From positions 1-45,545 of the IMG/VR virus record IMGVR_UViG_3300048919_000233: a stretch of 45,545 bases of DNA. One strand, 5' to 3'. The DNA is from a virus. This document shows, in pieces, positions 1 to 45,545 of this stretch (within the stretch, counting starts at the first letter, position 1; each line of letters starts with the position of its first letter). The position numbers and the translations under genes were made by a program. Under the pieces are notes generated by a model. That model did no database searches, was not told the DNA's origin, and saw only the letters and a program-made list of their open reading frames with translations.

Positions 1-161
1 TGCAATATAGCAACCTATTAATCATTTAGAATCGTGCTATTAAAGAATTGCTTAAACCGCAGATAAAGGAGTAGTTTATTATCCAAGTAGATGAATGATA
101 ACTCTGATAACTAATCAAAAACATTAGTTATTTCAATAACAAACTGCATATAATGTTTGAG

Positions 162-266
162 TTAATTCTGATCATATCTCAACCGCTGATGCATCTCTCC
201 GTTAACATTACTTGTAAAATCCCACCATTTTCCATTCACACTTTTTTCACAAATTAGAGAAATGCT
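162..266 (-). pseudogene. Possible C-terminal remnant of an unidentified gene
   Basis: About 34 codons are open without any start codon and end in TAA. The peptide contains NGKWWDFTSNVNGE, which looks like coding sequence rather than random translation. An in-frame stop sits immediately upstream. It lies downstream of the tape measure gene on the same strand, so it may be the tail end of a deleted gene. I do not recognise the family. The rest of positions 1-383 is AT-rich with no gene I can support. Confidence 0.2.
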
Positions 267-344
267 TTAAATACGATAGTTTGTTCAAAATTGTTGCATA
301 GTACGTTCATACCTGTAGAAATCAAAATTTTTTTTTTCCTTTTT

Positions 345-376
345 AAGCCGCCAAAAAATAAATTTCTGGCGGCTTT
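345..376. terminator. Stem-loop just after the tape measure gene
   Basis: Eight-base arms AAGCCGCC and GGCGGCTT enclose a 15-base AT loop, 8 bases past the TMP stop. On the minus strand it is followed by an A-rich tract, on the plus strand by TTTCTT. It may therefore act as a weak terminator on the plus strand or only as a 3' stabilising hairpin for the TMP message. Confidence 0.5.
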
Positions 377-383
377 CTTAAGC

Positions 384-3300
384 TTAAATCGGAACCGGTG
401 CTTTTTTATTTCTGGAATATTCTTTAGTCCATTTATCCTTAACATTTCCATATACCTTTTCCGAATCCAATTCGGCAATGATGTTGGCTCTTTCCAATTT
501 TTCAGCCAGAACACTTCCCAGGCGATCATAATCAATAATACCAGATAATGCTGCGTTTAACTCAGCGGATATTCCGGCCTTAAAATCATAAGAAGGTTTA
601 TCAAAAGAAACAGAAGTTTTTGTGTCTACCTTGTCAAAGAATTCCCTGTTAACACTGTATGTAGTTCCAACATTAGGAGTTATGACATTTGCCACTTCAA
701 ACGCCTGGGATACGTTATCTGCCCACTGCTCAATCAGACCGTTAGAGGAATCCATGTTATCAGATATCCCGGTATTAAATCCTGCGACAGTAAAACCACC
801 GAACTTAGAAAATAATTTGGACGGTGAATGAATATCAAGCAAATCGGTGAACCAGTTTTTTATATTGCCAACCCAAGTACTTATTATTCCTCTGCTGCTA
901 TCTTGGTTGTTCTTAATGCCATCATTTAATCCCTGCACTATAAAACCGCCAAATCCAGCAAAAACAGTAGATGGTGAATGAATACCCATAGCAATTTGAA
1001 AAGGATCAGTAATACCTACTTTCGCAAAATTTCTCATAATATCCGGTGTACTGGATTTCTGAAGTTCCTCGAACTTTTGCTTTAATCCTTCATTGGAATA
1101 GAGAGCCCAACCAGAGCCCAAATTCTGTAGTTCAGTATTTAAAGACTTACCACCCTCCAGAACTTTATTTGCCCCCAATATACCAGCATTAAATAACTTT
1201 GTAATATTCTCTTCGTTCTGTAACCCGCCAGTTACAGCATCTGTAACTGAGTTGGCTGTATTTAATGCTCCTGAATTCCCACCATCACCAATGGCCTTTA
1301 CAAGTAGCTTTCCTCCGTCATAAGACACCTGGTATCCTTTTGATTCATAATCTGCTTTTATTTTGGCCCAAAGTTCATCATTCATGGTACTCACAGCTTC
1401 AGGAACTCCATTTTTACCACCCTGCCCAAATTGTATAAGGCCTCTTTCTCCAAGATCATACATCTCTTGGTCCGTATTTCCGTAGGCTTCAATTACTGAT
1501 TGGTAAAGTTCGATAGCTGCTTCTCCAACAATTTGTTTTCCTCCAATAAATACTCCTCCAAGATCATCAATGGTCTTTGATGCGTCAAGAGTAACTTTGC
1601 CAAAATTCATTGAATTAACGGTATCTTCCAGTTCCTTATATTTTCCCTTGTGTGTGTTCAGCACTTCACTTGCAGTATCATATGCCAAACTTGCGTCTTC
1701 CACTGCTTTTTTTGCGCTGTTCTGCGCTTCCGTGGACTTTCCTAACTCCTGCTCATAAAAGGAAATCTGCTGAGCCAACTGCTGCGCAATTGATTTATTA
1801 CTATCCATGGAAATCCCATAATCATCAAGTTTATCCTTATTCTTTTCATACCAAGTATTCTGATCCTCGTAACTATCAGTAAGATTATCCATTGCTCCTT
1901 GTAAGTCACCGAGTTTATCCTTATTCGCTCCATATTGTTTTTCAGATATAGCCATTTGAACATTTGCTTCGGATAAGGCGGCTCCGTACTCTTCAACCAC
2001 TTTCTGGTAAGCCATCACTTGGTAATATTCTTGTTGTTTCTCAATGACCTTCTGTATCTCGTCCTTTTGAGCCGTATAACGACCAGTAGTCTTATCAATC
2101 ATTCCCTGTAGTTCTGGAGCTTTATCAATTAACTGTTGAGCATAATTTTTTAATTTGTCCTGTTCTGACGACGTGAGGGAAGCTTGATCTGCAAGATCAA
2201 AATATGCTTGAGTAAGCGTACCTAACTTTTCAGCATCCTGGTCTGCGCTTTCAATTACTTTTCGACTGTTTGCTGCTATATTAGAAAACGCAGCTGCAGT
2301 GTTATTCAATTCATCAGTGTTAGAACCTATTTTATCTTGGAATTCAAAAAACTCATCTGCCATCTGCTTTTTCCAGTTCTGGTTCATGGCAATCAAACCA
2401 CCTGCAATTGCCACCAGACCTGCTGCCAATGCCACATATGGATTTGCTGCGACCCAACCAACTGCTTTTATAAAGAAGTCATCTAATGCAACATACAATC
2501 CGGTTATTCCAATTTTGATAGCATCAATAGCTGCTATAACCGTTTGATATGTTATAAATGTGGTTAAAAAGCCTGCTACTGCGCCAGTCAGAAATACAAG
2601 CGTATCTTCTGGTATAGCCGAAATTACGGAAGCGAAACCTTTTAGCACCAAAGACAAACCGCTTACCAATCCTGAGAGAACAGGTGTAAGTATTCCAGCT
2701 AACCCCTCAACAAATGAGATCAACCCATTTCCTATCCCAATAGTCAAATGAGAAAGTGCTTTGTATACATCATCTAAAGAACCAATAAATTGTTCCCATT
2801 TAATTTTTTTTGATAGATTTGTCATGACATCAAGCAAACGGGGAAGCCCGTTTCCAATCCCCCAGACAGCAATCGGCTTAAGAAAATCAGCATAGAAATC
2901 TAACATACTGGTAAAAGTAAGAATCGTTAGCCTTGACAGTTCTTTGTAAAATCCACTAATGCTAGTACGGAGCTTAGACCAATTAATATCTTTAAGCATG
3001 GAATTTGTAATATTTAAGAATCTTGCCAGACCATCTTCTCCTAATGTCCATGTCCCAACTGGAATCAGAAAATTATTATAGAAGTCTTTGAGTGTATCCG
3101 CGCTGAATTTTCCAAATTCTTTAAACCCCTCATTCCATAGACGTTTCATTGCTTCCCTAGTAGGCTCTGCAATATCCCAAATTTTCTGAAAAGCTCCTTG
3201 AATTTTATCTGCCATTCCCTGGGCAGAGTTTTCCATATTAGAAAAAGCTTTGTCCCAAGCCGCCTGATAATCCGAAAAGGCATCTAAAAAAACATCGTCA

Positions 3301-5414
3301 AGCAATCCCCCAGCTCCGGCTTTCTTTCCGCTACCACTTCCAGATCCATCGTTAGAGCTAATAACGTTTAGATTATCAAATCCCTGTAAATTGCTAGCCA
3401 TCTTCTTGGATTTTTTTGCAGCATCATCCATTTTATCAGCTGCACCGCCAGCAGCATCTTCTAGTCCACTCATATCCGCAGCCGCAGATCCTACAGATGA
3501 GCCCAGAGATCCGATCTGAATTCCAAGCAAACCACCTATCCAAGAAAACAATCTTTGAACTGCTATTACCAGTGCATTAACATAAGGTAGAACCGTCGCT
3601 ACAATAGGTAAAAATAGGTTACCAATCGTTCTGCCCAGATTCGCAAAATTGGATTGTAAAAGTCGTAACTGATTAGACGGTTGCCCTAAAGTATTTGCTA
3701 AATCTCCCCATGCATATTTGGTAGAATCCAATATGATGATAGTTCTAAGCAATACCTTATCCTGCTGGCTAAGAGCTGATATTTTTGCTTTAATACCAAG
3801 CTCGCTTAATTTCTGCTGTAGATTGGCTTCACGGATGTTAACACCGTACTTGTCAACGGTCTCACTCATACCAACCATGCCAGATGCCAAGTTCTGCCAT
3901 ACATCTTTAAAATCTAGGTTTCTTACAGACGCAAGATCGGCTCCAATCATCGTTAAAGCATTGGATAACTTGAGAGCTGTTTCCGAAGCTACGTCCATGG
4001 AAGAAGCCATCTGACCGAATGTAGCCTGGTAGTTCATGAGCATATCTGGATCAATACCAAGACTTGGCATTCCGGTCGAAATAAGATTACCATTGCTATC
4101 AGCTTGGAACCCTGACATCTTCCCGGTTAAAACTTTTGCACGATCACTGAATGAATTTGCGTATGCTTCCGCGGAATCATAACCGGACTGTTTCCATGAT
4201 TCAACTGCATTCTCTGCAACTTGCCCCCATGCTGCATCAAAATAGTTTAGAGTCTCTATGTAATCCATTGAAGATTCTGTGGCTTTCCATAAACCTTTTA
4301 CGCCACGAACTAACATGAAATATTTTGCATAGAGCATTCCTATTTGAGAAGCCAGGCTCTTGGTGCTATCCTTCGCTTTGCCTGCACTGTTGGAATATGC
4401 ATTTAAGCCATTTTTCATAGACTGACTGGCACTTGATACCTTCGAACCGCTAGAAGCCAAGTTTGCCAGAGCATTGGTCATTTGAATAATATTGCTGTTT
4501 ACTTTCGGCGCACCGGATAATGTTTGCATCATATTCTTTAATGCCATTCCAAGGCTTTCAATATTTGGAACTGCATTACTGGCCACTTTCCCACCTAACT
4601 TCGTTATAGATGAAACGAGGTTTTCCAATCCACCTGCGTCAAAATTGAGCGCACCTATCCCGTTCAGGCCACTCACAAACCTTAAAAGCTGATCCTTAAT
4701 TGTCTTAAGGTTTGTTGCCGCTTGAGTGGCCTTTGTACCACCAAGACGGCTTATATTATTCACAAGAGAATTAAGTCCTTCAATATTGAATGTAACACCG
4801 CCAACTGAATTTAGACTGGTAACAAAACTATGTAAGGAAGATGAAATCTGCGGGAGATTCTTTACTGACTGTGTGGCATTCTTACCTCCTAACCTACTTA
4901 TTGAAGACACCAATTTATATAATGAATCGGGGTTGAAGTTCAGGCTACCGGCATTGTTCATTCCAGAAACAAAATCTGACATACTGGTTTTTAGAAACTC
5001 CAAATTCTGCGTTGCTTCTGTGACAGAGGATCGTCCCAATCTTGAAATGGAATTGGCAATGTTAGTCAAAGTATCTGTATCAAACTTAAGTCTTCCAATG
5101 CCACTTATGCTATTCGCAAAGCTTTCCATAGCATGGGCCGTATTGCTTACTCCTTGAACATCAACTACTCCCAGTTTATTTAATCCAGTTGTTATTCTAG
5201 AAAAATCTGCGGTTTTAGTTCGCTCATTAAAACTTTGGATAGATGAAGCAATCTGATTTATTCCAGACGCAACCTGATTTGCACCAGACATTTCTATCCC
5301 GGAGATTGCAGACTGTAGAGACATTATCTTTTGTATAAATTTATCTATTTTGGCATCAGCACTGTTTGTACTGGCATCTATTTGGACTTTCAGATCATCA
5401 ATAACATCAGCCAT
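384..5414 (-). CDS. Phage tail tape measure protein
   Basis: This 1676-residue protein sets tail length and is the scaffold around which the tail tube assembles; in siphophages it is also ejected with the DNA. The N-terminal part (roughly residues 60-290) holds about four tandem units of ~47 residues, each with a NSISRLGG-like core. This is followed by a Gly/Ala-rich hydrophobic middle with several helices that could span a membrane, and by long coiled-coil-like segments. Two HSPS motifs with FGGF occur about 200 and 150 residues before the end, as in many Firmicutes TMPs. The start has a good ribosome binding site (AGGGTGG). The gene follows the tail chaperone pair, the normal order, but Dit and the tail tip protein that should come next are 12 kb upstream instead. 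Confidence 0.95.
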   Translation of the reverse strand: MADVIDDLKVQIDASTNSADAKIDKFIQKIMSLQSAISGIEMSGANQVASGINQIASSIQSFNERTKTADFSRITTGLNKLGVVDVQGVSNTAHAMESFANSISGIGRLKFDTDTLTNIANSISRLGRSSVTEATQNLEFLKTSMSDFVSGMNNAGSLNFNPDSLYKLVSSISRLGGKNATQSVKNLPQISSSLHSFVTSLNSVGGVTFNIEGLNSLVNNISRLGGTKATQAATNLKTIKDQLLRFVSGLNGIGALNFDAGGLENLVSSITKLGGKVASNAVPNIESLGMALKNMMQTLSGAPKVNSNIIQMTNALANLASSGSKVSSASQSMKNGLNAYSNSAGKAKDSTKSLASQIGMLYAKYFMLVRGVKGLWKATESSMDYIETLNYFDAAWGQVAENAVESWKQSGYDSAEAYANSFSDRAKVLTGKMSGFQADSNGNLISTGMPSLGIDPDMLMNYQATFGQMASSMDVASETALKLSNALTMIGADLASVRNLDFKDVWQNLASGMVGMSETVDKYGVNIREANLQQKLSELGIKAKISALSQQDKVLLRTIIILDSTKYAWGDLANTLGQPSNQLRLLQSNFANLGRTIGNLFLPIVATVLPYVNALVIAVQRLFSWIGGLLGIQIGSLGSSVGSAAADMSGLEDAAGGAADKMDDAAKKSKKMASNLQGFDNLNVISSNDGSGSGSGKKAGAGGLLDDVFLDAFSDYQAAWDKAFSNMENSAQGMADKIQGAFQKIWDIAEPTREAMKRLWNEGFKEFGKFSADTLKDFYNNFLIPVGTWTLGEDGLARFLNITNSMLKDINWSKLRTSISGFYKELSRLTILTFTSMLDFYADFLKPIAVWGIGNGLPRLLDVMTNLSKKIKWEQFIGSLDDVYKALSHLTIGIGNGLISFVEGLAGILTPVLSGLVSGLSLVLKGFASVISAIPEDTLVFLTGAVAGFLTTFITYQTVIAAIDAIKIGITGLYVALDDFFIKAVGWVAANPYVALAAGLVAIAGGLIAMNQNWKKQMADEFFEFQDKIGSNTDELNNTAAAFSNIAANSRKVIESADQDAEKLGTLTQAYFDLADQASLTSSEQDKLKNYAQQLIDKAPELQGMIDKTTGRYTAQKDEIQKVIEKQQEYYQVMAYQKVVEEYGAALSEANVQMAISEKQYGANKDKLGDLQGAMDNLTDSYEDQNTWYEKNKDKLDDYGISMDSNKSIAQQLAQQISFYEQELGKSTEAQNSAKKAVEDASLAYDTASEVLNTHKGKYKELEDTVNSMNFGKVTLDASKTIDDLGGVFIGGKQIVGEAAIELYQSVIEAYGNTDQEMYDLGERGLIQFGQGGKNGVPEAVSTMNDELWAKIKADYESKGYQVSYDGGKLLVKAIGDGGNSGALNTANSVTDAVTGGLQNEENITKLFNAGILGANKVLEGGKSLNTELQNLGSGWALYSNEGLKQKFEELQKSSTPDIMRNFAKVGITDPFQIAMGIHSPSTVFAGFGGFIVQGLNDGIKNNQDSSRGIISTWVGNIKNWFTDLLDIHSPSKLFSKFGGFTVAGFNTGISDNMDSSNGLIEQWADNVSQAFEVANVITPNVGTTYSVNREFFDKVDTKTSVSFDKPSYDFKAGISAELNAALSGIIDYDRLGSVLAEKLERANIIAELDSEKVYGNVKDKWTKEYSRNKKAPVPI

Positions 5415-5438
5415 GATTTCACCACCCTTTACACATAC

Positions 5439-5476
5439 AAAAAAAGGCGAGTGAATTTTCGACCATCACTCGCCTT
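5439..5476 (-). terminator. Intrinsic terminator between tail chaperone and TMP
   Basis: On the minus strand a perfect 9-bp stem GGCGAGTGA/TCACTCGCC is followed by TTTTTTT. The stem overlaps the stop codon of the chaperone frameshift ORF and lies about 25 bases before the TMP start. It would reduce transcription into TMP, which is needed in few copies per virion. Confidence 0.75.
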
Positions 5477-5849
5477 TTGAACGTTTTTTACTTTCATCAT
5501 CTTCCATACCATTGAAAAAGGATATAAATTGATTCAATGCTTTTTCTTTTTCAATCTTATGTTCTTCTTCCGTCATTGGTGTTACCCTAATCGGCTTCTC
5601 AAAATACTTGCCTTTTTGTTTCCGCTTAATGAACGGCATTGCATTGCAAACAGTCGCATCTAATGCAGAAGCTACATATTGACCCATGAGCCACATTTCA
5701 TCACTACGAGCCTGTTGCTTTTTTCTGTGCGCTTCCGCAAATGGCAAGAGTTTCTGAGGATTTAGATGCCAGAATAAATCATAAGGTACGCCCATAACCA
5801 ATGCTTCTGGCAAATACTGATTCCAGATTACTTTGTGCCAGTCGATTTC
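5466..5849 (-). CDS. Tail assembly chaperone, -1 frameshift extension (T domain)
   Basis: This reading frame is the downstream half of a G/GT-type tail assembly chaperone. The frame is open from the upstream gene's last codons and reads QKEIDWHKVIWNQYLPEA and then GVPYDLFWHLNP, which is coherent coding sequence running across the stop of the upstream gene. The family is normally expressed only as a fusion after a -1 slip, not from its own start; the nearest start would be a TTG at 5813 without a ribosome binding site. The C-terminus is charged (KKRSKGE). The fused protein recruits TMP and tail tube subunits during tail assembly. The terminator after it separates it from TMP. Confidence 0.85.
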   Translation of the reverse strand, partial: EIDWHKVIWNQYLPEALVMGVPYDLFWHLNPQKLLPFAEAHRKKQQARSDEMWLMGQYVASALDATVCNAMPFIKRKQKGKYFEKPIRVTPMTEEEHKIEKEKALNQFISFFNGMEDDESKKRSKGE

Positions 5850-6331
5850 TTTTTGTGATCCTGCGGAATCTTCACGGAGTTGGACTTCTCTTCTTCCTTT
5901 TCTGCTTCCTGATTCATCTGTTCCACTAGTTTGTCCAATCCGGTCAGTTTGAAAAAACCATCATCTTCCATGCATTCTTTGAGAAACGTAAACATTCCAT
6001 AAAAAGAAGCCCTAACATCATTTGGATTTTCTCTGATAAACTGCTTAAATAAGGCTTTTGCTTCTTGCTCATTAGCAATTGGATTATTTTCAAGTAAACC
6101 GGCATAAAGGAATGATGGAACCACGACTGGCAAATCAGACACCATGTCTGCTGTACCATCAATCATCATCTCCATCATGGCCTGCTTATCGTCCTTATCA
6201 AAATTACTGCGTCGGGCCATGTAAGAACCTGATACTACTTTAAATGCCTTGTCTACGCAATCCTTGTATTCTGCGGCTTCAAAGGAAAATTCCACTTTAT
6301 AATCTTTTCCATCAATCGTTAAAATCTTCAT
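5828..6331 (-). CDS. Tail assembly chaperone (G-like)
   Basis: This 167-residue protein begins MKILTIDGKDYKVEFSFEAA, the typical opening of Firmicutes phage tail assembly chaperones of the gpG class. The mostly helical body is followed by an acidic then lysine-rich C-terminus (EKEEEKSNSVK ... DHKKKSTGTK). It helps keep the tape measure protein soluble while the tube polymerises. The start has a GGGAGG ribosome binding site. The lysine codons near the end contain the proposed frameshift site, giving a longer second product. The major tail protein normally sits directly upstream; here there is only a short unknown gene and then tail fibre genes. Confidence 0.85.
   Translation of the reverse strand: MKILTIDGKDYKVEFSFEAAEYKDCVDKAFKVVSGSYMARRSNFDKDDKQAMMEMMIDGTADMVSDLPVVVPSFLYAGLLENNPIANEQEAKALFKQFIRENPNDVRASFYGMFTFLKECMEDDGFFKLTGLDKLVEQMNQEAEKEEEKSNSVKIPQDHKKKSTGTK
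5849..5855 (-). promoter_or_regulatory. Probable -1 ribosomal frameshift site (C AAA AAG)
   Basis: In frame 0 the codons run GAT CAC AAA AAG AAA, ten codons before the TAA at 5828-5830. A -1 slip on C AAA AAG gives CAA AAA GAA ATC GAC TGG and enters the conserved downstream frame. It is not a perfect X XXY YYZ heptamer because the first base is C. The neighbouring A AAG AAA is an alternative. The conserved function and frame continuity make a slip here likely; the exact site is inference. Confidence 0.6.
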
Positions 6332-6430
6332 ATCTTAATACCTCCCATTTTTTGTAATTAAGGTAAAAGATAATAACTATATTATTGTAAACTAAATAGC
6401 AATCTAGCTTTGAAGTACTTATTTTATGGT

Positions 6431-6457
6431 AATAAAAAAGAAGCCGTAGGAGCTTCT
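6431..6457 (-). terminator. Intrinsic terminator after the 93-residue gene
   Basis: On the minus strand GAAGC-tcctacg-GCTTC is followed by TTTTTT. It lies 16 bases after the stop of the small gene at 6473, so the chaperone-TMP operon probably starts from its own promoter in 6332-6430. Confidence 0.75.
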
Positions 6458-6472
6458 AATTTATTTTAACGC

Positions 6473-6754
6473 TTAGTATCGTCGTACTTGATATGGACCG
6501 TATTCTCTTAGGTCTGCATATTCATTTCGATATAAAGATTCGCAAATTTCATTGCAACTTTTCATAGATATATTTTCTATGTATAGATTGTAACCAGTTT
6601 CAACTCCACTGGCAGAAGTCATAAGCAATCCTTCTATCGGTTTCATAGGAGAATCTTTTCCAACTCCTATTATATTACTTGAGTACCAAACATGAACTAC
6701 TTCTAATACCTTTAGACTCATATCTTCTTGAACACTTAACACTCTCATACTCAT
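6473..6754 (-). CDS. Hypothetical protein, 93 residues
   Basis: I do not recognise this family. The protein starts MSMRVLSVQEDMSLKVLEVV with a second in-frame ATG two codons in, and a GGAGG site lies upstream (aatcaGGAGGtttattt). It contains no membrane segment or Cys motif. It ends in YGPYQVRRY. It has its own terminator and is flanked upstream by the plus-strand acyltransferase, so it is a single-gene unit inserted among tail genes. Codon pattern and length suggest a small phage accessory gene. Function unknown. Confidence 0.6.
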   Translation of the reverse strand: MSMRVLSVQEDMSLKVLEVVHVWYSSNIIGVGKDSPMKPIEGLLMTSASGVETGYNLYIENISMKSCNEICESLYRNEYADLREYGPYQVRRY

Positions 6755-6949
6755 AAATAAACCTCCTGATTTAACATGTTTTCATAATATATAATACGAT
6801 AGAGGTGTTAATTAATCAACAAAATAGCAATTTGGCAAAGTTTGTATTAAATAGCTCTACCAAAGTACAAATGGTTACATACCCGTTCCTAAAGCAATAG
6901 TTGCGTTATATATATTAGTAATATATAATAATTTAAGTTAATGTATAGA

Positions 6950-6978
6950 TTAGCAAATATATTCAATATTGGTACAAT
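6950..6978 (+). promoter_or_regulatory. Sigma-A-like promoter for the acyltransferase
   Basis: TTAGCA (6950-6955), 17-base spacer, TACAAT (6973-6978), then a GGAGG ribosome binding site 9 bases later and the ATG at 6997. This gives the plus-strand gene its own promoter, as expected for a gene expressed from a lysogen independently of the late operon. Confidence 0.5.
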
Positions 6979-6996
6979 TAGTTACACGGAGGAAAA

Positions 6997-8082
6997 ATGG
7001 AGAAAAAAAATCGAATTATATTTTATGACGCACTTAAAATCATTGCAATCTATTTTGTGATTTTTTATCATGGCAACTCATTACCAAATGATATTGTTGC
7101 AAATAAATCAATAACAATATACTTCTACTATTTTACAAAATCTTTGCTTAGTTGTTGCGTCCCAATATTTTTCTTAGTAAATGGTGCTTTATCACTAAAC
7201 AAAACCTTCGATCTGTTCAAACATATAAAAAAAATTGTTAAAATATTTTTAATCGTTTTTAGCTGGGCAATCATAACCATATTAATAGTGGCATGGATTC
7301 GTAAAACTGCATTATCATTACATGATTTTATAGATATACTTTCCTCTTGGAAATATTCATGGATTAACCATTTATGGTTTTTAAATTCTTTAGTTGTTAT
7401 ATATATATTCTTTCCCATTATAAAACTATCTTATGATTGTAATAAGAGTTATTTTTATTTTTTCTTTATTATAATAATGGTTTTCACTTTCGGTTCTAAG
7501 TTGCTTTATATGTTAGTTGATGTTCAAACATTCACAACAGGAAAGAATAATATTAATTATATTATAAGCTATATTAGTCCATATAATCCAGTAATTGGTA
7601 TATACGGATATTCTTTAGGATATTTTATGTTAGGTGGTATACTAGCCAACTATATACAAGAAAATAAAATATTCACAGTTACAAAACTTTCTTTTCTAAC
7701 CTTGTTTTCAATGATTTCATTGACACTGTACGGAATAATTAAATCTGTTTTGACAGCAAGTTCCTATGATATTATTTGGAATGGATATGATTCTATTTTT
7801 ACACTTATTATCACAATAAGTCTCTTTTTTATTTTATCGCAGATTCATATTCCAGTAAAATATCACAGGTTAATCATTTTATTAGGACAAAACACACTTG
7901 GTATCTACTTTCTACATATGATTCTTATATATTTAATTAAACCATATTTTGTACAAATATTTACTATGCAAAATTTACTTCAAAATCATCTATTTTCGGT
8001 GCTAATATTATTTATGAGTTTAATATTATGCGTTATTTTGAAAATGATTCCTATTGTGAAAAATCTGTTCTTGTTAAGTTAA
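6997..8082 (+). CDS. Acyltransferase family 3 (OafA/OatA-like) membrane protein
   Basis: This 361-residue integral membrane protein has about ten hydrophobic segments. The N-terminal RIIFYDALKIIAIYFVIFYH is the family signature (R..D..R...I..V..H) in which the His is catalytic. Such enzymes move acetyl groups from the cytoplasm onto surface sugars or peptidoglycan; OatA-type proteins carry an extra SGNH domain that is absent here. The gene is on the opposite strand from the tail genes, more AT-rich than they are, and has its own promoter. In phages such genes change host surface glycans and so block re-infection; next to the tail fibre genes that role is plausible. The acceptor is unknown. 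Confidence 0.85.
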   Translation: MEKKNRIIFYDALKIIAIYFVIFYHGNSLPNDIVANKSITIYFYYFTKSLLSCCVPIFFLVNGALSLNKTFDLFKHIKKIVKIFLIVFSWAIITILIVAWIRKTALSLHDFIDILSSWKYSWINHLWFLNSLVVIYIFFPIIKLSYDCNKSYFYFFFIIIMVFTFGSKLLYMLVDVQTFTTGKNNINYIISYISPYNPVIGIYGYSLGYFMLGGILANYIQENKIFTVTKLSFLTLFSMISLTLYGIIKSVLTASSYDIIWNGYDSIFTLIITISLFFILSQIHIPVKYHRLIILLGQNTLGIYFLHMILIYLIKPYFVQIFTMQNLLQNHLFSVLILFMSLILCVILKMIPIVKNLFLLS

Positions 8083-8114
8083 GTTTAGCTTAATTTTGTT
8101 TTTTAGACAAACAA

Positions 8115-9029
8115 TCATTTATATATTAAAACGAAATAAACTTGATCATTTACAATGGCAGTATGCGAATTGATATAGCTCAAATAAGTGGTTGTGCCAC
8201 CCCTACCGACCGTTAAGTGCAGCACATGACCGTAACTTGTTGCATTGGGGATTGCGGCTGCAAGAACAGTGCCTTCGGGTGCTAAAGACGTCACCAGGGC
8301 CGATACGTCTATATATCCAGCACCAGGATTGAATCCGTAAAACTCTGAGCCGACCGTCACTATTTTTATATCATTTAGATTGCCGCTTAGTTTGTTTAAA
8401 TTGCTATTTAGTGCATTAACTGCCGTCGTCAAATTCGTTCCAGTTGCCAGCTCATCACCCATACCAATGCGTTCCGTCAACTTATGAACATAGGCTGCAG
8501 AATTTAGCTTTGTAGAGTCATTGACATCCATATTAGTGATCATTGATTTAAGTACGGCATTTTCGTTCAAACCCATAGTAACTGCTATAGACTTGGATAT
8601 CTTTCCAAGTGCGGTAGCAATAGCTTCTCCTGCAATGATATTGGCCAACTCTGTAGCTTGTGTGAAAAGCGTGTTTACATCAATAGTCCCATCAGCTCCC
8701 ACCTTAATACCATTACTACCTTTTACCACTCCAAGGGAATCTTGGGAGGCAGTCTTTACACTCATGGAACCGTCAGTGTTGACCTCCGTTGTTGTGCCGT
8801 CTGGTTTAACAGTTCCAACACTGTTTGCCGTAGCTTTACTGGTCCCCAGTGCTGAAACCTGCCAATAGTCTAAATTATCAGGCAAAGTACCGACAGGAGG
8901 TTTTGTATGCACCACATAGCTACTCCCATCAAATGATACCAAATTCAATATGTCATACTGCTTGTCAGGATCAAACTCCTCCACTGGCAGCATTCCTATT
9001 GTGCCATAAACTACTTCTGTATCTTCCAT
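8115..9029 (-). CDS. Tail fibre / receptor-binding protein
   Basis: This 304-residue protein starts MEDTEVVYGTIGMLPVEEFD, followed by a short YDILNLVSFDGSSYVVH-type segment seen at the base of Firmicutes phage fibres. The middle is low-complexity and Thr/Ala/Asn-rich (for example KPDGTTTEVNTDG). The C-terminal ~70 residues, rich in Gly and beta-branched residues, probably form the host-binding tip. Its ATG overlaps the stop of the upstream fibre gene, so the two are translationally coupled. Host specificity cannot be told from sequence. Confidence 0.75.
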   Translation of the reverse strand: MEDTEVVYGTIGMLPVEEFDPDKQYDILNLVSFDGSSYVVHTKPPVGTLPDNLDYWQVSALGTSKATANSVGTVKPDGTTTEVNTDGSMSVKTASQDSLGVVKGSNGIKVGADGTIDVNTLFTQATELANIIAGEAIATALGKISKSIAVTMGLNENAVLKSMITNMDVNDSTKLNSAAYVHKLTERIGMGDELATGTNLTTAVNALNSNLNKLSGNLNDIKIVTVGSEFYGFNPGAGYIDVSALVTSLAPEGTVLAAAIPNATSYGHVLHLTVGRGGTTTYLSYINSHTAIVNDQVYFVLIYK

Positions 9030-10147
9030 TAAGTTGCAATCTCCTTTCCTATAAACTTACCTGCATCCAGCCGAAAGCTCATGCCTTTAGCCAAAAAGTT
9101 ACTTTTTAGTTGCATTGTTTTCGTATCAATCCAGAACTGAGGAATAGACATTTTAGCAACTTGATCAATTTGCTTTTTTAGATCCTGCACCTGCTGCCAG
9201 TACCATCTTGCGTTGTCCTCCGGATCTTCTGGCACCACACCACCTATTGCATATCGTTTAGCTTGTAATGCGCTGGCCTGGGCTTCCACTGCGCTCTGAC
9301 CAGCCACCGTTTTACTGGTTCCTGCCTCAGCTGCTTTATCCCTCGCCACCTGCTCACTGACCCCTGCCGCTGTGGCCTTTTCGGTAGTAGTTAATACATC
9401 CGCTGCAGTTTTATTCGCTGCCGAAGTTGCAGATGCAGCTTTCTGCGTAGTAATAATCTTCTGTTCTTCTGCAAAACCCGCACTCTCCGCGGCTAACTGG
9501 GCATTCTGGCCGGACGTTGCTGCATCCTGTTTCACCTGTTCATAATAATACTTGGCATTATCTGTTTCGCTTCCTGGGAAATCCATATCACCCAAGGTAT
9601 ACCGCTTTGCAAATTTCTGATACTGAAGAGCTGCATCACGGGCCGACTGCGTATCAAGCATATACTGCCTAAATTCCGTCTGTATGGCAGAATCCAGTTT
9701 CTCCATGGTAACTGATCCGTCCACGATTTCAGCAGTAATGGTCCGATTCAGAATCTTCATAGAAATAGTGGGGGTGCTATCTACAGAGTAAACAAACCGG
9801 GTAAGGTCGATTACCTTCTGTGTACCATCTGCCAGAGTAAGGACCAGCTTATCATCGTCTGTAATGTCAAAGTTTACGACAACTTTTTCAATATCTAAAT
9901 CATAAGATTTTACTGTTCCATTTTGATATGTTATCGTTAATATTCCGGTATCAGCATCAACCGTAATATCTTTTACCAAAGTATTTACTAAAGCAATTGA
10001 GGCCTTTTCAGCATCTAATTGGACCGCTCTTTTGTCCAGCTCTTCAATACCATTCTCTGAATTAAGTAAATTTTTCCGATTTAGTGGCGTATCCTGTGAA
10101 GGAAGATTTTTATAATCAGTTTTATTGTAGAATCTTTGTAAGGCCAT
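9029..10147 (-). CDS. Tail fibre / baseplate upper protein
   Basis: This 372-residue structural protein begins MALQRFYNKTDYKNLPSQDTP and contains LNRKNLLNSENGIEELDKR, a frequent opening in clostridial phage fibre proteins. Two copies of the fibre module (R)Y-x-LG-x(3)P-E/G-x-E-x-DNA-x-YY/WYW occur near residues 180 and 310, separated by a ~100-residue Ala/Thr-rich coiled coil. The last ~30 residues look like an attachment or trimerisation segment. It overlaps the next fibre gene by one base and the small gene before it by one base. It probably connects the tail tip to the receptor-binding protein. Confidence 0.8.
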   Translation of the reverse strand: MALQRFYNKTDYKNLPSQDTPLNRKNLLNSENGIEELDKRAVQLDAEKASIALVNTLVKDITVDADTGILTITYQNGTVKSYDLDIEKVVVNFDITDDDKLVLTLADGTQKVIDLTRFVYSVDSTPTISMKILNRTITAEIVDGSVTMEKLDSAIQTEFRQYMLDTQSARDAALQYQKFAKRYTLGDMDFPGSETDNAKYYYEQVKQDAATSGQNAQLAAESAGFAEEQKIITTQKAASATSAANKTAADVLTTTEKATAAGVSEQVARDKAAEAGTSKTVAGQSAVEAQASALQAKRYAIGGVVPEDPEDNARWYWQQVQDLKKQIDQVAKMSIPQFWIDTKTMQLKSNFLAKGMSFRLDAGKFIGKEIAT

Positions 10148-10323
10148 TAAGCTCCACCCACTTTCTGCTCAGGCTCCTGAATTTCTCCTGGTATTCCAGA
10201 ATCAATAATTTGTGAAACTGCCGCTAACTGCCGGGCGTTCTGAATTCCTGTTACTGAAACTGCATTAAGTAACATATTAAGCTGTGCCACCTGCTCAACT
10301 GTGTATGTGATTATCTTTTTCAT
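10147..10323 (-). CDS. Small phage protein upstream of the fibre genes
   Basis: The product has 58 residues starting MKKIITYTVEQVAQ; this ATG is preferred to an upstream in-frame one because it follows a clear GGAGG site (aaaGGAGGatat). The sequence is helical with an Ala/Gln-rich centre (NARQLAAVSQIIDSG). It overlaps the start of the fibre gene, so it belongs to that operon. Small proteins of this kind commonly sit beside fibre genes in Firmicutes phages. Function unknown. Confidence 0.6.
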   Translation of the reverse strand: MKKIITYTVEQVAQLNMLLNAVSVTGIQNARQLAAVSQIIDSGIPGEIQEPEQKVGGA

Positions 10324-10342
10324 ATATCCTCCTTTCGGGCAT

Positions 10343-10371
10343 AAAAAAAGAACGCCCATTTATGGACGCTC
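10343..10371 (-). terminator. Intrinsic terminator after the ORF6N antirepressor
   Basis: On the minus strand GAGCGTCCA-taaa-TGGGCGTTC is followed by TTTTTTT. It separates the antirepressor transcript from the fibre operon. Confidence 0.8.
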
Positions 10372-10442
10372 CTTTAACTCATTTTATTTTAGTTGATATT
10401 ACTCAAGCTAATTTTCGCTTGACCGCATATGTTGATTTAAGA

Positions 10443-11219
10443 CTAGCTATTTCTAAATACCATTTCCAATATATCAATATGATAGGCATTAACGGTTCCA
10501 AAACGTGGGTCATTAATTTTATCAATATCATATCCGTATTCTTTAGAAAGTTTCACAGCTTTTCTACCAAGAAGATTTGCTTGTGTAACATCTATACGCC
10601 TATTCGTTAAACTTGCATATCCGGCAATAGTATAATATTCATTGGAATGTGTAGTCATCTTGGCTTCGATTTCATTCATTCTCTGCTCATGTTTCTTACT
10701 GGCATCTTCTAATTTCATCATTCGTCTTTCCTGTGCCACTAATGCCTGCGCCTGTTCCAGAATAATTTCAGCCTGCGTCTTAGTAGAACTACCATTTCTT
10801 AGTTCAAAATATTCATCTATTAGCTTATCGTGAATCTCCCAGGCTAAGTCAGTATCCATGATTTTTATTAACTTGGCATATCCTCGTTCAGATAGAATGT
10901 AGATATGTTCTGCCTGTGTAATAGACTGCTTCGCATAACCTAAATTGAGGAGAAAATCCAACGTGCCTGTTTGACCGACACGTTGTTTTAAGTCAATAAT
11001 ATCAACACCATCTTTGAATCTGACTTTGTTTTGTGATATACGCTCTCTTACGTGCTTAGGTGCCATATCATGTATCTCAGCAATAGTCTTATCAGACAAA
11101 CACTTTTTGCCCTCTCCAAATCCTCCAAGCACTACCGGGATCTCTTTCCCCATGAAATCTTGTTTTCCTCTTAATGTTAATCCAGTATTCTCTTCTGTAA
11201 AAATTTCGGCTCTGCCCAT
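10443..11219 (-). CDS. ORF6N-domain antirepressor
   Basis: This 258-residue protein has an N-terminal ORF6N DNA-binding domain (residues ~25-115, with EIPVVLGGFGEG, EIHDMAP and FKDGVDIIDL). A coiled-coil linker rich in Glu, Met and Gln follows, then a C-terminal ORF6C-like region ending DINDPRFGTVNAYHIDIL. Phage antirepressors of this class relieve CI-type repression or bind DNA themselves during the lytic switch. It has its own terminators on both sides and lies between structural genes, so it is probably a later insertion or moron rather than part of the main switch. A second antirepressor of another class lies 2 kb upstream. Confidence 0.85.
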   Translation of the reverse strand: MGRAEIFTEENTGLTLRGKQDFMGKEIPVVLGGFGEGKKCLSDKTIAEIHDMAPKHVRERISQNKVRFKDGVDIIDLKQRVGQTGTLDFLLNLGYAKQSITQAEHIYILSERGYAKLIKIMDTDLAWEIHDKLIDEYFELRNGSSTKTQAEIILEQAQALVAQERRMMKLEDASKKHEQRMNEIEAKMTTHSNEYYTIAGYASLTNRRIDVTQANLLGRKAVKLSKEYGYDIDKINDPRFGTVNAYHIDILEMVFRNS

Positions 11220-11360
11220 CTAAGTGTATCCTCCTAAATTTTCACTTCTGACTCTACATTACGCAGAGCCAGTATAATTAATTTGGGGTGTCTCCGGAAC
11301 ATATCCGGAAAGGATTTCCACCGCTATATATTCACACGATTAAACCTGGAATCTTCAAAT

Positions 11361-11412
11361 AAAAAGAGCCGTAATCAGCTTATAAAACATACTTAAAAAC
11401 TGATCAAAGCTC
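11361..11412 (-). terminator. Intrinsic terminator after the membrane protein pair
   Basis: On the minus strand paired arms GAGC...GCTC and ATCAG...CTGAT are followed by TTTTTATTT. It lies 70 bases past the stop at 11480. The rest of 11221-11479 contains only a small TCCGGA repeat near 11300 and no gene. Confidence 0.65.
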
Positions 11413-11479
11413 TCTATTATATTCTTTCTTATTTAGTATTATTCATATGTGATCAACTTAATTTGATTACTTTTATAAG

Positions 11480-12109
11480 TCAGTACAATTTTATTTGCTT
11501 TTTAATTTGTTCATAAACGTTTTTTTCTTTTAGCTTACTATATGCTTGAGTCAAATTATCAAATGTTGATTGTAGTTTTATTCTCATCTCTCTCTCTCCA
11601 GCTTTAAATTGAGTATCCATAGATGCTGATTTAATTTCTTTACATGCTTCTTTCATTTTATCTAAATAAATTTGGTATTGATACATTGCATATAGCAATT
11701 CCTGGTAACAGAAAACAAAATCTCCCAACACATCAGCAGTATTCCCGGATAATAATAATCTAATTTTAGTAGCATTATCTTTTATATCCTCAAGCTTAAT
11801 TAAGAACCCTTTATGATAAGGTTCTTTTAATGTATTATCTATTACAACGGTGGACTGCTCTAAATAAGCATTATTTGTCATTAAAAAAAACAAATAATCA
11901 ACAGCTAAGATTAATTCATCCTTTAAAGACTTTTCAATGAGTGCACTATTACTTCTAAATAACTGTATTAAACCTTCTGCAATCAGATAAATTTCAAGAC
12001 GCTTATCAAATAAATGTTGTTTGTTACTTAATTTTATCTGCTGCTGGGTCTGAATAATTGCTATAATTGCAACAACAGCAGTAACAATTGAAAACCAATC
12101 TTTAAGCAT
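11480..12109 (-). CDS. Membrane-anchored hypothetical protein (second of a pair)
   Basis: The product has 209 residues from the ATG at 12109, chosen because it follows GAGGAATTTAT; an upstream in-frame start lacks a site. One N-terminal membrane segment (FSIVTAVVAIIAIIQT) is followed by ~180 mostly helical cytoplasmic residues rich in Lys, Glu and Leu. The body resembles single-pass helical proteins often found in prophage accessory spots. It follows the other membrane gene by about 40 bases and was probably transcribed with it. I do not recognise a family. Superinfection exclusion or defence is a guess from location only. Confidence 0.6.
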   Translation of the reverse strand: MLKDWFSIVTAVVAIIAIIQTQQQIKLSNKQHLFDKRLEIYLIAEGLIQLFRSNSALIEKSLKDELILAVDYLFFLMTNNAYLEQSTVVIDNTLKEPYHKGFLIKLEDIKDNATKIRLLLSGNTADVLGDFVFCYQELLYAMYQYQIYLDKMKEACKEIKSASMDTQFKAGEREMRIKLQSTFDNLTQAYSKLKEKNVYEQIKKQIKLY

Positions 12110-12154
12110 ATAAATTCCTCTTTTGTTTTGTATTTGTGTCCCAGAAGATAACAC

Positions 12155-12748
12155 TTATATGTTTATTTTATCAAGAGTTCTAATTTCAGCTTTAATAGCA
12201 TCACACAAATCATGTTTTAATGGTTCATAGTAATGAGGAGCATCATAAAAGGTTATTCTCATATTTAAATATTTTCTGTATTTGACTTTAAATTTTAAAT
12301 ATGTTTCTAGTAAATTTTTAGTAATTTGGCCATCTTTGGCCAGATCTATAATTATTTCTTCATTCTGAAACGGACTGTTTTGTAGATTATCAAGAATCTT
12401 ATTGTTTGTACTATTAAAATCAATTTTCGGAACTATTATTTTTTCAACTGTTTCTTGATTAAGCCAATCAATATAATCTAAAATTTCTTGGTAGCATTGT
12501 TCAATTAACAAAATAGATACTTCTTTTTTATTAATCTCTCTTTCAATCGTTCTTGCATCTAATGTTCTGAATGTAATTAAGTAAAGAACGATAACAACAA
12601 TAATATTTAGTATGCCCATACAAAAGTCCCAGTTTATATTTGACATTTCAAATCCCAAAAGAGAGGGTAAATTTATATAATCAAATATTACTAAACCGGC
12701 AATAATTAAGATTAATATCTTAATTTTTTGAATAATTCTTTTTTTCAT
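12155..12748 (-). CDS. Membrane-anchored hypothetical protein (first of a pair)
   Basis: The product has 197 residues, starting at MKKRIIQKIK behind a weak GGGG site. Two hydrophobic segments (about residues 8-25 and 40-60) form a membrane hairpin. The rest is a charged helical domain with LEQCYQEILDYIDW-type patterns, similar in layout to the partner downstream. The two proteins are AT-rich and not related to phage morphogenesis. As an operon of two membrane proteins with cytoplasmic helical domains they look like a moron or exclusion pair. Function unknown. Confidence 0.6.
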   Translation of the reverse strand: MKKRIIQKIKILILIIAGLVIFDYINLPSLLGFEMSNINWDFCMGILNIIVVIVLYLITFRTLDARTIEREINKKEVSILLIEQCYQEILDYIDWLNQETVEKIIVPKIDFNSTNNKILDNLQNSPFQNEEIIIDLAKDGQITKNLLETYLKFKVKYRKYLNMRITFYDAPHYYEPLKHDLCDAIKAEIRTLDKINI

Positions 12749-12862
12749 AATCAGCCCCATACTTTTGGATTTATCGAATTGTAAGTTGTTTTCTTTGCAC
12801 TCATTTTTAAATTTTCATAATCTACTACTAATATAGCATATATAGTAAAATGATTCAATAAA

Positions 12863-12886
12863 AGAGCAGGAACAAATCCCTGCCCT
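12863..12886 (-). terminator. Intrinsic terminator
   Basis: On the minus strand GGGCAGGG-atttgtt-CCTGCTC is followed by TTTTATT, about 50 bases after the stop at 12934. Confidence 0.75.
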
Positions 12887-12933
12887 TTACAATCATATTA
12901 TATTATACTATACTCAAGCTCCGACAAAGCCCA

Positions 12934-13152
12934 CTACGAAATCTTTCTCTTCTTAATACGCTCTTGGCGTATTCCCTGAATCTTCCCATAATGATAAATG
13001 GAGCTTAAAAAAGCACTGAAATTGTATCTATCTCCATTTAAGGGTTTACAACCATACATTTCTGCAATTCTAATGCCTATCAACGCTTCGTCATAAACTG
13101 CATATTCTCCCAGTCTAACGGCTTCTTCCGCTTCTCTTCTATAATTACTCAT
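12934..13152 (-). CDS. Small conserved phage protein, 72 residues
   Basis: The product begins MSNYRREAEEAVRLGEYA and ends in a basic tail (QERIKKRKIS). The central part (IGIRIAEMYGCKPLNGDRYNF) reads as a compact helical protein. It resembles small proteins that follow antirepressors in Firmicutes phages, but I cannot name a family. It sits 50 bases after the AntA/AntB gene and before a terminator, so it is the last gene of that unit. The start has a GGAG site. Confidence 0.65.
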   Translation of the reverse strand: MSNYRREAEEAVRLGEYAVYDEALIGIRIAEMYGCKPLNGDRYNFSAFLSSIYHYGKIQGIRQERIKKRKIS

Positions 13153-13203
13153 AGTATATTCTCCTTTAGGGCTTTATCTTTTGTAAGTGTAAAATTTTAT
13201 CCT

Positions 13204-14040
13204 CTATGCAACTTCAACACAGTAAGCAATCATCATTTCTCGTATGACAGTTTCATAAATCGGTTTCAAAGCCTTGTCTGATTCAATGATTGTCAGTTTG
13301 TTTATGGCAGAAATACGGGATTGACTTGCCCCGGCAATGGCGGCTCTTCCCTTTTCGGTTTCCACACGCTGGTCTAATCTACAAGACTTCTTATCATTCA
13401 GACGCTTATAGCTTTCAGCCCTAACGGCTTTATGCCGCTCCTGACGATTTCCTATGTACCGGAAATTATCGCTTTCAGCTATTGCAGATAAGCAATGATT
13501 CACCCATGCTTTAAAGTCCTGTGCTGATTCTTTTGTGAATGTTTGACTGATTACTTTCTGATTCTCTTCCAGTATGCTTAATTTTTCCGCTTGCCGCTTT
13601 TGTTCAAGTTCCTGTCTCGCCATGGCTTCACCCATCTGCATGAACATCTGAAGCTCCGGTGATAACTGCATGCGGTTTATCGCAACTTCTTTCAACTTAT
13701 CCTCTGCCCTGATGAAATATTCCCTCGCCTGCTCTCCCTTTTCGTTTTTGGCAGTCATGGAAAGCTTCTTGGCAAATTTGGCAGTTAGCCTATAATCTGT
13801 TGTTGGGTTTGGATTGAATTTTTCTCGTTCTTCCTCAATGACGAACGGAAAATAATCAACTTTTTCTTCTGCAAATTCATTTTCTACAATATTGTTTCTG
13901 CTCCATCTGGCATAATTCTTTTTATCCAGTTCCATGAACTCATATAACTTTCGTGCCGTAGTCATTCCTTTTTCATCAATTCCCAATGCAATTTCTATGG
14001 GGGTCATGTTAGCGGTATAATTTACAATATTATTCTGCAT
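13204..14040 (-). CDS. AntA/AntB-type antirepressor with ORF6C domain
   Basis: This 278-residue protein has an N-terminal AntA/AntB domain (residues ~12-115: MTPIEIALGIDE, TARKLYEFMELDKKNYARW, AREYFIRAEDKL). A Gln/Glu-rich linker follows, then a C-terminal ORF6C-type domain (~165-278, with AESDNFRYIGNRQERHKAVR). Such proteins antagonise the prophage repressor. The ATG has GGGAGG in front. A terminator hairpin lies just upstream (14064-14091), and beyond that a promoter overlapped by LexA boxes, so expression could be tied to the SOS response if transcription passes the terminator. Confidence 0.9.
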   Translation of the reverse strand: MQNNIVNYTANMTPIEIALGIDEKGMTTARKLYEFMELDKKNYARWSRNNIVENEFAEEKVDYFPFVIEEEREKFNPNPTTDYRLTAKFAKKLSMTAKNEKGEQAREYFIRAEDKLKEVAINRMQLSPELQMFMQMGEAMARQELEQKRQAEKLSILEENQKVISQTFTKESAQDFKAWVNHCLSAIAESDNFRYIGNRQERHKAVRAESYKRLNDKKSCRLDQRVETEKGRAAIAGASQSRISAINKLTIIESDKALKPIYETVIREMMIAYCVEVA

Positions 14041-14063
14041 AGAATTACCTCCCGATAATTACA

Positions 14064-14091
14064 ACAAAAAAACACCTGTTACATAAGGTGT
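14064..14091 (-). terminator. Intrinsic terminator/attenuator before the antirepressor
   Basis: On the minus strand ACACCT-tatgtaac-AGGTGT is followed by TTTTTTT. It would end transcripts coming from the LexA-box promoter or from the antisense RNA start near 14436, or act as an attenuator for the antirepressor. Confidence 0.7.
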
Positions 14092-14129
14092 CTGGAATAA
14101 AAATCGTATACAAAAATGGAAATTAGTGG

Positions 14130-14151
14130 TAATATACTGAGTGATGGCGAC
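14130..14151 (+). promoter_or_regulatory. Extended -10 promoter and transcript start of the small membrane ORF
   Basis: TGG TAATAT ACTG is followed by AGTGATGGCGAC (14140-14151). The same unit, TAATATA-G/C-T followed by AGTGATGGCGAC, is present in opposite orientation at 14425-14448, so the locus has two convergent promoters with identical initial transcribed bases. Confidence 0.5.
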
Positions 14152-14177
14152 CATCTGCACTCGAAAGGAGTATGCGT

Positions 14178-14348
14178 ATGGAAGTTATCATTCTTGCCGT
14201 TGCTTCTATCGGTGCACATTTCAATGGCTATGATTTTGCAACATTGCATTTCTATATCTCATTGGCATTTGCACTGTATAAAGCATTTTCACACTTTACG
14301 AATGATAAAACTGCGTTGCAGGAAAGTACTAAAGATAACCAAGTCTAA
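14178..14348 (+). CDS. Small hydrophobic protein, candidate type I toxin
   Basis: The product has 56 residues: MEVIILAVASIGAHFNG, then a hydrophobic centre (TLHFYISLAFALYKAF) and a charged C-terminus. AAAGGAG lies 7 bases before the ATG and can be partly hidden in a small hairpin (ACTC-gaaag-GAGT), a common property of type I toxin mRNAs. It is one of the few plus-strand genes. A longer plus-strand frame across the same DNA (14116-14367) is rejected because it lacks a ribosome binding site. Toxicity is inference from layout and small membrane-like composition. Confidence 0.5.
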   Translation: MEVIILAVASIGAHFNGYDFATLHFYISLAFALYKAFSHFTNDKTALQESTKDNQV

Positions 14349-14512
14349 CCGCTTGATAATCTACTAATGAAAATTTTTACTTAATTTACTTAACAGGCTC
14401 ATTAAGTACCGCAACTGTTGGCGTGTCGCCATCACTACTACTATATTAAATTTTTTATGCCGGATTTTCAATAACATCTCGTCCAATAATCTTGACAAGT
14501 TCCGACATTTCA

Positions 14513-14562
14513 ATGTTACCACCAGAACATCTGTTTGTCAATTTCTTTCAGAACATTTGTTC
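14513..14562 (-). promoter_or_regulatory. Promoter overlapped by two LexA (SOS) boxes
   Basis: On the minus strand TTGACA (14541-14536), a 17-base spacer and TAACAT (14518-14513) form a near-consensus promoter. One LexA-type box, GAACATCTGTTT (14525-14536), fills the spacer; a perfect GAAC-N4-GTTC box, GAACATTTGTTC (14551-14562), lies upstream of the -35. LexA binding would block polymerase, so this promoter should fire after DNA damage. It points toward the small RNA locus and the AntA/AntB antirepressor. A 17-codon ATG frame starts almost at the predicted +1. Confidence 0.7.
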
Positions 14563-14586
14563 TTCCATCTGACTTTTATTTCAGAC

Positions 14587-14681
14587 TTGAAAGGAAGAAC
14601 GCTCTATGATAGAATATTTCATAGAGGTTTTCCTCGAGATAAGCACTCGTTGTTACTTGGTAGGTAGGACGGGTGCTTTTA
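14587..14681 (+). ncRNA. Candidate small RNA with promoter and terminator
   Basis: TTGAAA (14587-14592), a 17-base spacer and TAGAAT (14610-14615) precede a ~60-base segment. It holds a GAGG-tttt-CCTC hairpin and then AAGCACTCG...CGGGTGCTT followed by TTTT. It diverges from the LexA-box promoter and converges on the HTH gene end. A 32-codon ATG frame within it seems unlikely to be translated, since the ATG lies inside the -10 region. Confidence 0.5.
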
Positions 14682-14870
14682 ATAGACTTTACTACGATTT
14701 TTGAGTTTTTCTACTGCCTCTTTACTGAATAAATAATTTCGGTTTCCTGCTTCTCGCATTTCCGTTTCATTTAACCCCATTCTTTTTGCTAACTTAATCA
14801 GATATGTCGGAGTTAAATTTAATTCATCAGCAACTTCCCTCGTGATAAAGACCTCTCTTACATCGGTCAC
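14679..14870 (-). CDS. Small HTH DNA-binding protein (excisionase/MerR-like)
   Basis: The product has 63 residues from a GTG start at 14870, chosen because GGAGGTGAGAAT lies directly before it; the longer frame has no site. The sequence REVFITREVADELNLTPTYL is a helix-turn-helix, and NRNYLFSKEAVEKLKNR is the wing plus final helix seen in excisionase/MerR-like phage proteins. It could act as an excisionase or a small repressor. It is upstream of the SOS-type promoter on the same strand. No integrase lies next to it. Confidence 0.75.
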   Translation of the reverse strand: MTDVREVFITREVADELNLTPTYLIKLAKRMGLNETEMREAGNRNYLFSKEAVEKLKNRSKVY

Positions 14871-15060
14871 ATTCTCACCTCCTGTATATACTGTATCACA
14901 TTTGATGTCGAACGTCAATCTTTTTTTTATTTTACAATAGGGTTAAAAGGTACTGGATCTGCCCCATAGGCAGTACCCCTGCGTCAAATTTGACGTACCT
15001 TCTTTGTAAGAGCATAATTAAAAACAGGAATATAATCTTACCTTCGCAATAGTTGTTTTA

Positions 15061-15303
15061 TTACTTTTCAGATACACTAAGAGTTCCATTTCCATTATCA
15101 ATTAACTCACGGTTGGTTTTTAATACAATTTTATCTGCATATTCTTCCATATCCATAATAAAGCCATTTGGATACGTAGAACGCATACAGGTACAATTCG
15201 GGGCCACATTAATATTTTCATGTTTTATTTCTTTAAAGTCCTTACAAAACGCAGAAGTGTCAATAGTTGCTTCACATCCTGCTTTAAATATGTATTCGTA
15301 CAT
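15061..15303 (-). CDS. Hypothetical protein, 80 residues
   Basis: The product starts MYEYIFKAGCEATIDTSAFC at 15303, behind GAGGAGG. It includes four Cys, two of them in NCTCMRSTYPNGF, and ends in DNGNGTLSVSEK. No membrane segment. A 10-codon leader frame (MSNKYKFLEE) with its own ribosome binding site ends just before this gene's GAGGAGG and could couple translation. I do not recognise the family. It forms a single-gene unit between the HTH gene and the secreted protein gene. Confidence 0.6.
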   Translation of the reverse strand: MYEYIFKAGCEATIDTSAFCKDFKEIKHENINVAPNCTCMRSTYPNGFIMDMEEYADKIVLKTNRELIDNGNGTLSVSEK

Positions 15304-15507
15304 ATATATCCTCCTCATTCTTCTAAAAATTTATATTTGTTAGACATATCGTATCACTCCTAAAAACCTTTGTAAACAGCCTAAAATCAAGACTATAAGT
15401 GTATTATAAGACTAAGTTATAGAACCAAGAAAATATACCAAATGATACAACACCATACAAAACCATACCAATATATGGCAATGTTAGATATTAGAAATTG
15501 GTATAAC

Positions 15508-15535
15508 AAAAGGAGCAGGGGATTTTCCCTACTCC
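15508..15535 (-). terminator. Intrinsic terminator after the secreted protein gene
   Basis: On the minus strand GGAGTAGGG-aaaat-CCCCTGCTCC is followed by TTTTGTT, 16 bases past the stop at 15551. Confidence 0.8.
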
Positions 15536-15550
15536 TAGTAATAATACTAT

Positions 15551-15928
15551 TTAATTATTGGTCACGGTTTCAACTACCACCTGTCCGTCTTTTACCCAGG
15601 CACCGTCTGATCCTACAGTATAGCCGTCTGGTGTGGTGGTGTCGTGAAGCATATAACAGTATTCATCGAAATAATACCACTTTCCATCTGCTGGGTCATG
15701 GAACCATGTATTTTGTAACGCTAAACCTTCAGAATCAAGATATATCCAAGCTCCATCATATTGACGATGGTACCATGCATTTTTTATTGGGAGATAATCC
15801 TCATTCATCACTTCCCACCGGGGTCTTAGTTCCCCCTCTTTTAGTGGTCTGCGATCTTCTGCAAAAGATGTTATATTTAAAGAAACCATCAGCATTACTG
15901 TAGCTATGATTAAACGTTTTGTTTTCAT
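15551..15928 (-). CDS. Secreted protein with cell-wall-binding repeats
   Basis: This 125-residue protein has a clear signal peptide (MKTKRLIIATVMLMVSLNIT, cleavage likely after SFA). The mature part is made of aromatic cell-wall-binding (choline/glucan-binding type) repeats: NAWYHRQYDGAWIYLDSEG, NTWFHDPADGKWYYFDE and GYTVGSDGAWVKDG. There is no catalytic domain, so it is probably not a lysin by itself. The gene follows the tail tip protein and has its own terminator. It may be a lysogenic conversion gene that coats the host wall, or the wall-binding remnant of a lysin. Confidence 0.8.
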   Translation of the reverse strand: MKTKRLIIATVMLMVSLNITSFAEDRRPLKEGELRPRWEVMNEDYLPIKNAWYHRQYDGAWIYLDSEGLALQNTWFHDPADGKWYYFDEYCYMLHDTTTPDGYTVGSDGAWVKDGQVVVETVTNN

Positions 15929-15995
15929 GTTTTACCCCCATTTCTTCTTTCTTACATAATATCACAACATTTTATACTATGCAAGTTTGGGGGAT

Positions 15996-17942
15996 TTATA
16001 CTCTTGATTCTCTTATCTTATCATATAGCCAGTCTAAAGCTTCAAATAATGTGTATTTACTCCACCAGTTATCACCATGTAATTCGCAGTCACCATTTAT
16101 TTTTCTTGCATTAATAAACGGTGTTTCTAAATGATGATCAGATACTATAGTAGTCCCGGATTGCGAGCTTAAAGTTACTGCTGCATACTTGCCAAATGGC
16201 CCTCCTCTTGCTGTTTGAATTACTACGGTTCCATCAGTAGAGCGTAAAACATTGCTTCCATCTGCACTTACATAATAATCTCCAAATCCTACGGCACTGT
16301 CATTTGCATAAAATGTTTCTGATTCCAAATTCCCAGAGAAGGAACCATTTATGGCATTAATGTTCCTACATGTCAGTACTCCATCTTTTGTCATGCTGGA
16401 GTAATTGGATTCCCATGATAAACGGTTTGTCTTAAGAATAATATCGTATGGCTCAATTGACAGCTGGGAAGAAACCTCTCCTAGACTTACCTTATTCAAT
16501 ATCTGTCCAGCGGTTATCCTGAATTGTGCCTCTGTATCCTCTTTAAAATTCTTTACCGTAGCGTCAATTTCATCGGCCCTCATCTTTATGGCCGCCTCTG
16601 CAATTGTTGCTCTTGTAACTTCCTGAAGAATCTGGTCAGCAGTTATTACGAACTGTGCTTCCGTGTACTCTTTCAGGTCCGTTACTCGGACGGATACCTC
16701 CTCCACAGATTTTTTGATAACAGCGGTTTTCCCTTCAAGTTGAATTATCTGAACGCCAAGTCCAAAGCTCTGTTCCTGTTCAAGACTCCCTTGTGCTTCG
16801 TACGTATCCATCATGCCCTGAATACCTTTCAAAGTTCGTTCAAGGCAATACGTTTCAATAACATCATCTGTAGTATAACATATGATACCATCACCAACTT
16901 CTAACCATGGAAGAGCTGGGCCAACGATATGACATGGTCTGTAAATTCTTCCTGATATCTTGTCATAAACTGTAGCTGCAATCGAAAGCAGTTCTTGGGA
17001 CGATTTCCCATATACCAGGTAATTTCCCTGAATCACATAGCAGTTGTTACCGGGGCCATAAGAAGCTCCAACATCACCCTCCTCTTGCCTAATCTGCACC
17101 TTATCAATAGGACTGACCACATAGTCCTCATAATGAGTTTCAGACTGCTTGTAATAAGATAATGTTTCCGCATTGGTCATCTCAGACGGAAACAACTCTT
17201 CATCAGGAAATAAGGTTTCAGACGGGAACAAACCAGAGTTTTCCAGAAACTTATATGTAAGCCGGCCTGTCTTATCAAAGTTCCCAAAGCAACCATTTAA
17301 CTCGCAGATAGCCATTAAAACCTTACGGCCATCCAATTGCTCTGGTTCAATTGTCTTTGTAATCTGCATATCGTCCAAGGGTAATTTCGTTATGACCTGC
17401 GTAATGCCTACATGAGCGCAGAGTAAATCCCGGAACTGTTTCAGTGTTAGCGGGAAGGTTAGACTCTGGTACCAGTCAGCTACATCAATATCAAAATACA
17501 ACATACGGTCATATGCCGTAATTTTCTTTCGCCGCCGATCCGCCTGTTCCCGGACAAAGCTATCTACCTTATAAACGCCAAATGCCATTTCATAGCCGCC
17601 GATCTCAACAGTGGCCATAAACTCTTTCCCGGTAAGATCCATCAGTACATCAGCAACCGTGATTTCAAACATAGATGCGCAACACTCGCCAAATGCTAAA
17701 TTCTGGCTTGAGCATACACTTTCTGTTATGGTCATAGATTCTGATATTATCTGGCTGTTATCAATCACATACACCGGCTCCTGGTCAACCGGGAATAAAT
17801 CATCAGACGGGAACAGCAAATCATCAGGATAGAGCAGTTTTATTTCTTCATCAAAGAATCGCAGTTTTATGTGTCGCTGTGTGGCAGCACTTAAGTTATC
17901 TGCCCGGAACAATTCTTTTATTTCCTCTGGAATATTCAGCAT
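15996..17942 (-). CDS. Tail tip / prophage endopeptidase tail family protein (Tal)
   Basis: This 648-residue protein begins MLNIPEEIKELFRADNLSAA and carries the repeated LFP-S/D motif (LLYPDDLLFPSDDLFP, and LFPSETLFPDEELFPSEM) seen in clostridial Tal homologues. Residues ~60-390 form the hub domain, a coiled coil with two KxxTEAQFxITAxQIL repeats follows (~410-510), and the C-terminal ~150 residues are Gly/Ser/Thr-rich fibre-like sequence. It forms the tip of the tail, where it contacts the cell wall. It starts 13 bases after Dit behind GGAGGTCGGCGAT and is transcribed with it. No separate lytic domain is visible. Confidence 0.85.
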   Translation of the reverse strand: MLNIPEEIKELFRADNLSAATQRHIKLRFFDEEIKLLYPDDLLFPSDDLFPVDQEPVYVIDNSQIISESMTITESVCSSQNLAFGECCASMFEITVADVLMDLTGKEFMATVEIGGYEMAFGVYKVDSFVREQADRRRKKITAYDRMLYFDIDVADWYQSLTFPLTLKQFRDLLCAHVGITQVITKLPLDDMQITKTIEPEQLDGRKVLMAICELNGCFGNFDKTGRLTYKFLENSGLFPSETLFPDEELFPSEMTNAETLSYYKQSETHYEDYVVSPIDKVQIRQEEGDVGASYGPGNNCYVIQGNYLVYGKSSQELLSIAATVYDKISGRIYRPCHIVGPALPWLEVGDGIICYTTDDVIETYCLERTLKGIQGMMDTYEAQGSLEQEQSFGLGVQIIQLEGKTAVIKKSVEEVSVRVTDLKEYTEAQFVITADQILQEVTRATIAEAAIKMRADEIDATVKNFKEDTEAQFRITAGQILNKVSLGEVSSQLSIEPYDIILKTNRLSWESNYSSMTKDGVLTCRNINAINGSFSGNLESETFYANDSAVGFGDYYVSADGSNVLRSTDGTVVIQTARGGPFGKYAAVTLSSQSGTTIVSDHHLETPFINARKINGDCELHGDNWWSKYTLFEALDWLYDKIRESRV

Positions 17943-17955
17943 ATCGCCGACCTCC

Positions 17956-18354
17956 TTAATATTCAGTTATCGTTATCTTAATCGGCTTATAAAGTATATC
18001 TTTTTTCTTCTCATCAACATTTACAATCTCATAGGGAATATCCGAAATATAAAACGCCCCCGATTTATACGAGGACGTGTTTGGATTCCAATATTCAATT
18101 TTACATTTTACTCTGTTTCCGTGTGGTACAAAGGCATTCAGCCTATCAGCATCTTTTAAGCATAAATGTGTGGTTGAAAACTCCATGGAGGTAGCGGTAT
18201 GGGGTAAGGCGTTACGATGTAGTTCCCCGTTACCATCTCGGTAAGGATCTAGGTCCATTATCTGATCAGGCGTGCACTTAAATGATTCCAGCGCAATTAA
18301 TTCATTTGGAAACATTGTCCCATTAATTTTCAATAGCCAGCCTTCAAATGCCAA
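17956..18354 (-). CDS. Distal tail protein (Dit)
   Basis: The product has 132 residues starting from TTG at 18354 (MAFEGWLLKINGTMFP). This start follows GGAGGTGGGAGA; the longer ATG frame from 18387 would place its start codon inside a terminator hairpin. The N-terminal half is the conserved Dit core, with TPDQIMDLDPYRDGNGELHR and the following beta-strand segment; the C-terminal galectin-like domain of long Dits is absent. Dit forms the ring between tail tube and tip. Tal follows directly. A decayed copy of the first ~40 codons lies 1.7 kb upstream at 19903-20079. Confidence 0.85.
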   Translation of the reverse strand: MAFEGWLLKINGTMFPNELIALESFKCTPDQIMDLDPYRDGNGELHRNALPHTATSMEFSTTHLCLKDADRLNAFVPHGNRVKCKIEYWNPNTSSYKSGAFYISDIPYEIVNVDEKKKDILYKPIKITITEY

Positions 18355-18373
18355 TCTCCCACCTCCAGACGCA

Positions 18374-18408
18374 CAAAAAAGCGCCATCTTTAGGACAACG
18401 CTTTCTTT
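18374..18408. terminator. Bidirectional terminator hairpin before Dit
   Basis: AGCGCCATC / GACAACGCT pair with G-U wobbles. On the minus strand the stem is followed by TTTTTTG, on the plus strand by TTCTTTT. It ends the inhibitor transcript before Dit. The same hairpin is conserved in the decayed Dit copy at about 20072-20094. Confidence 0.6.
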
Positions 18409-18420
18409 TCATTCTATACC

Positions 18421-18462
18421 ACAATATCATTTTAACATATTAGATATGGGAAATGTGGGAAT
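18421..18462. repeat. Direct repeat, copy 1, upstream of Dit
   Basis: ACAATATCATTTTAACATAT and GGGAAATGTGGGAAT occur here separated by TAGATAT. The same two blocks occur without that 7-base insert at 20108-20142. Together the copies flank the protease and inhibitor genes. Confidence 0.85.
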
Positions 18463-18535
18463 GTTGCTAATATTACAGACTTGCTTAAATTATACTATCT
18501 AAGATATGTTGATTTAATAAAAAGAGTTTAAAATT

Positions 18536-18853
18536 TCATTCAACAGTCACAGTAATTTCAAAACTTTTCACAATTTCTTTTTGCCATGGTCTTTGGTACT
18601 CATGTCTTATAATCCTTTGACCTAATTCACATGCTTTATACAACCAAATTCGCTTTGAATTTCCTCCAATTAATGAATGATATTCATTTAAGATCTCTTC
18701 ATTCACAAGGGAAACAATCTTTTGTGTCTTAACACTCTTTTCTATCCATGTGTAACCAGAGGAGATGCATTCAGATAAGATTATTTTTAATTCATCTCCC
18801 TTTTTTAACTTAATAATTTCCCCATTGTCTTTTTCTTCTACAGAAATAAGCAT
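18536..18853 (-). CDS. Chagasin-like cysteine protease inhibitor (family I42)
   Basis: This 105-residue cytoplasmic protein has the three loops that chagasin-family inhibitors insert into papain-like proteases: SSGYTW (residues ~31-36), a Gly-Gly loop in LIGGNSKRIW (~62-71) and YQRPW (~86-90). Length and beta-rich pattern fit the family. No signal peptide. It follows the C1A protease gene by 17 bases on the same strand, so the two form an enzyme-inhibitor operon, with the inhibitor presumably protecting the cell from its own protease. Inhibition of this particular partner is inference. Confidence 0.85.
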   Translation of the reverse strand: MLISVEEKDNGEIIKLKKGDELKIILSECISSGYTWIEKSVKTQKIVSLVNEEILNEYHSLIGGNSKRIWLYKACELGQRIIRHEYQRPWQKEIVKSFEITVTVE

Positions 18854-18870
18854 TTTTAAACCGAACTTTC

Positions 18871-19725
18871 TTATTGATATTCTATAATTTGTTTATTAAC
18901 ATTTGAAATGTTAACTTTTTCTTTAAAATCTTCTCCAAATTGTTCCAATATTTTTTCCTTAGCATCTATCAAAGATCTAACATTATCAATCAAATCTGTA
19001 GCTCCATAAGCTTCAAAGTATTTATCATATTTTATATAATCATAAGGTAGGTAACCATACCCTTCGTCTCCCCATTCATTACCCCATGAATTTTTAAATT
19101 TTAACATTTGTGTGTCATCATCATATCCAACAACACAAAGTGCATGTCCACCTATATCGCCTCCTTTAGGGAGTGGTATTTTACCCGTATCCCATACTTC
19201 TGTAGTTTGCCAATTATCAAATACGGAAACACCAATGACAAAAGGGCCATTAACAATTAAACTTGTTTTCATGGTTTGTAATGATTTCCCAATATTTTCA
19301 TAAGATTTAATTTTATAATTTTTAGCATTCTCATTAGCACCTTGGCGCGGCACTCCAACTTGATTAGGTGCGTAAGACCAGTACTCTTCTTCACAAACCC
19401 CTAAATTGTAAAGAATTTTCATTGCTATATTGATAGATGTTCCATCAGCCTCGGGAATTCCATCAATTTCTTTACATTTCTGATAAAGATAACGGGGCGA
19501 TAATTTAATGATTCTTTTATTCTCTTTTAATTCTTGCGACTCTTTCATTCCTACCGTACAAGCAAAGCCAACACAGGTTCCTTCCTCTCCTTGATCTCCG
19601 ACATCACTAAGCTCTTTCACCACAAATTTGGCTGGAACAGATAATACCGGCAACACCGCTGACATTAAAATATCTCGTTTATCAATTGGTGAAGGGAATA
19701 AACCTAATCCTTTAATTTTTGACAT
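18871..19725 (-). CDS. Papain-family (C1A) cysteine protease
   Basis: This 284-residue protein has the full C1A signature. The oxyanion Gln and catalytic Cys are in GDQGEEGTCVGFA (~42-54), the catalytic His in GDIGGHALCVVGYDD (~190-204), and the Asn in FKNSWGNEWGDEGYGY (~212-227). The opening GLGLFPSPIDKRDIL resembles bacterial C1A enzymes whose short prosegment folds over the active site. No signal peptide or membrane anchor is present, so it would act in the cytoplasm or leave on lysis. The ~55 C-terminal residues after the protease core are helical and unidentified. The inhibitor gene follows. No phage structural role is known for such enzymes. Confidence 0.9.
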   Translation of the reverse strand: MSKIKGLGLFPSPIDKRDILMSAVLPVLSVPAKFVVKELSDVGDQGEEGTCVGFACTVGMKESQELKENKRIIKLSPRYLYQKCKEIDGIPEADGTSINIAMKILYNLGVCEEEYWSYAPNQVGVPRQGANENAKNYKIKSYENIGKSLQTMKTSLIVNGPFVIGVSVFDNWQTTEVWDTGKIPLPKGGDIGGHALCVVGYDDDTQMLKFKNSWGNEWGDEGYGYLPYDYIKYDKYFEAYGATDLIDNVRSLIDAKEKILEQFGEDFKEKVNISNVNKQIIEYQ

Positions 19726-19902
19726 ATTGAATTCTCCTTATAATTTATTATGTCATTATTATTCCATTATAAAAAAAAATTATCCTTAATAAATCTTCTA
19801 GAAACTTGCAATCTCATCATAAAACCTGTGCTCAAAATACTGATAATATAAAATAATCTTGATTTTTATATGGCTCTGCTTTTAAAGCATTTAACTATTC
19901 AC

Positions 19903-20079
19903 TTAGCGCAATATTGGGAAAAGTCTATAACTGTGAGAATAAGTCATGATCTTAGTTGTCGTACGATTAAATAGTTCCAGTATAATCAGCTCATACTGAA
20001 ACACAGTTGTACTATTCATTTTCACTTTGTTGCCTTCAAATCCAAAATCTCCACTTACAGATATAAGAAAAAGCGTCAT
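19903..20079 (-). pseudogene. Decayed duplicate of the Dit gene 5' end
   Basis: The 58-codon frame MTLFLISVSGDFGFEGNKVK aligns with the long form of Dit's start (MALFCASGGGRLAFEGWLLK), sharing LF, S, G, FEG, K, N, T, F and ELI-LE over ~36 residues and then diverging. The leader hairpin and the direct repeat before it are also shared. After the aligned part the frame runs into unrelated sequence. It is therefore a remnant of a second Dit gene or a recombination scar, not a working gene. The surrounding 19726-20212 contains nothing else I can support. Confidence 0.65.
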
Positions 20080-20107
20080 CTTAACGACAACGCCTTTTTT
20101 TAATACT

Positions 20108-20142
20108 ACAATATCATTTTAACATATGGGAAATGTGGGAAT
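20108..20142. repeat. Direct repeat, copy 2, upstream of the Dit remnant
   Basis: The two blocks of the repeat at 18421-18462 are fused here without the 7-base TAGATAT. The 35 bases are otherwise identical. It lies about 30 bases upstream of the remnant's start, exactly as copy 1 does for Dit. Confidence 0.85.
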
Positions 20143-20212
20143 CTTGTATTGGCCATTAAATCTATATACTTATAAATATATAAATGCACAATCATTAACA
20201 AAATACTTACCA

Positions 20213-21133
20213 TTAGGTAACGATCCTATTTTTAGCCTTATCAATAATAATTACATCTTCGGGATAATAACGTAGCTTGATAGCACCGTCATTTACAATA
20301 AATAAATCATGGAGATTCCCTTTTTCACGATTTGGTAATATCAATTCATCATCAACACCATCTACATTATCATGCAACCAAGGAATAAAGTTATCTAAAC
20401 CATTATATCCCTTTTTATAGAATACAACTAGTCTTCTAAATAGTTTGGGCCAAATTATTAATTCTTGTAAATCATCTAGACCATTTATTTTTACAGATAA
20501 TTCTGTATTACAATCTTCTTCCAACCATAAGCCTTTTTTCTCCTCACGGATGCTCTTTACTTCTTTAGCAATATAATCAATTAGAGAAATAGGTAATGAA
20601 GTATATAAAGCCGGATAAGCCAAGCCTTCAAAAAATAATTTATAGTTAATGCTACTTTGAAGTACTTGTTCATCTACATATATATTTGCGCCATCTTCCT
20701 CTTTAGCATTGCCTGGATATACAAGCGCAATAACTCGTCCATACACATCAACTTCATTGGCCAATATATAACCTACCATAAAATTAGCGTTAGCCGATTC
20801 AATTTTATGAGAGTTACTACTACTGTAAACAATATCTTTAAATCCTAAACTTTCAAGCATAAAGTCTCTAGCTGTAAAAGCATAATGCTCTTGTTGATGT
20901 GTCATCCCACCAGGTGCAGGAAAATGTGTTTCAAGTGCATCTATTGCCTCAAATCTAATTTTTATCATCTCTCTTTTTGTTATATCTGCTTTTCGCTTGA
21001 AGTTTTTAATCAAGTCAATATTATCTGGCATAAAAGTTATTGTATCTCCATCAGGTTCAGGACCCTGACCTGGTAAATCTGGATATAAAATGTGAAATGA
21101 ACCCTTAATTAGTGTATATCTTGAACTTTCCAT
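20213..21133 (-). CDS. SNase-like (thermonuclease fold) protein
   Basis: This 306-residue protein has staphylococcal-nuclease-like motifs in the first 75 residues: EPDGDTITFMPDN (the GD metal/strand motif) and IKIRFEAIDALETHFP (the R-x3-IDA-x-E catalytic pattern). A long helical and mixed C-terminal part (residues ~100-306) is not part of the classical SNase core and I cannot name it. No signal peptide, unlike secreted thermonucleases, so action inside the cell or after lysis is likely. It lies 24 bases after a DUF2278 gene and shares its transcript. The nuclease call rests on motifs only. Confidence 0.7.
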   Translation of the reverse strand: MESSRYTLIKGSFHILYPDLPGQGPEPDGDTITFMPDNIDLIKNFKRKADITKREMIKIRFEAIDALETHFPAPGGMTHQQEHYAFTARDFMLESLGFKDIVYSSSNSHKIESANANFMVGYILANEVDVYGRVIALVYPGNAKEEDGANIYVDEQVLQSSINYKLFFEGLAYPALYTSLPISLIDYIAKEVKSIREEKKGLWLEEDCNTELSVKINGLDDLQELIIWPKLFRRLVVFYKKGYNGLDNFIPWLHDNVDGVDDELILPNREKGNLHDLFIVNDGAIKLRYYPEDVIIIDKAKNRIVT

Positions 21134-21157
21134 TTCTTCTTCCTTTTATCTTTATTA

Positions 21158-21943
21158 TTAACTATTTATTTTACAAATATTTTTTTCATTTTTATGATCG
21201 TATATAAAAGAATCTCCTTCTGAATTGCCAGTAATATCATTTGTATCCCAAGTTTGAGATTGAAAAGCCAGAAATATTGCTTCCCAATGTTTATCTGAAT
21301 ACTCTAATAATATACAACCATCTTGATATACACCATTGAATTTTTCATATGGGCCTATACTTCCTTGATTCATATGAACCTCATGAATACCTTTTCCATT
21401 GTCAAAATGGCCTCCATATACATAGATACTAGCTCCAGTGGATATTGCATTTTCCCCAATATGTTTTTGGAAAAAATCAGCCAAATCATTATCTGGCCCA
21501 ATCTCACTTGAAGGCAAAATACTCATTTTACAAGGATCAAATAGTTTACTACGAATAAAGTCTACTGCAATATTTTCAGGATTGTACTTATTATCTGGAT
21601 AGTTTATATCTAAATTTCTAGGGTAATCTAATTCAGAAAAAACATATTTATTATGATATTTTATTGGGTAAAAACCCAAATCCAATTCCTGTAGATGTGT
21701 AATTTGTTTTGCGTCGAAATCAGCATCTGCAATGAATAAAAGTTCATTTGGTACTTTCTTATCATTAATTATAATTGGTTTCTTTGGGGCCGATTTTGTA
21801 TTAACTGCAATTTTATATTCAATATTTTTGACTTGTACATAAATATATACATGTGGACTATGAGGATCTGTCCTAGCATCCCCCTCCTCATACCTAGTTA
21901 CTTTCCCTTTTAAAACTCCATATAAATCGTTAATTCCACTCAT
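21158..21943 (-). CDS. DUF2278 (YukJ-like) protein
   Basis: The 261-residue product matches the YukJ/DUF2278 pattern. The N-terminal GVLKGKVTRYEEGDARTDPHSPHV is followed by a domain with EVHMNQGS (~183-190) and the signature GVYQDGCILLEY, then W-x-AIFLAFQSQTWDT (~230-245). The molecular function of the family is not established. It has no signal peptide. It is the first gene of a two-gene unit with the SNase-like gene and is divergent from a small plus-strand gene, with promoters presumably in 21944-22310. Confidence 0.85.
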   Translation of the reverse strand: MSGINDLYGVLKGKVTRYEEGDARTDPHSPHVYIYVQVKNIEYKIAVNTKSAPKKPIIINDKKVPNELLFIADADFDAKQITHLQELDLGFYPIKYHNKYVFSELDYPRNLDINYPDNKYNPENIAVDFIRSKLFDPCKMSILPSSEIGPDNDLADFFQKHIGENAISTGASIYVYGGHFDNGKGIHEVHMNQGSIGPYEKFNGVYQDGCILLEYSDKHWEAIFLAFQSQTWDTNDITGNSEGDSFIYDHKNEKNICKINS

Positions 21944-22310
21944 CTTAACTTCCTTTCTACAATCTTAACTTATTATAAAATATAATAAATATCTTTTCCT
22001 CTAAGCTATAAAATATACGTTATTTTCTTCACATATATTAGATATGGTAAAATCCAATAACTTTTTAATCTTTTTGAATTATTATACTATCATAGTTCAT
22101 CTCTTTTTTGATCTCATCGTAAAGCAATCTTTCCAGATGCCACTAACACAAAATCTGTTTAGAATTCAGTTGGTCTGATATTAGTTTTTAAAAAACATCA
22201 AAATAATGTTTCTTTTATCAACTTAATTGTTAAGCCTTGATTATTACCATACAATTCCTGATTAATTAATTATATAAATACCATAATATAAAATATTATA
22301 GGAGGTAAAT

Positions 22311-22625
22311 ATGGCACTTGAATTTAGAGTAGTAGGTATTTTTCAAAGAAATAATCAAAATTTATCAACCGATCCAAATGTATTTCACTTTAAGGATTAT
22401 GTTAAGTTTAATGGTAAAGTAAAATATGCTTATGCTGCATTAATGAGTATTGATATTAATACGGATCAAGGAATTAAAGATTATGCGATACAGGTTCTAG
22501 CTGGCCCTCATCCCTTAGATCCAAATGCAGCTGAAGGCATATTAACTATAAGAGGTACTCCGATTGGTGAAAACACAAAATTCTTCGGCAACGCACAGTA
22601 TATTATTATAGCAGATACTGAATGA
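22311..22625 (+). CDS. Hypothetical protein, 104 residues, divergent from the DUF2278 gene
   Basis: The product starts MALEFRVVGIFQRNNQNLST with a strong AGGAGG site and an AT-rich -10-like region just upstream. The pattern of alternating hydrophobic residues (YAYAALMSIDINTDQG, QVLAGPHPLD, GNAQYIIIADTE) suggests a small beta-sandwich. No signal peptide or Cys. A plus-strand terminator follows at 22799. Its position facing away from the DUF2278/SNase unit suggests it belongs to the same cargo, but I do not recognise it. Confidence 0.65.
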   Translation: MALEFRVVGIFQRNNQNLSTDPNVFHFKDYVKFNGKVKYAYAALMSIDINTDQGIKDYAIQVLAGPHPLDPNAAEGILTIRGTPIGENTKFFGNAQYIIIADTE

Positions 22626-22798
22626 CTTCTTTATTAAAAATAACGAGATACTTCTTTAGCAATTTACGCAAAATTATTTTTAAATCTAATTGTAAATTAA
22701 GGATAAAGTGAACGATACTTTTAGTGTATCAACAATATAATCTTATTCCTCGAGTTTTAAATCACCGACGTTTTTTAATCAAAGATTTTTGAAGTTCT

Positions 22799-22834
22799 AG
22801 ACTCCTAGGCATCTATAATTCCCTGGAGTCTTTT
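22799..22834 (+). terminator. Intrinsic terminator of the plus-strand small gene
   Basis: AGACTCC...GGAGTCT is followed by TTTC, 170 bases after the stop at 22625. The rest of 22626-22997 is AT-rich without a gene I can support. Confidence 0.7.
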
Positions 22835-22997
22835 CAATGTTATATAAACATTAATTACCTCGAGTTTTTCTTTGCTTTTTAAGATTGAATCTTATTTTGT
22901 TTTATAACTTTCTTTTCTAATTTACATTTTTTCACTCTAGCGACTGCTTCACGGACAACTCTGTATCCAAATCAAATTGTTATTTTAATCATTGTTT

Positions 22998-23435
22998 TTA
23001 CTGTTTTATTAAAAATCTATCTATTTTTTTACCAATAGATCTTCGATCATACCCTAATTCAACTGCAATATCATTTTCAGTCCTTCCCTCTATATATTTC
23101 ATGGTAAGAATATGCTTCATTTCTATATCTTCTAAATTTAGTTTTTCAAGCAAACATTCAATCTCCAGTTTCATATCCTCAAAGAGCCGTTCATTTCCTT
23201 TCAAATCAATCAGTAGCTGCCGGACCATCTTTTCTCTTTCCTCATTCGATTTTACATTTGCTCCGGAAACTACAAAATGACATTCTGTAAATGGGAACTG
23301 CTTTAGTGATCCTTTCACAACCCCATATTCAGAAGTCAATGGATTGTTCTCGTAGTATTTTATCCTACGCCTAAGACGCTTAATTTCGGATTCCAGGTAT
23401 GTATAAGTAGCTAAATATTCCCTCGTCAATATCAT
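22998..23435 (-). CDS. Phage sigma-70-like / ArpU-type late regulator
   Basis: This 145-residue protein starts at the ATG at 23435 behind GAGGAGG; the TTG two codons upstream is too close to the site. The N-terminal coiled coil is rich in Arg/Lys/Glu. The C-terminal ~40 residues (MKYIEGRTENDIAVELGYDRRSIGKKIDRF) form a sigma region 4-like helix-turn-helix. Related proteins turn on late genes in Firmicutes phages. It overlaps the end of the HNH gene. Regulators of this class usually precede the terminase genes; here it follows them. Confidence 0.8.
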   Translation of the reverse strand: MILTREYLATYTYLESEIKRLRRRIKYYENNPLTSEYGVVKGSLKQFPFTECHFVVSGANVKSNEEREKMVRQLLIDLKGNERLFEDMKLEIECLLEKLNLEDIEMKHILTMKYIEGRTENDIAVELGYDRRSIGKKIDRFLIKQ

Positions 23436-23437
23436 AA

Positions 23438-24025
23438 TCAAGTCCTCCTCATAGAATCTCTTCTATTCCCCCCTAGCCCTAAACTAGGTGTATTCAATGC
23501 AGTTTCCAAATCCCAGCCCAATTTACAAACTCTGTCTCTAACCATCGATGGTCTTTTATCATGCTCTCTACATAACTGCGCGAATGATTTCTTTGATATA
23601 GGAGTTTCAAAAGCCTTTTCAGAAGACCAACCACAAGTAATCCGATTATGAATCGTATCATATGTCAATCCCAATTCATTGCACCACACCATTAAATCTT
23701 TCGTCTGTCCTTTATAAGCAACAAATATTGAACCTCTTTTGTTAAAAGCCTGCTGCTGCCTTGTGATCCACATACAGTTATTCGGCTCGTAATTGCCATT
23801 CACATCTTTTCGTTCTATAGTCAATCCATTTCTGTATCCATTAGCTTTTGCCCATTCTGCATATTCATCAAATCCTTTAAGCCACTCATCGCATATTTCA
23901 ATTCCTCTTCCACCGTAATCTTTATAACGCTTACAATTTGGATTTAAACAGCGTTTTTTCATACTATGATAAGAGTTCCATAGACTTAAATTTTCTTTCT
24001 TGGGGTTTCTCAACGTTTTTGTCAT
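23438..24025 (-). CDS. HNH-type (homing) endonuclease
   Basis: The 195-residue product starts MTKTLRNPKKENLSLWNSYH at 24025, where GGAGG follows directly after the TerL stop. The core W-x-SM-x-RC...YGGRGIEICDEWLKGFDEY...GLTIERKDVNGNYEPNNC is the phage HNH/AP2-associated endonuclease pattern (the final ER-x-D and N...NC supply the metal site). The C-terminal half contains repeated short helix-turn-helix units (W-x-ELGLTYDTIHNRI and LCREHDKRPSMVRDRV) that probably read DNA sequence. Free-standing HNH genes next to terminase are common, as homing elements or packaging partners. Confidence 0.85.
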   Translation of the reverse strand: MTKTLRNPKKENLSLWNSYHSMKKRCLNPNCKRYKDYGGRGIEICDEWLKGFDEYAEWAKANGYRNGLTIERKDVNGNYEPNNCMWITRQQQAFNKRGSIFVAYKGQTKDLMVWCNELGLTYDTIHNRITCGWSSEKAFETPISKKSFAQLCREHDKRPSMVRDRVCKLGWDLETALNTPSLGLGGNRRDSMRRT

Positions 24026-24039
24026 AAATCTTATCCTCC

Positions 24040-25707
24040 TTAACACGGTCTTCGAAAAGCGGTGACTTTAGCGCCACCCATATTTTGTGTAAACAATGCG
24101 AACTGCGCCCAGCCGTCGGGAACATCATCATGCGGAGTTTTACCTTTCACTGAATAGCTAAGCAAAAAGCTTATCATCACCCCGTAATCACTTTTTGCTT
24201 TATAAAGGGAAGAATCTTTAAATAAAACATGCTTTTTTACCCAGTCCGCATTTACTATAATCTTTGTTTCCTTATTGCTATCAGTGAATTTTGTGGTAAT
24301 ATTGCAACGGCCATTCTTCTGCTCCACCAGTTTATTAACTTCGTACCCTACCCTGCTACCGCCGTTATTACTCTCGAACTGGCACTGCTGCAGCTTATTG
24401 TCCACGATTATCTGGGAACACCTTTCATACTGAACGCCATAGTCGGAATTATCATCACAAATACAATCGAGGCAGTAGTAATCATTTCCATATTGAGCCA
24501 CACAAGGAAGGAACATATAATCAGTACCTTTGTCCTTTGTATCACATATTCCCAGAAGAGCGTCTGGCTCCCCTAACGGTAGCGCAAGGTATCGCCTTAA
24601 TTCATCTTCATGATATAAAAGGCCTTCACGCTCAATCGGCTGGCTTTTATATAGGCACTTGTAGGAAATGTCATCCATTGCCAATGCCTGATCATTGAAG
24701 AAAGCAACTGAAAAGCCATTATATTCATAATCAAAGTTTGATTTCTCAGAAACTGGATCAATGTCTGGAACCTCAATAAATCTCACCCTGTCACTGTCAT
24801 GATACAATTTTTTTATTCTTCCAATGACATCATGGACAGACCACCTTGTCGCAATATGAATCTCCTTACAACCGTCCATCTTTCTCTGCTTGCCATCAAC
24901 ACTGTATAGGGACCAGAGTTTATCTAACCGAATTTTGTTTAATGCTTCTTCAATACCACCAATAAGATCATCACAATACAGGTACCGGTTACACCTAACC
25001 TTACCAGCATTCTTTGATCCAATAGATGTACACTGAATATTGGGGAAAGGCTTGTACTTATTGAAATTAATTGTTTCTGTCTTAGCATTTGTGCTTTGAA
25101 GTGTCACATTTGGGAATATTTCATTCCAGGTATATTCTTCTGAATTCATAGTGATATCATATATGCCGTCATAAAACATTCTCGTGATATCGCCACTATG
25201 AGAATAGAATAAGCTGAAATCATCTGGGTGTTTACCAATTACCCACGAAGCAAAGAATTTCTCCAAAGTCGTTTTCTGCGTCCCGGGTGGCATTGATATA
25301 CTTAAGATATCCAGCCTATCATCTTCCAAATCCTGCATTGCCTGAATCAACCCGTGTTTGTTTAGCTGCTCACGTTTCGGTAAATAAAATCGATCCTTTG
25401 CTTCTCGGTTCTTTTCCAGATAGATCAGATATGATTCAAATAAATATGGAGCTTCAAAATGCAAAGTCTTCCAGTACAGATCATCCCAACGGGTATCCAT
25501 TGTTTGGACAAATCTTGTGACGGCCCATTTCTTGATAAACCCAGAATAAGTCATAATGAAATCCCGGTCATCAACTGGCAGGTCAAGATTATCTTGCATT
25601 GTATATTGGAGTTCTGATAACAGAATGTTTAGAATTTCGTAAGAAGGCGGCGTATCAATCTGTCGCTTTAATTTTTTGATTATTTCTCGATGTTGCTGAA
25701 AATCCAT
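24040..25707 (-). CDS. Terminase large subunit (TerL)
   Basis: The 555-residue DNA-packaging motor protein has an N-terminal ATPase and a C-terminal RNase H-like nuclease. The Walker A-like loop SMPPGTQKTTLEKFF lies near residues 140-155, with Gln where Gly or Ser is more usual. A Walker B and coupling region follow, with YCDDLIGG (~240) and HIATRWSVHDVIGRI (~270). The nuclease has GICDTKDKGTDY (~375) and a late HDDVPDGWA (~535). The start follows AAGGAGG. Length is complete. No portal or capsid gene follows; instead come the HNH gene and a regulator. Confidence 0.9.
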   Translation of the reverse strand: MDFQQHREIIKKLKRQIDTPPSYEILNILLSELQYTMQDNLDLPVDDRDFIMTYSGFIKKWAVTRFVQTMDTRWDDLYWKTLHFEAPYLFESYLIYLEKNREAKDRFYLPKREQLNKHGLIQAMQDLEDDRLDILSISMPPGTQKTTLEKFFASWVIGKHPDDFSLFYSHSGDITRMFYDGIYDITMNSEEYTWNEIFPNVTLQSTNAKTETINFNKYKPFPNIQCTSIGSKNAGKVRCNRYLYCDDLIGGIEEALNKIRLDKLWSLYSVDGKQRKMDGCKEIHIATRWSVHDVIGRIKKLYHDSDRVRFIEVPDIDPVSEKSNFDYEYNGFSVAFFNDQALAMDDISYKCLYKSQPIEREGLLYHEDELRRYLALPLGEPDALLGICDTKDKGTDYMFLPCVAQYGNDYYCLDCICDDNSDYGVQYERCSQIIVDNKLQQCQFESNNGGSRVGYEVNKLVEQKNGRCNITTKFTDSNKETKIIVNADWVKKHVLFKDSSLYKAKSDYGVMISFLLSYSVKGKTPHDDVPDGWAQFALFTQNMGGAKVTAFRRPC

Positions 25708-25740
25708 AGAAAAAAAGCCTCCTTCCGCTTAAAAATACAA

Positions 25741-25770
25741 CGGCTCTCGGCTCTTTGGCTCTCGGCTCTG
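25741..25770. repeat. Short tandem repeat of GGCTCT units
   Basis: Four GGCTCT units occur in 30 bases between the RtcB stop and the TerL start region. They do not form a hairpin because the complement is absent. Confidence 0.6.
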
Positions 25771-25771
25771 T

Positions 25772-26968
25772 TTATTCGCTTGCTTTATAATTATATACTG
25801 GCTTTATTATTTTCTCAATATCAACGGTTTCCTTTATGTTCTGGATAATCTCCTCCATTGGCTTATACACCATAGGAGATTCATCAATAGTAGAACGATT
25901 TACAGAGGTTGTAAAAATACCTGTCATAGATATTTCAAACTCCTCTAATGAGACTTTTTCTTTTGCTTTGGATCGGCTCATTATTCGCCCGGCTCCATGA
26001 GGGGCGGAGCTATTCCAGTCATCATTCCCTTTTCCTCTCCCAATAATGGAACCATCACGCATATTGATTGGTATTAACAGTAACTCATCCTTTCTGGCTG
26101 AGATAGCACCCTTTCGCACAATGTTTGTATCATGGTCAATGTAATTATGAATTGTCTGAAATGACTTTCCCTGGGAATATTCCCAACCCATCTCCTGACA
26201 AATAATTGATGCAATGCATTCACGATTAGTTCCAGCAAAGCTCTGACAAATTTTCATGTCATGTAAGTAATGTTCCCTATCTTCTCCGATCAAATAGCAA
26301 AGTTCTTTTGGAATATTCAGTTTATCCGGCTGAAATTTACGTTTCAGTTCCTTTATAGCAGGCTCTATTTCTTTGACACGACCAGCAGTCCTATATTCCT
26401 TAATCAACTCTTGAATGACCTGTTCCAATTTCCTAGATCCCTGCATACTGTCTATGGCCACTTGCTGATATATTTCAGCTACCTGTTTACCAAGATTACG
26501 GCTCCCAGTATGAATAATCAAATATTTATTACCATCGGGATCTTCATCGACCTCTATGAAGTGATTGCCACCGCCCAATGATCCCATGCTACAGCGTAAC
26601 CAATTGATATTTTTAAGTTCGGACCTGCAATGAAGTTTTTCAATATCCGGGAAAGAAATTTCTTCTTTCCTAACATTAAGACCGGAAGGAATATTTCCAC
26701 GAATGACTGAATCAAATTTTTCGTAGTTAATATCAATTCCGCCCAGGCCAACAGCCAGCATTCCACAGCCAATATCCACGCCGACAATATTTGGAATCAC
26801 CTTGTCCCCCAGATCAGCAGTAAAACCAATTACGCAGCCTTTTCCAGCATGAACATCCGGCATTATCCGTACTTTACATTCAGCAAATGCCGGCTGTTTT
26901 ATCAACGTATAAATCTGATTCAAAGCCTCAGGCTCTATATTTTCAGTAAAGATTTTTAAATCACTCAT
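25772..26968 (-). CDS. rtcB: RNA-splicing ligase RtcB
   Basis: This 398-residue GTP- and Mn-dependent ligase joins RNA 2',3'-cyclic phosphate or 3'-phosphate ends to 5'-OH ends. The motifs are intact: DVHAGKGCVIGFTA (~41-54), GVDIGCGM with the metal Asp and Cys, GGGNHFIEV and HTGSRNLGKQ with metal His residues, HNYIDHD, and PHGAGR (~325-330) with the His that takes GMP. In bacteria RtcB is linked to repair of cleaved tRNA and rRNA. Here it lies 1 base after a zinc-ribbon gene, downstream of a KAP NTPase and two tRNAs, so repair of cut tRNA during infection or defence is a reasonable inference. Confidence 0.95.
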   Translation of the reverse strand: MSDLKIFTENIEPEALNQIYTLIKQPAFAECKVRIMPDVHAGKGCVIGFTADLGDKVIPNIVGVDIGCGMLAVGLGGIDINYEKFDSVIRGNIPSGLNVRKEEISFPDIEKLHCRSELKNINWLRCSMGSLGGGNHFIEVDEDPDGNKYLIIHTGSRNLGKQVAEIYQQVAIDSMQGSRKLEQVIQELIKEYRTAGRVKEIEPAIKELKRKFQPDKLNIPKELCYLIGEDREHYLHDMKICQSFAGTNRECIASIICQEMGWEYSQGKSFQTIHNYIDHDTNIVRKGAISARKDELLLIPINMRDGSIIGRGKGNDDWNSSAPHGAGRIMSRSKAKEKVSLEEFEISMTGIFTTSVNRSTIDESPMVYKPMEEIIQNIKETVDIEKIIKPVYNYKASE

Positions 26969-26969
26969 T

Positions 26970-27218
26970 TTACCCCTCCGTATTTACAATAAAAATCCTT
27001 TTACATTTACTATTTCGACATTGATAATTAAAATCCTTAATTTTAGCCTTTTGATTCAAAGGAAAGTGTTTCTTATTACACCAAGGGCAGTATGCCCATT
27101 TTTGGCCCTGAGCATTTGTTCTTATATCGGCTTGCCCATCAAATCCATCTTCTGGTGGATTCATGACAAGGCTGAATGCGTCATGCTCTATTGATTCAAT
27201 TACTTTACTCATGCTCAT
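26970..27218 (-). CDS. Zinc-ribbon protein linked to rtcB
   Basis: The 82-residue product has CPWC (~43-46) and CRNSKC (~67-72), a four-Cys zinc ribbon, preceded by a short helical N-terminus (MSMSKVIESIEHDAF). GAGGTG precedes the ATG. The stop is one base from the rtcB start, so the two are translated together. A zinc ribbon beside an RNA ligase could help bind RNA, but similar small ribbons are common in phages and I cannot assign a function. Confidence 0.75.
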   Translation of the reverse strand: MSMSKVIESIEHDAFSLVMNPPEDGFDGQADIRTNAQGQKWAYCPWCNKKHFPLNQKAKIKDFNYQCRNSKCKRIFIVNTEG

Positions 27219-27238
27219 TTTTCACCTCATTTTTTTCA

Positions 27239-27284
27239 ACAAAAGACCCAACCACCGAACATTAATGGTTGGATCTTTTGTTAA
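27239..27284 (-). terminator. Intrinsic terminator after the KAP NTPase gene
   Basis: A ~16-bp stem, ACAAAAGATCCAACCA with TGGTTGGGTCTTTTGT on the minus strand, flanks a short loop. It overlaps the KAP stop codon. The zinc-ribbon/rtcB pair therefore starts a new transcript or depends on readthrough. Confidence 0.7.
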
Positions 27285-28573
27285 GCCATTCTTATTCTAT
27301 TCAAGATCTTCTTTCTATCATAGATTGATATGTCAAAATTTCCTTTGTAATAAGCATCATTACTGCTTGTCGTAAACATATATTTATATAATTTGTCTAT
27401 ATTTTCAAGTATTATATCCATTTCATCATAACCACCCCATCTAATTGCAAATTCTTTCATTGACGGCACATTTGATAATACCTCTTGCAATTCAGATATT
27501 AATCTTCCAGAAGTAAACTCCCTTTCTTTTTCAATATCTACAATACTTAATGCCCATGCAATAGGTGCTAGGATATTATAACAAAATGAAGTCCCCCTAG
27601 TTATACTCAATGGCTCAACACTCTTTAATTTAGAATAATATATATTAAATTCCCTCATAGAAAATTTATAATAATTTCCAATATCAATTGCAATATTTTG
27701 ACTAGCTAGTGCTGAATTTCTGCTAATATCGATAAAATCAAAATAACTATCTACATTTATTTTTTCTAAAGAGAATTGAAATTCAAAAAACCGGTTTAGA
27801 TATGTCGATGCATTAAATTCAGCTCCATAAAAACTTTTTACCGTATGAACTAATTGAGCCTTATTTGTCGCAAATATAAATATGACTCTATCATCGTCAA
27901 AAAAATGCTTTATGCGTTCCAATAGTTTAATAGCATAACTTGGTCTACATCTATCCAATTCATCTATTATTACTAGAAGTTTATCGCAATTTTCATTAAT
28001 AATTTCATCAAGGATATCTTTTAACAACGTCTTAGTTTTTTCTATGGAATATACCTCATCTAATTCATCTGACATATTAAACAATTCTTCAATATTAATA
28101 TCCACCCCCATTAGCTTCATGAAATTTTCAGATATTATCATTGCTTTATTAAGGAGATTCTTCTTCTTGGTCAAATCGTCACTTACATATCCATTGATAA
28201 TTAAGTTATACATCAATGACAAAATAGGATTAGGGTGATCATCAAAAAGCCATGCATCGTAATATATCGGAATAAAAGTCTTATCCATACTTATTTGATT
28301 GCCATCAATCAACCCTGTTAGCACGTCATTATTGTCACTAGAAGGGACTCTTTCAAATGAACTTTCTCTTAAATAATTCAATAACAAAGCCGATTGCTTT
28401 ACAAAAAAAGTTTTTCCATCTCCCCAATTAGCGTCTAATGAAATCTTAGCGGACCCCTCAATATTATCCAATAATCTTAAAAAATCAAACACTTCACTAT
28501 TTCTACCTATTGGGTTGGTGACTAATGTTTTAATTATATTGGTTTCAATAGCATCCAATTCGTATTTTTTCAT
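27281..28573 (-). CDS. KAP-family P-loop NTPase
   Basis: The 430-residue product starts MKKYELDAIETNIIKT at 28573, behind GGAGG; the longer frame has no site. Walker A is DANWGDGKTFFVK (~46-58) and Walker B is LLVIIDELDRCRP (~215), followed by FIFATNKAQLVHTVK, all diagnostic of KAP NTPases. Many family members are membrane-linked and some act in phage exclusion or anti-phage systems; this one shows no clear membrane helix pair, so it is probably cytoplasmic. The gene is AT-rich compared with TerL. It follows tRNA-Met by 80 bases and precedes the rtcB pair. Its partner is unknown. Confidence 0.9.
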   Translation of the reverse strand: MKKYELDAIETNIIKTLVTNPIGRNSEVFDFLRLLDNIEGSAKISLDANWGDGKTFFVKQSALLLNYLRESSFERVPSSDNNDVLTGLIDGNQISMDKTFIPIYYDAWLFDDHPNPILSLMYNLIINGYVSDDLTKKKNLLNKAMIISENFMKLMGVDINIEELFNMSDELDEVYSIEKTKTLLKDILDEIINENCDKLLVIIDELDRCRPSYAIKLLERIKHFFDDDRVIFIFATNKAQLVHTVKSFYGAEFNASTYLNRFFEFQFSLEKINVDSYFDFIDISRNSALASQNIAIDIGNYYKFSMREFNIYYSKLKSVEPLSITRGTSFCYNILAPIAWALSIVDIEKEREFTSGRLISELQEVLSNVPSMKEFAIRWGGYDEMDIILENIDKLYKYMFTTSSNDAYYKGNFDISIYDRKKILNRIRMA

Positions 28574-28653
28574 ATGTACCTCCATAGATTTACCTCTTAA
28601 CATAATACCGCAAAATCTTCCAACCATCAATATTCAATTTCCAATGTACAAAA

Positions 28654-28726
28654 TGTACCTTCTGGGATTCGAACCCAGGGCCGTCCGGTTATGAGCCGGG
28701 TGCGCTGACCGCTGCGCTAAAGGTAC
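28654..28726 (-). tRNA. tRNA-Met/Ile2 (anticodon CAT)
   Basis: The 73-base cloverleaf has acceptor GTACCTT/AAGGTAC, D arm GCGC...GCGC, anticodon arm CCGG-loop CTCATAA-CCGG, and T arm CTGGG-TTCGAAT-CCCAG. The first anticodon stem pair is a C-A mismatch. CCA is not encoded. CAT could be elongator Met or, after lysidine modification, Ile2. Confidence 0.9.
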
Positions 28727-28734
28727 AGTGTAGT

Positions 28735-28830
28735 TTTCCCTTGTTCCGTACAAGTCGGAGCTTCACTACCGCCGGTCGTAAACGCCTGATTTGCTACCGT
28801 TTATCACAGAGTCGTTTGAAATCAGGGAAA
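28735..28830 (-). ncRNA. Candidate pseudoknotted RNA between the two tRNAs
   Basis: On the minus strand an outer stem TTTCCC(T)/(A)GGGAAA (28830-28824 with 28741-28735) encloses CCTGATTT/AAATCAGG (28826-28819 with 28792-28785). AAACG (28817-28813) can pair with CGTTT (28784-28780), which crosses the previous stem and makes a pseudoknot. A CTTGT-acgga-ACAAG hairpin precedes the last arm. It fills almost the whole gap between the tRNAs. No known tRNA or ribozyme core is visible. Function unknown. Confidence 0.45.
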
Positions 28831-28846
28831 GTCAACACATCTCGAG

Positions 28847-28918
28847 AGGGGATTATCGGATTCGAACCGATGTACATAGGTTAACAGCCTATTGCTATGC
28901 CATCTCAGCTAAATCCCC
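28847..28918 (-). tRNA. tRNA-Asn (GTT)
   Basis: The cloverleaf has acceptor GGGGATT/AATCCCC, anticodon arm ATAGG-CTGTTAA-CCTAT and T arm ATCGG-TTCGAAT-CCGAT. The discriminator base is T, unusual for Asn (normally G), and CCA is not encoded. Confidence 0.93.
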
Positions 28919-29062
28919 ATACTTGGCAGCCTTTTCAGCAACTTACTGCCATAATTGAGTTGCTATTGGCCTACGGAAGAATGATTTTTATTACTAGGCA
29001 CTTGATGTTGTTCGGTATACAAAATATTATTCATTGTTTACAGTTACACATCTTCCGCTTTT

Positions 29063-29133
29063 GGCACCATCTATACCGGGTGCCTCGATCTGTCTGCTTC
29101 ACAGGTCAATGCATGACCCTGTGAAGCCAGACA
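29063..29133. other. Two adjacent hairpins, one 18 bp long
   Basis: GGCACC...GGTGCC (29063-29084) is followed by TGTCTG-CTTCACAG-GTCA (29091-29108) pairing with TGAC-C-CTGTGAAG-C-CAGACA (29114-29133) with two bulged C residues. Neither strand has a following T-run, so it is not a simple terminator. No convincing gene covers 28919-29323; only short minus-strand frames of about 40 codons are present. Confidence 0.5.
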
Positions 29134-29323
29134 TGGTTGCTCCTTTATGAATTGCACCCATTCTGTAACAAAAAACAGGACAATTCCGAAATATGTAATA
29201 ATCAATTCCTTCTTTAACCTCCATAGCTCTTTTTCCAGCAACAGCATACACCGATTACCATCAAGTTAATCTCTTTTTCAGTATTTCAACCCACAAGAAC
29301 GTAACAGTCCTTGACACAAGCAT

Positions 29324-29494
29324 TTACTTCCATATAAGTACCAAGGCCATAACATACATAATTGCCATAATGCCAAATCCAATAACCGTTGCCTTATCTC
29401 TTTTCCAGATCAGACCTCGTGAAAACCAAAGAATGAAAATCACCATGAATACATTCCAGACTGTTACAATCCATTTCAATGCTTCCAAATCCAT
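29324..29494 (-). CDS. Small two-helix membrane protein, 56 residues
   Basis: The frame starts MDLEALKWIVTVWNVF behind AGGGGTG and has two hydrophobic segments (WIVTVWNVFMVIFILWF and TVIGFGIMAIMYVMALVLIW) joined by a basic turn (RGLIWKRDK). It begins 6 bases after the stop of the next gene and is probably co-transcribed. Its size and topology resemble a small phage inner-membrane protein; a holin is possible but the position far from any lysin argues against it. Confidence 0.6.
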   Translation of the reverse strand: MDLEALKWIVTVWNVFMVIFILWFSRGLIWKRDKATVIGFGIMAIMYVMALVLIWK

Positions 29495-29499
29495 CACCC

Positions 29500-29892
29500 C
29501 TATTTCAAATCTGTCAAATCAAATACGATACCCTGGCAATACGACTGCCCGTCCTCATAAATCATGAAGGTTTCATGGGGGATGTCCGTTTTATACGTCC
29601 AGGTAATGACATTCCCATTTTCATCTATTGCGGACTTATCGCACCAAAGAGCTTCAATACAGTTCGCACGCTCTGAATCATCTTGTGCTACTCCATTCCG
29701 GTCGAAGAATACCTTTCCACCGTCAAAGCAACCGCCCTCATCATAAATGGCTCCGTCAAATTCCATCAAATCATCAGACGCACCACTGACGATAACTAGG
29801 CCAGATTCTTTTGCCCCCCGTCTAACGTCCCGAAAGGGTTCATAGCCATATTCCCGGCCATCAATAAGCCTTGCCAATGCTTTCTTATTCAT
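29500..29892 (-). CDS. Conserved phage protein (GASDDLMEF family)
   Basis: The product has 130 residues. It contains LIDGREYGYEP near the start and LVIVSGASDDLMEFDGAIYDE (~residues 32-52), a pattern common in small proteins of Firmicutes phages, often in early or packaging-adjacent operons. The C-terminal part (TWTYKTDIPHETFMIYEDG) is beta-rich. It overlaps the stop of the alpha-CTD-like gene by 4 bases, so translation is coupled. Function unknown. Confidence 0.75.
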   Translation of the reverse strand: MNKKALARLIDGREYGYEPFRDVRRGAKESGLVIVSGASDDLMEFDGAIYDEGGCFDGGKVFFDRNGVAQDDSERANCIEALWCDKSAIDENGNVITWTYKTDIPHETFMIYEDGQSYCQGIVFDLTDLK

Positions 29893-30281
29893 GAGGAGTC
29901 CCTTTCTAAAAGCTCATACTTTTCCAGTTTCTCTGCCAATTCATCTAACGACTGCTGAGTAAATTTTTTTATTTTCAGCAAGTCCCCTGAATATATATTG
30001 CGGAGCTGGCTCACCGTATTTATACCGGCACGTTTTAAGCAGACATATGTACGAATTGTAAGGTCCAGATTGTCAATGCTGCCCATGTCAGATTCAATAC
30101 CAACAATCCTATTTGCCAGTTCTACTGCCATCTGGTCATAAGGGATTGAGCCATCGGTTTCCTGCAGATAGCCATAAATAGAAGCCATTAGGGCATTGTA
30201 CCAGTCACCTTTCTGCATAAATTCAGTTCGTATAATCTCCGCTGCTTCTTGGAGTTGATGATATTTAATATTATCAAACAT
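29889..30281 (-). CDS. RNA polymerase alpha C-terminal-domain-like protein
   Basis: The product has 130 residues from ATG at 30281, behind GGAGG; the longer frame runs antisense into the divergent gene. The C-terminal ~60 residues, LDLTIRTYVCLKRAGINT followed by VSQLRNIYSGDLLKIKKFTQQSLDEL, match the helix-hairpin-helix alpha-CTD of RpoA (L-S-V-R-x-x-N-C-L-K-x-A-x-I). The N-terminal half is helical and unidentified. A phage protein with this domain could bind promoter DNA or sigma factors to redirect host polymerase. It is divergent from 30367. Confidence 0.75.
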   Translation of the reverse strand: MFDNIKYHQLQEAAEIIRTEFMQKGDWYNALMASIYGYLQETDGSIPYDQMAVELANRIVGIESDMGSIDNLDLTIRTYVCLKRAGINTVSQLRNIYSGDLLKIKKFTQQSLDELAEKLEKYELLERDSS

Positions 30282-30366
30282 GTGATTCCTCCTAAAACAA
30301 AATTTATATTTCTCTCTTATAAGACAATATGATATAATTAACTCAACGATAGTGGAGGTAATTACT

Positions 30367-30900
30367 ATGATAGAATATTTAAACGATATACGAAAAGCTA
30401 TTGAAAATGACTGTTGGTATTCTGCACTTGCATTGGCACTTACATTACCCGATATTTGTGGTGAAATCGAATTTCCGCAAATCACTAGTGTAGGGAAAAG
30501 ATATCGACAATGGTTTCTAAATCACATTGAAAATAATAAGTACTTTATTGTTTCCGGTCATAATATTTTTTCTTCAAAAGAATGTTATGAACTAAGATGT
30601 TCTTTTTTGCATTCTCATTCATATGACATTGAAAGTTTGTATCTTAAAGAATCTGTCAAAAATGTAAAAGGAACATATTTTTCAATTAAAAACAAGTTTG
30701 AATTATATGCCTCAAATGATGGAACTGGCGCTAAAAGAAATTTTTCTAATGATTACTCGACACGTATTCAAACACGCAAAATACGTATAAATGTCTATTA
30801 TCTCTGTATTGTTTTATGTGATGAAGCAGAAAAATTTTATAACACCAACAAACAAATGTTAAATAACGTATCCATTAACTCAATCAAGATTATTAACTAA
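30367..30900 (+). CDS. Hypothetical protein of the MIEYLND...ALALTLPDICG type
   Basis: The product has 177 residues from the ATG at 30367, with GGAGG 8 bases upstream and a TATAAT -10-like box about 30 bases before it. The N-terminus (EYLNDIRKAIENDCWYSALA...LTLPDICGEI) resembles a family found scattered in bacterial genomes and mobile elements whose function is unknown to me. LRCSFLHSHSYD in the middle places Arg and His close together, as in HEPN-like folds, but the match is weak. It is a lone plus-strand gene in the early region. Confidence 0.7.
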   Translation: MIEYLNDIRKAIENDCWYSALALALTLPDICGEIEFPQITSVGKRYRQWFLNHIENNKYFIVSGHNIFSSKECYELRCSFLHSHSYDIESLYLKESVKNVKGTYFSIKNKFELYASNDGTGAKRNFSNDYSTRIQTRKIRINVYYLCIVLCDEAEKFYNTNKQMLNNVSINSIKIIN

Positions 30901-31039
30901 AACCAATATAATCGTTTTTGTATTTATCTATTTCCAGTGAAATGTACAGTTCTTCTCCACAGCAATCAACATCTACTATTTTTGAGAGAAATTGAAATCC
31001 ATCTTCTAGAAAAGGCCTTTTTTTATTTTTGAAAATTTT
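30893..31039 (-). pseudogene. Remnant reading frame without a start
   Basis: Forty-eight codons (for example EDGFQFLSKIVDVDCCGEE and LEIDKYKNDYIGFS) are open after a TGA and lack any ATG, GTG or TTG. The residue pattern looks coding. It overlaps the end of the plus-strand gene. Probably the 3' part of a broken gene. Confidence 0.25.
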
Positions 31040-31095
31040 TCAAAATCACTTTCCTAAAGACAATTTCCACCGGACAACCTACAAGCAGTTTGATA

Positions 31096-31299
31096 TTATT
31101 TAAAATCAATTCTGTAGAGGTCTTTATCTCTTAGCTTTCTAAAATAAATCGTGGACCCTACATCCCGGTATTCTTTTAATTCTATTAACCACTTTGCTAA
31201 TTGTTCGTGGTCTTTTCCGCATTGTGTGCAGCGGTTTTCTATAGCTTTTTCTTTACAGTGCTGAATAGCTTCATCAATGTCCATATTATTATCAGACAT
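31096..31299 (-). CDS. Small conserved phage protein with a Cys pair
   Basis: The product has 67 residues starting MSDNNMDIDEAIQHCKEKA and containing ENRCTQCGKDHEQLAKWLIELKEYRD, a pattern very common in small phage proteins. The helical protein has a CxxC that may hold zinc with the preceding HC. Its start lies inside the end of the upstream gene (61-base overlap). Function unknown. Confidence 0.7.
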   Translation of the reverse strand: MSDNNMDIDEAIQHCKEKAIENRCTQCGKDHEQLAKWLIELKEYRDVGSTIYFRKLRDKDLYRIDFK

Positions 31300-31514
31300 T
31301 CCAACAATTCCCAAAACCTTTTTCTGGCTTTATCAGGATCCATTCTTATCCATTTTCTATCTTCCATTACTGACAAAACTTCTACCCAATCAAGACCACC
31401 ACGTTCCGCAAGTCTTTTAATCGTTTGACCATGGTTGGACATTGCTTGTTTTTCATGTCGGGCAATTGCTTCCCACGGTATAGTGAACCTTGTTCCAAGG
31501 ATAGGAAACTCCAT
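31239..31514 (-). CDS. Small conserved phage protein (IPWEAIARHEKQA type)
   Basis: The product has 91 residues. FTIPWEAIARHEKQAMSNHG followed by QTIKRLAERGGLDW is a frequent motif in Firmicutes phages. The last ~20 residues (LIIIWTLMKLFSTVKKKL) are translated from DNA that encodes the next gene in another frame, so the original C-terminus probably ended near FWELLE and was extended by a small deletion. GGAG lies upstream of the ATG. Function unknown. Confidence 0.75.
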   Translation of the reverse strand: MEFPILGTRFTIPWEAIARHEKQAMSNHGQTIKRLAERGGLDWVEVLSVMEDRKWIRMDPDKARKRFWELLECLIIIWTLMKLFSTVKKKL

Positions 31515-31562
31515 GTTAACTTCTCCTTTTTATAAAATCTAAATCAGATTAAACGCTTATGC

Positions 31563-31588
31563 ATCCTTTCAGGAAAGACCTTTTTTAT
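31563..31588. repeat. 26-base direct repeat, copy 1
   Basis: ATCCTTTCAGGAAAGACC followed by TTTTTTAT. The second copy at 31825-31850 differs only by a GA/AG exchange. The pair flanks the gene at 31585-31818, one copy at its stop and the other at its ribosome binding site. Confidence 0.8.
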
Positions 31589-31818
31589 AATAAAGAATTT
31601 TTTTGAAAATATTTACGACTAAAAATACTATCCTTGTGGCATATGAACAACCCATCTATCTTTAAATAACCCTTTTTATTTGGTTCAACTACGTCTCCAG
31701 ATTTAATTCTCATTATTACTGATACGCATTGATCATCATCTATTTCCCAACTATGCTTATAACCCAATATATATAGTTTATCTTTTGTGCAGATATACTT
31801 CTCGGAACACTCTGCCAT
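31585..31818 (-). CDS. Hypothetical protein, 77 residues
   Basis: The product begins MAECSEKYICTKDKLYILGY and reads as a small beta-rich protein (IMRIKSGDVVEPNKKGYLKI). It has AAAGGATAAGGC before the ATG. No membrane segment. It lies between two 26-base direct repeats, so it may be a duplicated or inserted cassette. I do not recognise it. Confidence 0.55.
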   Translation of the reverse strand: MAECSEKYICTKDKLYILGYKHSWEIDDDQCVSVIMRIKSGDVVEPNKKGYLKIDGLFICHKDSIFSRKYFQKNSLL

Positions 31819-31824
31819 TGCCTT

Positions 31825-31850
31825 ATCCTTTCAGGAAAAGCCTTTTTTAT
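31825..31850. repeat. 26-base direct repeat, copy 2
   Basis: Second copy of the repeat at 31563-31588. It includes the ribosome binding site region of the gene at 31585-31818. The following 31851-32220 shows no gene I can support; a 13-codon in-frame tail follows the stop of the next gene. Confidence 0.8.
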
Positions 31851-32220
31851 TTTTTTCGAAACTTTGGGGGCTAACTGGCCCCTGAACGACTTTCCTATAG
31901 ACCCCCTCCCGGGTACCTTTCAACTGTCTAGACACTACGTCTGTAAAGGAATACAATATTGCACAAAACGCACCTGTCATTTACGACATATCTTACAATA
32001 CAAGGGCATTGCTCTGCTATCGTGCTTTCAACTATTCGTTAAATTACCGTTTAACGCAGTCTTGAACCTTAATATTGCACAAAATGATCGATGATTTCTA
32101 TGCATGATGTATATCTGATTTCAAGTTTTGTCCTTTGTGTGGGTAAGTATAGATATTGTCAGAATATTTGATGTGTTAATCTGGTAAATCGTCAGCCGAT
32201 TCCGGCAGCAGGTCCACTGT

Positions 32221-32808
32221 TTACGCCCTGGCTTCAATCTCCTCACGGCTTACTGATATGCGTGCCGTTCCGTCCGCTCCTCTTGGCTGCCCCATGTTCC
32301 ACCCGTAATGGCGATTGAGTGCCGGAAGAATTTTCATGGGATTTGAGCCACCGGAAATCAATTTATTACTCAAACTTTCTTCTCTTTCGGAATTAAGTTT
32401 TTTGTATATCTCGGAGGCACCAGAACCGACTTGTGTCTCATTATTGCCCCAAGAGTAGAAAGTATCTTGGTTAATTCCCGTAAGCTTAGAGAAACCTATA
32501 ATACTAATCTCCTTGTCATACTCATAACAGAGAGTTATATATACATTACATATCTCATTAATAAGATTTATGTTATAAGCATTACTTACTCTGCTATCTA
32601 TTAATAACTTATCTCTATTAACTCCAAATAAAGCTTTATTAATATATATAAGAGCAGCGTTCCAACGACTCTGAGGTTCTTTACGCATGTCTTGGATCTT
32701 ACGATCATCTATATATTCCTGGAGATATAGGGATATCTCATTTTCAAAGACATCTACTGTACTCCCATCTGTATCAGTTACAGTAGTGTAATTAATATTA
32801 TTAGACAT
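32221..32808 (-). CDS. Terminase small subunit-like / phage DNA-binding protein
   Basis: This 195-residue protein has a central RWNAALIYINKALFG...CNVYITLCYEYDKEISIIGF and FSKLTGINQDTFYSWGNNET, which forms a helix-turn-helix, then a C-terminal SLSNKLISGGSNPMKILPAL and HYGWN. This layout is shared by a clostridial phage family that I associate with DNA packaging or terminase small subunits. Unusually, TerL is 6.5 kb downstream. After the TAA stop the same frame continues 14 codons (TVDLLPESADDLPD) to another TAA, suggesting an original longer C-terminus. The ATG has a GGAGA site. Confidence 0.6.
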   Translation of the reverse strand: MSNNINYTTVTDTDGSTVDVFENEISLYLQEYIDDRKIQDMRKEPQSRWNAALIYINKALFGVNRDKLLIDSRVSNAYNINLINEICNVYITLCYEYDKEISIIGFSKLTGINQDTFYSWGNNETQVGSGASEIYKKLNSEREESLSNKLISGGSNPMKILPALNRHYGWNMGQPRGADGTARISVSREEIEARA

Positions 32809-32904
32809 AGTATTTATATCTCCTTTCTGGCTCTTATACAGGTATCATATAGATATATATAAAAGCTTTATATATTATTTATCTGGGTAAATACCACAGA
32901 TTTA

Positions 32905-33075
32905 TTAATCTTTAATTACCTGATCTGATAATGACAGAGTTATCCGGTCTTCTGGATCAGGAATGATTTGATTCAGCAGTTTAAGACATTCATTCCGTTA
33001 CTCTGTATTCGTACATTTCCCAGTGCCATGAAATCTACAACTTTCCCGGCCGCACTCATCACTTATTCCCTGCAT
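32905..33075 (-). pseudogene. Small Cys-rich phage gene broken by an in-frame TAA
   Basis: From ATG at 33075 the frame reads MQGISDECGRESCRFHGTGK and CTNTE, then TAA (32998-33000), then RNECLKLLNQIIPDPEDRIT to the end. Both halves look coding and lie in one frame: the first holds Cys pairs as in small zinc-binding phage proteins. A point mutation probably created the stop. Readthrough cannot be excluded. No clear strong ribosome binding site other than AAGGAG is present. Confidence 0.55.
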
Positions 33076-33240
33076 GTTATCAACTCCTTGATTTTAGATT
33101 CTTTCTGATTCTGTTCTATCTGTGCTATGACCAATAGATTTAAACCTCATTCTAACATTCATTTTTGCCCCATGTGCCGTTTTAAATGTCTTTCGTGAAC
33201 ATTCTCTCACCTGCCAATTTAAAATAGCTTTACGGGCAAA

Positions 33241-33362
33241 TAAAAAGTCCCTGCGCTATACGGAGTGAATACCGTACAACACAAGGACTAGAAGTCATTG
33301 GTTCTTTCTCGCCTATTACGGGGACATTGTATATGGTCAAGGCCAACCAGGCTAGCATATAC
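33241..33362 (-). ncRNA. Structured leader or small RNA ending in a terminator
   Basis: On the minus strand, GTATATG...CATATAC (33362-33356 with 33335-33329) encloses GCC-tggtt-GGC. About 40 bases later comes a two-part stem, AGTCCTTGTG with CGCAGGGACT and an inner TACGG/CCGTA, followed by TTTTTAT. With the promoter at 33387-33415 it would give a ~140-base RNA. It may be a free small RNA or an attenuator for the genes downstream (32905-31096). A weak frame without start covers 33110-33240. Confidence 0.5.
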
Positions 33363-33370
33363 ACGCTTTA

Positions 33371-33435
33371 ATATTTAATTATTTACACTTTAGCAGATAT
33401 TTAATTATCTGTCAATATCTGGATATTTAATTTTA
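33371..33435. repeat. Three direct repeats at exact 26-base spacing over a promoter
   Basis: ATATTTAATTAT at 33371 and 33397, and ATATTTAATTTT at 33423. The period of 26 bases is exact. The repeats lie on and around the -10 and -35 boxes of the minus-strand promoter, so they are probably operator sites; iterons are the alternative. Confidence 0.65.
33387..33415 (-). promoter_or_regulatory. Sigma-A promoter TTGACA-N17-TAAAGT
   Basis: TTGACA (33415-33410), 17 bases, TAAAGT (33392-33387) on the minus strand. Transcription would start near 33380 and run into the structured RNA. It is embedded in the 26-base repeats. Confidence 0.65.
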
Positions 33436-33565
33436 TTATACACCCTATATAGTATTATACATACCTCAGGGGATATAGAAAGCCTAAGAGTATATTATAA
33501 ACAATCCCATATGTCTATATATATTTTAAATTATATAGGGCTAAAATATATGAATTTTTGCATAC

Positions 33566-33606
33566 AAAAAGCAGGCCTCAAAGCGTTTTACTGCTCCTTG
33601 GCCTGC
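33566..33606 (-). terminator. Intrinsic terminator
   Basis: On the minus strand GCAGGCC...GGCCTGC with a 22-base loop is followed by TTTTTG. It lies about 300 bases after the stop at 33914 and would end the dGTPase operon before the structured-RNA promoter. 33436-33565 is AT-rich with no gene. Confidence 0.65.
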
Positions 33607-33720
33607 CTGATAAAATCACCATGATAAATTGTCAACGTCCGGAAGATATACCCTTGAGTATTTCTTATAGAGCCCCCTCGGCTTTTTCAGATTAGCACAT
33701 AATAAATTTCAAATCAACCC

Positions 33721-33834
33721 TTGACAAGAAAATTCCTTTGTGCTATTTGTATTATAACAGCTACCGGCATAGCTGCCCCCAAACGGTATGTCGGAGAAGT
33801 TCAGCCTTGCAGATGTTGCAGGGCTTTTCTTTTA
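33721..33834 (+). ncRNA. Orphan small RNA with its own promoter and terminator
   Basis: TTGACA (33721-33726), 17 bases, TATTTG, then a ~75-base transcript. CAGCTA-ccggca-TAGCTG (33758-33775) is the first hairpin. AGCCTTGCA-gatgt-TGCAGGGCT followed by TTTTCTTTT (33803-33834) is the terminator. CCGGCATA can instead pair with TATGTCGG, so two folds compete. No ribosome binding site and start pair gives a convincing protein. It faces the end of the membrane protein gene at 33914. Confidence 0.5.
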
Positions 33835-33913
33835 CTAAAAATCATGATGTTTATTTATTTTCGACAATTATTTTAACTTTCGTTATTCTAGCAATAAAAG
33901 CCAAATTAATTAA

Positions 33914-34453
33914 TCATCTTGTATATTTATACAAACATGCTCCTATTATAACAAATACAGGAATTAAAAAAGCAAAGCCAAAAACTTTATATGTCATGGC
34001 ACACAAAAACATTGAACTAACTAGCAATAACATGCAGGAGGTCAACAATCCTGAATCAAGTTTTTTTGATTCCTTTACTTCACGTTCTTGTTCTGTTGAT
34101 TTTACTTTTTGCTTTACTTCATCTAACATTTTATGAGTAAATCCTGAATATTCTTCGTTGCTCATAAGCAACTTACCTTGTTCGGAAATAATTTTATTCC
34201 TCAGAAGTAACGACAAAATTTTGCGTGATTCTTCTCTAGATATTCTGTTGAACAAGAATTTTTCTACAGTGTCTATTTTGATTTTTTCCACTTCATTCTC
34301 AAAGGCAATATCCATAAGTTGCCTTATGTAAGGATTAATGTCACCGTCAACAATTAACCACTCTTTAAATGGCTTATATGGCCCATACCTTTGCTCATAT
34401 AAGAAACCCAGTTCATCGTATTCTCTTTTGCTAATCTCGTTAAAATTAACCAA
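33914..34453 (-). CDS. Membrane-anchored hypothetical protein in the dGTPase operon
   Basis: The 179-residue product starts from TTG at 34453 behind GGAGGATAAAG. About 140 soluble residues (RISREESRKILSLLLRNKII resembles a winged or helical domain) are followed by a Lys/Glu-rich linker and two C-terminal membrane segments (LLTSCMLLLVSSMFLCAMTY and FGFAFLIPVFVIIGACLY). It is the third gene after the dGTPase, about 60 bases past the second. Its position suggests a membrane effector or anchor for that unit, but no family is recognised. Confidence 0.6.
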   Translation of the reverse strand: MVNFNEISKREYDELGFLYEQRYGPYKPFKEWLIVDGDINPYIRQLMDIAFENEVEKIKIDTVEKFLFNRISREESRKILSLLLRNKIISEQGKLLMSNEEYSGFTHKMLDEVKQKVKSTEQEREVKESKKLDSGLLTSCMLLLVSSMFLCAMTYKVFGFAFLIPVFVIIGACLYKYTR

Positions 34454-34517
34454 CTTTATCCTCCAGATAAGGAATATCTCTAAGAAAAGAATGGTGATAC
34501 CCTCCTACCTCAAGAAA

Positions 34518-35105
34518 CTATACCGTTCTCGCTTCATAAAAAACTAAATATTGTTCACCAATTTTACTCTTAAAAATATCACAATTGTAGGCAAAGCTCC
34601 ATTCAAATAATATGCTTGATCCACAAATCAAATCATCTTTAAAATATCTTCTAATTTCTGGTATATACTTTAATAATTTCTGTAATTCCTTTTGGGAAAT
34701 AAATTCTGCATTGCCAAAGTATTCATTATCTTTGTCCTTAATTATAATTGTTATTTCTCGTTCTGAAAAAGTAACGAGATTCCATAAATCTTCTTTCACA
34801 GCTTCGATTACGATTTTATCCGAAAAAACATTTAAGGTTCCACTCTTATAAGCAATAAAATATGGATAGAAAATAACAATACCATTGTTTCCCAATTTTC
34901 TTTTAAGAGTATTTGCAAAGGCTATTGCTTCCGCAGATTTGACGCCTACTGATCTTGGCAAATTTAAATCATCGCCTCTATAAACAGCGCATCTGATAGT
35001 CCACAGCATACTTGAATCAAGATTTTTTGTGTCAGAAAACTCTTCCCAATTCACTGTAGGCAACCCAATAGCTTTTAATTCATAAAAACCCATTAATTTA
35101 TTCAT
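34518..35105 (-). CDS. Hypothetical protein in the dGTPase operon
   Basis: The 195-residue soluble protein starts MNKLMGFYELKAIGLPTVNW. It contains MLWTIRCAVYRGDDLNLPR (~34-52), GIVIFYPYFIAYKSGTL (~75-91) and DLWNLVTFSEREITIIIKD (~107-125). Together these read like an alpha/beta domain and recall ATP-grasp-like substrate domains, a weak resemblance I cannot confirm. It starts 14 bases after the dGTPase stop, so the two are co-transcribed. Function unknown. Confidence 0.6.
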   Translation of the reverse strand: MNKLMGFYELKAIGLPTVNWEEFSDTKNLDSSMLWTIRCAVYRGDDLNLPRSVGVKSAEAIAFANTLKRKLGNNGIVIFYPYFIAYKSGTLNVFSDKIVIEAVKEDLWNLVTFSEREITIIIKDKDNEYFGNAEFISQKELQKLLKYIPEIRRYFKDDLICGSSILFEWSFAYNCDIFKSKIGEQYLVFYEARTV

Positions 35106-35119
35106 TTAAATCCCCTAAT

Positions 35120-36439
35120 TCAATTTTTAAATTTACAACCAGAGTGTTTTTCAAATACAGAAATAGCATACGAATCCATCATACCAGATATATAATCGCA
35201 TATCAGCCTCTCTTGCAATATCTTAACATCCGTATTTTTTAAATCATCGTATTGTAGAATCAGTTCCTTTGCTCTATATTCAGGAGGTAGATACATAACA
35301 TCATTTCGATAAAGTCCACATAAAAAATCAATAACTTTTTTTCCTTCTTGCTCATAATGATATACATCATCATTATGATTAATACATTTAAATACAATAT
35401 CTTTTAAACCGTGAATTAATTCACCATGGTTCAAGAATCCTAACTCTTCTTTTTGTTTTGTACCTGTTTTATTCTTCATTTCATCAGTTAATAGCAATAA
35501 ATCAATATCACTCAAAGCTAAGTTTATTAAACTCGATGCTAATTCTTGTCTAAATAATTTTGAATATTGTGTAGAATCTATTTTATTTCTTCCATAACCA
35601 GCTTTTTCTCTAGCTGTATTTACCATTTGCTCTAGAACATTGTAACAATCACTATTGCCATATTGGGCTTTATAATCATGTAAAATTTCATCTATTGTAT
35701 AGGCTTTAACACGCAAGCCATCTTCTAAATCATGAGCAGCATATGCAATTTCATCTGAAATATCTACAATCTGCACATCCAAACTACGAATTTTTATCTC
35801 ATTTTTATTAATGTAATTTTCTAGCAATGCATAATCATCATCGTATATAAACTTTTGTTTTTTTTGTTTACCAGAATTAAATGCATCTTTATCAAATTTA
35901 TTGAAATATTTAACAATTGCCAACATTGTTCTGTAGGTCAGATTTAGTCCCCTAAATTCCGGCCTTTTCTTTTCAATATTTGTTAATATTCTTAATGTTT
36001 GCGCATTTCCCTCAAACCCACCTATATCAACGAACTGATTATTTAGAAATACTTCTCCAGCATGTCCAAAAGGCGGATTTCCCAGATCATGTGCTAGAGC
36101 ACCCGCCTCTACAATGTAGCTCTCCCCTGTAGCATATTGAATTGTGCCAGCAATTGAGCGGGCAATTTGTGCAACCTCTAAACTATGAGTTAGTCTATTA
36201 CGAAAAAACTGATCCTTTTTAATACCTAATAATTGCATTTTTCCTTGCAATCGTCTAAATGATGATGAGTACATAATTCTCGCATAATCCCGTTGAAATG
36301 GGCCATCTGCCCTATACCTTGGTTCCTCAACATGGACGTATGATTCCATAGAATCATTATTTAATGGATTTAAATGACTTCTTCGTATTTTCTCTTTGTT
36401 AACTTCTAATGGACTTTTCTCAAATTTACTAGCTACCAT
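35120..36439 (-). CDS. dGTP triphosphohydrolase (HD superfamily)
   Basis: This 439-residue enzyme hydrolyses dGTP (or other dNTPs) to the nucleoside and triphosphate. HD-domain metal residues are visible: RNRLTHSLEVAQ (~83-94), GALAHDLGNPPFGHAGE (~112-128) and QIVDISDEIAYAAHDLEDG (~220-238). The N-terminal YRADGPFQRDYARIMYSSSFRRLQGKMQ is the usual substrate-binding opening. Length is standard. Bacterial dGTPases include members that stop phages by depleting dNTPs; in a prophage it could serve lysogen defence. The next gene starts 14 bases downstream. GGGGG precedes the ATG. 36440-36698 upstream holds no gene I can support. Confidence 0.93.
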   Translation of the reverse strand: MVASKFEKSPLEVNKEKIRRSHLNPLNNDSMESYVHVEEPRYRADGPFQRDYARIMYSSSFRRLQGKMQLLGIKKDQFFRNRLTHSLEVAQIARSIAGTIQYATGESYIVEAGALAHDLGNPPFGHAGEVFLNNQFVDIGGFEGNAQTLRILTNIEKKRPEFRGLNLTYRTMLAIVKYFNKFDKDAFNSGKQKKQKFIYDDDYALLENYINKNEIKIRSLDVQIVDISDEIAYAAHDLEDGLRVKAYTIDEILHDYKAQYGNSDCYNVLEQMVNTAREKAGYGRNKIDSTQYSKLFRQELASSLINLALSDIDLLLLTDEMKNKTGTKQKEELGFLNHGELIHGLKDIVFKCINHNDDVYHYEQEGKKVIDFLCGLYRNDVMYLPPEYRAKELILQYDDLKNTDVKILQERLICDYISGMMDSYAISVFEKHSGCKFKN

Positions 36440-36698
36440 AGATTTTATCCCCCTGTATTTTTATCTATATCATATACTTTAAATTTACAAAAAGAAATAC
36501 CCATTGTACGACATCTTTCGACATATTCTTAAGAAATAGTACTAGGTAAAGGTAGCACTTTACTAAAATACATTAACTAAAAACAGAAATCACTTTAAAT
36601 GAGCCACAAACTTACTGATTCTTACCTATATATAATCAGGAATATTGTCCACCTAATCAATTACTTAGTTACGATACACAGTAGATGTAAAGAAAAAA

Positions 36699-37454
36699 CT
36701 ATTTGAATTTTTTAATAATAAGTTCTTTGTATCTCTTGCTCCTGTCCTTATTTGCAAGATTATCCATTCTGTCGACTTCAATAATGGTATATCCCTTATA
36801 CAAATCCCTGATCTGCTGACAGTCGTTATAAGACAAAATAAATTTCCCCTTTATATTCCCTAGACATTTCCGAAGCCGTTCATGGTCCTCTGGATCAAAC
36901 CGATCCGGGTAGTACTTCTCTGCTTCGTAATATGGTGGATCCAGATAGAATAACGTATCTGGCCTGTCGTATGTTTTTATCAACCTTTCAAAGTCCTGGT
37001 TCTCAATTACCACTTTATTGAGCCGGCAAGAAACTTCTTTTAGGTAATCTACTGCCTTATGTATATCTCTGGAACTTACGCCGAATGACCTGCAGTCTGT
37101 CCCAAAACTCTCTCTAATCAAGCAGAAGAAGCGAGCTGCCCGTTGTATATCTGTCATTCCTCTGGTATTCCTGCTTAACTCATCAAAGAACTGCTCCCGG
37201 GACATAAGCAGCCATTCCAGTTCCTTCTGTAGTGGCTCCGGGTGATATTTGACAACCCTGTATAAATTAATTAATTCCCCATTTACATCATTGAATACTT
37301 CCATGGGAGCATGTTTGTCTTTAGAAAATAATACCCAACCAGCTCCTCCAAATACCTCAATATACCGGTTATATAAGTTCTGATCCGGAAATTGCTCCAG
37401 AATCTTCTTTCGTAATAATTTCTTTCCACCAATCCAGCTAATAAAACTGTTCAT
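36699..37454 (-). CDS. D12-class N6-adenine DNA methyltransferase (Dam-like)
   Basis: The product has 251 residues from ATG at 37454, behind AAAGGAGG. Motif I-type SWIGGKKLLRKKI (~5-17) and IEVFGGAGWVLFSK (~32-45) bind SAM; TLFYLDPPYYEAEKYY (~165-180) holds the catalytic DPPY. This D12 fold methylates adenine, often in GATC, although the target cannot be read here. Lone phage Dam enzymes protect phage DNA from restriction. It is a single gene with no cognate endonuclease beside it. Confidence 0.92.
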   Translation of the reverse strand: MNSFISWIGGKKLLRKKILEQFPDQNLYNRYIEVFGGAGWVLFSKDKHAPMEVFNDVNGELINLYRVVKYHPEPLQKELEWLLMSREQFFDELSRNTRGMTDIQRAARFFCLIRESFGTDCRSFGVSSRDIHKAVDYLKEVSCRLNKVVIENQDFERLIKTYDRPDTLFYLDPPYYEAEKYYPDRFDPEDHERLRKCLGNIKGKFILSYNDCQQIRDLYKGYTIIEVDRMDNLANKDRSKRYKELIIKKFK

Positions 37455-37671
37455 GCAATAAGCCTCCTTTATATAATGGAGCATATCACAAAAATTTACT
37501 GCACTTCTATGCAAAATGATTTTTATTGTTTTCTTATTTACTCATTAAATTATACATAGTATAATTTAATTAACTTGTTATTATCTTTGCAAATCAGAGA
37601 AATTTTTGGACATAAAACATTTCCAAGCAAATGATAATCACAAAATTTACTTAAGATTAATTGGAGAAAAC

Positions 37672-38295
37672 ATGGAACTTGTACTTTACTTATCAATTGC
37701 ATTTCTTTTTATCGTTTTTTTGAGCTTCATAGATTCTAAGATCGATTACCGAAACAAACATATTTACTACAACATCTACAATGATAATGGAACAACTTTC
37801 ATACGTGTTCCATATCTTATATGGCAACAAAATAAAAGAAAGGCGATAGAAGAAATATTTTCAGAATTTGTGGAATACGAAGGACGTTTATATAACGTTA
37901 TAATAGCCTTTAAAAATCAAACTCATATATCCGAAAAAGACAATGTAATTATGAGCTTAATTTATAGAGATTATTATGCAGAGATCGAACTATTCAAAAG
38001 TAAAGAACCAAATATTGTGATTAATACACAAATTGAGGGAAATAACAATACAGTAAACATTGTTCAAAATATTACTAATAATATATCTGAAAGTATAGAT
38101 AGCTTACTCAATGATAAGCAAATAGCTTTTGAAGATAAAAAGGATTTAGAACTCTTTAAATATAAGCTTAAAGCGAATGAAACCTCAAGTAATGACGCAA
38201 ATAAAATAATAGACAAATTAACAAAATATACTCCTCATATTACTTTAGCTAATACGTTGATAACCTTAATAAAAACTCTTTATTCTTTATTTTAA
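37672..38295 (+). CDS. Single-pass membrane protein of unknown function
   Basis: The product has 207 residues from ATG at 37672, preceded by TTGGAGAAAAC; the longer frame from 37606 has no site. One N-terminal membrane helix (LVLYLSIAFLFIVFLSFI) is followed by a ~110-residue domain. Next comes a stretch VINTQIEGNNNTVNIVQNI, an N-rich beta-like motif found in many bacterial accessory proteins, and a helical end. It is a lone plus-strand gene with a strong terminator hairpin, between the methylase and the regulator, in a place typical for defence or moron genes. Confidence 0.65.
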   Translation: MELVLYLSIAFLFIVFLSFIDSKIDYRNKHIYYNIYNDNGTTFIRVPYLIWQQNKRKAIEEIFSEFVEYEGRLYNVIIAFKNQTHISEKDNVIMSLIYRDYYAEIELFKSKEPNIVINTQIEGNNNTVNIVQNITNNISESIDSLLNDKQIAFEDKKDLELFKYKLKANETSSNDANKIIDKLTKYTPHITLANTLITLIKTLYSLF

Positions 38296-38314
38296 GTAAT
38301 TAAAGAATAAAGAG

Positions 38315-38367
38315 ATAACATGCCTTAGAAACCACGAAAGTTTATGTTTTCTAAGGCTTTATGTTAT
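38315..38367 (+). terminator. Long hairpin after the plus-strand membrane gene
   Basis: ATAACAT and CCTTAGAAA pair with TTTCTAAGG and ATGTTAT around a ~16-base loop. It lies between two convergent genes and can end transcripts from both sides. Confidence 0.65.
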
Positions 38368-38382
38368 CTAGAATTTACTTAT

Positions 38383-38745
38383 TTAGTAAATAATATTACG
38401 GATAGACTTACTATGTATATTGAATATCTGCCTGATGCTATAACCCATCTTGTCGGCAATTTCTTCCCACCGGTAGCCTCTTATATACCGGTATTTAAGT
38501 ATACGTTTCTCCTGTTCATCTTCCAAAGATTCAATTTTATCATATAGCACTGAGCAACTCTTTAACTTCTGATAGCGATAATAAATAACTTTCTTTTTAA
38601 ATTCATTAAGGGCAGCCATATATTTCTCATCGTAACCATGGGCAACCATTTCTTTCAGTATCATCTGAACCTCTTCATTAGCTTCAACAGCAGCAGCATT
38701 AATCGCAACCAGATTCTTTAACTCATTTCTTGTCTTGTTTTCCAT
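38383..38745 (-). CDS. Sigma-like / DUF1492-ArpU-type phage regulator
   Basis: The product has 120 residues, ATG at 38745 overlapping the TAA of the recombinase gene (TAATG), so translation is coupled. The N-terminal half is helical. The C-terminal half (LEDEQEKRILKYRYIRGYRW followed by EEIADKMGYSIRQIFN) is a sigma region 4-type helix-turn-helix. Such proteins commonly precede terminase genes and control late transcription. The window has a second one at 22998. Confidence 0.82.
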   Translation of the reverse strand: MENKTRNELKNLVAINAAAVEANEEVQMILKEMVAHGYDEKYMAALNEFKKKVIYYRYQKLKSCSVLYDKIESLEDEQEKRILKYRYIRGYRWEEIADKMGYSIRQIFNIHSKSIRNIIY

Positions 38746-39782
38746 TATGCCGAACACCTCTCTCTAACACTTCTTAATGTATTAGGTGTTGACTGCGCAT
38801 AATAAATGGCGGTCACCGACGGACTGGAATGTCTTAGAATCTCCTGAATGGTTCCAATATCCACTCCCTTATTTTTAAGACTCATCCCCAAGGTTTTGCG
38901 TAGTTTATGAGGGTATACTCGGCATTTCAATTTTGCCCGGTTGCCAATAGTTTTTAAGATACTCCGAATTCCAGACGTTGACATTTTCTCATGAGGTGCT
39001 TTGCATTGAGGGAACATAAAGGGACTTTCATCACTTCTGGTATCAAGATACTGCTGGTAATAATATCGAGCCTCATCATCTAAGAATATTGGCTCATATC
39101 TGTCGTTTTTCTCTCCCTGGATTATAATATCACCGGTTCTCCAATCTATCTGGTTAAGAGTAATATCGACCAGTTCTCCCACTCTGGCCCCAGTACTCCG
39201 CAGCACTTCTATTAAGGCTCGTTCCCTAAGCTTCTTACATGAGTCCCTCATCTTTGCCATTTCTTCTGGCTTAAAATAATCAATCGGCTTTCTGATTGCC
39301 TTTAATGGATCTGTGGCTTCTACAGGATTGTCACTAATTAATTTTTCTTTTCTCATCCAGGTGAAGAAAGCAGACAGGAAACGCCTTTCATTATTCACAG
39401 TTACAGCTTGATTCTTTTTGCCACCAGTATTAATATTACGTTTTTCATACCAAGAAAGGTAATAGCTGATATCTGATTCCTCTATCTTATCTAACGGTTT
39501 ATCAATCAAGGTAATCAGGCGTTTAACCGAACTAAGATATGCTTGCTTAGTATTATCTTTGATTTTCTTCTTTACAATAAAAAGCTGAACGATGTATTTA
39601 TTCTTCTGATCGGTATCGTTCTGATATTTTACCGGAAGAGTCGTGATTTCCTCCATATTGACATTGACAAATTCTTTTATGATCACCTGATGAAGAATAT
39701 CTAAAACTTCTTTCGCCACATGCCCTGCCATGGCAACAATAATATTGTTTATAACCTGTGCTTTTACAGTTTGTCCATTCAT
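38745..39782 (-). CDS. Tyrosine recombinase / phage integrase
   Basis: The product has 345 residues starting MNGQTVKAQVINNIIVAM behind AAGGAG. A core-binding domain (residues ~75-165, with AYLSSVKRLITLIDKPL) is followed by the catalytic domain. The active site is complete: RSTGARVGEL (Arg), HKLRKT (His and Arg), LRHSSPSVTAIYY (His and Tyr nucleophile). The N-terminal ~60 residues are unusual. It is fused by stop-start overlap to the sigma-like gene and sits inside the early/late region rather than at a prophage end, so it may serve genome resolution or multimer processing as well as integration. Confidence 0.92.
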   Translation of the reverse strand: MNGQTVKAQVINNIIVAMAGHVAKEVLDILHQVIIKEFVNVNMEEITTLPVKYQNDTDQKNKYIVQLFIVKKKIKDNTKQAYLSSVKRLITLIDKPLDKIEESDISYYLSWYEKRNINTGGKKNQAVTVNNERRFLSAFFTWMRKEKLISDNPVEATDPLKAIRKPIDYFKPEEMAKMRDSCKKLRERALIEVLRSTGARVGELVDITLNQIDWRTGDIIIQGEKNDRYEPIFLDDEARYYYQQYLDTRSDESPFMFPQCKAPHEKMSTSGIRSILKTIGNRAKLKCRVYPHKLRKTLGMSLKNKGVDIGTIQEILRHSSPSVTAIYYAQSTPNTLRSVRERCSA

Positions 39783-39813
39783 AATGTGTAATCTCCTTTT
39801 CAAAAATATGGTT

Positions 39814-39850
39814 GCTTAAGGAGATAATTTGACTTATAATATCCTTAAGC
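39814..39850. repeat. Inverted repeat in front of the recombinase gene
   Basis: GCTTAAGGA and TCCTTAAGC form 9-base perfect arms separated by 19 bases, 32 bases before the recombinase ATG. It could be a leader hairpin or a binding site for the recombinase. A further AAGCGG/CCGCTT pair lies at about 39855-39890. Confidence 0.5.
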
Positions 39851-39909
39851 GTGAAGCGGTAGAAGAACTTTGGTCGGGGACTCTGCCGCTTGTTTATTGT
39901 TCTTGATTC

Positions 39910-39921
39910 GAATGTACGTTC
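39910..39921. promoter_or_regulatory. LexA-box-like site upstream of the recombinase
   Basis: GAATGTACGTTC differs by one base from GAAC-N4-GTTC and is flanked by C on the left as in the Gram-positive consensus. No clear promoter boxes overlap it. Confidence 0.35.
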
Positions 39922-39980
39922 TTTTTGTACTATTTTTTTACCGGGGTCTATGCCCCGGCTTATATTCAGATTTTGGGTAG

Positions 39981-40020
39981 AAAAAACTACCAGCACCGTA
40001 ATGATAGCTAGTAGTTTTTT
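39981..40020. terminator. Bidirectional terminator
   Basis: AAAAAACTACCAGC pairs with GCTAGTAGTTTTTT around 12 bases, giving a T-run on either strand. On the minus strand it ends the transcript of the gene at 40092. A separate CCGGGG-tctatg-CCCCGG hairpin is at 39941-39958. Confidence 0.75.
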
Positions 40021-40091
40021 TCTTTAAACATATAGTTTTTAATAATAGTCTTTATGATTAATTTTATTGTCTTAACAAATCAGAATATTTC

Positions 40092-40871
40092 TTAATACAT
40101 TTCTATTATAACATCATTCAAAACAGTAACTAATTGCTTTATTAATCGAGATGTTATTTTTTTCCCTAGTGATGTATACAATTCCATATCATTTGTGTCT
40201 TCACTATGTCCTATCTCATTACGAATATAAGTAAAGTAATCCTCATCAAAGGAATTAGTTATATTTTTTCTTCGAGTTGGTTCAAATGTGATAAACGGGT
40301 ATTTATCAGCATGATTTTTAAAATATTCTACTACATTTTTTTGCTCAACTCTTTTTCTTTCTCTTGCTAAAAGTTCCATTAAAAATTGGTATAAACTCAT
40401 AAATTGTGCTATTAAATTTGGATTATGTAATGTTTTAAAAATTCTTTTGTAAAAAAGACTATGGTCTTCAATAGCTGTATCAGAATCAACGATAGCATGA
40501 TAAATTCTATCAGCAGGTAATACTCTGCTTATAGTAACCTCTTCTCTTATGGTAACATGTTCGCTTAAATTTAAACTTGTACCATCTTTTATTACTTCCA
40601 ATCTTCTAAATGGAATATTTATATCTGTTTCCATATTAATTATTAGATTGAAACTAATATGGTCTAAATATAATTCTATTTCTTTTCCATTTTTTTGATA
40701 ATTAACATTATCATTTAATACCACTGTCAATATAGTTAAATCATCATTAAAACATATAGATTTTATATATGTATTTTCTATTTCAAAAGGTTTATTTTCT
40801 CTCAATTTCAAATTATTGAAACCATTTAAATTATATTGTAAATAGTTTTCTTCACTTGTAATATTATTCAT
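40092..40871 (-). CDS. Hypothetical protein with a HEPN-like C-terminus
   Basis: The 259-residue product has a beta-rich N-terminal half. The C-terminal ~110 residues are helical, with FTYIRNEIGHSEDTND (about residue 215-230). R-N-x3-H is the Rx4-6H motif of HEPN ribonucleases, and the surrounding YTSLGKKITSRLIKQL helix fits that fold (MauJ-like proteins have a similar end). It could be an RNA-cutting defence protein or a non-catalytic relative. It stands alone with its own terminator, AT-rich compared with the methyltransferase gene next to it. Moderate evidence only. Confidence 0.55.
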   Translation of the reverse strand: MNNITSEENYLQYNLNGFNNLKLRENKPFEIENTYIKSICFNDDLTILTVVLNDNVNYQKNGKEIELYLDHISFNLIINMETDINIPFRRLEVIKDGTSLNLSEHVTIREEVTISRVLPADRIYHAIVDSDTAIEDHSLFYKRIFKTLHNPNLIAQFMSLYQFLMELLARERKRVEQKNVVEYFKNHADKYPFITFEPTRRKNITNSFDEDYFTYIRNEIGHSEDTNDMELYTSLGKKITSRLIKQLVTVLNDVIIEMY

Positions 40872-40971
40872 AAAAACCTCCAGATTTATTATTATTTTCT
40901 ATAAATAAAAATACCACAATGTATACTAACTATCAATATTAAATTTTCAATGTACGTCAAAACTTAACCAG

Positions 40972-42606
40972 CTAAGCAAATCTAAGCTGATCCTGGCTAT
41001 CATCTATCCTCATGTTCGGCATTCGTTCACCAACTCTCAGATATGAGCAATTCGCCTCAACCAAAGCTTCAGCCACAATGGGGACAACACTGTTTCCAAT
41101 ACGGGCTACCTGTTCACATACTGAATATTTCTTTCCTTCATAATCATGATCAATGATGTAATCCTCTGGGAAGCCCTGTCCCAGCTTCAGTTCCGGTTCA
41201 GCTTTCAGCATTCTTAGGAAAATATCCAGAATCAAATATTCATTGCCAAGGACTGTAACCAAGGCAAATCTATCTTTCGTCACGATAGTATGAAGCGGCT
41301 CTTCCAAACTTACTCCAGTTACATCACCGCCATAGTACTTAATGATAAACTGACTTACCCAGGTGCATTTCAATGCCATTTCTTCATCAACACCATTCTT
41401 TAGCAAATCCTCTTTATTGATTGCAAGGACGCTGACTTGTCCAAAGTGTCCAGGTGATGTTGTGATTGTATGTATCGGCTCCCATAAAGGCTGTCCTGTT
41501 CCTGTTTTATAAAACTTTGTAAGAAAGGCTGCGATGAGGCCATAGCGGTTACTGGTGTCCAGTGTCATGATTGGTTCGTCAACCGACTGGCCTCTCACAT
41601 CAGACTTTGATGTTTCGGAATGATATTGAATCAAAAGGGGAGAGCATAAATAATGCTTGTTTCCGCTGACAACAATTGTATTAACGGGATCTTTTGCATT
41701 GTTTATCCGTGGAAGCTGTCCCTCACGTTCTCCATATCCTATTGGGACAATGTACGGTGTCACCGTCCCGAATCCATGCTTCTGTGTTATTGTTGGCATA
41801 GGCTCATGTATGCTCTGCCCACGAAAGTTGTCTCCACCATGATTCACCTGAACAATAAACGGTTCTGGACAGTTAAATACAAACTTATCAAGTCCCCTAG
41901 CAATCCGGTTCATTGTCTTGTCTGCCAATGGCTTCTTTCTGCCAAAGATAGACTTTCCTAAATCTGTTAGGTCCAAGTACTTCCAGATTGGCTCCCACTT
42001 TTCAAGTCCATCCGTGCCATTTTTATTGTGTGTAGGCTCTGGCCAGACAATGGGATTTTCGTCTCTTCGAAAGACTGCGTACCACCTTTTTCTTGTGGTA
42101 GGTGCTCCGTAATCGGCGGCTACCAGTTCCCGGCTCTCAAATACATAGCCCAGTGACTTCATAGCTATTATAAACTTCTGATAATCTTCTCCCTTTCGTT
42201 CCTTTATGGGATACCCCTCATTATCCAAAGGTCCCCACTTCTGGATTTCCTCAACATTCTCCATCAGTATCACATCTGGCAAAATAGCTTTCGCATGTTT
42301 GTATACTGCCCAAGGAAGAATCCTCAACCCTTTCTCTCGCGGCTTACCGCCTTTTGCCTTGCTATGGCTGGTGCAATCTGGACTGGCCCACATTAAAGCT
42401 ACATGACGGCCTTTTACATACTTCTGCAGGTCTACCTTGAAGATATCCTCCGTCAGATGTAACGTATCAGGGTGATTCGTCTTATGCATCCTGATAGCCT
42501 GCGGATTATGATTAATAGCTATGTCTACTGGTCTTCCCAGTGCCATTTCAATTCCAACACTTGCTCCACCACCACCGGCAAAGCAATCTATAATTAAATC
42601 TCTCAT
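40972..42606 (-). CDS. C5-cytosine DNA methyltransferase (phage Dcm-type)
   Basis: This 544-residue enzyme has motif I LIIDCFAGGGGASVGIE at the start and the catalytic motif IV as MWASPDCTSHSKAKGG, with Cys after Asp rather than the usual Pro-Cys-Gln. Motif VI is ILMENVEEI and motif VIII is PTTRKRWYAVF. A target recognition region follows with three repeated blocks containing VNTI, ITTSPGHFGQ and HTIVTKDRFA. The variant motif IV is seen in phage enzymes of this length. It probably protects the phage DNA from host restriction. The start has GAGAGATTT; a strong site is lacking. Confidence 0.9.
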   Translation of the reverse strand: MRDLIIDCFAGGGGASVGIEMALGRPVDIAINHNPQAIRMHKTNHPDTLHLTEDIFKVDLQKYVKGRHVALMWASPDCTSHSKAKGGKPREKGLRILPWAVYKHAKAILPDVILMENVEEIQKWGPLDNEGYPIKERKGEDYQKFIIAMKSLGYVFESRELVAADYGAPTTRKRWYAVFRRDENPIVWPEPTHNKNGTDGLEKWEPIWKYLDLTDLGKSIFGRKKPLADKTMNRIARGLDKFVFNCPEPFIVQVNHGGDNFRGQSIHEPMPTITQKHGFGTVTPYIVPIGYGEREGQLPRINNAKDPVNTIVVSGNKHYLCSPLLIQYHSETSKSDVRGQSVDEPIMTLDTSNRYGLIAAFLTKFYKTGTGQPLWEPIHTITTSPGHFGQVSVLAINKEDLLKNGVDEEMALKCTWVSQFIIKYYGGDVTGVSLEEPLHTIVTKDRFALVTVLGNEYLILDIFLRMLKAEPELKLGQGFPEDYIIDHDYEGKKYSVCEQVARIGNSVVPIVAEALVEANCSYLRVGERMPNMRIDDSQDQLRFA

Positions 42607-42660
42607 TTTTTCAAAGAAGCCCGGTATACCCTTACCCCTGCAGGAGGCTGGCTCCTTTCA

Positions 42661-43047
42661 TTATTTTTCAATCAATTCTTTCCACTGATACTGCATGTAC
42701 TCCCACTGCTTTTTCAAGAATCTTTCTAATACAGTCATATCCTTTTCTTCAATATGCTTAATCCACACCGGCCGAAAAATCTCTTTTCTTTGAAGCATGA
42801 AGAATAACAAAAGTTCAAAATCATCAATCGGCTCATCTGTATCTGGATTGCGTTTCTGCTTAATATCAAAGCGAAAGCATAGATTGTAGTCCATATCAAT
42901 GCTTAAGCCATCTGAATCAAGCCATTCTTCTTGAAAATCTGCCCAAGTATCATATTCATATCTTCCGAAATTTTCCCCATACAGATCGCCAACATAATAG
43001 TTGCTTTCGCTACAATAATAACTATGTTCTGTGGCCTGTAATTTCAT
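42661..43047 (-). CDS. Conserved phage protein, 128 residues
   Basis: This acidic protein begins MKLQATEHSYYCSESNYYVG and contains YEYDTWADFQEEWLDSD and DMDYNLCFRFDIK. This opening is frequent in early-region genes of Firmicutes phages, next to methyltransferases and helicases. It overlaps the stop of the upstream gene by 4 bases (ATGA-type coupling) and is 54 bases before the C5 methyltransferase. Function unknown. Confidence 0.7.
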   Translation of the reverse strand: MKLQATEHSYYCSESNYYVGDLYGENFGRYEYDTWADFQEEWLDSDGLSIDMDYNLCFRFDIKQKRNPDTDEPIDDFELLLFFMLQRKEIFRPVWIKHIEEKDMTVLERFLKKQWEYMQYQWKELIEK

Positions 43048-43463
43048 TTTTTACCCACTTTCTTATTGGCTCTCCAAATCCGTTCAAGTTCTTCCAAAGT
43101 TACATGGATCAGGAGATTGCTTATAAAACTGCAATTACCATATTCTTTGGACATAGCCCCGATCATATCAACAAGACCATTCCAGTATTCTTCTGTATCA
43201 TTTGGATCACTGTACTTTTTAAACAGTTTCCATGCTCCTGTTAAACATTCTTCATATTGTTTGTCCTGAAGAGGAATGCCGCCGGATTTAATCCTTTTTA
43301 TTTCTTGCCAGACAACCAAGCAAAACAACCTGAGCATGGCAGGGTTCTCATGCTTTTTTATCATCTGAGCTACATGCTCCGGCTTGACCATCTGGCGGTT
43401 ATTCATAAGTTTCCAAGCGTCCGTATAGGCGGACCAGTATTTCCTAAGCTCATTTTCGTTCAT
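43044..43463 (-). CDS. Conserved phage protein, 139 residues
   Basis: This helical protein starts MNENELRKYWSAYTDAWKLM and contains SGGIPLQDKQYEECLTGAWK. It is rich in Trp and Glu, with no membrane helix. It overlaps by 14 bases the small Cys-rich gene before it and by 4 bases the gene after it, so this is one tightly packed operon. I recognise the type as a common phage early gene but not its function. Confidence 0.7.
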   Translation of the reverse strand: MNENELRKYWSAYTDAWKLMNNRQMVKPEHVAQMIKKHENPAMLRLFCLVVWQEIKRIKSGGIPLQDKQYEECLTGAWKLFKKYSDPNDTEEYWNGLVDMIGAMSKEYGNCSFISNLLIHVTLEELERIWRANKKVGKK

Positions 43464-43605
43464 GTCCCACCGCCTTTATGCTCCGCTCACAGGTAAAGCA
43501 AGTATCATCACCAAATCTTCCATCGTAATGCTTGCAGGAGCCACAACACTTCCCGGTACACAACATTACAATCTTTCGTAAAAGTATATGTAAATTAAAT
43601 TTCAA
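43450..43605 (-). CDS. Small Cys-rich (zinc finger-like) protein
   Basis: The frame has 51 codons starting with TTG at 43605 behind GGAGG. It contains CTGKCCGSCKHYDGRFG followed by DDTCFTCERS, a CxxC...CxxC zinc knuckle common in phage early genes. It fills the gap between the truncated helicase and the next gene and overlaps the latter by 14 bases. Confidence 0.6.
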   Translation of the reverse strand: MKFNLHILLRKIVMLCTGKCCGSCKHYDGRFGDDTCFTCERSIKAVGHERK

Positions 43606-43625
43606 GACTTAGCCTCCGTTCCTAA

Positions 43626-44351
43626 TCAAGAAACTATATCGCTGAAAAACGGAATGAAGAATGCCCAACTGCTAACCCAAAGCCAGAACTCATCTTCCAT
43701 GTTTGGATATAAGGTTAAATTATTAGCCTTTGTTGAATCTCGCTGAAAGAATCTCGTTAATGCCTGGCCGGTATCCATAACTCCCAAATATCCAGCGTAG
43801 TGAATCAACTCTTTGTATTTGTTTGAACTTGGCGTGGCTGTAGCCACCAATTTGTATGGAACTTCCTTAAACTTGTCCAGAAAGGTTTGATAAGTCTTAC
43901 TTCCAAAACTCCTAAGAACACTGGCTTCATCAAGAGATGTTGCCATAAAGTAGCTCGGCTCTATGTCTCCATCACGAACACGTTCGTAGTTGGTAATGAG
44001 GATACCTGCTTTTGCGGCCTCAACTTCTATCATGTTTCTGACATACACAGGCTTTTCATAGCCAAGAATACATTCAGCGTCCCTTATAAACTCCTGTTTC
44101 ACTCCCAGAGGACAAACAATAAGAGCTTTGCCATCAAACTTTCTTATGACCTGATAACAGAATTCTATTTCCTGTACCGTCTTTCCGAGACCAAAGCTCT
44201 CAAATAACGCCCGGCAACCGCCTTTCAGAGCCCATGCTACAGCGTCACCCTGATGAAACTTCAATGCCTTGTTGATACTGCTCCGATCTACTGTAAATCC
44301 AGTATCCGTTGCAATCTCAATCTTGGACTTTAAAAACTCTAAATAATCCAT
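43626..44351 (-). CDS. SNF2/DEAD-type helicase, C-terminally truncated
   Basis: The product has 241 residues. Walker A is LFESFGLGKTVQEIEF (~50-65); LIVCPLGVKQEF is motif Ia; a DEAx box is present as TSLDEASVLRSFGSKTYQ (~138-155), and LVATATPSSNKYKE is motif III. In phages this family is about twice as long, with a second RecA-like domain. Here the frame stops after FWLWVSSWAFFI and a non-homologous tail (PFFSDIVS), so the C-terminal domain has been lost, probably by deletion. It likely has no helicase activity. ATG lies after AAAAG without a strong site. Confidence 0.8.
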   Translation of the reverse strand: MDYLEFLKSKIEIATDTGFTVDRSSINKALKFHQGDAVAWALKGGCRALFESFGLGKTVQEIEFCYQVIRKFDGKALIVCPLGVKQEFIRDAECILGYEKPVYVRNMIEVEAAKAGILITNYERVRDGDIEPSYFMATSLDEASVLRSFGSKTYQTFLDKFKEVPYKLVATATPSSNKYKELIHYAGYLGVMDTGQALTRFFQRDSTKANNLTLYPNMEDEFWLWVSSWAFFIPFFSDIVS

Positions 44352-44415
44352 CTTTTCAAAAGGAGCCAGGATATCCTTGCGCTGGCCAGCGGCTCCGGTC
44401 CCCTTTCATGATTTT

Positions 44416-44586
44416 TTATTTTACTTCCCTTGCCTCATTCCAAACCATATAACCGCTATACTCAAATCTGTCACGCTCAATATCTTCATCTTCCATTACT
44501 GCTGCCGCATCGTTCGCTTCTGCCTCCGTTTCGGCCTCTATAGTCACCTTATGGAAGGAAGCAAACTCAACCTCATGTTTTGGCAT
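44416..44586 (-). CDS. Small acidic phage protein, 56 residues
   Basis: The frame starts MPKHEVEFASFHKVTIEAET behind GGAGGGC. It is acidic with Ala/Glu-rich helix (EAEANDAAAVMEDEDIERD) and ends YSGYMVWNEAREVK. The KVTIEAETEAEANDAA pattern is typical of small phage proteins where a beta strand is followed by a helix. It sits between the zinc ribbon gene and the helicase. Function unknown. Confidence 0.6.
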   Translation of the reverse strand: MPKHEVEFASFHKVTIEAETEAEANDAAAVMEDEDIERDRFEYSGYMVWNEAREVK

Positions 44587-44615
44587 ATTGCCCTCCTATT
44601 CACGGAAATATCAGT

Positions 44616-44780
44616 TTAGTCTGTGTTGAGCCATAATGTTTTTTCGCATTTCTCACATTTCATTGTGTTTCCATATCCAGAATCTATTTGCTCATCACTA
44701 CAATAAGGACATCTAATGTTAGCTTCATAATCTCCGTCGATACTGTATTGCCCTGTTCCTAGATAAATAGCTTTTTTCAA
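44616..44780 (-). CDS. Small zinc-ribbon protein, 54 residues
   Basis: The start is TTG at 44780 with GGAGG 7 bases before; the longer frame overlaps the upstream methyltransferase without a site. CPYCSDEQ (~24-31) and CEKCEKTLW (~43-51) make a four-Cys zinc ribbon. Such small ribbons are common in phage early operons. Function unknown. Confidence 0.6.
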   Translation of the reverse strand: MKKAIYLGTGQYSIDGDYEANIRCPYCSDEQIDSGYGNTMKCEKCEKTLWLNTD

Positions 44781-44814
44781 TGTTAGTTCCTCCTTTAAAT
44801 CTTCGTTTACCGGA

Positions 44815-45369
44815 TCAGCATTCCGGTTTCTGCAATGGTATGTAGAAGGTCTGATCTGCACTTTCCGCTCCCCACACTACCCATATTACGTCCATGAGTG
44901 GTGCGCCTTTTCCCCTGGTTTTAAAAAGAAAGTCCGGCCTCCATGTCAACGGCAGCACATATTGCGGTTTATAATTGTCAAATAATTCATACCGCTTCTT
45001 TGCGTGCCAGTACTGTGATTTCAGAAGCAAAGCAAACGGCTTATGATGATGTATGCTCCACTCTATAAATGCCTGGGACTCACTAAATGGAGGATTTGTA
45101 ATTATCCAGTCACAATCTATTAATGGTGTAGCAAGATAATCATGCCCGGTATTTATATCTGTCCCAACTGCTACATATCCGTTGTTTCTCATAACAGTTA
45201 GCATGTGACCTTCTCCGCAGGCTGGCTCCCATATAATTAATTCATGATCTATTTTCAGAAAATCCAACAATGCTTGTGTAACCTCTGGCGGTGTAGGGTA
45301 AAAATCACTTTCATTTCGTTTATAAGCTGTGTTACCGCCTGTTAAGCTACAGGCTATTTTCTTTTCCAT
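44815..45369 (-). CDS. N6-adenine-type DNA methyltransferase
   Basis: The product has 184 residues starting MEKKIACSLTGGNTAY at 45369 behind AAAGGAG. It has SAM-binding EPACGEGHMLTVM (~54-66) and the catalytic CDWIITNPPFSESQAF (~90-105), with NPPF for amino-methylation. ESDFYPTPPEVTQALLDF near the start is typical of small phage DNA methyltransferases. This compact form lacks a separate recognition domain. It is the first gene of the early operon after the IS element. Target sequence unknown. Confidence 0.85.
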   Translation of the reverse strand: MEKKIACSLTGGNTAYKRNESDFYPTPPEVTQALLDFLKIDHELIIWEPACGEGHMLTVMRNNGYVAVGTDINTGHDYLATPLIDCDWIITNPPFSESQAFIEWSIHHHKPFALLLKSQYWHAKKRYELFDNYKPQYVLPLTWRPDFLFKTRGKGAPLMDVIWVVWGAESADQTFYIPLQKPEC

Positions 45370-45418
45370 ACAAGATACTCCTTTCATATTTTCGCAATAA
45401 AAAACCAACTACCGAATA

Positions 45419-45545
45419 TGAAGTGCACCCCAAATGTTAGACAAATAAATCTTACATTTGGAGGTGTATTTTTTTGAGTAAATATTCGGAACAGGATAAA
45501 TTAAGAGCCATTAACTACTATCTTGCTGGACATTCCTTTCGTGAA
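45419..45545 (+). mobile_element. Left end of an IS3-family insertion sequence
   Basis: TGAAGTGCACCCCAAATGTT begins the element with the TG ends and hairpin (CCAAATGT...ACATTTGG) usual for IS3/IS150-group terminal repeats. A transposase reading frame starts 55 bases inside. The other end is beyond the window, so target duplication cannot be checked. Confidence 0.75.
45474..45545 (+). CDS. Transposase OrfA start (IS3 family), partial
   Basis: TTG at 45474 with GGAGGTG upstream starts LSKYSEQDKLRAINYYLAGH and runs off the window after SFRE. The helix-turn-helix opening KLRAINYYLAGHSFRE is typical of IS3/IS150 OrfA. Only 24 codons are visible. Confidence 0.7.
   Translation, partial: MSKYSEQDKLRAINYYLAGHSFRE

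Follow-up and report, generated by a model that had tools for sequence, protein, structure and literature searches.

The window is IMG/VR virus record IMGVR_UViG_3300048919_000233 at its full length of 45,545 bp. A search of the phage collection found no near-identical DNA, and portal and capsid genes were not found in the record. The features discussed here are listed in Table 1. On the minus strand, transcription runs through terminase, HNH and a late-regulator-like gene into a cargo region, followed by DUF6711 and a tail gene. The late-regulator-like gene holds the same position in related prophages, and DUF6711 is 85-94% identical in relatives with the same architecture. The cargo includes a chagasin-family inhibitor (I42), a C1A protease (C1), an SNase-like nuclease and a DUF2278 protein; all four assignments exceed their Pfam cut-offs, the SNase barely (23.5 bits against 21). 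A previous sequence-only reading had recognized the YukJ-like and nuclease-like genes upstream on the same strand, with no known tail component and no signal peptide in the set, and these points stand, as do the coordinates of the open reading frames. None of the four products matches a PHROG tail or lysis family, which rules out a lysis or tail component as their identity, and a simple hydropathy check detects no secretion signal in any of them. The same reading placed the genes inside a tail region. They do adjoin the tail gene, but they occupy a cargo slot and not the tail module itself.

Table 1. Features of the cargo slot and its flanks (window coordinates).
Feature	Position	Strand	Evidence or remark
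Tail protein, downstream of DUF6711	15996..17942	-	phrog_18190 1.6e-139; phrog_6616 tail 5e-19
Intact DUF6711, bounds slot	17956..18387	-	PF20458 4.9e-42
Promoter/terminator element copy 1, directly before DUF6711, distal slot boundary	18348..18464	-	
Chagasin-family (I42) cysteine protease inhibitor, 105 aa, no signal peptide	18536..18853	-	PF09394 1.4e-13
C1A papain-like protease, short bacterial (xylellain) type, 284 aa	18871..19725	-	PF00112 5.2e-18
Remnant of DUF6711 5' end	19903..20079	-	blastp and DNA alignment
Promoter/terminator element copy 2, directly after SNase-like gene	20043..20144	-	
SNase-like nuclease, 306 aa, second cargo unit	20213..21133	-	PF00565 7.9e-5
DUF2278 (YukJ-like), 261 aa, second cargo unit	21158..21943	-	PF10042 1.5e-56
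104-aa protein, divergent from DUF2278	22311..22625	+	good RBS
Late-regulator-like protein, bounds other side of slot	22998..23441	-	phrog_36 transcriptional regulator 1.7e-13
HNH	23438..24046	-	
Terminase	24040..25707	-	

The protease scores 66 bits against the Pfam Peptidase_C1 profile (cut-off 20.7), and its best match by sequence is xylellain (3OIS; phmmer 5.6e-32). The complete Q/C/H/N motifs described earlier are confirmed, with Q45, C51, H194 and N212 intact in the window and kept in all near relatives. The predicted model (pLDDT 84) also has xylellain 3OIS as its best fold match (E 1e-21, TM 0.75-0.80). By profile, catalytic residues and predicted fold, C1 is a xylellain-type C1A peptidase, and it is predicted to be cytoplasmic.

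I42 scores 51.3 bits against a curated cut-off of 27.2. Its model adopts an Ig-like fold that superimposes on 3M88 and 2NNR with TM 0.82-0.87; the best match is EhICP2/chagasin (E 6e-11, TM 0.87). Not all three chagasin loops credited to this protein are present in canonical form: GG and RPW are kept, but the first loop reads ECISSG in place of NPxTG and is degenerate. Profile and modeled fold indicate that the gene probably encodes a chagasin-family protein, and inhibition of C1 is predicted. The phage collection contains no I42 relatives, and a peptide-pattern search of viral contigs returned none for I42, SNase or DUF2278. A weakly matching I42 gene on an Acetobacter plasmid (E 6e-3) has toxin-antitoxin genes nearby and no annotated protease.

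The enzyme gene precedes the inhibitor gene, and the 17-bp gap between them agrees with the spacing first reported. The gap between C1 and the SNase-like gene is 487 bp and contains a DUF6711 remnant together with a copy of an element of ~100 bp. This element consists of an extended -10-like sequence (TGTTAAAAT) and a terminator-like hairpin. Ten copies show 88% mean column identity, and the hairpin is 100% paired; its changes are a few one-sided ones and one two-sided, and as covariation this single double change is not decisive. Eight relatives with the same architecture carry exactly one full copy, ~70-100 bp before DUF6711, with differing cargo in front of it, and four more distant loci keep the -10 half. 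The window is the only locus examined with a second copy, and each of its copies lies directly behind a cargo unit. The remnant, which follows copy 2, is 47% identical to the intact gene over 45 aa. With the remnant and an element copy in the 487-bp gap, I42, C1, SNase and DUF2278 do not form one operon; C1-I42 is flanked on both sides by a copy of the cargo boundary, and DUF2278-SNase lies ahead of copy 2, which comes first in the direction of transcription. Most simply, recombination at the start of DUF6711 would have brought in a second cargo unit together with its own boundary. Within the cargo, a sigma-70 scan finds no more promoter-like sites than in shuffled sequences.

The sequence-only reading had grouped the SNase and DUF2278 genes with the protease pair and proposed a search for their co-occurrence. 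The search finds the two pairs linked nowhere else. Neither SNase nor DUF2278 has a blastp match at seven other C1 loci (L002-L008), inspection of the ORFs of prophage L075 reveals neither gene, and annotation and ORF lists show no C1-I42 next to the relatives of both genes from plasmids and one Bacillota genome. A single four-gene cassette is ruled out by the element duplication, the remnant and this lack of linkage. DUF2278 and the SNase-like gene thus form a separate unit, which none of the other inspected C1-I42 loci carries; it is a second, independent cargo of the same slot and possibly also defensive. The SNase motifs DGDT, R..(A)IDALETH and GR are conserved in an alignment with Nonomuraea, Streptomyces, Methylobacterium and one Bacillota relative. 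The gene occurs in 1 of 398 Bacillota genomes, beside unrelated genes. A Streptomyces relative adjoins an emfourin-M4 protease pair, and in Priestia a DUF2278 gene lies among several proteases. A literature search found no paper on DUF2278. The 104-aa protein, possibly part of this second unit, has no Pfam family above cut-off and no PHROG, NCBIfam or PADLOC family.

The position of the cargo is informative. In ordinary relatives (L055, L057, L058, L061-L063, L065-L067, L073, L074) DUF6711 and the tail gene come immediately after the tape-measure gene. The sublineage of the window has a variable cargo slot upstream of DUF6711, and 7 of the 12 distinct relative slots contain strong PADLOC matches. 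These are ShosTA (ShosA 1.6e-78, ShosT 4.5e-27) with an FRG protein (L011), an FRG protein matching PDC-S15 (4.5e-12; L012), PDC-S60 (2.2e-59; metallophosphoesterase plus STAND-like; L009), PD-T7-1 (4.2e-122; L123), an AlwI-type restriction-modification pair (L068), and type I/IIG-like restriction-modification genes (L070, L071). L010 and L014 have weak matches only, and there are none in L013, L015 and L021. Of 20 slot proteins, 9 are of established defence kinds, against 1 of 20 accessory proteins from other regions (Fisher p=0.004); the counts for any strong PADLOC match are 12/20 and 5/20 (p=0.027). These p values are indicative, because neighbours within an operon are not independent data points and the controls (two sets of ten accessory proteins) were hand-picked. 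Four of the five strong matches outside the slot are computational PDC candidates, the exception being a dGTPase. The five window cargo proteins match no model of PADLOC-DB 2.0.0, and C1 is absent from the examined slots of this phage's relatives. The conserved element before DUF6711 marks the slot, which could be mined for further new defence genes.

C1 and I42 are adjacent in four unrelated contexts and probably constitute one portable two-gene unit. Besides the window, the pair is carried by prophage L075, a 16.8-kb Priestia megaterium plasmid (L005) and the Hazenella coriacea chromosome (L006), where it lies between core genes. In L075 it is located in a cargo zone just before HNH/TerL, downstream of a PADLOC endonuclease effector (1.8e-34); its C1 has one in-frame stop at codon 67, and the I42 beside it is intact. 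Two looser neighbours were seen in L038 and L040. The paired I42s are single-domain proteins of ~105 aa without a signal peptide, whereas of the other I42s in 398 Bacillota-phylum genomes most start with a hydrophobic stretch and many exceed that size. In these genomes, where I42 occurs in 22 and A1-like C1 in 16, the two co-occur in 5 against 0.9 expected (Fisher p=0.0009). Searches of 379 Bacilli, 42 Hazenella-order and 248 Paenibacillus-order genomes matched only genomes already known and gave no further pairs, so C1 genes of the close clade are rare and sporadic. In the tree the paired C1 genes group together (2 changes versus 3.7 in shuffles, with 5/500 shuffles as low), but its unresolved deep forks do not establish a single clade. 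Two sister lineages, Bacillus prophages L002-L004 and Paenibacillus L007 and L008, have C1 without I42 and with intact catalytic residues. The inhibitor is therefore not obligatory, perhaps because the N-terminal segment restrains the enzyme.

Since C1-I42 resides in a slot that has strong matches to defence genes in 7 of 12 relative slots, it is most likely a defence module. Specifically, we infer a prophage-borne abortive-infection system with the protease as effector and the inhibitor as antidote, a reading to which we give slightly less than an even chance. The lysogen would make both proteins, and I42 would plug the active-site cleft of C1 in chagasin-like fashion, keeping the protease silent. 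A superinfecting phage could then free C1 by shutting off host expression, through the decay of a less stable I42, or by a phage trigger. The freed enzyme would cut host and/or phage proteins and stop the infection at the expense of the cell, comparable to the prophage-borne Lit protease. It is rather unlikely that the pair represents a whole new class of phage-defence toxin-antitoxin systems, with a papain-like effector and chagasin antidote, release upon superinfection, and spread by Bacillota prophages and plasmids. A strict toxin-antitoxin reading is weakened because two sister C1 lineages have no adjoining I42. Against a defence role are also the missing PADLOC match for the window cargo, the degenerate first loop of I42 and the hits in regions outside the slot. 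The defence or toxin-antidote idea first suggested fits C1-I42, which recurs, is predicted to be cytoplasmic and sits in a defence slot; that SNase and DUF2278 belong to the same set is not supported.

An unlikely alternative is that the protease, with or without the nuclease, leaves some lysogens on lysis and harms or digests neighbours while I42 would protect kin. The same gene logic is seen in protealysin-emfourin, a proposed interbacterial system (PMC9505478), and the Streptomyces and Priestia neighbourhoods described above point in this direction. Such a toxin would have to re-enter target cells, however, and the locus offers no signal peptide, delivery domain or nearby secretion genes; the other cargo of the slot is intracellular defence. 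It is improbable that C1 instead serves the phage or lysogen in lysogenic conversion or counter-defence, such as the digestion of host proteins or defence factors, with I42 merely tuning it. Three Bacillus prophages retain C1 without I42 next to their terminase genes, C1 also occurs in unrelated phages, and acquisition of xylellain-type C1A genes by tailed phages has been reported (PMC10380794). Its absence from the examined slots of relatives speaks against this role, as does its very sporadic distribution, which is the pattern of cargo. Quite improbable is an addiction module without an anti-phage role, in which cells that lose the mobile element are killed and the element is thereby stabilized. 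Its enzyme-then-inhibitor layout and its presence on the 16.8-kb plasmid and in prophages would suit this, yet the Hazenella copy lies between core chromosomal genes, C1 exists without I42, and a defective prophage needs little stabilizing. Neutral cargo that was picked up by a defective prophage and is now functionless, as the lack of portal and capsid genes, the gene remnant within the cargo and the interrupted L075 C1 might imply, is very improbable given that all window cargo ORFs are intact and active-site residues are kept.

C1-I42 makes a good candidate phage-defence or toxin-antidote system of a new kind. To our knowledge, few characterized phage defences use a protease effector that has its own protein inhibitor. 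Chagasin-type inhibitors are best known from protozoan parasites, and the defence reading, if true, would give them a bacterial, conflict-driven setting. It would also provide a compact candidate defence system. Protease-inhibitor operons and xylellain-type C1A proteases of tailed phages are already known (PMC10380794 for the latter). A literature search with partial coverage turned up no description of C1A-I42 carried by a prophage or lying in a defence slot.

ShosTA, PD-T7-1 and restriction-modification genes occupy the same slot in related prophages and have no sequence relation to C1-I42. With xylellain-type peptidases such as 3OIS, the window C1 shares the fold, the catalytic residues and a short N-terminal segment in place of a long propeptide, but it has a chagasin gene as its partner and lies in a defence slot. 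I42 has the fold and the GG and RPW loops of chagasin, EhICP2 and P. aeruginosa ICP; it differs in being cytoplasmic (as predicted) and single-domain, in adjoining its likely target, and in its degenerate NPxTG loop. We know of no case of protealysin-emfourin as prophage defence cargo. As predicted for C1-I42, it combines an intracellular protease and its inhibitor in one operon, and deletion of emfourin lowers FtsZ and makes culture density fall earlier (PMC9505478). Its protease and inhibitor families are unrelated to those of the window; membership of C1-I42 in this system is ruled out, as the pair belongs to the C1 and I42 families and not to M4 metalloproteases and emfourin. The Lit protease is triggered by a phage peptide, and no paired inhibitor of it is known to us. 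It belongs to a different protease family from C1. Like C1, Lit is a prophage-borne intracellular protease; encoded by the defective prophage e14, it cleaves EF-Tu and aborts infection (PMC6379469).

A promoter/terminator element lies directly ahead of the DUF6711 gene in the window and is conserved in L009, L013, L015, L021, L053, L054, L056, and L059. This conserved element is a marker of the cargo slot, and it provides a handle for finding further unknown defence genes.

The window record is a defective or rearranged prophage. It contains no portal, scaffold, major capsid, or head-tail connector genes, and in the stretch from 5414 to 9029 the tail-chaperone-like gene is followed directly by a plus-strand acyltransferase gene. 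In the relatives, the portal, scaffold, major capsid, and connector genes sit between the accessory genes and the tape-measure gene. The order of segments also varies: in the sublineage to which the window belongs (L053-L059), the DUF6711-tail segment precedes the head genes, whereas it stands behind the tape-measure gene in L125 and L127. Several records in this comparison stop shortly past the tape-measure gene.

Features of the window and of the compared loci
Feature	Locus	Coordinates	Strand
Tail-chaperone-like gene	window	5828-6331	
Promoter/terminator element	window	18348-18464	
104-aa protein, divergent from DUF2278	window	22311-22625	+
RtcB RNA ligase gene	window	25772-26968	
dGTPase-like gene	window	35120-36439	
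Cys-rich 270-aa paralogues	L005	1-1818, 13998-15801	
Relative of Cys-rich paralogues	L026	10378-11211	
C1 relative with repeats	L007	5983-7896	
Extended SNase-like frame	L022	5461-7260	
SNase-like relative with emfourin-M4 pair	L023	5989-8493	

Elsewhere in the window, the RtcB gene immediately neighbours the terminase gene, as it does in L013, and the dGTPase-like gene matches PADLOC at 1e-102. The 104-aa protein scores above the cut-off for no family in Pfam, PHROG, NCBIfam, or PADLOC.

The Priestia plasmid L005 carries four Cys-rich paralogues near its protease-inhibitor genes (C1-I42), and a protein of L026, the Priestia plasmid with a DUF2278 gene, is 53-57% identical to them. The Paenibacillus C1 relative (L007) is a fusion with a long stretch of repeats, which appears FG-GAP-like by eye. 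The SNase-like frame of Nonomuraea (L022) extends into a C-terminal stretch that by eye resembles a lamin-tail domain, and the SNase-like relative in Streptomyces (L023) adjoins an emfourin-M4 protease pair, which is another protease-inhibitor pair.
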